Shown piece after piece: positions 1-31,087 of a stretch of 31,087 nucleotides of DNA; positions within the stretch are counted from its first letter, which is position 1, and the number at the start of each line of letters is the position of its first letter. The notes beneath the pieces were generated by a model. The model ran no database searches. It had not been told where the DNA came from and worked only from the letters and a program-made list of their open reading frames with translations. Origin of the DNA: a virus. Both the position numbers and the translations under genes were made by a program. The stretch lies in the IMG/VR virus record IMGVR_UViG_3300037493_006092, positions 1 to 31,087 of that record, one strand, 5' to 3'.

Positions 1-499
1 TAGAAGATTTGTAATCTGCAATAACTATACAATCATCAAAATCAAGGTAGATATCATCAACTCGGCCTGCGTAACCGCCTCCTCTAAGAGAGTACAGCCG
101 AGCCTCATGTAGTAAAACCCCTTTTACCTTTTCAAAACTCTCAGAAACATAAAAATTAAAAAAGAGTTTTCTGCCCATGGAAAGCTCTTCGGCAGTAAAG
201 CCTTCCCGTTTTGAGTACTCCTGAGTTTCCTTAAGAGCATATAACAATCTATCCTTTTTTTCAACAAGATCTGATGTAAGAAACATCTCGATATGATAGT
301 GCATCAAAGTGCCACGGTTTGCGCTAAACTTTGAAATTTGATTGGCCTTTTCTTCGCCAACGCTTTCTCTCCATTTTTGCAAACCAGTGTCATCACTAGT
401 TGCTCCTAAAATAGTAGTTACGCTTGGTAGATAGTGTGTCTTTTCTTCTTCTTTGACGACATAATATCTTCTACCATTAATTTGTACAGTATCAGACAT
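1..499 (-). CDS. PD-(D/E)XK exonuclease, MGME1-like (partial, 3' end outside window)
   Basis: I translated this frame from the ATG at 499-497; 166 codons are visible and the gene runs off the left edge. The N-terminal part has LPSVTTILGAT (residues 24-34), then LQKWRESVGEEKANQI and NRGTLMHYHIE, an arrangement I know from phage exonucleases related to RecB and to mitochondrial MGME1. The nuclease core follows: GRVDD (145-149) and DYKSS (162-166), which give the D...DxK catalytic signature that binds metal. The likely role is single-strand DNA exonuclease in phage replication, recombination or host DNA breakdown. Its ATG overlaps the stop of the upstream 149-residue gene by 8 bases, so translation is probably coupled. 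The family call is firm; the exact role is inferred. Confidence 0.82.
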   Translation of the reverse strand, partial: MSDTVQINGRRYYVVKEEEKTHYLPSVTTILGATSDDTGLQKWRESVGEEKANQISKFSANRGTLMHYHIEMFLTSDLVEKKDRLLYALKETQEYSKREGFTAEELSMGRKLFFNFYVSESFEKVKGVLLHEARLYSLRGGGYAGRVDDIYLDFDDCIVIADYKSS

Positions 500-941
500 T
501 TATGAGTTTAATTAGCTCTTGAACAAGATTTACATCGTAAAGTTTTTGGATAAAGTTGTGTAAAGCAACTACACCAAAGTAACCACCAATCCAGCCAACA
601 GTATTAAAGATAAATCTCCAAGTATTCAGATACTCAACTTCTGGTGTTAAAACAAGAAGATATGCCTCCTCGCCTGGAATTTTTTCAAACTCCGGATACA
701 ATACATCGCTTAGTTGCAATTTCAATAAAACTTCATCGTACTTACGAAGTTGTGATAGAACATAAGGCTGCTGCGAATAAGGTTGACTTGCAACCTCTTC
801 TGGAAGATTGACAACGGTGTACAACCTACCAATCCAATCAACTCGTAAACCGAATTCAAGTAATTCTTCTTCATTGGATCTGGTAACCCGGCGGCTCAGC
901 ATCCATATTCTAATCTCCTCAATTAATTTAATCCAGTACAT
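492..941 (-). CDS. Hypothetical protein, 149 aa
   Basis: I do not recognise this protein. The N-terminus is amphipathic and charged (RRVTRSNEEELLEFG), the middle is rich in Leu, Gln and Tyr, and around residues 110-130 there is an aromatic, Gly-rich hydrophobic stretch (FNTVGWIGGYFGVVAL) that could be a membrane-associated or buried helix. A C-terminal amphipathic helix follows (VQELIKLINV). It lies between the sigma factor gene (53-base gap) and the exonuclease (8-base overlap), so it is probably cotranscribed with the exonuclease. The gap upstream carries a TATATAAA motif and a small inverted repeat. The reading frame is believable from its tight packing and full use of the interval; no function is proposed. 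Confidence 0.6.
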   Translation of the reverse strand: MYWIKLIEEIRIWMLSRRVTRSNEEELLEFGLRVDWIGRLYTVVNLPEEVASQPYSQQPYVLSQLRKYDEVLLKLQLSDVLYPEFEKIPGEEAYLLVLTPEVEYLNTWRFIFNTVGWIGGYFGVVALHNFIQKLYDVNLVQELIKLINV

Positions 942-949
942 AAAAAAGT

Positions 950-968
950 GTATATATGTTTTATATAC
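950..968 (-). promoter_or_regulatory. Candidate late promoter / AT inverted repeat
   Basis: On the minus strand GTATATAAA (968-960) lies 18 bases before the ATG of the 149-residue gene. It is the left half of an inverted repeat, GTATATA-5 nt-TATATAC (950-968). The same TATATAA core recurs in other gaps of this window. It could be a -10-like late promoter or merely an AT-rich leader. Confidence 0.35.
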
Positions 969-994
969 CCTTTTTCAAAAAAGTTTAAGAAAAG

Positions 995-1729
995 TTAGTC
1001 TGCTAAAAAGTGTAAGCTTCCTATATCTTTTTGCACCAATTTTCTACCGCGATTGATTCTGTTCTTTACAGTTTGTGCATTAACAGGTTTTCGTGCTTTA
1101 AGTTTTTTGATCTTTGACTCAAGCTTCTGGCGCGTTTCGTCATCACATCCCTTTTTTAAGAGTGATAAAACTTCTTCAAGTTCTTCCTGCTGTTTACGAT
1201 TACAATCATCTTCAATCTCTTTGTATGACAATCCATCAACGAATCGAGCAACCATAATATCTCGGTAGATTGGCTTAAGATTTTGAATTATTTGAATAGC
1301 TTCTTTAAACTTGCGTTCAACGAGGGCTTCTTTTTGCAACAACTCCTCTTCAGTTTTTCCAAAGGTGTATGAAGGGCCAGAGTTAGTACTGCGCATCTCT
1401 TCATCTTCGTTAATATCTGAACCATTGTCTTGAAAAATTGAAATCGAAACTTTCTTATTTCTCTCTCTGATATACTGAATTGCATCATTATATGCAATAG
1501 TGTAAGCCCATGTGGTGATTTGAAACTCCGGATTGTACTGATCAATCTTTGTGTAAACCTTTGTCATTGCTCCAGCAACAATGTCCTGGGCTGCAATTGG
1601 GTCCTTCACAATTCCTAAGACATAAGAATTCATACGCGGCTGAATCTTGCAATATAATTTTGTAAATGCTTTATCGGACTTAGTATTTTTGAACTCAACA
1701 GCAAGCTGGCGGTAAGTTTCTTTTGACAT
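995..1729 (-). CDS. ECF-like sigma factor (candidate late sigma, gp55 role)
   Basis: The 244-residue protein has sigma-70 region 2 at about residues 24-91: AAQDIVAGAMTKVYTKI, then FQITTWAYTIAYNDAIQYIR, the core-binding and -10 recognition helices of ECF sigmas. A low-complexity acidic linker follows (about 100-130). Region 4 starts at about 144 (LKPIYRDIMVARF, then DGLSYKEIEDDC) and ends with NAQTVKNRINRGRKLV (217-232), a typical recognition helix. Unusually, about 39 highly charged residues (177-215) separate the two helices of the helix-turn-helix, where a normal ECF has a short turn. It probably directs host RNA polymerase to phage late promoters, the job of gp55 in T4. The family is clear; the late role is inferred. 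Confidence 0.82.
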   Translation of the reverse strand: MSKETYRQLAVEFKNTKSDKAFTKLYCKIQPRMNSYVLGIVKDPIAAQDIVAGAMTKVYTKIDQYNPEFQITTWAYTIAYNDAIQYIRERNKKVSISIFQDNGSDINEDEEMRSTNSGPSYTFGKTEEELLQKEALVERKFKEAIQIIQNLKPIYRDIMVARFVDGLSYKEIEDDCNRKQQEELEEVLSLLKKGCDDETRQKLESKIKKLKARKPVNAQTVKNRINRGRKLVQKDIGSLHFLAD

Positions 1730-1767
1730 CTCTTTCTTAGTTAATCGTATTATTATATTGACTAGAA

Positions 1768-2316
1768 TTATTTTGTTTCAATTTCTTTTTGATCTTTTAT
1801 CAGTTCTTTGATCATATCAATTTCAACAGGTGCCCAACCCCAATGATCAACTGCACAGTTTACTCTATTAAAACGGTTTAAATCTGTTTTTAAACTGAAC
1901 ATTGAGAATCCATGAAAATGTACTGTTCCTTTGGACATTCCCTCCCACATCGCAAGAGGATAGTAACAAAAAACACAATTTATGTCAGAATCTTCCCAAA
2001 TGCCTAGTGTCATTATATTGTGTTTATCATCAAGAGCATGATCTTCATCTAATATATCAATAATAGACGAATCCGATGGAGTGTTGATAAAGAACACAAG
2101 TCGTCCGTTAAGTTTCTTCAGAACTCGCTTTGCACTGGACGGATCCCATGCAAAACCACCTAAAACATAAACGAGATCAGACTTACTAACTCGTCTGTTC
2201 CAATTTGCAATAATTTTACGTTCCATCTCAGCCAAACTACTGAAGGGTCGATTTGCAATCTCAAGGATTTTTTCTCGACCGAAGAAAGTATCTGAAGTTA
2301 CAAAGACTCGTGACAT
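1768..2316 (-). CDS. Calcineurin-like phosphoesterase homologue, probably inactive
   Basis: The 182-residue protein follows the pattern of small single-domain metallophosphoesterases: TSD near residue 9, NRPFSSLAEME, NWNRRV, a GD-like position, a GNHD-like position, a HYPL-like position, HGHSH-like position and the ending VDHWGWAPVEI. Most metal and catalytic residues are changed. The expected DxH is DTF (9-11), GD is GG (53-54), GNHD is NTPSD (78-82), SHYP is CYYP (117-120) and HGHSH is HGFSM (135-139). The frame is intact, the length normal and the hydrophobic core kept, so this looks like a retained non-catalytic scaffold and not a decaying gene. Its role is unknown; binding of a nucleotide or protein is possible. 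Confidence 0.75.
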   Translation of the reverse strand: MSRVFVTSDTFFGREKILEIANRPFSSLAEMERKIIANWNRRVSKSDLVYVLGGFAWDPSSAKRVLKKLNGRLVFFINTPSDSSIIDILDEDHALDDKHNIMTLGIWEDSDINCVFCYYPLAMWEGMSKGTVHFHGFSMFSLKTDLNRFNRVNCAVDHWGWAPVEIDMIKELIKDQKEIETK

Positions 2317-2338
2317 AGGTAGTAGTTTAGAAATACTA

Positions 2339-2348
2339 ATTTATAACA
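2339..2348 (-). promoter_or_regulatory. Candidate promoter (TTATAAATT)
   Basis: On the minus strand a T-run is followed by GTTATAAATTAG about 25 bases before the ATG of the phosphoesterase-like gene. It resembles the T4 late element TATAAATA. Evidence is sequence similarity only. Confidence 0.3.
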
Positions 2349-2366
2349 AAAAAACGTCATGGAGAA

Positions 2367-2384
2367 ATAGTTGTTAATAACTAT
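2367..2384 (-). repeat. Near-palindrome just after the ATP-grasp stop codon
   Basis: ATAGTT and AACTAT arms flank a 6-base centre immediately after the stop of the second ATP-grasp gene. It could form a weak hairpin ending the long operon, but it is AT-only and has no immediate long U-run, so terminator status is doubtful. Confidence 0.3.
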
Positions 2385-3358
2385 CACGAATTGTTTAAAA
2401 TTCTTTTAACAACATAGTCTAACATCATATTCGGGAAGTCTAAGTTACTGATTTCAGCAAAGTAATGATACTGCGGTGAGCTGTTCACCTCCATAATATA
2501 CCACTCCCCGGTTTCTGAAGATTGTATAAGATCCACTCCCGCCATTCTTTTATCTAAAACTTGTGCTGCATTTATTGCAATCTGAAGAACCGATTGAGGA
2601 AGATCTGAAGTTTCACCCTCTCCGCCCTTTGAAAGATTATTTCTAAATTCCTTTTGCTTATCTTTACTCCAGCGCTTTGCAATGGCAATAGGCTGGAAGT
2701 TAAACAGCATCACTCTGTAATCTCCATCGTTATCGATAAACTGCTGAACCATTCTCATCTCTTCAGTATTGCCTGCGTGGGTTGACTTATCTTCTGTATT
2801 AAAATAACCTACCAACTCCTTTTTGTTTTCGGCTTTGTACACTCCGTCACCCTGTGATGAATTCAACTCTTTCACAACGATAGGATAATTCCAATCTTTA
2901 GTGTAAGAAAGGGCAAGATCGGGATTTGAAGTTACAAAAGATGGGATGTACGGTAATCCTGCACTAAACAAATTGTACATATCAGCAACCTTATTCCCAC
3001 GATCACTGGGAGTGCCGTATGAAAAGTACTTAACATTGTTTTTATTTAAATAATCAACAACGAGATTTGCAATTTCAGTTTTCTTTGCCATCAATCCCAA
3101 CATCACAAAATCATAAGATTTGAGTGGAATCTTGTCAATCTCAATACATTTATTGTCAACAACTAGAATATCACTGTATTCTTTAAAATCCACATTTAGC
3201 CCCTTTGAGCGACCTAATTTCTTATAAAGAGGTGGAGTTCTTTTGTATCCATCGGAAAATTCATCCTCAGTTCCAGGTCTCGAAACTGCAGATATATCAA
3301 AGTTTAAGAATAAAACTTTGGCAAAAACAGGAACATATTCGTTAAATTTAGATATCAT
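2384..3358 (-). CDS. RimK-type ATP-grasp ligase (second of a pair)
   Basis: The 324-residue protein has an ATP-grasp fold typical of RimK/glutathione-synthetase-type ligases. Visible parts are YPIVVKELNSSQGDGV (nucleotide-binding Lys and Gly-rich loop), MVQQFIDNDGDYRVMLF, KGGEGETSDLP and the Mg-binding AGVDLI...WYIMEVNSSPQ. Such enzymes activate a carboxylate as acyl-phosphate and join it to an amine, often adding Glu or peptide tags to proteins. The N-terminal 100 residues are a divergent substrate domain. Its ATG overlaps the stop of the first ATP-grasp gene in ATGA, so both are made together and may work in sequence or as a heteromer. The substrate cannot be read from the sequence. Confidence 0.85.
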   Translation of the reverse strand: MISKFNEYVPVFAKVLFLNFDISAVSRPGTEDEFSDGYKRTPPLYKKLGRSKGLNVDFKEYSDILVVDNKCIEIDKIPLKSYDFVMLGLMAKKTEIANLVVDYLNKNNVKYFSYGTPSDRGNKVADMYNLFSAGLPYIPSFVTSNPDLALSYTKDWNYPIVVKELNSSQGDGVYKAENKKELVGYFNTEDKSTHAGNTEEMRMVQQFIDNDGDYRVMLFNFQPIAIAKRWSKDKQKEFRNNLSKGGEGETSDLPQSVLQIAINAAQVLDKRMAGVDLIQSSETGEWYIMEVNSSPQYHYFAEISNLDFPNMMLDYVVKRILNNS

Positions 3359-4824
3359 TTCTCGAATTTTATTCCTGCATGGGGATCTCCCTTTGCAGAC
3401 AAAGCATCATAACTAGCAGGAGATTTAGTAACTACGAACACTTTGTCTGGATTAACGATAGTACCCATTTTTTCCATAAAGTTACGATTCGCCAGAAACG
3501 GAGTGCTCTTCTCAGTACGATCAACGATAGCAACTGGAACATCTTTGATTTCTTTGTCTGCAAACCATATACTCATTCGAGTGAATGGTCTCTCCTCGGT
3601 TTTGCTTCCAACCTCGGTTGTAGAAACATCCACTATTTCACTTTCGTACTGCTTGTCATTAAGAGTCCAGATAATCTTATCATCTTTATATTTGACCTCA
3701 TCTGCGTGCATTGAACATGCTCTTGATCCGTTTCCGGTGTCAAACTTAGCAACCATCTCTCCAACACCTGGAACATATATAATCTCTCTAAAGCCAATTT
3801 CAAGTTTAGGAAAAGACCAGTTTCTTTTTAATTTTATGTAGGAAATAATGTTTTCAATGATAGCGTTTCCATTAACACTAATCATACCAGCAGTTCCCGG
3901 AGAGGAGTTAACCTCCAAAACATAAGGTTTCTTAGTCTTCTTATCAATAATTATATCGACACCACACCAGTTGCAACCCACTACCTGAGCAGCTTCAATT
4001 GCAATCTTCTCAATTTCAGGTGTAATGTCGCTGCTTTCAACAGTTCCACCGAGCGAGTAATTAGTTCTAAAGTCACCTTTGATTACATTTCTTCTCATCA
4101 CTCCAATAACCATAGCGTTATCAGGATCTGGTTTCGCTGGATTAAACTTCTTAATCAGAACTTGAATTCTTAAATCATGATCAGATTCTATCTTCTCTTG
4201 AACTAGAATCTCAGATTTAGCGCTTAGTTTTTTAAATGTTTGATACACAGATTTTAAAGAAGACATTGAATCCACAATTGAAACACCAATACCCTGTGTT
4301 CCTGATAAAAGCTTTACAACAACAGGGAACTGACCACCAACTGCTTTTACTGCGTCATCGAGAGCTTCCGCGCTAGGGGCTAGAGCGGTTTTTGGAACAG
4401 GAAGTCCGGCCGCTTCTAAAGCTTGAGTAGTAAGAAACTTGTTTTCACAAATCTCCATTGACTCAAGAGTATTAATGCAAAAAAAGTTATGTTTTTCTAA
4501 GTTGTGTAAAAGATTTCTTGAATAAGTGTTTGCAATAGCACCTCTTCTTGAAAGAATCACTGTGTTACTTCTATCAATTGGAAATTTTGATTTGTCCTCT
4601 TTATTCAAAAGAAACAATTCATCGCCCTCGCTTAAAAGTGAGGTTTGGTTGACATTGACTACCTTTGTGACCATCCCTGCCTCCTTTGCGGCATCTGAGA
4701 TCAGTTTCGCAGTATCGTTGTTTTTTGCCTTTGCTGTTAAAATAACAAGCTTATAAGGCTTTTTAATAACTCCCTCCTGTGCTTCGTTAAGGTAACTCGA
4801 TAAGCTTTTAATACGCTCGAACAT
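3355..4824 (-). CDS. RimK-like ATP-grasp ligase fused to retropepsin-like (RimB/zinc-protease family) domain
   Basis: The 489-residue protein has two domains. Residues about 25-330 form an ATP-grasp ligase: FPVVVKLLSGTQGIGVSIV (166-184), ILVQEKIESDHDLRIQVL, and CGVDIII with YVLEVNSSPG (301-310) for Mg-ATP. Residues about 345-470 match the retropepsin-like family annotated as ATP-dependent zinc protease, with AKFDTGNGSRACSMHA (catalytic-type DTG at 362-364), ERPFTRMSI and the closing LANRNFM. In bacteria separate RimK and protease-like partners occur as neighbours; here they are one chain, with a second RimK-like protein made just downstream. A ligase plus peptidase set suggests adding and trimming amino-acid tags on a protein, either host S6-like or virion. 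The domains are firm; the substrate is unknown. Confidence 0.85.
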   Translation of the reverse strand: MFERIKSLSSYLNEAQEGVIKKPYKLVILTAKAKNNDTAKLISDAAKEAGMVTKVVNVNQTSLLSEGDELFLLNKEDKSKFPIDRSNTVILSRRGAIANTYSRNLLHNLEKHNFFCINTLESMEICENKFLTTQALEAAGLPVPKTALAPSAEALDDAVKAVGGQFPVVVKLLSGTQGIGVSIVDSMSSLKSVYQTFKKLSAKSEILVQEKIESDHDLRIQVLIKKFNPAKPDPDNAMVIGVMRRNVIKGDFRTNYSLGGTVESSDITPEIEKIAIEAAQVVGCNWCGVDIIIDKKTKKPYVLEVNSSPGTAGMISVNGNAIIENIISYIKLKRNWSFPKLEIGFREIIYVPGVGEMVAKFDTGNGSRACSMHADEVKYKDDKIIWTLNDKQYESEIVDVSTTEVGSKTEERPFTRMSIWFADKEIKDVPVAIVDRTEKSTPFLANRNFMEKMGTIVNPDKVFVVTKSPASYDALSAKGDPHAGIKFEK

Positions 4825-4827
4825 TAA

Positions 4828-4851
4828 TGATATATCTTTTGTTATATATCA
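4828..4851 (-). promoter_or_regulatory. Inverted repeat with GATATATAAC in the leader of the ATP-grasp pair
   Basis: TGATATAT and ATATATCA arms (8 of 8 complementary) are separated by 8 bases, directly before the ATG at 4824. The right arm contains the stop codon of the dCMP hydroxymethylase gene and the recurrent GATATATAA core on the minus strand. It may be an operator, a promoter element or a small hairpin. Confidence 0.35.
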
Positions 4852-5586
4852 CAAAATGTCTCTGTCATTCATAGAACGATTAAATGGACTATTGTTTATA
4901 ATTTTTTGTAACATTGGAAAATGTCTTTCATAAACATGAAAAGAGTTTGCAATATGAGTGATTTCTCCCATCTGTAGGTCTGGATATTCATTTAAAAGAT
5001 CAGTGTACAATCTTTCCTGTACAGTACAGAACCATGCAAAATCATTAAAGAAACCATAGATTGCATCATTAGATCTCATATTCACCACTGAGTGTAGTTT
5101 GTTATTTCTAATGAAAAACTGATGAGCAAGAGTGCAAACAAAATCTCTCTTTCCGTTTTCTACCGAATCATAGTGCATTGATGGTCGATTGTAAATCATA
5201 ACCGCTTGTCTAGAACCCTCATTTTTAATTAAAGATTCTAAAACATTGTTGTACTGACTGTAATTCTCTTGGGAGTACACCAAATATCCATAGTTAGAAT
5301 TAAGGCTACCATCATCACCTGAAATGTCTTTCCATATTTGAGCATGTTGACCAATATAATCAGAACCTAAACTCATTGAGTCATACCAGGTGAGTTCTAC
5401 ATCAACATATTTCTTAGGAGTGCTTCTACCGCTAAATGTAAGATATTTTGAATTTGGATCCAATGTAAAAGATGGAGCAATCAACTCAACGAGCTTTACT
5501 CCGCTTTTATCAATCACAAAATCTTCAGCAATTACTTTATCCCAAAGTTTCTTTAAAAAAGGAAAAAATATCTCTTCGTTAGTCAT
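4849..5586 (-). CDS. 42: dCMP hydroxymethylase (T4 gp42-like)
   Basis: The 245-residue protein is in the thymidylate-synthase fold and aligns by eye with T4 gp42 along its length: EDFVIDKSGVKLVELIAPSF (21-40), NSNYG (96-100), SRQAVMIYNRPSM, the catalytic Cys151 in DFVCT, VVNMRSNDAIYGFFNDFAW (167-185) and SFHVYERHF. The key residue is Asp182 in FNDFAW. Thymidylate synthases have Asn there to select dUMP, whereas dCMP hydroxymethylases have Asp. The predicted reaction is dCMP plus methylene-tetrahydrofolate plus water to 5-hydroxymethyl-dCMP. Its start overlaps the thymidylate-kinase-like gene by 8 bases, fitting a kinase that passes the product on to the triphosphate. The phage DNA therefore probably contains modified cytosine. 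A dCMP methylase is a less likely alternative. Confidence 0.9.
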   Translation of the reverse strand: MTNEEIFFPFLKKLWDKVIAEDFVIDKSGVKLVELIAPSFTLDPNSKYLTFSGRSTPKKYVDVELTWYDSMSLGSDYIGQHAQIWKDISGDDGSLNSNYGYLVYSQENYSQYNNVLESLIKNEGSRQAVMIYNRPSMHYDSVENGKRDFVCTLAHQFFIRNNKLHSVVNMRSNDAIYGFFNDFAWFCTVQERLYTDLLNEYPDLQMGEITHIANSFHVYERHFPMLQKIINNSPFNRSMNDRDIL

Positions 5587-6133
5587 TTATGTAGTTTACT
5601 ATTTTTTGGTGAATGCTTTCAATACTATCGTTTCCACAAAAGATAAGCTTCTTGTTTTTAATAGAGCTCATCTTAAATGCTCTTTCAAATCCCAGCTTTT
5701 CTTTACTGATATCCTCAACGGATTTGGAAAAACCGTTTCCATCATCTCTTTTGATTAAAATCTCAGGATCATTTACAAGAACAAAAAGATACAATCTGTC
5801 TTCTAACTCATCGATGTATTCTTTTTCAATATCAAAAACAAAATCACCAGAATATCCTCTGTACAATGGACTGTAAACACTTTCTCCTAAATGAGCTCGA
5901 TTGAAAATGAAGTTTCTTTGAGAGTTCTCAGTTTCACACATCATCTCAAACATGTCTCTGTAGTTTTCATTTGCATAAGAGATCTGTTGATCACTTGTTT
6001 TAAATGGAAGCTTTGAATAATGGATCATCTGAGAGATCTCAAAGTTCTTCTCATACAGGTGTTTTATAAGATGAAGAATCTGTGTGTCTTTACCGCAACG
6101 GTCTAGACCTTCAACAATAATAAATTTTTGCAT
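5579..6133 (-). CDS. tmk: Thymidylate-kinase-like (d)NMP kinase
   Basis: The 184-residue protein opens with FIIVEGLDRCGKDTQ (4-18), the P-loop typical of thymidylate kinases, whose third position is acidic and followed by R/C-GKxTQ. A central FNRAHLGESVYSPLY replaces the usual DRxxxSxxAYQ-type loop, and a Lys-rich lid and C-terminal GND follow. It should phosphorylate dTMP, but the operon position, overlapping dCMP hydroxymethylase by 8 bases, suggests that hydroxymethyl-dCMP may be a substrate, as for the dNMP kinase gp1 in T4. Sequence alone cannot settle the base specificity. The start follows the sulfotransferase stop by 6 bases. Confidence 0.82.
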   Translation of the reverse strand: MQKFIIVEGLDRCGKDTQILHLIKHLYEKNFEISQMIHYSKLPFKTSDQQISYANENYRDMFEMMCETENSQRNFIFNRAHLGESVYSPLYRGYSGDFVFDIEKEYIDELEDRLYLFVLVNDPEILIKRDDGNGFSKSVEDISKEKLGFERAFKMSSIKNKKLIFCGNDSIESIHQKIVNYIND

Positions 6134-6138
6134 ACTTC

Positions 6139-6147
6139 TTTATATAG
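6139..6147 (-). promoter_or_regulatory. TATATAAA motif in the sulfotransferase/kinase gap
   Basis: CTATATAAA on the minus strand overlaps the sulfotransferase stop codon and lies 5 bases before the kinase ATG. It belongs to the recurrent TATATAA set, but here the spacing is too short for a normal leader, so it may be only an AT-rich translation leader. Confidence 0.2.
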
Positions 6148-7090
6148 AAGATTTCTTAAAAAGTTCAAAATCTTCTTTATAAATGTGCTGAATTTTTTGT
6201 TTGATTGAATTATTCTCAATCAAAAGTTGTCTGATTAAATCTTTTTCAGGTTCAGAAGCTTTAGCGTTCATCTTTTGTAATTTGTGTGAGAATCCTACAA
6301 GTGTTGAAATGTGAGAAAGATTCTTAAAATTAATGAATTGATCAACTCTAAATGGTCTAGTTTCAACGCTATCAAAAGTACACCAGCTTTGAGATTGTAC
6401 ATGTGCATCAAAATCGATTCCAACAGATTCAATTACGTTAACAAAATTAACAAAGTTTGTGATATCATCGTCAGAAGTAAATATTGATCTATATGGTTCT
6501 TTTGAGTAAATCTCGTCTGGCCACTTTGAATCAGTAACACGATGTTTTAACTCAAAGAAAGCTGAAATAACTCTTTCAAATGGATTTCTTACAATCGCGT
6601 AAACTTTAAAATCACTGTAAGTTGTTTCCAATTCAGTCTGTGTCACATACAAAAACTGGCTATCGGGCAAGTTCTTTAGTGAAGTGCTAGCACACTTTGG
6701 AATTTCAAGAAAAATAGACTTAGAAGGATAGTGCACAATAGCGCCTCCGTTTCCATATGAATAGAAAGAAAAGTTTAAGGAGTACCTGTTTGGATTCTGT
6801 TTAGTATCACTGATCCAACTTAAAAAATGATGACGACTCTTATTTAAGAAGCTCGCAGCATACAAACTTACATTATCAGTTTTGTACTTCGTAAATCTCT
6901 CATAGTTTGGAGTTTTTAAAAAAAGATAAAGCTTTAGAATATCCACAGAAGACATATTTCCAGACGACCAATCGAAAGTTTCACCGGTTTCTTTATCAAA
7001 GACACTTAGTTTATAAAACTTACTATAGAGATTAAAAAAATTCTCTTTGGTCGTGACCATACTTTCTTCGTAAGTGGGAAAACGCTTCAT
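6140..7090 (-). CDS. PAPS-dependent sulfotransferase family protein
   Basis: The 316-residue protein carries the two PAPS-binding signatures of the carbohydrate sulfotransferase (Sulfotransfer_2-like) family. IFLEIPKCASTSLKNL (126-141) is the 5'-phosphosulfate loop, and YAIVRNPFERVISAFFE (164-180) is the 3'-phosphate binding motif. The N-terminal 110 residues are less conserved and probably form the acceptor side. It transfers sulfate from PAPS to a hydroxyl, usually on a sugar or sometimes on tyrosine. Its ATG overlaps the stop of the UDP-galactopyranose mutase gene by one base, and it sits between sugar and nucleotide genes, so a sugar acceptor is the simplest guess. The phage depends on host PAPS. 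The acceptor is not identified; the family call is firm. Confidence 0.85.
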   Translation of the reverse strand: MKRFPTYEESMVTTKENFFNLYSKFYKLSVFDKETGETFDWSSGNMSSVDILKLYLFLKTPNYERFTKYKTDNVSLYAASFLNKSRHHFLSWISDTKQNPNRYSLNFSFYSYGNGGAIVHYPSKSIFLEIPKCASTSLKNLPDSQFLYVTQTELETTYSDFKVYAIVRNPFERVISAFFELKHRVTDSKWPDEIYSKEPYRSIFTSDDDITNFVNFVNVIESVGIDFDAHVQSQSWCTFDSVETRPFRVDQFINFKNLSHISTLVGFSHKLQKMNAKASEPEKDLIRQLLIENNSIKQKIQHIYKEDFELFKKSSI

Positions 7091-8172
7091 TAAATTTTCT
7101 TTAAGTAGGTAAACGCTGCTGCAATTATTTGATGCATATCGTAGTATTTGTACTGTCCCAATCTACCACCAAAATGTATATTGGAATACTCATTTGCAAG
7201 TTGTTGATACTTGTGATACTTTTCATTGTTTTCGGTATCATTCACTGGGTAAAACGGCTCAGTTTCTCTGGTATATTCAATCGGATACTCCCAACTGACG
7301 TATGTTTTCTTTTGATTTTGATCATCAAAGTATTTGTGCTCAATAACACGAGTGTACGGCACCTCTATGTCAGTGTAATTCATCACAGCACATCCTTGAT
7401 GGTTACCAGTATCCATCATTTCATTCTGCCATGTGATAGATTTGTACTCTAGATCCCCAAATTGATAATCAAAAAACTTATCAATCGGTCCAGTGTAAAT
7501 GATATTGGATGCACTGCTAAGCCATTTATCCTTTTCATCAAAGAAATCAACGCCTAACACAACATCTATGTCATCCAATAATTTTTCAAAGATTTGAGTG
7601 TATCCACTAATAGGAATGCCTTGATACTTATCATTAAAATAGTTGTTATCCCAAGTAAATCTAACCGGAAGACGTTTTATGATTGAAGCAGGAAGCTGAG
7701 TAGGATCTTTTCTCCACTGTTTTGTGGTATAACCCTTAATCAGCTTTTCATAAACGTCTTTGCCAACAAGAGAAAGTGCCTGCTCTTCAAGATTCGTGAT
7801 GTCTCCAGAATATCTTTGACTTTCAATTTTTTCTTTTGCTTCTTCTGGAGTTACAACTCCCCATAGTTTGTTAAAAGTCCACATACTAAAAGGTAAACTG
7901 TAGATCTCACCTTTGTAATTTGCAACTGGTGTGTTTTTGTAACTGTTAAACTCAGCAAACTGATTAATCCAATCCCAAATCCATTTTTCATTTGTGTGAA
8001 AGATGTGTGGACCATATTCGTGTACATGTACACCCTCTCTGTCTTTAGTATAACAGTTTCCGCCTATATGATCCCTTTTATCAATGACTAGAACCTTTTT
8101 ACCTGCTTTGTTTAGTTCGTAAGCACATATAGATCCATAAAATCCGGCTCCGACAATTAAGTAATCGTACAT
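7090..8172 (-). CDS. glf: UDP-galactopyranose mutase
   Basis: The 360-residue protein has the full UGM pattern: the FAD-binding GAGFYG (8-13), the acidic end of the Rossmann strand at IDKRDHIGGNCY, HEYGPHIFHTN (51-61), YTTKQW (148-153), RFTWDNNYFNDKYQGIP, YTGPIDKFFDY and the closing GGRLGQYKYYDM. The length is that of the bacterial enzyme. It interconverts UDP-galactopyranose and UDP-galactofuranose using reduced FAD, supplying furanose donors for surface glycans. It overlaps the putative glycosyltransferase by one base (TAATG) and the sulfotransferase by one base, so the donor, transferase and sulfation steps are made together. A related UDP-pentofuranose mutase activity is possible. No truncation is seen. 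Confidence 0.95.
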   Translation of the reverse strand: MYDYLIVGAGFYGSICAYELNKAGKKVLVIDKRDHIGGNCYTKDREGVHVHEYGPHIFHTNEKWIWDWINQFAEFNSYKNTPVANYKGEIYSLPFSMWTFNKLWGVVTPEEAKEKIESQRYSGDITNLEEQALSLVGKDVYEKLIKGYTTKQWRKDPTQLPASIIKRLPVRFTWDNNYFNDKYQGIPISGYTQIFEKLLDDIDVVLGVDFFDEKDKWLSSASNIIYTGPIDKFFDYQFGDLEYKSITWQNEMMDTGNHQGCAVMNYTDIEVPYTRVIEHKYFDDQNQKKTYVSWEYPIEYTRETEPFYPVNDTENNEKYHKYQQLANEYSNIHFGGRLGQYKYYDMHQIIAAAFTYLKKI

Positions 8173-9299
8173 TAGAATAAAGCGCTATAATTATTTTTAT
8201 TTTCTTGATCTTTCCATTGACCTTCGGATGGAGTAAATCCAAAGACGTATTCACACTGTTTAATGTAAAGATCTTTCATATCGTGTTTTTCAACAAGACT
8301 TTTTAACTCATCTTCGGTTGAAAAATAAACATCCATGTCTCCAAAAACTTTCTTGTTTTTATCGGTTCCCGTCCACATGAAAATAGGAATACCCTGTAAA
8401 AGAGGTTCATAAAAAGTTGCACCAAGATATTGAGAAGGTCGACCCTTTCCGATATAAATTGTCCAGTCAAACTCTCGTAACAGTGTTGGAAGTTCACTGT
8501 TTGTAACATAAACCCCATCACCTTTAATCTCATCTTTGAGATCATCAGACTTAGAACCTCTAAAGGTGATATCCACTTCTCCATTAAAAAGCTTATTACA
8601 AACTTTAATTCTGTCTGCAGTAAACAGTGGAATATAGATTCCCCTTTTAGAATACAAAGATTTGTAACCCATTGTGGAGGTATCAATATCATACAGAATA
8701 AGATCTGAAAGATAAGAAACTGTTATCTGATTTGCGATATCAGCATCAACTCGGTTATCTGCCCAGTTTTCTACGCAGTTCTCATTCATCAAAAGAGTTA
8801 CATTGCTCCAATCTGCATTGTAAGTGCTGTTCTGTAAAGCATGTGTATTCTTTTCTCTAAAGGTATCTAATCTGGCCCGTTGATCAATCCATTTTCTAAG
8901 ATCACAAAAAGGAGCAAACAGCTCATCATTATAGAAAATCACAACTTTACCACCAAAAGTTCTAATTGCATTTGAGTAGTCGACTAAGGTTTTTCCGACT
9001 ATCGATCCAAATGCATTGTAGTTCTCATGGTGAATAAAAAGAATGTCGGCTTCTGTGGTAAAACTTTCATTTACAAGCGTATAATCCGAGCCGGCATAAA
9101 GCTTTTTAAAGTACTGTTTGTTTTTCTCTCCAGCACTTCCATCAATTTTACAACGAATGTAATATTTCGCATCAGGCCAAAGTCTTCTTGGCAAGGTCAC
9201 ATCTTTATCGGGTTTAGTGCTTTTTGGAAAGGATCCCGTGTAATAAACATGCACACTTTTAACAGTGTGATCTGGTTGGTTAAAAAATTCTACATTCAT
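8172..9299 (-). CDS. Putative GT-B glycosyltransferase
   Basis: The 375-residue protein shows no strong textbook signature, but its C-terminal half reads like a GT-B donor-binding domain: EVDITFRGSKSDD, then FDWTIYIGKGRPS, then ATFYEPLLQGIPIFMW with the acidic residue and small loop that bind the nucleotide-sugar, then DVYFSTEDELKSLV. From memory this order resembles the second domain of T4 DNA beta-glucosyltransferase (VWETMASDAVML, then ARFYVNNRAELIDRV), and KVVIFYNDELFAPF resembles a strand in its first domain. The context agrees: KdsA upstream (4-base overlap), UDP-galactopyranose mutase downstream (1-base overlap) and dCMP hydroxymethylase in the same operon. The acceptor could be hydroxymethylcytosine DNA, a virion protein or a host glycan. 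The fold assignment is moderate and the acceptor speculative. Confidence 0.6.
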   Translation of the reverse strand: MNVEFFNQPDHTVKSVHVYYTGSFPKSTKPDKDVTLPRRLWPDAKYYIRCKIDGSAGEKNKQYFKKLYAGSDYTLVNESFTTEADILFIHHENYNAFGSIVGKTLVDYSNAIRTFGGKVVIFYNDELFAPFCDLRKWIDQRARLDTFREKNTHALQNSTYNADWSNVTLLMNENCVENWADNRVDADIANQITVSYLSDLILYDIDTSTMGYKSLYSKRGIYIPLFTADRIKVCNKLFNGEVDITFRGSKSDDLKDEIKGDGVYVTNSELPTLLREFDWTIYIGKGRPSQYLGATFYEPLLQGIPIFMWTGTDKNKKVFGDMDVYFSTEDELKSLVEKHDMKDLYIKQCEYVFGFTPSEGQWKDQENKNNYSALF

Positions 9300-10030
9300 C
9301 CTAAAGTATATATGTCTTCAATGGTTTTAATTTGCTCACTCCATACGTCTAAATTACACAACAAGGATTTAGATCCATCACTTAAGGCATTCTTTGGATC
9401 AGGGTGAATCTCAGCAAAAATACCATCAACCTGCAGTGTTGCTGCAGCTTTCATCAACTGAAAAGAATACTCTGGTTGAGTTGAGTGTGTTGCATCAAAG
9501 ATAACAGGATACTTAAGCTTTTGCATATCTATTATATGTGTAAAGTCGACAAAGGTTTGATTTCCAGAGTAACTTCCTCTTTCAATCAGTTGAATACGAT
9601 TGTTTCCAGTATCCAATATCTTATCAATCACATCTCCCATCTCAGATCCTTTCATCCACTGTGCTTTCTTTACATTTACAGTAAGACCGGTGTGACCGGC
9701 TGCTTTTAAAAGAGGGGTTTGACGTGAAAGAAAGGCAGGAATCTGAATTTCATCAACAACCTGACTAACCGGATAAGCTTGCCAGGATTCATGAATGTCA
9801 GTGGTCAACAACAAATCTGTTTCTTCTTTAATTCTTTTAAGAATCTCTAGCCCTTCGTCGATACCAATTCCGTGAAATGCATCCAATCTTGTACGATTCG
9901 CTTTCTCAAAAGAGGCTTTAAACACAAAGGTATGGTTAGGAAATCTCTTTTTTAGCATAACTACAAAGTCAGCAACATAAGCAGTGACTTCGTAGTTTTC
10001 AATTGAACAGGGTCCAAGAATGAATTTCAT
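9296..10030 (-). CDS. kdsA: 3-deoxy-D-manno-octulosonate 8-phosphate synthase (Kdo-8-P synthase)
   Basis: The 244-residue protein has the KdsA signatures LGPCSIEN (5-12), FKASFEKANRT (37-47), FLSRQTPLL (100-108), NVKKAQWM (119-126) and EIHPDPKNALSDG (207-219). It condenses phosphoenolpyruvate with arabinose 5-phosphate to Kdo 8-phosphate, the first committed step to Kdo of LPS. Cys8, His182, Glu207 and Asp218 form the full ligand set of the metal-dependent class, as in the Aquifex enzyme. It is shorter than bacterial KdsA (about 270-285): the N-terminus is trimmed and the loop after DATHSTQ is about 12 residues shorter. No other Kdo gene (kdsB, kdsC, kdsD) is present, so later steps would need the host, or the product has another use. 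It overlaps both neighbours by 4 bases. Confidence 0.93.
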   Translation of the reverse strand: MKFILGPCSIENYEVTAYVADFVVMLKKRFPNHTFVFKASFEKANRTRLDAFHGIGIDEGLEILKRIKEETDLLLTTDIHESWQAYPVSQVVDEIQIPAFLSRQTPLLKAAGHTGLTVNVKKAQWMKGSEMGDVIDKILDTGNNRIQLIERGSYSGNQTFVDFTHIIDMQKLKYPVIFDATHSTQPEYSFQLMKAAATLQVDGIFAEIHPDPKNALSDGSKSLLCNLDVWSEQIKTIEDIYTLG

Positions 10031-10548
10031 TTTAACTCTTGTGGTAAAAGTTTTTGTATATCATGCCAAATAAAATCAGATGATGTGATAAACGCATCGT
10101 AATTTTGAAAATTTTTAAAATCAACCTCATCAGCCTGCATTCTTCTTTTGATCGAATCTCCAGGCATTTGACGCGAAAACAATCTATTCAATCGATCTTC
10201 TGCTTTAATATCCAAATAGATGACAAATGATTCATCTCTATCCACACCCTCAGCATGAGAAAGACCCGCCGGAGTCATAATAAAAACTTTTTCAGTATCC
10301 CACTGCTCTTTTGTAGTACCGTAAATCCAACCATTAAAAGAAACATATTCTAAAAATATGTTGTCATTGATGTAATCTTGTGCCAGTTCTTCAGAAATAA
10401 ATTTGTAATCTATGCCTTCCTTTTCGCCCATACGAGCAGGACGAGTTGTATAACTAACAGCATTAGAATATCCATTTTCTAAAAAAACTCTTCTCAGATA
10501 GTCCTTGCCTGAAGCGGCTTTACCGACTAGGATAATTCTTTTTTTCAC
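10027..10548 (-). CDS. gmk: Guanylate-kinase-like nucleotide kinase
   Basis: The 173-residue protein starts with IILVGKAASGKDYLRR, a P-loop, followed by VSYTTRPARMGEKEGIDYKF, which matches the GMP-binding segment of guanylate kinases (TTRxxRxGExxGxDYxF). A later SRQMPGDSIKRRMQAD fits the lid and arginine-bearing region. It probably converts dGMP or GMP to the diphosphate. The protein is a little shorter than bacterial Gmk (about 205). With the thymidylate-kinase-like gene downstream it would cover the nucleotide supply that T4 handles with its single dNMP kinase gp1. Its ends overlap the neighbouring genes by 4 bases (ATGA), showing translational coupling to kdsA. Confidence 0.85.
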   Translation of the reverse strand: MKKRIILVGKAASGKDYLRRVFLENGYSNAVSYTTRPARMGEKEGIDYKFISEELAQDYINDNIFLEYVSFNGWIYGTTKEQWDTEKVFIMTPAGLSHAEGVDRDESFVIYLDIKAEDRLNRLFSRQMPGDSIKRRMQADEVDFKNFQNYDAFITSSDFIWHDIQKLLPQELK

Positions 10549-10784
10549 AAAATATCTGAAAGCGAAACAGAAAAACCAAATCTTTCTTTAAACTTGTTAG
10601 AATCAATCAATGAATGATCTGCACTCATAAGTTCTCCGTTCTCAACAATCACGTGAAACAAATCCAACCATCCTGATTTCATAATTGTTACGTGCATAGG
10701 AGTTTCATCAGTGAAAATAATCTGACCCAATCCATTTGAATCCAAACATAGATTCATGTTATCTTTCGTCTCTAAACTAATCAT
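10545..10784 (-). CDS. Hypothetical protein, 79 aa
   Basis: I do not recognise this small protein. It is mixed alpha/beta in composition, with Met- and Asp-rich stretches (LETKDNMNLCLDSNG, PMHVTIMKSGWLDLFHV) and no membrane segment or Cys pair. Both ends overlap neighbours by 4 bases (ATGA), which supports it as a real, coupled gene at the head of the nucleotide/sugar operon. Confidence 0.6.
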   Translation of the reverse strand: MISLETKDNMNLCLDSNGLGQIIFTDETPMHVTIMKSGWLDLFHVIVENGELMSADHSLIDSNKFKERFGFSVSLSDIL

Positions 10785-11026
10785 TCTTTAACCTCGTTAA
10801 GTAAGGTTTCTGTAGAAAAATTACGCTTTAAGCAGGTCAGCACATCTTCTGAAGTGGCAAGCATTTCTGCAAATTTGGCAGCTTCATCCATAAGCTGTGG
10901 ATGTTCTCCAATACCAACTGAGTTCGTAAGATAAACTGAAAGACCGTGCAATGCTTCTAAACGCTTTGCATTGTATTTTGCCATTAAAGCGTCATACATT
11001 AAATTTGATGTGCTAATTTCTGCCAT
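10781..11026 (-). CDS. Hypothetical protein, 81 aa, first gene of the nucleotide/sugar operon
   Basis: This small, mostly helical protein (NLMYDALMAKYNAKRLEALH, then QLMDEAAKFAEMLATSEDVL) has no motif I can name. The style fits the short conserved helical proteins often seen in T4-like phages. It is the first gene after the collagen block, with a 46-base AT-rich gap upstream and a 4-base overlap with the next gene, so it probably marks the start of the operon that ends with dCMP hydroxymethylase or the ATP-grasp pair. Confidence 0.62.
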   Translation of the reverse strand: MAEISTSNLMYDALMAKYNAKRLEALHGLSVYLTNSVGIGEHPQLMDEAAKFAEMLATSEDVLTCLKRNFSTETLLNEVKE

Positions 11027-11072
11027 ATTATTTGTTTTTAATTTTTATTAAAAGCAGAAAAAATGTTTCAAA

Positions 11073-14000
11073 TTAATACCACTTTAATGTGGCATCACCG
11101 GCTTGGTGTCCCCAGAAAAGATCCGCCGCTGCTCCTGGAGAGTTTTCAAAGGCGTGAGAGACACTCGCTCCATTTCCGGTTGAGGGTGCATTACCGGTAG
11201 GACCTTGCGGGCCCCTCGGGCCCTGCGTACCGCGTGGGCCTGGGTTGGTGGCGGGTCCCTGATGACCAGTAACAGGTGGACCCTGTGGACCAGTAACTCC
11301 TCTAGGACCAAGTAAACCGATAGGCCCAATATAACCCGGGTTACCTGTACTAAATGGTCCTACAAATCCCTGAGGTCCACCAGTACCTTGAGAACCCTGG
11401 GGTCCGACACCAACACCCCCAGGAGGACCTTGAGGACCTTGTGGATTGGTAGAAACAGCACCCTGTGGACCCCTTGGACCCTGGGGGCCCTGATCCGGGA
11501 AAACATTTCCGGTCGGTCCCTGAAATCCCTGTGGACCTCGAGGACCCGCTGGACCCTGTGGTCCAATATCACCAGTAGGGGCGGTTCCTATTGGTCCCTG
11601 GTGACCCTGTGGACCCCTTGGACCCTGTGGACCCCTTGGTGCGGTTGCTTGAATGATTCCCTGTGGACCTGTCGGACCTGCGGGTTGAGGACCCTTAAGA
11701 CCTTGGTGTCCAAGAGGTCCCTGTAGACCTTGATAACCACCCGTCGGGGCGTCATCTCCGGGGTTAACCAATCCACCCTGATTACCAGTAGGACCTACCG
11801 CTCCCTGTGGACCTCTTGGGCCCTCAGGTTCAGGGCCCTTAATACCTTGGTATCCTCTAACACCCTGTGCTCCTCTTAGACCCTGATCCCCTGGAGGACC
11901 CGCTGGGCTCTGTGCTCCTCGTATTCCAATTGGACCTACATATCCAGCTGGACCCTGGTGTCCCCTTGGGCCGTCAGGCGCCAGCAGATTTCCAGTTGGT
12001 CCCTGGAATCCTTGCGGACCATTTGGACCCTGTGGACCGATCGGACCTTGCGGACCCTGTGGGTTGGGTGTGATAGGACCCTGATTACCTCTGAATCCTT
12101 GTGTACCTCTAGGACCCTGCGGTCCCAGCGCGCTTGGAAAACCCTGAGGACCTCTTGGACCCTCTGGTCTTGGACCGATAGGTCCCTGGTCTCCACGAGG
12201 ACCCCTTGGACCATCAAGCAGTGGACTGTTAGTACCTGCACCTTGGTCTCCTCGGTTACCAACCGGGCCCTGAGGACCCTGTATTCCCGCAGGGGATGCT
12301 ACTACACTACCTTGTGGTCCTTGAGGACCCTGTCCTCCTCTAGCCCCCTGGTCTCCACGGGGACCTGCGGGTCCTTGGTCACCTTGAACACCCTGAAATC
12401 CATCAAATCCCTGTGGTCCAATTGGACCCTGTGCTCCACCTGCATAAACTATTCCTGTGCCAGGAAGAACCAGACCACCTTGTGGTCCTTTAAATCCTTG
12501 GTGACCCTGCAATCCAAGATAACCCTGAGGACCCTGATAACCTTGTGAACCAACATCTCCCTGGTCTCCTCTAGTTGCGCTGCCGCCTTGACCTCCTTGG
12601 AAACCCTGGTTTCCTTGTGTACCTTGAAAACCTCTAAGATCGGCCTGTAAACCTTGATAACCCAGAAGACCTTGGTATCCCTGCGGACCAAACGGACCAA
12701 TAGGACCTTGAGGTCCTCCAAATACTTCATCTGCAATTTCATCGTACCATCCACCCTGGTGTCCTCTTGGGCCCTGAGGTCCCAATGCGCTTGGGTTTCC
12801 CTGGGGTCCTTTGAAACCTTGTGGTCCTTGGATACCTGCACCCTGTTTACCCTGGAATCCCTGATCCCCCCCGGGACCCTGTTGTCCCTGATCCCCTCTG
12901 GGCCCAAGTACTCCCTGTGGACCTTGGTATCCTGGATCTGAAGGTAGTGGTAATCCCTGAGGACCTTGAGGTCCCTGTATACCGCGATATCCCCGTGGGC
13001 CGATGTAACCCTGGTCTCCACGATTTCCTAAATCGCTTGGAATTCCCTGGTATCCTTGAAATCCTTGGAAACCCTGATCACCTCTGAATCCTTGATCACC
13101 AAGCAGTCCCTGAAAACCTCTAAGACCCTGTGCACCTTGAGTGCCTGGGTGTCCTTGAATACCCTGGCTTCCACGATAACCTTGGGGTCCTTCTTGACCC
13201 TGTATTCCTCTGAATCCTTGAGGACCTTGATCTCCTCTGTAACCCTGAAAACCTCGAAAACCCTGGCCTCCAAAACTAGTTTGATCACCTTGGTAACCCT
13301 GTGGACCTATACCCTGTGGGCCAAAAACACCTTGATCCCCAAGTGGACCCTGAGGACCAGTAAACCCTCTAGCTTCTCCAATTGCGCCTTGGTGTCCTCT
13401 GTAACCCTGATCTCCAAAATCTCCCTGGTTACCTTGGAAACCCTGTGGACCTTGATAACCTCCTCTTGCGACATCGCCTGACGGAGCGTCAACCCAACCT
13501 CCTTGATTTCCTCGAGGTCCCTGGTTTCCTAAGTGTCCCTGATCTCCTCTGTAACCCTGATCTCCACGGTTTCCTTTTGGGCCCTGCGGACCAAGATAAG
13601 TGGGATTACCTTTTCCTAACAGACCTTGGTAACCCTGATCTCCCTGGAATCCTGGATAACCCTGCGGTCCCTCTTTACCCTGGTCTCCTCTAAATCCTTG
13701 AGGTCCATACCAACCTGATACCTGTAAAGGTGGATCCGGGACTGGAAGTGGTTGTATTCCGTAACCCTGGTCTCCGCGGGCACCTTGAAATCCAAAAGTC
13801 GATGGGTGACCCTGCGATCCTCTGTAACCCTGGTCTCCACGATGTCCTTCAACACCCTGTCCTCCTCTTATAGACTGTGCACCTAGGTAACCTTGGGGTC
13901 CTTGATAACCTCTTTCACTGGGATGTCCCTGAAAGCCAAATAGACCCTGCTTCCCCTGGTATCCAAAATCACCCTGAAAACCTCTTTCTCCCTGGTCTCC

Positions 14001-14429
14001 TCTGTAACCCTGAGGTCCCTGGTAACCGAGTGTTCCCTGAAAACCTCTCGGTCCCTGGGTGCCTCTAGCACCCTGTGGACCTTGGTAACCCTGTGGTCCA
14101 CCCTGTCCTTGATATCCTCTAGTGCCCTGGTTTCCAAGATCTCCCTGTGCTCCAAAATAACCCTGATTTCCAACATAACCCTGTTTTCCAGCGGCACCGG
14201 TGGCACCGACCTGACCAGGATCTGCAAAGTTCAATCTAAAACCGGCAACTCCAACATCTTCAACCTTGAGTGACCAGTTTTCGTTTGTTTGTGGATCGCT
14301 TGGATCTGCTACTGGTCTATCAAATGGAAGTCTGTAGCCCTGTGCGCCAGAACCTATCCACACTTCTGGTGCTGCTAAAAAAAGCTTTCCTGATTTAATC
14401 AATATATTAAGTCCTGGTGGCGTTGGCAT
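11073..14429 (-). CDS. Giant collagen-like protein 1 (1118 aa), putative virion fibre
   Basis: A short non-collagen N-terminus (about 1-72, with Trp/Phe-rich segments such as [19 protein letters not shown]) leads into about 1000 residues of Gly-X-Y triplets, ending in a tail of about 30 residues ([19 protein letters not shown], then ATLKWY). The Y position is mostly Gln or Arg; X is Tyr, Phe, Asp, Asn or Pro. The last third is dominated by GPQGPR-type triplets. Interruptions recur ([43 protein letters not shown]). Such sequences form trimeric rods in phage fibres and bacterial surface proteins. No signal peptide is seen, fitting a virion component. Which virion part it belongs to, and whether it trimerises alone, is unknown. 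Confidence 0.85.
12715..12758 (-). repeat. Acidic interruption module, copy in collagen 1
   Basis: This stretch encodes [14 protein letters not shown] (about residues 558-571, the exact middle of collagen 1). A nearly identical DNA copy lies in collagen 3 at 20557-20600; the two 44-base segments differ at only two positions. The segment breaks the Gly-X-Y rhythm and is strongly acidic. Confidence 0.85.
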
Positions 14430-14435
14430 ACTAGT

Positions 14436-14443
14436 TATTTATA
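14436..14443 (-). promoter_or_regulatory. TATAAATA element before collagen 1
   Basis: An exact match to the T4 late promoter core TATAAATA lies on the minus strand in the 21-base gap between collagens 2 and 1. It is only 6 bases before the ATG at 14429, which would leave almost no leader, so promoter function is doubtful. Confidence 0.3.
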
Positions 14444-14450
14444 CAAATTT

Positions 14451-17400
14451 TTATGGTAGTCTCCATGCTGATCTTGAACCCGCAGGGTTTGCTGGGGTAT
14501 ATCTTACATACTGACTTTGGTTTACGTCCCAAGACGGAAGTCCTATAAGTCCTGCGTTGTTTGTTGTTAGATCACCCTGATGTCCAGTTAGACCCTGATA
14601 ACCCTGTGCGCCTGGAGGGCCTAGTGGCGAAGGTGGACCCTGTGAACCGGGTAATCCAGTAGGGCCCTGGCTGCCCTGTGGTCCTCTTGGGCCCTGTGGA
14701 CCTCTTGGACCCTGTGGACCTCTAGGACCTCCTGATGGAGGACCAACCGGACCCTGTGGACCCTGAGGACCTATATATCCTTGGTGACCAGGTTGAATTG
14801 GTCCCTGAAATCCTTGTGGTCCTTGACCGCCAACAGGACCCTGGTGTCCTCTAAATCCCTGGTTACCCTGTGCACCCTGTGGACCAGAAGGACCGATAAA
14901 TCCTAGGTAACCCTGGTCTCCAGTTCCTCCCTGTGGACCCCCTGGACCCTGAGGACCTCTTGCTTCTTGAACTGGTCCAATTGGACCCTGGTGTCCAACA
15001 AAACCTTGGTATCCTTGTACTCCTGTAAATACCGGACCCTGTGGACCCTGAGGACCCTGGTCTCCTTGCGTTCCTTGAGGTCCCTGGGGTCCACGTGGAC
15101 CCAGGAATCCCTGGAAACCTCTAGCACCCTGTGGGCCTGTGGGCTGTGGACCTTGATATCCTCTTGGACCCTGTACACCCTGGTTTCCAATTGGACCCTG
15201 GTAACCCCGATCTCCCTGGAATCCAAAAGGCCCTTGGGGTCCAATTGGACCTATACCCTGGAATCCAGCCGGACCCTGGTCTCCTCTGGTACCTGCTGGA
15301 CCCTGATAACCAGTAGCGCCTTGACCACCCTGTGGACCAGTAGGACCTATTAATCCTTGATCTCCCTGAGTGCCCTGCGGACCAACCGGTCCTTGATTGC
15401 CCTGAGCACCTCTTGTTGCGTTGAGAGGACCTTGATACCCTTGATCGCCTTGGAAACCTACAGATCCTTGGTCACCTCGTGTCTGTCCACCTTGATAACC
15501 CAACAGTCCTTGACCACCCTGTGTTCCCTGTGGTCCTTGGAAACCCTGATTTCCGGGCGGACCTTGGATCCCCTGAGGGCCCTGGTACCCAGTCGGCTGT
15601 GGACCCTGATTACCCCTTGGGCCTTGGCTACCTCTAGCGCCCTGAGGACCTTGGTGACCCTGTAGACCTTGCCAGCCGGCAGCACCCTGGTATCCTTGAG
15701 GTCCAAATCCCTGTGCTCCAACTGCTCCAGTAAATCCCTGAATTCCTCTTGGACCCTGTATACCCTGGACTCCCTGATCGCCTTGGTCTCCTCTGATGCC
15801 CTGATTTCCTAGGTATGCTCCGCCTTGTAATCCACTAGGTCCTTGGAAACCTTGACCGCCTTGATAACCGAAATTACCCTGATCTCCTCTTGGGCCCTGT
15901 GGGCCAGGAACTCCACCGGTATAACCCTGTGGACCAAATGGACCCTGGTAACCCTGATCTCCTCTAGTGCCCTGGTGACCCTGCGGTCCAAGCGGACCCT
16001 GTTGCCCTAGGTCACCCTGGAATCCTCTCGGCCCCTGTTCACCTATCACATCATCTCCTTGGTCTCCTCTGATACCCTGGTTACCTCTATCACCCTGTGG
16101 ACCTTGGTAACCTCTTACCCCTTGGTAACCCTGTAGACCGATATATCCTTGGTATCCAATAACAATTGGACCCTGTAATCCTCTTGGACCCTGAGGTCCC
16201 TGTGCGTCCTGCGCCCCTTGGAAACCCAATAGACCCTCGTAGCCCTGATCTCCTCTTGGACCCTGAGGTCCTTGATAGGCTTCACCTATAACTCCAGCAT
16301 CAGCACCTTGTATTCCTCTGTTTCCCTGATCTCCAAGATAACCCTGTAAACCGCGATAGCCCTGGACACCTCTGTATCCCTGAAGACCCTGAAACCCTTG
16401 TGTTCCAGGCCCCTGATCTCCTCGATAACCCTGATCTCCAATATAACCCTGTGGACCTACATATCCCTGGTCTCCTCTTGTATTTGATTGGTAACCTTGG
16501 TCTCCTCGGTATCCTTGGTCTCCTCGGTAACCCTGGGGTCCCTGGTCTCCTCGGAAACCATCTTCTCCCTTAGGACCAATAAAACCAGTATCTCCTTGGT
16601 AACCCTGGTCTCCGCGAGGACCCTGAAATCCTTGGATTCCAAAAACTCCTTGGTAACCTTGAGGACCCTGGTAACCTCTTGAGTTATCGATACCCTGTTT
16701 TCCTTGGTAACCTCTTTCGCCCTGCGGTCCTTGAAAACCTAGAGGTCCAAAATATCCTCCGTATGCTGTAGGTCCAAGTGTAAGACCACCCTGGAAACCT
16801 CTGTCTCCCTGGAAACCTCGGTCTCCCTGAACACCTCTTTCACCCTGGGATCCCTGTTGACCCCGGTTTCCCTGGTGTCCGCGAAGTTCTGGGTATTCAA
16901 AACCGAGACCTTGATATCCTCTTGGTCCCTGGTAACCCAAAAGCCCCTGGAATCCTCGAGAACCCTGATCTCCCTGGAATCCTTGAGGACCTTGGTAACC
17001 CTGTCCACCCTGGTATCCATCAAACCCTTGGTATCCCTGAGCGCCTTGGTGGCCCTGAAAGCCCTGTGGTCCTTGGTAACCCTGTGGTCCCTTGTCTCCT
17101 TGGTACCCTGTCACTGAGATTCCTTGGTAACCTCTGTCGCCCTGCGGTCCGGGGTATACACTATCATCTCCTTGATAACCTCTTAACCCTTGGTAACCGG
17201 TAAGTCCTTGGTTTCCTCTGTAGCCCTGCGCTCCTAGATAACCCTGTAAACCTTGGTATCCAACGTCTCCTTGATTTCCAAGAAAACCCTGAGGACCTCT
17301 TGCACCCTGGTATCCCTGTGCACCAAGATATCCCTGCGGTCCTTGGTAACCTTCGCCGGCGCCTTGAACTCCTCTGTTGCCCTGAACTCCAAAAACGCCC

Positions 17401-17648
17401 TGAACTCCGCTTAAGTCTTCAAAGTAAACAGTGCCCTCGTTCTTTCCAGCATATAAACTTTCCGAAGGATTAATAACAAGAGTAGTACCATCCGCGGGAC
17501 CAGTCGCTCCGGTAGATCCTGCTAAAACAAAAACACCAGCTTGAAAACTGGGATTAGCGGTTATAAACGCCTCTCCACCTCCCACTGCGGGAGTTGGATC
17601 AACCTTAAGATATGGTGTTCTAATTATATGTCTGCCGTTGCCTGCCAT
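14451..17648 (-). CDS. Giant collagen-like protein 2 (1065 aa), putative virion fibre
   Basis: The N-terminus (about 1-80, [19 protein letters not shown], then [18 protein letters not shown]) is followed by about 940 residues of Gly-X-Y and a C-terminal cap of about 35 residues ([17 protein letters not shown], ending AWRLP). The first half is exceptionally rich in GYQG, GFQG and GDQGYRG triplets, and the last third in [10 protein letters not shown]. The C-cap shares a [YW]DVN[NQ][AS]Q pattern with collagen 3. It is separated from collagen 3 by 15 bases and from collagen 1 by 21, so the three are probably cotranscribed. Like its paralogues it has no Cys-rich knot. A fibre or whisker role is inferred from composition and its place beside tail genes. 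Confidence 0.85.
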
Positions 17649-17663
17649 TTATATATGTATCTT

Positions 17664-20600
17664 TTATCCCAACCATGTAATTGTACTGTTTCCTGAAGAA
17701 TGGAATATGAGTTGTGCGTTGTTGACATCGTAGTCAGGGAATCCTCTTACATTATCGAAAAGAGTAGTGTACGAGTAACTTGTAGATGCAGGTCCTTGAA
17801 ATCCAGTAGGCCCAGGAGGTCCCGCTACATCAACACCTTGTGGTCCAAGACCGATGTTACCCTGGAATCCTTGATAACCAGTAACTCCTTGATAACCCTG
17901 GAATCCTTGATAGCCCTGTACTCCCCCAGGGGCTCCAAATAATGGCCCCTGGTGTCCTTGAGGACCGTTTGGGCCGCGGGGTCCCGGCGCAACTGGACCT
18001 GTGAATCCCTGGTCTCCGGTTGGACCTGTGGTTGGACTAGGGAATCCTTGCGGTCCCTGTACTCCAATATATCCTGGATAGTTTGGACCCATAGATCCCT
18101 GTTTACCGCGCGGGCCCTGCGCTGCAGTTCCATATCCCTGTGGACCTTGATGACCCTGAGCTCCTGTGATTGGACCAAGCGGACCCTGTAGACCGAAAGG
18201 TCCAATAAATCCAGTAGGACCTGGTGATTGTGGACCTATAAACCCTTGTGGACCCTGGAAACCTACAGTAGAAGAAATAGGTCCCTGATAGCCCTGAGGA
18301 CCTCTATCCCCTTGATAACCCTGAAGACCAAGAGGACCTTGCGGACCTTGTCCTCCTGCATATCCCTGTGGTCCAATATAACCGGTTGGTCCAATTGGAC
18401 CTACGTACCCCTGTGGACCCAATTCCGTAACGGGGTTGGGAGATACACCTTGATAGCCCTGTGGGCCCTGCGCCCCTGGAGTAGTGCTGGCGGCGGCTTG
18501 GTATCCCTGTGTACCCTGGTCTCCTCTTGGACCCTGATCCCCTTGGTAACCTGTGTAGTTTGGTCCCATTGACCCCTGTCTACCACGTGGGCCCTGTACT
18601 CCAGATGCTGGTCCTTGAAATCCCTGATAACCAAGTGTTCCGTCTATTGGTCCAGCTGGACCTTGATCACCTGTAAAAGTACCACTAATCTGACCAGATG
18701 GACCCTGGTATCCTGTTAAGTCGTTAGGTCCCTGGTATCCCCTTGATCCCTGGGGTCCAACGCTTGCAGCGATATCTCCCTGATAGCCAACAAGACCCTG
18801 CGGGCCAATGAAACCAATATTTCCAAGCGGACCCTGAGGACCTTGACCACCGGTGTATCCTTGAGCTCCATCATAACCTGTTAAAGGTATTGGAGAAGGA
18901 TTTCCGGGTGGACCCGGTGTAGTGCTTGGAGTGCCCTGGATCCCAACATAGCCTTGAGCACCAGGGCCCTCCTGTGGAGTTCCAAGATTTCCTTGATAAC
19001 CTCTAACCCCAGGGGTTCCTTGAAACCCGGGTTGCCCGAGGAACCCCTGTGGGCCTTGATAACCCTGTACTCCTCTAGCTCCTTGAAAACCAAGTTGACC
19101 CTGATAACCTCTAACGGAACTCGCGTAACCCTGTGGACCCTGGAATCCGATAGGACCGTCAGGACCCTGTGGACCAACTGGACCCTGGAATCCTCTAGGA
19201 CCCTGCAATCCTTGGAAACCCAGTGGACCCTGGAAACCTCTGACAGTGCCAATAGGCCCTTGATAGCCCTGGTTTCCTAAAAATCCCTGAGGACCCTGTA
19301 AACCCGTGTTTGTGGCGGGGCCTTGGAAACCCTGCGGTCCTTGCCATCCCTGCGGTCCCTCAGGACTTGGGAAACCAGTTACGCCTTGTATGCCTCTTGG
19401 GCCCTGGGGACCAATTGCAGCGTCAGCACCTACATCATCCGCCTTTGGACCTTGAAATCCCTGGTTTCCTTGATGTCCTCTTAACCCCTCAGGCGAGTCA
19501 TGTCCTTTTGCGCCAGTAATTCCTTGATAACCCTGGAAGCCTCTCTCTCCCTGTGTACCCTGTGGACCCTGTGGACCCTGTGGACCTTGGAATCCCTGTG
19601 TTCCTCTGTAACCCTGTATCCCATTGTAACCCTGTAATCCTCGGTAACCCTGGTCACCTTGATAACCCCGTGGTCCTATAAAAGCCGGTGTTTCTCCATC
19701 GGGACCCTGATATCCAAGAAATCCTTGTGGACCCTGGTTTCCTCTTACAGTTGAAGTATCGCCTTGGTGTCCTTGCACTCCTCTGGGGCCCTGGTAACCC
19801 TGATCTCCCCTGTAACCCTGATCGCCTACGTTTGCTTCAAACCCCTCGGGACCCTGGTCTCCAAGGGGGCCGGCCTTACCCTGTGGTCCGAGAAAGCCTT
19901 CGTGTCCTTGTAATCCTTGGTAACCCTGGTGACCCTGTGGACCTTGGAATCCCTGGTTTCCTTGATGTCCAAGCAGACCCTGTGGACCCTGCAGACCCTG
20001 ATAACCTCTAGTGCCCTGGTCTCCGAGAGGTCCCTGTGGTCCCTGGGGTCCTTGACTTCCTTGGTAACCGAAAAGACCCTGGTAGCCGAGATCTCCCTGG
20101 TAACCTTGAGTACCTTGATAACCTAAAAACGGTAATGGACCTTGATATCCTCTTTCGCCCTGTGTACCTTGGTAGCCACGTAGATCGCCGTCGTATCCCT
20201 GTTTTCCTTGGTAACCCTGTGGACCCTGTAGTCCAAGCAAACCAATATATCCTTTGTAACCCTGCGGTCCTCTAACCTCGTTTGTGTTGCCCTGGATTCC
20301 AAGAAATCCCTGATCTCCAAAGAATCCCTGATCTGCAGTTAAACCCTGATCCCCCTGGTCTCCACGAGCGCCTTGGGCTCCAAATTTTCCTTGGTAACCC
20401 TGAGGTCCTCTTTCACCATCTGCCCCTTGGCGGCCTCGAACCCCCTGGTCTCCTCGAGTTTCTGGGTAATTAGCACCAAGTCCTTGGTATCCAAGTTGTC
20501 CCTGTGATCCAAAATCTCCCTGAAATCCTCTTACAGTGCTAGCAGGTCCCTGATATCCTCCAAATACTTCATCTGCAATTTCATCGTAATATCCACCCTG

Positions 20601-20888
20601 AAACCCGCGCTCTCCTATCAAGCCCTGGGCTCCAAAAGAACCCTGAGCGCCCTTTGTTCCTTGAATACCTTGGTATCCTAAAGCGCCTTGGTATCCTAAA
20701 GAACCCTGAGCGCCCTGGGGACCAATCTGAGAATCAAAGAATATTTCACCAGTAGAAGCGTTGTATCTAAGATACTGTCCTTGAGTTCCCACGTGCTGTG
20801 GAAAGATGAACCTATCAAAGAAGTTCACCTGCCCAATCTCACCTAAAAATATAGAATCAGCGTTTTTAATTATATGCTGATCAGGCAT
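17664..20888 (-). CDS. Giant collagen-like protein 3 (1074 aa), putative virion fibre
   Basis: An N-terminal head of about 57 residues ([20 protein letters not shown], then [18 protein letters not shown]) resembles the short anchoring heads of phage fibre proteins. It is followed by about 975 residues of Gly-X-Y and a tail with [19 protein letters not shown] ending in TITWLG. It shares the acidic interruption [14 protein letters not shown] (residues about 97-110) with collagen 1. Breaks such as STVRG, GFEANVG and [15 protein letters not shown] recur at irregular spacing. It is the first of the three collagen genes in transcription order, 26 bases after the DEDDh exonuclease stop, and a TATATAAA element overlaps that stop. 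The role is inferred. Confidence 0.85.
20557..20600 (-). repeat. Acidic interruption module, copy in collagen 3
   Basis: This is the second copy of the 44-base module described at 12715-12758, here encoding [14 protein letters not shown] near the N-terminus of collagen 3. Near-identity in DNA between genes that otherwise differ in triplet order points to recent exchange or strong constraint. Confidence 0.85.
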
Positions 20889-20913
20889 AATCCTCTAGAG
20901 TTATTTTATTCTT

Positions 20914-20922
20914 TTTATATAT
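20914..20922 (-). promoter_or_regulatory. Candidate late promoter upstream of the collagen genes
   Basis: ATATATAAA on the minus strand, 25 bases before the collagen 3 ATG and overlapping the exonuclease stop codon. The spacing suits a -10-like late promoter with a short A-rich leader. Confidence 0.4.
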
Positions 20923-21676
20923 TTGATTTTAGTTTGTTAAGTATCTTCCCGGTGATAATTTTTGTCTCAGAAGTAAATCCACTCGCGCCTTGAAGCCACT
21001 CAAAGTATCTAGGATCTGATTTATAAACGTCTTTAACATTTTTACCAAAATGTTTTCCAAAGTTAACTGTGATTTCTCCGTTCTTTAATTTATACTTACC
21101 TGCTAAATCAACGATTTCATTTCGATGCGCTGTAATTTGTTCCAACTCATCAATTGTGTCGGGAATATCATAAAGAGAAAGCTGCGATTTCACAACCTCA
21201 ATAGCTGCTAGAACATCAGCTTCTGCAGTGTGTGCATTCTCTAATTTTTTCCCTGTATATTTTTTGTATACGCTTTCAAGCGTAGATGGTTCGTAATGTT
21301 TAAGTATCGCATAACCATCAAGAATCCTGTGCTTTCTGTGATTGAAAGGTATACCGGCTCTATAAAATTCTTCTGTTAACAGAGGAAGATCAAAACCTAA
21401 AATATTGTATCCACCAAGATCACATTCACCGATGAATTCAAGAACCTCAATTGCAACATCTGCAAAAGACGGTTCACCTATTAAGTCAGACTCACCTATA
21501 CCGTGCTTTTCAGTGGCCTCTGGTGATATTGCTACGCCTACGCTATTTAGTCTATAGTAAAGCTTTTCCGTTGTGTCTCGATCAATCTTTACTGCACAGA
21601 ACTCAATAATTCTATCTTCTGATATGTTTAATCCGGTTGTTTCCAAATCGAAAAAAACGATGGGCTTTTCAAACAT
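20915..21676 (-). CDS. DEDDh 3'-5' exonuclease (DnaQ-like) with ExoX-like C-terminal domain
   Basis: The 253-residue protein has the three exonuclease motifs in order: VFFDLETTGL (Exo I, 7-16), GGYNILGFDLPLL (Exo II) and AHTAEADVLAAIE (Exo III with the His of DEDDh). The C-terminal part (VNFGKHFGKNVKDVY, then DPRYFEWLQGAS) matches the small FGK...G...DPxYxxW domain found after DnaQ folds in ExoX-type proteins. It should degrade DNA or RNA ends 3' to 5' with two metal ions. Its place among structural genes is unusual for a replication enzyme. It could serve proofreading, repair or host nucleic acid breakdown. The ATG at 21676 is preceded by GTATATAAAGAAG. Confidence 0.9.
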   Translation of the reverse strand: MFEKPIVFFDLETTGLNISEDRIIEFCAVKIDRDTTEKLYYRLNSVGVAISPEATEKHGIGESDLIGEPSFADVAIEVLEFIGECDLGGYNILGFDLPLLTEEFYRAGIPFNHRKHRILDGYAILKHYEPSTLESVYKKYTGKKLENAHTAEADVLAAIEVVKSQLSLYDIPDTIDELEQITAHRNEIVDLAGKYKLKNGEITVNFGKHFGKNVKDVYKSDPRYFEWLQGASGFTSETKIITGKILNKLKSNI

Positions 21677-21686
21677 ATGTTTCTTC

Positions 21687-21695
21687 TTTATATAC
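21687..21695 (-). promoter_or_regulatory. Candidate late promoter upstream of DEDDh exonuclease
   Basis: GTATATAAA on the minus strand lies in the 36-base gap between the tape-measure-like gene and the exonuclease, 10 bases before the ATG. Member of the recurrent TATATAA set. Confidence 0.35.
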
Positions 21696-21712
21696 TAAAA
21701 ATAAGTATAAGT

Positions 21713-24043
21713 TTAAGAAGAAGCGAGCAACTTTCCACCCGTAGCATCTCTAAGTTCTAAACGAACTCCACCGACTGCTTGCGCTATGTTTCCTGGAAGA
21801 TTATTAATTGCAGCAGTAAGACGTGCCATGTCAGCAGAATTGGTTGGTTTTCCCTCGACAACCTTTTCATCCCCGCCACCGGTGATTTTATTGGCAATAC
21901 CTCCAGCAAAAGTTAATGCTTTATCCACCGTATCACTGGCAAAATTTATAACTTTATTAAATCCACTGTTTTTGTCCGCTAACTCGTTGATTTCACTCAG
22001 AACATCATAAACTTTTTGTGACTTTTCAATCTGAATACTATTAATACCAGCAGAAAATGTTTGCATTGAAGTGGCGATTGATTGGAAAGAGAGCGCCATT
22101 TGCTGGAGCGGATTCTTGTATTTAATCAAAGTAGCTAACTGTTTATTCATTTTTTGAATAGATCCGGCAAAAAGAGTTGGAATCGCGTAATCTTCATATC
22201 CGCTTGGGAAGAATTTATCCAATGCTATATAAAAAGCACTTAATCCCTGCATATCGGTTATTGCGTTGATTTTTCTCAGCGCAGAGTTTATATTGTCAAT
22301 TCCTTTACCAGTTTCTTGTATAGCGTTCACTCTATCAGAAAGAGATAATACTATCTCCTCTGGAGTCATAGCCGGTGCTGTGCCCGAAATAAAAGAGATA
22401 AGAGCACCGGCCGCATTGAATACACTGCTCACTGCGCCACCTAAAGACGCCCCAAGCGTTGCAGCAGCTATTGCAGCTAAACCACCAGCCACAGCTAATA
22501 ATCCTCCTCCAAGAGCAACAAGATTACCTGCACCGATATTGGCCATTTTTTCGATGAAATCACCTAATGAATTAATTACAACACTAATGTTTGAAATAGC
22601 AGAGACTATAATATTTCCAATCATTTCAAATGCAGATTGGAAAATTGGTACAAAGGCTTGTACCACCTCAGCAATACCTGAAAAAATTACCTTTAATGGA
22701 TCAGCTACTTTCGTTATTAAATCACCTATAAACGGTCCAAGCTCTCGTATTACCTCTTTGAAAATCGGCAATCCTTTTTCAAGAAGATACAAGAAAACAT
22801 CTACAATTCTCATTCCAAAATAAGACAAAGCATCTGCCACATTATACAGCAAACCTCCAGGTTTAAACATTCCCTCTGGCAACAGTTGTAAAACATACGC
22901 CAAACCAACCACCGCTAAACCAGCAACTACAAGCCCGGCTGCTCCCAAGAGAAATCCTTGAATAGTAACGGCTCTTACAATTGCTCCAATAATACCAATC
23001 GTAAGAGCAAATGGTATCATACCTATACCAACACTGAACATCCAACCAAGGTCGGGTGCTTTGTATTCTTCTGGAAGCATTTGGAATATATATGCTACTC
23101 CAAGAATTGTCGCTGCTATTGCAATACCAGCCAGAGAAGCAAAAAGAATATCCTTTGGTCCAAGATTAAATTTATCAATCGTTGCTGCTGCCAAAACAAA
23201 CGGTAAACTAAACACAAGAATTGATAAACCAACCTTGAGTGACCAGATTGGATCTGGCGCCTTGTACTCATCAGGAAGAAGTGAAAAGGCATACGCAGCA
23301 CCAACAAGTCCAAGCGCAATCAATGGGATTGATGCTGCAGTAAGTGCAAGTTGTTTTATGTTTTCAAGTTTCTTTGACGCAACTAGAGCAAAAGGAATTG
23401 CAAAAAGCGCAAGAGCTAGCCCGGCTTTAAGAGTCCAAATTGGATCGGGTGCCATGCTTGGAGTCAATGTTGGCATCAAAGAAAGTATCAATGCACTTCC
23501 AACTATTCCAAGCGCAACCAATGGAAGGGCCACAGCAGCCCTTCGAATCTGCTTTTCATCCAAATCTTTCATTTTTTCAGCAGCATATGCAAATGCAGGA
23601 ACAATTATTCCTAGTGCAAGGGAAATGGCAATAACTCCAACTGGATTTAAAACAAATGCAGATGCAATACCAATTGCAATACCAAACGCACCGATTGCTG
23701 CTGCCATCAATAAAACATTTTTGGCAGTTGTTCCTAAACCAGCAGCAACGTTCTGTAATTTTTCAGCAGCTCCTGTTCTCTGAGTAGAAACTCCCTTTGA
23801 AACAGCATCTAGCTTTGCATTGCTTAAAACTATGTTTGCTTCAATTCTTTTTAGAACTGCAGTCTGTTTCTCGGTTTCAACAATTAGCTTTTCTAAATTT
23901 CTAACCGTTGAAACAACTCCACCCGTAATAACTTCAATTGCCTGTGTATTGTTCGCTGCAAGCGCTTCGATTTTAGCCATCGAAGACAAAAGACCCTCTT
24001 GAAGTTGAATGGATCTTGATTCAAACCCTTGTTTAAATGCCAA
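21713..24043 (-). CDS. Tape-measure-like tail protein with hydrophobic repeats
   Basis: The 776-residue protein has a helical, coiled-coil-like N-terminus (1-90), then a long hydrophobic region (about 100-425), then Ala/Gly-rich and helical segments. Position after the gp26-like and chaperone-like genes, large size and hydrophobic centre all fit a tape measure, which sets tail length and sits in the tail lumen, the role of gp29 in T4. Residues about 165-425 hold four repeats of 64-67 residues, each with a LP-E/D-EYKAPD-type turn (near 200, 264, 331 and 395) between hydrophobic helices. The start codon is TTG at 24043-24041; the next Met is residue 22. The TTG fits the 28-base gap and an A-rich leader. 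Direct homology to gp29 is not shown. Confidence 0.7.
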   Translation of the reverse strand: MAFKQGFESRSIQLQEGLLSSMAKIEALAANNTQAIEVITGGVVSTVRNLEKLIVETEKQTAVLKRIEANIVLSNAKLDAVSKGVSTQRTGAAEKLQNVAAGLGTTAKNVLLMAAAIGAFGIAIGIASAFVLNPVGVIAISLALGIIVPAFAYAAEKMKDLDEKQIRRAAVALPLVALGIVGSALILSLMPTLTPSMAPDPIWTLKAGLALALFAIPFALVASKKLENIKQLALTAASIPLIALGLVGAAYAFSLLPDEYKAPDPIWSLKVGLSILVFSLPFVLAAATIDKFNLGPKDILFASLAGIAIAATILGVAYIFQMLPEEYKAPDLGWMFSVGIGMIPFALTIGIIGAIVRAVTIQGFLLGAAGLVVAGLAVVGLAYVLQLLPEGMFKPGGLLYNVADALSYFGMRIVDVFLYLLEKGLPIFKEVIRELGPFIGDLITKVADPLKVIFSGIAEVVQAFVPIFQSAFEMIGNIIVSAISNISVVINSLGDFIEKMANIGAGNLVALGGGLLAVAGGLAAIAAATLGASLGGAVSSVFNAAGALISFISGTAPAMTPEEIVLSLSDRVNAIQETGKGIDNINSALRKINAITDMQGLSAFYIALDKFFPSGYEDYAIPTLFAGSIQKMNKQLATLIKYKNPLQQMALSFQSIATSMQTFSAGINSIQIEKSQKVYDVLSEINELADKNSGFNKVINFASDTVDKALTFAGGIANKITGGGDEKVVEGKPTNSADMARLTAAINNLPGNIAQAVGGVRLELRDATGGKLLASS

Positions 24044-24058
24044 TTAAGAATTGATTTT

Positions 24059-24068
24059 TTTATATATC
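24059..24068 (-). promoter_or_regulatory. Candidate late promoter upstream of tape-measure-like gene
   Basis: GATATATAAA followed by an A-run, on the minus strand, 15 bases before the TTG start. The same ten bases occur before the sheath and tube genes. Confidence 0.4.
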
Positions 24069-24071
24069 CTG

Positions 24072-24266
24072 TTAAAACCTAGGTGGTTTAAAACTAGGCA
24101 TCTTGTAATTTGAAGTGTTTGGCATCTTTGGGGTCTTTGGAATGTTTTGACTTCTTTCCTGCATCCCCGCTGAGTGCTTTTCATAACTCTTACGCTCAAT
24201 CTCGTTCTTTTCTTTGAGAAGCTCGTTCAGTTCCTCGATTGTTATTTCAAATTCATAGAAAGGCAT
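24072..24266 (-). CDS. Tail-assembly chaperone-like C-terminal part (gp51-like)
   Basis: From its first ATG this ORF gives only 64 residues: a helical start (PFYEFEITIEELNELLKEKN) and a Pro/Lys/Asn-rich tail. The same frame stays open upstream for at least 27 codons into the end of the gp26-like gene. It there encodes KAKVALYYHLRLQPSEIEN, with no ATG, GTG or TTG in that stretch. The run YYH...P-S-E-I-E-N-M-P-F-Y resembles the second half of tail-assembly chaperones, which are normally reached by ribosomal frameshifting from the gene upstream. The ORF sits right before the tape-measure-like gene, the conserved place for such chaperones. Either the 64-residue product is made alone, or the main product is a fusion of about 400 residues with the gp26-like protein. 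Confidence 0.6.
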   Translation of the reverse strand: MPFYEFEITIEELNELLKEKNEIERKSYEKHSAGMQERSQNIPKTPKMPNTSNYKMPSFKPPRF

Positions 24267-24326
24267 GTTTTCAATCTCACTAGGCTGTAACCTTAAATGA
24301 TAGTAAAGAGCAACCTTTGCCTTAAA
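24072..24326 (-). other. Possible programmed +1 frameshift extension, joining gp26-like and chaperone-like frames
   Basis: The gp26-like frame ends GAG CTT CTT TAA G. A +1 slip of the tRNA from CTT to TTT over the TAA stop would enter AAG GCA AAG GTT and read straight into the downstream ORF. The CTT-stop arrangement is like the +1 site of bacterial prfB (CTT TGA). A -2 slip would give the same frame. No strong upstream Shine-Dalgarno-like stimulator is visible, only GACGAG. Confidence 0.5.
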
Positions 24327-25275
24327 GAAGCTCGTCAGAGATATTTGAAATAACGAAGAAAGATTTGACGCCTCCGGGAAATGTTATCGGGAAGGTGGCC
24401 TCCTGACCACACTTTCCACAAGAGAGTGAAAACTCGGGTTTAACACCCACTTTAATCATTTCTGCAAGTCTAAACACCGTTGTATACTTAATGCCTGACC
24501 AACCGTTAAATTCTATCTCCTTTTGCTTTAGTGTATGTTCATTGAAACTTCTCCAATCTCTAACAAGATATGGAATAGTTTGTGCAAATGCTTTGTCCCA
24601 CTTCTCCTTTGCCTGCTCTCTCTTTTTAATGTAATCAGTAATAACTCTCATTACACCAATCGTGGGAGGTGCCATGTAGAATGTACCAGAAGATTTGGTT
24701 TCAATTACATACGAACGGTGTTCATCACTGTAGTATTTAGATACGGTTTCGTCCTCTTGGTGATACTGAAGATTTGTAGTTTTAAACTCGTATTTATCAC
24801 CAATCTCACAATCAGGTTGACTGCATTTGCTTGGAACATCCATCATAATTTTATTCTCACCGTTTTTAAAGGTAAGTTCTTTGATAGAAAGAACCACAAA
24901 AAGTCGATCCTCTTCCAAGATATCTTTGTATGAACCAGGAGCAGAAACATAAGAAACCCGCGCACAAGAAATAAGAATCTTGTTAATTTTTTCATCAACA
25001 TCTAAAAGATTGGTCTCATCCATGGTTGAGAAATCTCTAATCTCAGAAACCTTAGCAGGTCTAATCAGGATTTTCATATCGGATCTGTAAAAACGTCCCC
25101 TTGACGGTAAGTTTTCCATAACGAGTTCGAGGTGGCCTGTCATCTCTTTAATCCTTTTAATATCAGGATCTTCAGATGGGTTATCGTTTACTCGAACCTT
25201 ACCGAGAGAAGAAGTAATATTTTCTTGCTCCTCAAACTCTCTTTTTAGTGCTTCTTCGTGAGAAATCTCATCCAT
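24322..25275 (-). CDS. 26: T4 gp26-like baseplate hub / tail-assembly protein
   Basis: The 317-residue protein has the core I associate with the T4 baseplate (gp26) family: LVMENLPSRGRFY (51-63), MKILIRPAKVSEIRDFS, DVDEKINKILISC (92-104), then a long helical part and a C-terminal metal-binding look. Two Cys pairs, CSQPDC (151-156) and CGKC (286-289), could form a four-Cys zinc site. In T4, gp26 is needed for hub assembly and acts near gp51 and the tape measure, the same order seen here. The start overlaps the stop of the 77-residue gene by 8 bases. The end carries the possible +1 frameshift site. The family call is moderate; the protein is longer than T4 gp26 (208). Confidence 0.65.
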   Translation of the reverse strand: MDEISHEEALKREFEEQENITSSLGKVRVNDNPSEDPDIKRIKEMTGHLELVMENLPSRGRFYRSDMKILIRPAKVSEIRDFSTMDETNLLDVDEKINKILISCARVSYVSAPGSYKDILEEDRLFVVLSIKELTFKNGENKIMMDVPSKCSQPDCEIGDKYEFKTTNLQYHQEDETVSKYYSDEHRSYVIETKSSGTFYMAPPTIGVMRVITDYIKKREQAKEKWDKAFAQTIPYLVRDWRSFNEHTLKQKEIEFNGWSGIKYTTVFRLAEMIKVGVKPEFSLSCGKCGQEATFPITFPGGVKSFFVISNISDELL

Positions 25276-25501
25276 TTTTTTTGTGATTTTTTAAAATTTT
25301 CTTTGCAACATCCACTACAAAACTTTTTTGTTCAGGTGTATTTTCAGTGATATGTTCTTTTATAACTTCTCTTACATATGAAGAAAGTGAAACTGGTCTC
25401 ACCCCCTGTTCCAAGGACTTACGAGCAATAATTATGTTTAAAGCACGCTGATCCTCCTTTGTAAGTAGAACCTGAAGTTTTTCTGTCAGATTGTTTTTCA
25501 T
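25268..25501 (-). CDS. Small ribbon-helix-helix-like protein (77 aa)
   Basis: The sequence KLQVLLTKEDQRALNIII (8-25) gives a short strand and a helix, and VSLSSYVREVIKEHI (36-50) gives the second helix with the SxSxYVRE pattern of ribbon-helix-helix DNA-binding proteins (CopG/MetJ-like). A basic C-terminus follows (KKILKNHKKNG). Such proteins bind DNA as dimers through the strand and often repress their own operon. It lies directly after the UUCG terminator that ends the tube gene, so it has its own promoter. An imperfect palindrome 11-31 bases upstream of the ATG may be its operator. Its 3' end overlaps the gp26-like gene by 8 bases. A structural small protein is the alternative. Confidence 0.6.
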   Translation of the reverse strand: MKNNLTEKLQVLLTKEDQRALNIIIARKSLEQGVRPVSLSSYVREVIKEHITENTPEQKSFVVDVAKKILKNHKKNG

Positions 25502-25511
25502 AATATAAGAG

Positions 25512-25532
25512 TATCATATTATATATACGATA
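25512..25532 (-). promoter_or_regulatory. Promoter with imperfect palindrome, candidate RHH operator
   Basis: On the minus strand TATATAAT is embedded in a 21-base near-palindrome with arms TATCGTAT and ATATGATA (one mismatch), 11 bases upstream of the 77-residue gene. A -10-like box inside a palindrome next to a predicted DNA-binding protein gene suggests autoregulation. Confidence 0.45.
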
Positions 25533-25538
25533 ACACAT

Positions 25539-25563
25539 AAAAAAAGAGTCCGAAGACTCTTTT
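25539..25563 (-). terminator. Rho-independent terminator after the tail tube gene
   Basis: On the minus strand a 9-bp stem AAAAGAGTC / GACTCTTTT is closed by a TTCG loop and followed by a run of T. The C(UUCG)G tetraloop is a favourite of T4-type terminators. It lies 22 bases after the tube stop codon and should end the gp17-18-19 transcript. Confidence 0.88.
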
Positions 25564-25584
25564 ATGTTTAAAATTAATTTGAAA

Positions 25585-26139
25585 TTAACCTCCAACGTTT
25601 TCTTCTAACCAGTAATCTGATCTCAAAGTTATTCCAACAATACCGGCGTCTTGTGTTGCATAATCCAAATCGTTGATGAATGTGATTTGAGCAGTTGGAA
25701 AAACATCTTTAAATGTAACTCTTCTAAAGATATCACCGGCTCTGTTATACTGAACAACAACCATTGATCCAACATAATCTCTCTTCAATCCCATTTCTCC
25801 AGTTAGTGGATCATAAACAAGATTATACCAATTTCTCATTGCATTATAAATGTATGCTTCGTTAGCATCATTTAAGTTCACAGAGAACTCGAGAGTTAGA
25901 TCAACGAAGGTTTGAGCTGGCATTCCAGCATATGATCTATCTGAGAACTTATACTTTTGTCCAACAGCTTCAATAGATGGATTAACTCCGTCTAAACCTC
26001 CAATTTTATTAACATGTTGTAAAATCAAACCCGTGTCTGCATTCGTTGGAGTAAGTATTGTTACCTCAAAAAGATTGGGGTAAATTGGTTCATACTTATT
26101 CAAAGATGCCTTTGACTGTGTATAATGTGGTAGTGGCAT
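25585..26139 (-). CDS. 19: Tail tube protein (gp19-like)
   Basis: The 184-residue protein follows the T4 tube pattern: NLFEVTILTP, YAGMPAQTFVDLTLEFSVN, AYIYNAMRNWYNLVYDPLTG (93-112), GDIFRRVTFKDVFPTAQ and a last strand VGITLRSDYW. Tube subunits stack in hexameric rings inside the sheath and channel DNA. The length is close to T4 gp19 (163). It directly follows the sheath gene, the conserved 18-19 order, with GATATATAAA in the 25-base gap and an A-rich leader. The stop is followed by a strong terminator. Confidence 0.92.
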   Translation of the reverse strand: MPLPHYTQSKASLNKYEPIYPNLFEVTILTPTNADTGLILQHVNKIGGLDGVNPSIEAVGQKYKFSDRSYAGMPAQTFVDLTLEFSVNLNDANEAYIYNAMRNWYNLVYDPLTGEMGLKRDYVGSMVVVQYNRAGDIFRRVTFKDVFPTAQITFINDLDYATQDAGIVGITLRSDYWLEENVGG

Positions 26140-26152
26140 TTTTTACTCTTTT

Positions 26153-26162
26153 TTTATATATC
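26153..26162 (-). promoter_or_regulatory. Candidate late promoter upstream of tail tube gene
   Basis: GATATATAAA then an A-run on the minus strand, 13 bases before the ATG of the tube gene. Identical ten bases precede the sheath and the tape-measure-like genes. Confidence 0.42.
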
Positions 26163-26164
26163 GT

Positions 26165-29100
26165 TTACACAAACTGTCCAGTTGAAATCTGACCGGTTCT
26201 TAGGATAGTTGTTCTGTGAACAAGAATTTCCATGCCTTTTACTGGTTCGATGTAAGTATCGAGAATACCAACGTTTGCATCAATAACATCAGGAGTGTTG
26301 TTCGTTTCGTCCATGATGTTTCTAAAATCATAAACACCATTTTCTGCTAAAACAGTAGTCATAAAGTTATCAGCAAGCGTCTTAATCTCTAGTCTGGTTT
26401 GTGCAGTATTAAATTCGAACAAGTAATTTTTGAGAATAGCTGCAATACCGTCTTGAATGTAAATTACAACCTCTCTAACGTTTATACTAGAAAGAGCACT
26501 CTTTACATTCTGTTGAGCTGTTTTGTTTCCAAAGATCACAATCCCAGAACCCGTTTGGAAGATGATTGGGTTCAGCCCGAATGGTTCAATATTGTCTCTA
26601 TCGGTTGTAGTGAAGTTGTACTCCAGTCCAACAATTCCTCTACCTGATACAACACCTCTTCTGGCTCCTGCAACAATTGACCATGGAGTTGCGTCGATAT
26701 ACTTAGCGATAAAGTCATTAGAAACTGCAGCAGCCGGTGGTACATTTACGTTAACTCCATTATCTCTTACAGTTAAGAATGGAGAGTAGAATGCCATATA
26801 GTTCGATCCATCGGTGATTGAAGGAAGCGAGTATCTAACAGTAGGATTCTTACTAAGATCTCCTCCAGTAGGAATGAAACGAGTATCAAACTGTCCTTGT
26901 ACATTTTTAAATGAGGGATCAGTGCTGTCCTTAAAGTCTTGAACAGAAGGCGCATTTACGATTGCAAATGCATTTTGACGATTCTTCGCAATCTTACCGA
27001 AGATTGACTTGGAATTTGCCTCTAATCCATTACCAAAAGTGTCAACCAAATATCTGAATGAAATAACATCTCTATCGATTAATGCATAATAAAGATTTGT
27101 TCCGCTTAGGGTATCAAATAAGATATTGTTTTGCTGAGAGTTTGTGCCATCAGGAACATTGTAAGAACCTAACGCAAACCCTGGAAGAGCAAACGCTTGG
27201 TAGCAATCAAACCAATTAGTGATTGGCTGATAAACTTCAACATTTTTATTTGCACCTACGGTGAAAAGATAAACAGTGCTCTCACACACAACTTTAATGT
27301 AATCTCCAGCGGTAGAAGAACCTGCAGGAACATAATTGCTCAATCCAATAACCTCGTTAATACGAGTTAATCTAGAAGGAACTCCATTTGCAGTACTACC
27401 TGGGTTGTTTACTATGTAGTAACCAACTTCAAAATCTCCAGCAGATGCGGCGGCGAGTATAACCTCATTTGGATTAAGTGAAGATCCGGGTTTACCGTAA
27501 TACTCTGCAGCTTGAACTGAAGTATTTAAAGAACCCTTAAGAGATTGTACTCCAAGAGTACCTGCGGCCTCTTGAACACCGGTGCTATCGAAGAAGAATT
27601 TTCCTGCAACATTAATTCCAAAATCAGAATCAGTTGAGATTGCAGTTCCGGTAAAGTTCGCGGTATCAAATGCATTTATTGAGATTACAGGAACTGGATA
27701 TGAAGTTGCATTGTTAATTAACGTCACCAAATCAGTGGATCCATCGTTTGAATAGATTTCAGTGTCAGTAGCAACGTTGAAATCAAGATAAATTGTATCT
27801 GCAACACCATATGTTGTACCAAACTGTGCAATGTCTCCATCGGTTAATACTCCAGAAGTTACATCCGAATAAAGAGTTGATGAGTAACCTCCAAGAATTG
27901 TTCCAACGTTACCATCCTTTTGAACAAAATAGTTAATAGAAGTTGGATTCAAATATGGAAGAGAGGTTGAGAACCATGTGTCATTAATAGAAGTAGAATC
28001 AACAATAACAGTTGCTGTTGCCGAGGTTATTGCTACTTCGATAACAGGGGCCCAGTATGCATTACCTCCGCTTTCGGCGTAAACATAAGTACCTATCGTT
28101 CTAGGATTATCAACATTTGCCGTAAAAGATGCTAAAGCGTTGTAAGCTGCAAGGTTAGTTGTTTTAGTTGCAACAATTTCGATTTCGTTTCCAGTGAGAG
28201 ATGTAACTGTTACTCCAGAGGCAATTGAAACTGTTGAATGAACAGGTATTGATTCTGAGTAAGATAAATCAGAAACAATATTACCATTGTAAGAAAGAAA
28301 ATCTACGGTAGTTGGACGAGTTCTTTCGAGTTCGTGACCAACCAAATCGATACCTCCGTCAACACCATCAATAAGCTCGCCCAAACCAAAGGCTGAGGTG
28401 TTAACAGCACAGAAAAGTCCGGTTACTGAAGTGTCTTGGTTAATAAGAGTTTCAATGAATAGATTATTTCCGTTCAAATCAGTAAAGTCAGGAAGCAATG
28501 AACCTGTGTAAATAGCGATCTCATTTACCTCAGGAAGATTTAAGAAAGCTTGAAGTTGAGTGTCTTGAGTGTCAGCAGAATTTGCCTTTCTGATCAAACC
28601 ATTTTGCTTATCGAAATAAGGTTCGTAAATAGCATCTGCGGTAAATCTCTCATATGGATAAGCAGCAGATGAATCAGCTCCGTAATCCCCTTGAATTACG
28701 ATCACATCAATCATAAAGTCAGAAATTAAAGAGTCCTTGTTCAAATAATCAGGTACATTTGAAGTACCGTAGAAAGTTTCAGCCGTGATATTTAACCCGG
28801 GAACGTTTTCGTTTGCAGCCTTTCTAACAACAACAGTAATAGGTGTTCTTCCAAGGTTTACAAGATTGAAAAGCTTGTCAATTGAGTTTTCAGTGTAGTT
28901 AACATTTGATAAGAATGCTTCTGTTTCAGGAAAGAAAAAAGCATCAGTATTATAATACCCAGAGTATAACTCATTTGCAAACCCTTCATTTGGCTCTGTG
29001 GCGCTTGCTGAGAAAATATATGCTTTGTCTTTGTCTCCGGTGGTAGCATCATTATTGAGTCTTAAAAGGTTAAGAGCCAAGATTGGCCCACTCTCAAGAG

Positions 29101-29344
29101 CAGTTAAACAACTTCTTTGGAAGTAAGAGTCCTTTCTTTCTAGTTTTCTATCGATATTTCCAAATACTGAAACGAAAAAGCCAGAGTCAGGACAGTATAC
29201 TGGAGTGTTAAATGGGCCTTGGTTAGAAAAACCAACAACCAATCTAATTTGTTCAGCAGGAATACTTACTGTTTGGCTTTTATCAAACTCAAGTCTGTAT
29301 ACTCCAGCAGACTTAAAAGCTGCAATTTTAGGATCTAATGCCAT
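26165..29344 (-). CDS. 18: Contractile tail sheath protein (gp18-like) with large central insertion
   Basis: The 1059-residue protein has recognisable sheath ends. The N-terminus (AGVYRLEFDKSQTVSIP, then VVGFSNQGPFNTPV) is the domain that threads between subunits. The C-terminus has INVREVVIYIQDGIAAILKN, FEFNTAQTRLEIK, GVYDFRNIMDETNNTPDVID (1001-1020) and EPVKGMEILVHRTT, close to T4 gp18. T4 gp18 is 659 residues, so about 400 residues extra sit in the centre, rich in Ser, Thr, Val and Gly, probably surface beta domains that decorate the tail. The sheath contracts to drive the tube into the host. An A-rich leader and a TATATAA element precede the ATG. Confidence 0.93.
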   Translation of the reverse strand: MALDPKIAAFKSAGVYRLEFDKSQTVSIPAEQIRLVVGFSNQGPFNTPVYCPDSGFFVSVFGNIDRKLERKDSYFQRSCLTALESGPILALNLLRLNNDATTGDKDKAYIFSASATEPNEGFANELYSGYYNTDAFFFPETEAFLSNVNYTENSIDKLFNLVNLGRTPITVVVRKAANENVPGLNITAETFYGTSNVPDYLNKDSLISDFMIDVIVIQGDYGADSSAAYPYERFTADAIYEPYFDKQNGLIRKANSADTQDTQLQAFLNLPEVNEIAIYTGSLLPDFTDLNGNNLFIETLINQDTSVTGLFCAVNTSAFGLGELIDGVDGGIDLVGHELERTRPTTVDFLSYNGNIVSDLSYSESIPVHSTVSIASGVTVTSLTGNEIEIVATKTTNLAAYNALASFTANVDNPRTIGTYVYAESGGNAYWAPVIEVAITSATATVIVDSTSINDTWFSTSLPYLNPTSINYFVQKDGNVGTILGGYSSTLYSDVTSGVLTDGDIAQFGTTYGVADTIYLDFNVATDTEIYSNDGSTDLVTLINNATSYPVPVISINAFDTANFTGTAISTDSDFGINVAGKFFFDSTGVQEAAGTLGVQSLKGSLNTSVQAAEYYGKPGSSLNPNEVILAAASAGDFEVGYYIVNNPGSTANGVPSRLTRINEVIGLSNYVPAGSSTAGDYIKVVCESTVYLFTVGANKNVEVYQPITNWFDCYQAFALPGFALGSYNVPDGTNSQQNNILFDTLSGTNLYYALIDRDVISFRYLVDTFGNGLEANSKSIFGKIAKNRQNAFAIVNAPSVQDFKDSTDPSFKNVQGQFDTRFIPTGGDLSKNPTVRYSLPSITDGSNYMAFYSPFLTVRDNGVNVNVPPAAAVSNDFIAKYIDATPWSIVAGARRGVVSGRGIVGLEYNFTTTDRDNIEPFGLNPIIFQTGSGIVIFGNKTAQQNVKSALSSINVREVVIYIQDGIAAILKNYLFEFNTAQTRLEIKTLADNFMTTVLAENGVYDFRNIMDETNNTPDVIDANVGILDTYIEPVKGMEILVHRTTILRTGQISTGQFV

Positions 29345-29370
29345 CTTTTGGTATTATTTTTTTCTATTTT

Positions 29371-29380
29371 TTTATATATC
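29371..29380 (-). promoter_or_regulatory. Candidate late promoter upstream of tail sheath gene
   Basis: GATATATAAA on the minus strand in the 52-base gap between terminase and sheath, 26 bases before the ATG. The spacing is the most promoter-like of the set. Confidence 0.45.
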
Positions 29381-29396
29381 TAACCTGAAATGAAAA

Positions 29397-31087
29397 TTAA
29401 ACTAGATCGTAAATGTCAAAATAAAGGCTACCGCCCTTAGAATCTTTGTCGAGAATAGTTTCAATTTCATCCTGAAATTTAGCATCCACACTATCAAATT
29501 TCTCCTCAACAAAATCAGAAAAATCCAACGTGTGAAAAAACTCAGTTACATTTATGCACGTCATGATAAGATCATCATTTCCCATTTGGCCTTCATAGTT
29601 TCCACTTGGAGTTTTGCCAAAAGTACATGCCTCGTACACTGTATTTTCTTCGGCTATTTTAATTTTATTTATCGATAAATATTTTTTAAAGTTTTGACAG
29701 AATATGGCCTTGTTATCTCGCTTCAACTTTAAACCGAATTTTGAGGTTTTTGCGTCATTTCTATGTTTAAACTTTACCACAGATTCTTCGTCAAACTCGT
29801 TTCGCTGTGGGAAAATGGTTTGTAATCTTCTTATAAATTCAGATCCAAACATGTTCCATTCAATCACAAGTTTTACGTTTTCTGCTTCAAAAATTTCATA
29901 GTTGAGAGTGTAAATAATTTTAGCAAAATCTTCGATGGAATGGGTGTTACTTCTAAAAAGACCTAATTGTGACAATCCATAAAATTCAATAAATGAACCA
30001 GGGGATGTGACTTTTTCAAAATCACTGCGGCTCATCATATCAATTTCAAAAATATTACAAACTGAATAGTCTCCTCCATTACCCTCTGCAATATCAATTG
30101 AAAAAACATAGTACCTGTCTTCATCTTTTAAAGAGTCTATATCAACATCTGGATGCCAGATTAAACCTTTGTAATCTACATCAACATCATCTAAATCATA
30201 AAAATCATGATATTCAAAAGTCTTCTTACTCTTTTGAATATTTTTAATGTTGTGTGGAGAAAGCAAAAGATTTGAAGATGCTACAAACTGGTTACCGTAT
30301 TGTCTGTTAAAGGCTTCTTCGGATCCCAAGTTTGAAACTTCACGCTTCATCCATTCTTCGTCTCGCCCAGGAACCTGCCACCAGTCTACTCTAAATGGCC
30401 TATACTCATTGTTTCCAGCACTAGCATCTCTCCAAATGTTATAGAACTTATTAAATCCGTTTGGTGTTGAAGTTATAATTACCCTTGATATCTTTGAAGA
30501 TGAAATTGTAGGATAAACGTTTTCATAAAAAGTATCCAAAAACGAGTGGTGAATGTGGGCAAACTCGTCCATAAATAAGAGGTGAATGGTAAAACCAATG
30601 GCCGCCTTTTTAGAAGTTGCCTGTCCTACAATTCTACATCCATTATCAAACTTTCTGTTAAAAACATCGTTCTTTAAAACACCAGGTTTCATAAACCATG
30701 GTAAGTGATCAATAATCACGTTTGCCTTATCCAAAATTTCTCTCGTTGTTGCTCCTTTGTTTGAAAGAACCAGAGCATTTTTATCGAAGTTAAACGTGAC
30801 ATACCAAGCGAGAAAGATAGATGAACAAATTGTTTTACCAATCTGTCTACTTGCCAAACACACAGAAAAACGACTATTTTGAAAATGTTGAAGCATTTCC
30901 TCTTGATAGTCACGAAGAACGATTGTTTGCAAACCTTCGTCTGTCATTACAGTACAATAGTTATTTGCAAAGTACATGATATCCTGAGAGCATTTTTTTA
31001 GCTCACCTAATTCATGTTCGGTGTATTCCCAAACTATGTTACCCTTTTTTAGATCGGGATTGTTCTCATAGAAAGGAGTTCCTGTCT
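29397..31087 (-). CDS. 17: Terminase large subunit (gp17-like), 5' end outside window
   Basis: The frame is open to the right edge: the first 36 codons before the Met at 30977-30975 encode a segment (EYTEHELGELKKCSQDI) that lines up with T4 gp17 before DIVYFA, so that Met is internal. Numbered from it, the ATPase has SRQIGKT (43-49, Walker A) and LLFMDE (133-138, Walker B). The nuclease has FSIDIAEGNGGDYS, VIEWNMFG and the closing MGNDDLIMT, matching the three acidic metal positions of gp17. The protein packages DNA into the prohead and cuts it at the end. The order 17-18-19 is as in T4. Only the extreme N-terminus is missing. Confidence 0.96.
   Translation of the reverse strand, partial: TGTPFYENNPDLKKGNIVWEYTEHELGELKKCSQDIMYFANNYCTVMTDEGLQTIVLRDYQEEMLQHFQNSRFSVCLASRQIGKTICSSIFLAWYVTFNFDKNALVLSNKGATTREILDKANVIIDHLPWFMKPGVLKNDVFNRKFDNGCRIVGQATSKKAAIGFTIHLLFMDEFAHIHHSFLDTFYENVYPTISSSKISRVIITSTPNGFNKFYNIWRDASAGNNEYRPFRVDWWQVPGRDEEWMKREVSNLGSEEAFNRQYGNQFVASSNLLLSPHNIKNIQKSKKTFEYHDFYDLDDVDVDYKGLIWHPDVDIDSLKDEDRYYVFSIDIAEGNGGDYSVCNIFEIDMMSRSDFEKVTSPGSFIEFYGLSQLGLFRSNTHSIEDFAKIIYTLNYEIFEAENVKLVIEWNMFGSEFIRRLQTIFPQRNEFDEESVVKFKHRNDAKTSKFGLKLKRDNKAIFCQNFKKYLSINKIKIAEENTVYEACTFGKTPSGNYEGQMGNDDLIMTCINVTEFFHTLDFSDFVEEKFDSVDAKFQDEIETILDKDSKGGSLYFDIYDLV

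Follow-up and report, generated by a model that had tools for sequence, protein, structure and literature searches.

Three tandem collagen-like genes (c1, c2, and c3) in the window analyzed here, an entire virus record of 31,087 bases, probably encode three separate homotrimeric, kinked collagen-type virion fibers of ≈240 to 290 nm on a large T4-like myovirus, a reading to which we assign a probability of roughly 0.58. The gene content (terminase, sheath, tube, hub, and tape-measure-like protein) identifies the window, as judged from sequence, as a metagenomic fragment of such a phage, uncultured and infecting bacteria. In the proposed structure, each gene supplies one chain that would self-trimerize into its own triple-helical rod, which starts with a small head that is not collagenous and ends in a tail of just 37 to 40 residues. 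The segmented rods would be kinked or flexible, and the fibers would serve as long tail fibers or whiskers that reach out to host surface structures, presumably in adsorption. The genes lie head-to-tail on the minus strand in the order of transcription c1, c2, c3, with gaps of 26 bp (exonuclease–c1), 15 bp (c1–c2), and 21 bp (c2–c3). The initial annotation of three tandem collagen-like genes of 1074, 1065, and 1118 residues proves exact in coordinates, strand, and lengths. The principal features are as follows.

29397..31085, minus strand: T4-type terminase large subunit, running off the window end
26165..29344, minus strand: tail sheath protein, the query for finding relatives
25585..26139, minus strand: tail tube protein
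24322..25275, minus strand: baseplate-hub-like protein (phrog_150)
21713..24043, minus strand: 776-aa tape-measure-like protein, assigned from position and hydrophobic stretches
20915..21676, minus strand: exonuclease (RNase_T), a conserved neighbor at the end of the syntenic tail block
17664..20888, minus strand: c1, 1074 aa, 275 triplets, 34 interruptions
20724..20888, minus strand: c1 non-collagenous head, residues 1-55, without detectable relative
17787..20723, minus strand: c1 interrupted Gly-X-Y domain, residues 56-1034
20544..20600, minus strand: 57-bp block in c1, residues 97-115, holding an 11-residue interruption and 89% identical to the c3 block
17667..17786, minus strand: c1 short tail, residues 1035-1074, resembling the c2 tail
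14451..17648, minus strand: c2, 1065 aa, 293 triplets, 25 interruptions in the main domain
17409..17648, minus strand: c2 head, residues 1-80, without relatives
14568..17408, minus strand: c2 interrupted Gly-X-Y domain, residues 81-1027
15243..15695, minus strand: c2 151-residue repeat unit, copy A, residues 652-802
14790..15242, minus strand: c2 151-residue repeat unit, copy B, residues 803-953
14454..14567, minus strand: c2 short tail, residues 1028-1065
11073..14429, minus strand: c3, 1118 aa, 281 triplets, 33 interruptions
14217..14429, minus strand: c3 head, residues 1-71
11187..14216, minus strand: c3 interrupted Gly-X-Y domain, residues 72-1081
12702..12758, minus strand: 57-bp block in c3, residues 558-576, partner of the c1 block at a nonequivalent position
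11076..11186, minus strand: c3 short tail, residues 1082-1118

The collagen assignment is carried by matches of c1, c2, and c3 to PF01391 (Collagen) with E-values of 4e-88 to 4e-102 and scores of 289 to 334, against a curated cut-off of 27.2. We counted triplets in perfect Gly-X-Y runs of at least three triplets; the resulting 275, 293, and 281 replace an earlier figure of about 330 each, which treats the interrupted span as continuous. These contents are far beyond shuffled expectation, as composition-preserving shuffles reach a maximum of 84, 95, and 96 triplets in c1, c2, and c3, with a longest run of 10 to 13 versus 32, 23, and 33 in the actual chains. The description of the proteins as nearly all Gly-X-Y holds insofar as 77%, 83%, and 75% of the residues lie inside perfect runs, but it passes over the 25 to 34 interruptions in each rod, most of which place three to seven residues between glycines in place of the normal two. 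Each chain is thereby divided into 27 to 35 runs with a mean of only 8 to 11 triplets (24–33 residues), many comprising only 3 to 6 triplets; whole-chain periodicity of the interruptions is not significant in c1, c2, or c3. The X position is occupied by Pro (27–32%) and aromatic residues (20–29%), and the Y position by Gln (50–58%), with Pro at merely 2 to 4%. Aromatic X residues avoid adjacent triplets in all three chains, and a preference for every second triplet is clear in c1 and c2 only. The G+C content is 50 to 57% across most of the collagen genes versus about 36% around them. This does not signal a foreign origin, a possibility that we rejected, since the GC3 of 0.30 to 0.34 equals that of neighboring genes and amino acid composition accounts for the difference. 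The same GC3 values, together with mixed GGA/GGT Gly codons, point to selection on the protein sequence rather than to repetitive DNA or a foreign segment acquired recently.

At 0.286 nm per residue, the helical runs alone give rods of 236 to 251 nm and the whole span about 270 to 290 nm, so that the roughly 280 nm proposed initially is reasonable. With runs averaging 8 to 11 triplets, such rods should be kinked or flexible. Tape-measure proteins correspond to tail length at 0.15 nm per residue, and the 776-residue tape-measure-like protein thus implies a tail of about 116 nm, which the fibers would outreach at about twice its length. Triple-helix formation by c1 to c3 is what we infer from these patterns; its stability is not assured, given the many runs of 3 to 6 triplets and the scarcity of Pro at Y.

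The three genes appear to be related through their tails and through shared sequence blocks, which support duplication or exchange among them. The c1 and c2 tails are similar (P about 1e-4) and those of c1 and c3 weakly so (P 0.006), with no similarity found in the pairwise comparison of the c2 and c3 tails; the initial view of similar tails therefore stands for two of the pairs. The heads, also described as similar, show no similarity in a shuffle test (P 0.18–0.47). Gene duplication, as originally suggested, is backed by the similar tails and the exchanged DNA blocks. Within c2, copies A and B of the repeat unit match in run lengths (11, 12, 6, and 18 triplets) and gaps (permutation P 2e-4), with identity at just 38 of 97 non-Gly positions. 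Retention of the glycine lattice and gaps amid so little identity suggests selection on the lattice and on the positions of the breaks. It is conceivable, if improbable, that the interruptions are selected joints, such that three segmented, length-matched fibers with set breaks, and with aromatic/glutamine-rich triplets replacing hydroxyproline, would have controlled flexibility and possibly bundle side by side.

Could the three chains instead join in one rod? The initial annotation raised a heterotrimer with one different chain per strand, as in several animal collagens, and the layout of the locus lends itself to this: the three genes adjoin, separated by gaps of 15 to 26 bp (counting that before c1), are presumably co-transcribed, and have interrupted domains of near-equal span (979, 947, and 1010 residues). 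Collagen-like genes also occur in ordered triplets in Pasteuria ramosa (PMC13233619, PMC10329263), although heterotrimers are not demonstrated there in the accessible text of these sources. The Pcl triplets, three ordered, co-oriented genes with duplication among them according to PMC13233619, belong to a cellular bacterium and not a phage, and are likened to c1 to c3 by description and not by sequence. If chains were paired, interruptions and glycine register should align between them. Over all offsets, the best interruption coincidences for the three chain pairs are 13, 16, and 10 against shuffled means of 11.0, 13.3, and 10.8 (P 0.09, 0.06, and 0.92), and the best common glycine register is 0.47, 0.50, and 0.55 against 0.48, 0.48, and 0.49 (P 0.55, 0.34, and 0.11), both no better than shuffled order in a test run with no natural heterotrimer as positive control. 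The heads are unrelated, and in the 735-kb phage LR756501 the tandem collagen-like ORFs are very unequal, which indicates that tandem order does not imply a heterotrimer. We consider a single heterotrimeric rod very unlikely. Without being proof, the lack of common interruption positions or register fits separate homotrimers, and the two tests argue for these, with the proviso that real heterotrimers can bear some mismatch. Prokaryotic collagen-like proteins are described as homotrimers in a review (PMC8968730), and EPclA of an E. coli prophage assembles into collagen trimers whose ends are globular (PMC3368898).

The ends of the chains give little indication of how the putative homotrimeric fibers attach or bind. 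No relatives were found for any of the three heads in phage records, nor for the c1 and c2 heads, the c1 tail, or the 11-residue interruption common to the c1 and c3 blocks in viral contigs. The c2 and c3 heads, modeled with AlphaFold2 without an alignment, gave low-confidence pLDDT values of 38 and 43 and were set aside; neither these models nor the search for relatives of all three heads identified a known baseplate-attachment or trimerization domain. At the other end, only 37 to 40 residues follow the last run; they match no family and leave too little room for a receptor or chaperone domain of the usual sort, and a C-terminal trimerization, chaperone, or receptor-binding domain of the kind that is common, not universal, in phage collagen-like tail fibers is absent. 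The want of a recognizable baseplate-attachment head or receptor tip suits virion appendages other than tail fibers, for example head fibers or a capsid decoration comparable to the collagen-like gp12 of phage SPP1, which binds the capsid (as cited in PMC13212656). Against such appendages, the collagen genes come after tail genes and not capsid genes, and many of the matched phage collagen-like families carry tail fiber or minor tail annotation, though these matches arise mainly via the Gly-X-Y repeat. We therefore hold a non-tail appendage to be unlikely, with an appreciable chance of being correct.

The genome context was examined through relatives of the sheath, which comprise 80 viral contig loci as well as, among others, phages of Flavobacterium and Tenacibaculum, Prevotella Lak phages, and Sphingomonas phage PAU; no sheath relatives were found in bacterial genomes, nor relatives of the 776-aa protein in viral contigs at the sensitivity used. 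In the window, the collagen genes stand directly behind the terminase–sheath–tube–hub–tape-measure–exonuclease block. The exonuclease is present in 29 of the sheath-relative loci examined, and none of the sampled loci has a collagen gene behind it, which suggests that, within this sample, the collagen genes are an insertion specific to the lineage. Among the relatives whose sheaths are 82 to 91% identical, the contigs L016 and L017 stop short of the collagen genes. In three relatives tested, the genes after the exonuclease slot encode topoisomerase II, so the collagen genes are located beside the tail block in what is no obvious fiber operon. That border with topoisomerase genes, and the sugar and nucleotide metabolism genes that come next in the window, would accommodate proteins made in infection that are not virion parts, such as collagen-like proteins that the infected cell secretes or displays on its surface. 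On inspection by eye, however, the heads show no signal-peptide-like N terminus, and phage collagen-like proteins, where annotated, are often tail proteins; products of this kind are thus highly improbable. The original identification of c1 to c3 as phage fibers is supported by the phage context, and their placement on the virion is the location we favor.

Downstream of the collagen genes lie an 81-aa protein, guanylate kinase, a KDO8P-synthase-like enzyme, and UDP-galactopyranose mutase, as well as a sulfotransferase-family protein, thymidylate kinase and synthase, two RimK-family ligases, and a sigma factor. The 81-aa protein (10781-11026) belongs to phrog_1811 and has >100 relatives in viral contigs; a role as a collagen-specific helper was rejected, as no collagen ORF occurs in the 80 loci of its relatives that were surveyed. 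The sulfotransferase-family protein, the mutase, an unmatched 375-aa protein, and the KDO8P-synthase-like enzyme cluster at 6140-10030, possibly as a sugar-modification set for the host surface or for fiber glycosylation. The RimK-family ligases, of the ATP-grasp type, stand side by side at 2384-4824, and the phage-encoded sigma-70 family factor at 995-1729 has regions 2 and 4. The sole exact T4-late-promoter-like TATAAATA in the window, at 14436-14443, falls in the 21-bp gap before c3, with a number of occurrences at the level of chance (mean 1.44 expected).

We compared c1 to c3 with a small, hand-picked set of known collagen-like proteins, which is not a census of phage collagens. Phage collagen-like tail fiber and minor tail proteins (PF01391; phrog_6320, phrog_5073, phrog_819, and phrog_1806) are alike in their Gly-X-Y domain and Gln-rich Y position, and tandem copies are precedented, with two in Roseobacter phage CRP-114. 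The members compared from annotated isolates have 60 to 137 triplets in 1 to 6 runs, as opposed to 275 to 293 in 27 to 35 short runs in c1 to c3, whose heads and tails, unlike theirs, are without relatives. Closest in composition are two proteins of the T4-like Synechococcus phage S-CRM01 (AEC52967 and AEC52970), with 20% and 17% aromatic X and 61% and 67% Gln at Y, but these have 137 and 60 triplets in 5 and 2 runs and are not three equal-length tandem genes. The uncultured phage LR756501 (sheath 33% identical over 67%) likewise has three neighboring giant collagen-like ORFs, with 859, 547, and 139 triplets in at least 3448, 2830, and 814 residues, the first being a lower bound as that ORF is cut by the end of the stretch (LR756501.1 400000-425000; L122). 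Unlike the equal-length c1 to c3, these ORFs consist mostly of Ser/Thr triplets in unbroken runs of up to 308 triplets, with common heads and larger non-collagen domains. Two sheath relatives of the same phage lineage as the window also carry such genes at other genome positions, each cut by the contig start. The first, on a 160-kb contig (G001; sheath 60% identical), has a giant ORF with 310 triplets that is Pro-free and unbroken and ends in a Peptidase_S74 chaperone domain; the second (G008), a partial ORF, has 122 triplets of the aromatic/Gln type of c1 to c3, with 38% aromatic X. Among solved structures, c1 and c2 match the 780-residue spindlefibril/axialfibril chain of PDB 8zxl (chain X; also 9ius), which repeats GAPGSQGAPGLQ-like triplets.

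The size of c1 to c3 is unusual but not unique, as larger relatives such as those in LR756501 are known. Both size and tandem arrangement are precedented, and c1 to c3 are a striking case of a known kind of viral fiber. What is unusual in their sequences is the dense interruption combined with aromatic/glutamine-rich triplets, of which the aromatic X is common to S-CRM01 and G008. Giant collagen-like genes recur across large T4-like phages at differing genome positions, and c1 to c3 extend the known phage collagens by an extreme group with dense interruptions. As natural sequences of ≈1000 residues with few Y-position prolines, they would provide a test of long triple helices without hydroxyproline and a means to study how interruptions tune stiffness.

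Follow-up and report, generated by a model that had tools for sequence, protein, structure and literature searches.

The locus and its gene order

The window (the whole stretch of viral DNA analysed here, 31,087 nucleotides) carries a series of tail genes in the order sheath, tail tube, 77-aa ORF, chaperone and tape-measure-like protein (Table 1). The tail tube gene and the 77-aa ORF, the 3' end of which overlaps the start of the chaperone gene, are conserved in more than 150 loci. The downstream 776-aa ORF is rich in Ala, Leu, Ile and Gly, has many hydrophobic segments and shows a weak match to phrog_2335 (E 0.11). The chaperone gene is located in the G/GT position, i.e. between the tail tube gene and the tape-measure-like gene. 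In a 2025 paper, no identifiable tape measure gene was reported for the "moraphages", jumbo phages of aquatic Bacteroidota (PMC12619734).

The chaperone gene consists of two parts. A gp26-like ORF of 317 codons, whose 3' end reads GAC GAG CTT CTT TAA G, encodes a protein with similarity to phrog_150 (baseplate hub; E 2.6e-6) and phrog_36717 (E 2.8e-26). The open stretch of the +1 frame begins 20 codons before this TAA, reads KAKVALYYHLRLQPSEIENMPFYEFE... and stops at 24072. The CTT CTT TAA G end and a start-less +1 frame, open from before the stop, had been noticed in a preliminary description of this DNA, and both are confirmed in the window. The 317-residue and roughly 400-residue products proposed there are supported as predicted products: joined to the 0-frame part, the extension would bring the long form to 400 aa (+1) or 401 aa (-2).

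Table 1. Coordinates of the chaperone gene, its internal features and its neighbours in the window
Feature	Position	Strand	Basis or remarks
Tail tube protein (gp19-like), upstream neighbour	25585..26139	-	phrog_45, E 4.5e-11; present in 159 loci
77-aa ORF, between tail tube and chaperone gene	25268..25501	-	conserved, 156 loci
gp26-like 0-frame ORF, 317 aa, predicted short form	24322..25275	-	ORF list; stop TAA 24324-24322
Proposed shift box TCT TTC TTC G(TT), codons -13 to -10 before TAA	24352..24363	-	selection switch, net +1 or -2; TCT TTC TTC = 24355-24363
Putative +1-frame extension, without usable start, gp51-like C-terminal helices	24072..24353	-	translation; phrog_634
Dual-coded overlap	24325..24353	-	0-frame VISNISDELL; +1 frame LFQISLTSFF
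Perfect 12-bp inverted repeat	24241..24354	-	sequence; GTTATTTCAAAT (24354-24343) and ATTTGAAATAAC (24252-24241)
Region with excess RNA folding, 16-121 nt past the box	24233..24338	-	versus synonymous recoding, main clade
Internal ATG	24264..24266	-	conserved protein upstream of ATG
Tape-measure-like protein, 776 aa, downstream neighbour	21713..24043	-	composition, position

Other parts of the window (all minus strand) also have unusual features. The sheath ORF (26165-29344) encodes 1059 aa, and the Pfam sheath domain matches its C-terminal part only; T4 gp18, with 659 aa, is much shorter. Three successive giant collagen-like ORFs of 1118, 1065 and 1074 aa (11073-20888), built of GPQG/GxQG repeats, probably encode fibre proteins, and their length and number look unusual for one phage. 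They lie beside a group of sugar and nucleotide genes (7090-10548), recognized by appearance only: UDP-galactopyranose mutase-like (7090-8172), glycosyltransferase-like (8172-9299), KDO-8-phosphate synthase-like (9296-10030) and guanylate kinase-like (10027-10548). A 244-aa ORF (995-1729) resembles, by eye, the sigma-70 family, and is possibly a sigma factor of late transcription.

Conservation of the overlapping layout

Relatives of the chaperone gene were sought by tblastn and by pattern scans. They were found in metagenomic phages of 462-735 kb, in the Prevotella Lak phages and Sphingomonas phage PAU, as well as in Tenacibaculum phages PTm1 and pT24, Chryseobacterium phages MA9V-1/2 and Flavobacterium phage MaF61. 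The scans of IMG/VR yielded 363 relatives for the gp26-like part and 236 for the extension, and 80 from each set were retained; scans seeded with Lak and Chryseobacterium phage proteins revealed no further relatives.

Among 98 distinct relatives (Bacteroidota jumbo phages, Lak phages and the 460-735 kb phages), an automatic call assigned the extension to the +1 frame in 97, and the gp26-like ORF ends with TAA in 97 and with TGA in one. The exception to the call, L148, has an upstream deletion, and in L108 the extension lies on a separate ORF with its own ATG (around 2380-2740 of L108), the frameshift having seemingly been lost or replaced in this variant. With both set aside, the stop and the open upstream frame are kept in 96/98 of these relatives and, with TAA throughout, in 36/36 unique sequences of a second, distant clade, found with a 642-kb phage as seed, these counts being of sequences and not of independent events. 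The proposed link between the two frames thus survived the refutation tests set in the preliminary description. An independent relative with 79% identity also retains the same stop and frame. The extension of Lak-B5 contains an in-frame TAG, which would be read as sense if this phage uses the TAG reassignment of Lak phages.

In a single sequence, one inserted or deleted base would mimic such a layout. However, about 130 distinct sequences, drawn from unrelated assemblies and including those of cultured phages, share this stop and frame, and both parts of the gene are under purifying selection. A sequencing or assembly error, or a decayed gene, is therefore an extremely improbable explanation; assembly error was rejected on account of this recurrence. 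Judged from the sequences compared, the overlap is neither an error nor the product of chance.

The proposed place and direction of the frame change

Variability per codon position was analyzed in 38-43 sequences, each less than 90% identical. Up to codon -14, pN/pS in the main clade is 0.44 for the 0-frame and 1.16 for the +1 frame, whereas from codon -10 to TAA the roles are swapped (1.25 and 0.27, respectively). The wobble positions of the 0-frame are nearly invariant in the overlap (mean entropy 0.45 vs 1.34, p = 0.0003). The second clade gave comparable values for the +1 frame, i.e. pN/pS of 1.19 upstream and 0.30 in the overlap. Since selection switches at codon -10 in both clades, the +1 frame appears to be translated already about 10 codons before the stop.

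The protein encoded by the overlap was examined in the same respect. The +1-frame peptide SLFQIS..NFFK has counterparts in PAU (SLIQLP), PTm1 (SLIRVP) and MaF61 (SLFQVD). The window product matches phrog_634 (the T4 gp51 family), across the junction and with an E value of 1.2e-4, when its two parts are joined at codon -11, whereas the product joined at the stop gave no match to this family. Two relatives likewise match phrog_634 with the codon -11 join only (three proteins in all). The separate extension ORF of L108 encodes KSILSMFKINLENFFKAK of the overlap although the overlap itself is undone, and for this reason the stretch should be considered part of the extension and not a by-product of the 0-frame. 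Selection, profile matches and the L108 variant all show a predicted start of +1-frame translation about 10 codons upstream of TAA. The corresponding junction peptides would be SFFLFQISLTSFFK or SFFSLFQISLTSFFK in the window (shift at the box; SFFVISNISDELLK for a slip at the stop) and YLFLIQLPSLR (+1) or YLFSLIQLPSLR (-2) in PAU.

The extension could instead be a separate gene, with its own start or translated by re-initiation after TAA, in which case no fusion would be made. In L108 and a near copy the extension does form an ORF of its own, whose ATG lies 5 nt past TAA; the overlap of MaF61 contains ATG ATG, where a restart is possible; and annotators place extension starts at internal ATGs, as in the annotated ORF of Chryseobacterium phage MA9V-1. 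However, the +1 frame of the window contains no ATG, GTG or TTG across the 20 codons upstream of TAA (with one CTG and one ATA as the sole near-cognate codons), and the first such codon after TAA is the ATG at 24266. ATG, GTG and TTG are also absent upstream of the junction in 18/49 other representatives, and where start codons do occur there among the 49 representatives, they have no conserved place. Moreover, a start at the internal ATG would remove conserved residues, which makes this codon unlikely to mark the true N-terminus of the extension, and the constraint on the +1 frame starts exactly where that on the 0-frame ends. We therefore regard a separate gene as quite improbable.

The preliminary description located the slip at the final CTT before the stop, as in prfB (release factor 2, CUU-UGA, +1). 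The window and most of the main clade indeed resemble prfB in having CTT before the stop and an open +1 frame after it: CTT is the last codon in 68/91 main-clade sequences, compared with 27% of Leu codons, and CUU-U is the best known +1 site (PMC5009743). An RNA structure 3' of TAA could stimulate such a slip, and selected RNA folding does start just past the stop. In 43 main-clade relatives, the region 16-121 nt past the box has a mean folding z of -3.0 to -3.6 versus synonymous recoding (-0.5 to 0.2 in control regions elsewhere in the gene); the values of the window itself are weaker than the main-clade mean. Folding is strongest just after TAA, about 40 nt from the box, a position which fits better with a slip at the stop; it is the sole feature of this kind and is left unexplained by a shift at the box. 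One idea is that a ribosome terminating at TAA, 10 codons past the box, could hold the following ribosome at the box. RNAalifold detected no single consensus fold over 38 sequences, and in the second clade any folding signal is weak and adjoins the box. The two arms of the 12-bp inverted repeat pair in the minimum-energy fold of the window, and the stem is, by eye, only partly kept in close relatives.

Against a slip on CTT-TAA stand the purifying selection seen in the +1 frame before the stop (from codon -10, pN/pS 0.27 vs 1.25 for the 0-frame), the gp51 match confined to the upstream join and the extension peptide of L108, none of which it explains. The gene also differs from prfB in that its stop is TAA and the +1 frame is apparently translated before it. 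A Shine-Dalgarno-like stimulator adjoining the box or CTT is absent from the window, which has TCTCTGACGAGCTTCTTTAAG, and from the relatives listed, and the upstream Gly-Gly codons vary synonymously. CTT is not kept between the clades: it precedes TAA in none of the 36 second-clade sequences, which end with GAA-TAA or AAA-TAA, nor in PAU, the Lak phages and others, and the last codon is varied in distant relatives. CTT-TAA is thus not the shared element. A slip at this place was rejected on the basis of the +1-frame selection, the gp51 match, the L108 peptide and the second clade; we consider it unlikely, and the slip site proposed earlier probably wrong.

The shift box, in our reading the place of the frame change, lies just outside the interval 24250-24340 given in the preliminary description, whose observation of overlapping frames was nevertheless real. 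The box has the consensus NNT NTN TTY (T-NTN-TTY); its commonest main-clade form is [GT]CT CTN TTC, and most second-clade sequences have NGT ATT TTC GTT. Of 49 representatives, 47 have T at the wobble position of codon -13, and codon -11 is TTC in 39/49, compared with 25% of Phe codons elsewhere in the gene. In 40/49 sequences the box and the TAA after it are 10 codons apart, a distance of about one ribosome footprint. A canonical -1 slippery site (X XXY YYZ) is not present, and the extension sits in the +1/-2 frame; nor does the box correspond to any known slippery sequence, re-pairing being imperfect for every model, also in the window. The box resembles superficially the influenza PA-X site (UCC_UUU_CGU vs UCU UUC UUC GUU), but PA-X slips from UUU to UUC, which the UUC codon disallows here.

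The shift may be net +1, or -2 rather than +1. A serine codon directly follows the box in 40/49 representatives, and this, together with the invariant wobble T of codon -13, favours -2, which would add one residue. The gp51-profile scores slightly favour +1, by 0.8-3 bits (+1 and -2 joins, respectively: 24.6 and 23.8, 24.0 and 21.0, 20.9 and 19.2). The proposed box would be a new one, and a -2 shift would be of a rare kind.

Relation to T4 gp26 and gp51 and to known frameshifted genes

T4 gp26 and gp51 are listed as chaperones of hub assembly; gp51 is described as essential, of unknown function and not present in the particle (PMC3004832). The two proteins fall into PF12322 and phrog_150, and compared profile to profile they match over most of their length (E 1.4e-22), gp51 being longer at the C-terminus. 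In terms of these comparisons, the T4 proteins are full-length paralogues, a short and a long version, and not two halves. The statement in the preliminary description that T4 has the two parts as separate genes 26 and 51 was thus wrong, gp51 being the long form, while its proposed connection with gp51 is supported by the phrog_634 match across the codon -11 junction.

The short form here resembles gp26, which ends (...GLKEFFELL) at the place where the window gene has ...GVKSFF and shifts. T4 gp51 consists of a gp26-type domain followed by a continuation that parallels the +1-frame extension. The similarity is remote, and in T4 a pair of full-length paralogous genes, encoded on opposite strands, stands in place of a single frame-changing gene. 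When the profile of the fused family was compared directly with gp51 the result was not significant, so the putative homology of the extension is based on the phrog_634 matches and colinearity. The window gave no Pfam match to PF12322, despite its similarity to phrog_150, and its relative L089 scored below the cutoff (E 8.8e-5, 22.7 bits; cutoff 24.5). The fused product, modelled with a pLDDT of 84.6, matches in structure many phage proteins named "baseplate hub" and "T4-like hub assembly"; sequence and fold searches of the PDB, with the fused model included, found no relative. These profiles also detected no gp26/gp51 relative in the approximately 145 of 181 kb of Prochlorococcus phage P-HM1 that were covered.

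The linkage of the gp26-like ORF, by a frame change, to the start-less extension upstream of the tape-measure-like gene is supported by our analysis. We consider it highly probable that one gene yields two nested tail-assembly chaperones through a net +1/-2 shift at the T-NTN-TTY box. Sequence statistics establish the use of the frames and its conservation; the products, their ratio and their function are inferred. Most ribosomes would read the 0-frame to TAA and make the gp26-like short form, the counterpart of lambda gpG; a minority would shift by net +1 (equivalently -2) at the box, about 10 codons before TAA, and make the long form with a helical gp51-like extension, the counterpart of gpGT, so that the stretch from the box to TAA would be coded in both frames. 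Given the position of the gene and its homology to T4 gp26/gp51, both forms would take part in the assembly of baseplate hub, tape measure and tube; the short form would bind the tape measure or hub, and the long form would add the contact made by T4 gp51. This single frameshifted gene, in a distant relative of T4, probably does the job of the T4 gp26/gp51 pair in the manner of G/GT, the same two forms coming in T4 from two paralogous genes.

The arrangement is close to lambda gpG/gpGT, where one gene, located between tail tube and tape measure, also gives a short and a frameshift-extended form, with an overlap that lacks a second start codon and is conserved over a large family. It differs in that no sequence similarity was found, the shift is net +1 or -2 and not at the usual -1 slippery heptamer, and the core is a T4_baseplate-type protein of 317 aa, larger than gpG. 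The lambda details are in part general background and in part those of PMC5009743. No match to a known tail-assembly-chaperone Pfam family was found. The families of these chaperones are dissimilar to one another. The -1 heptamer is not universal in the G/GT group: phage Mu, the classic case, uses -2 (PMC3498833). Shifts of +1 are found in structural genes of Listeria phages PSA and A118 and Bacillus phage SPP1; these, however, extend the tail tube protein (in PSA also the capsid protein), and in the Listeria cases the shift occurs at a proline codon adjoining a stop or pseudoknot.

A review describes G-T frameshifting as a conserved trait of long-tailed phages "except T4" (PMC5009743). Our data suggest that the separate helper genes of T4 are the duplicated form of a frameshift which is near-universal in these phages. 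We lean slightly towards a scenario in which the ancestral gp26/gp51 gene shifted by net +1 (possibly -2), as it would still do in the jumbo and huge phages of Bacteroidota, and the T4 lineage exchanged the shift for a duplication (gene 26 short, gene 51 long), leaving no true exception to G/GT; the change may have run from frameshift to duplication or the other way. Our search of the open-access literature revealed no previous description of either this frameshift or the equivalence to gp26/gp51. If one frameshifted gene does make both counterparts, the T4 exception to G-T frameshifting disappears and gp51 gains a testable role as the GT-like form. Hundreds of jumbo-phage genomes annotated from the internal ATG would then contain a long protein that has been missed.
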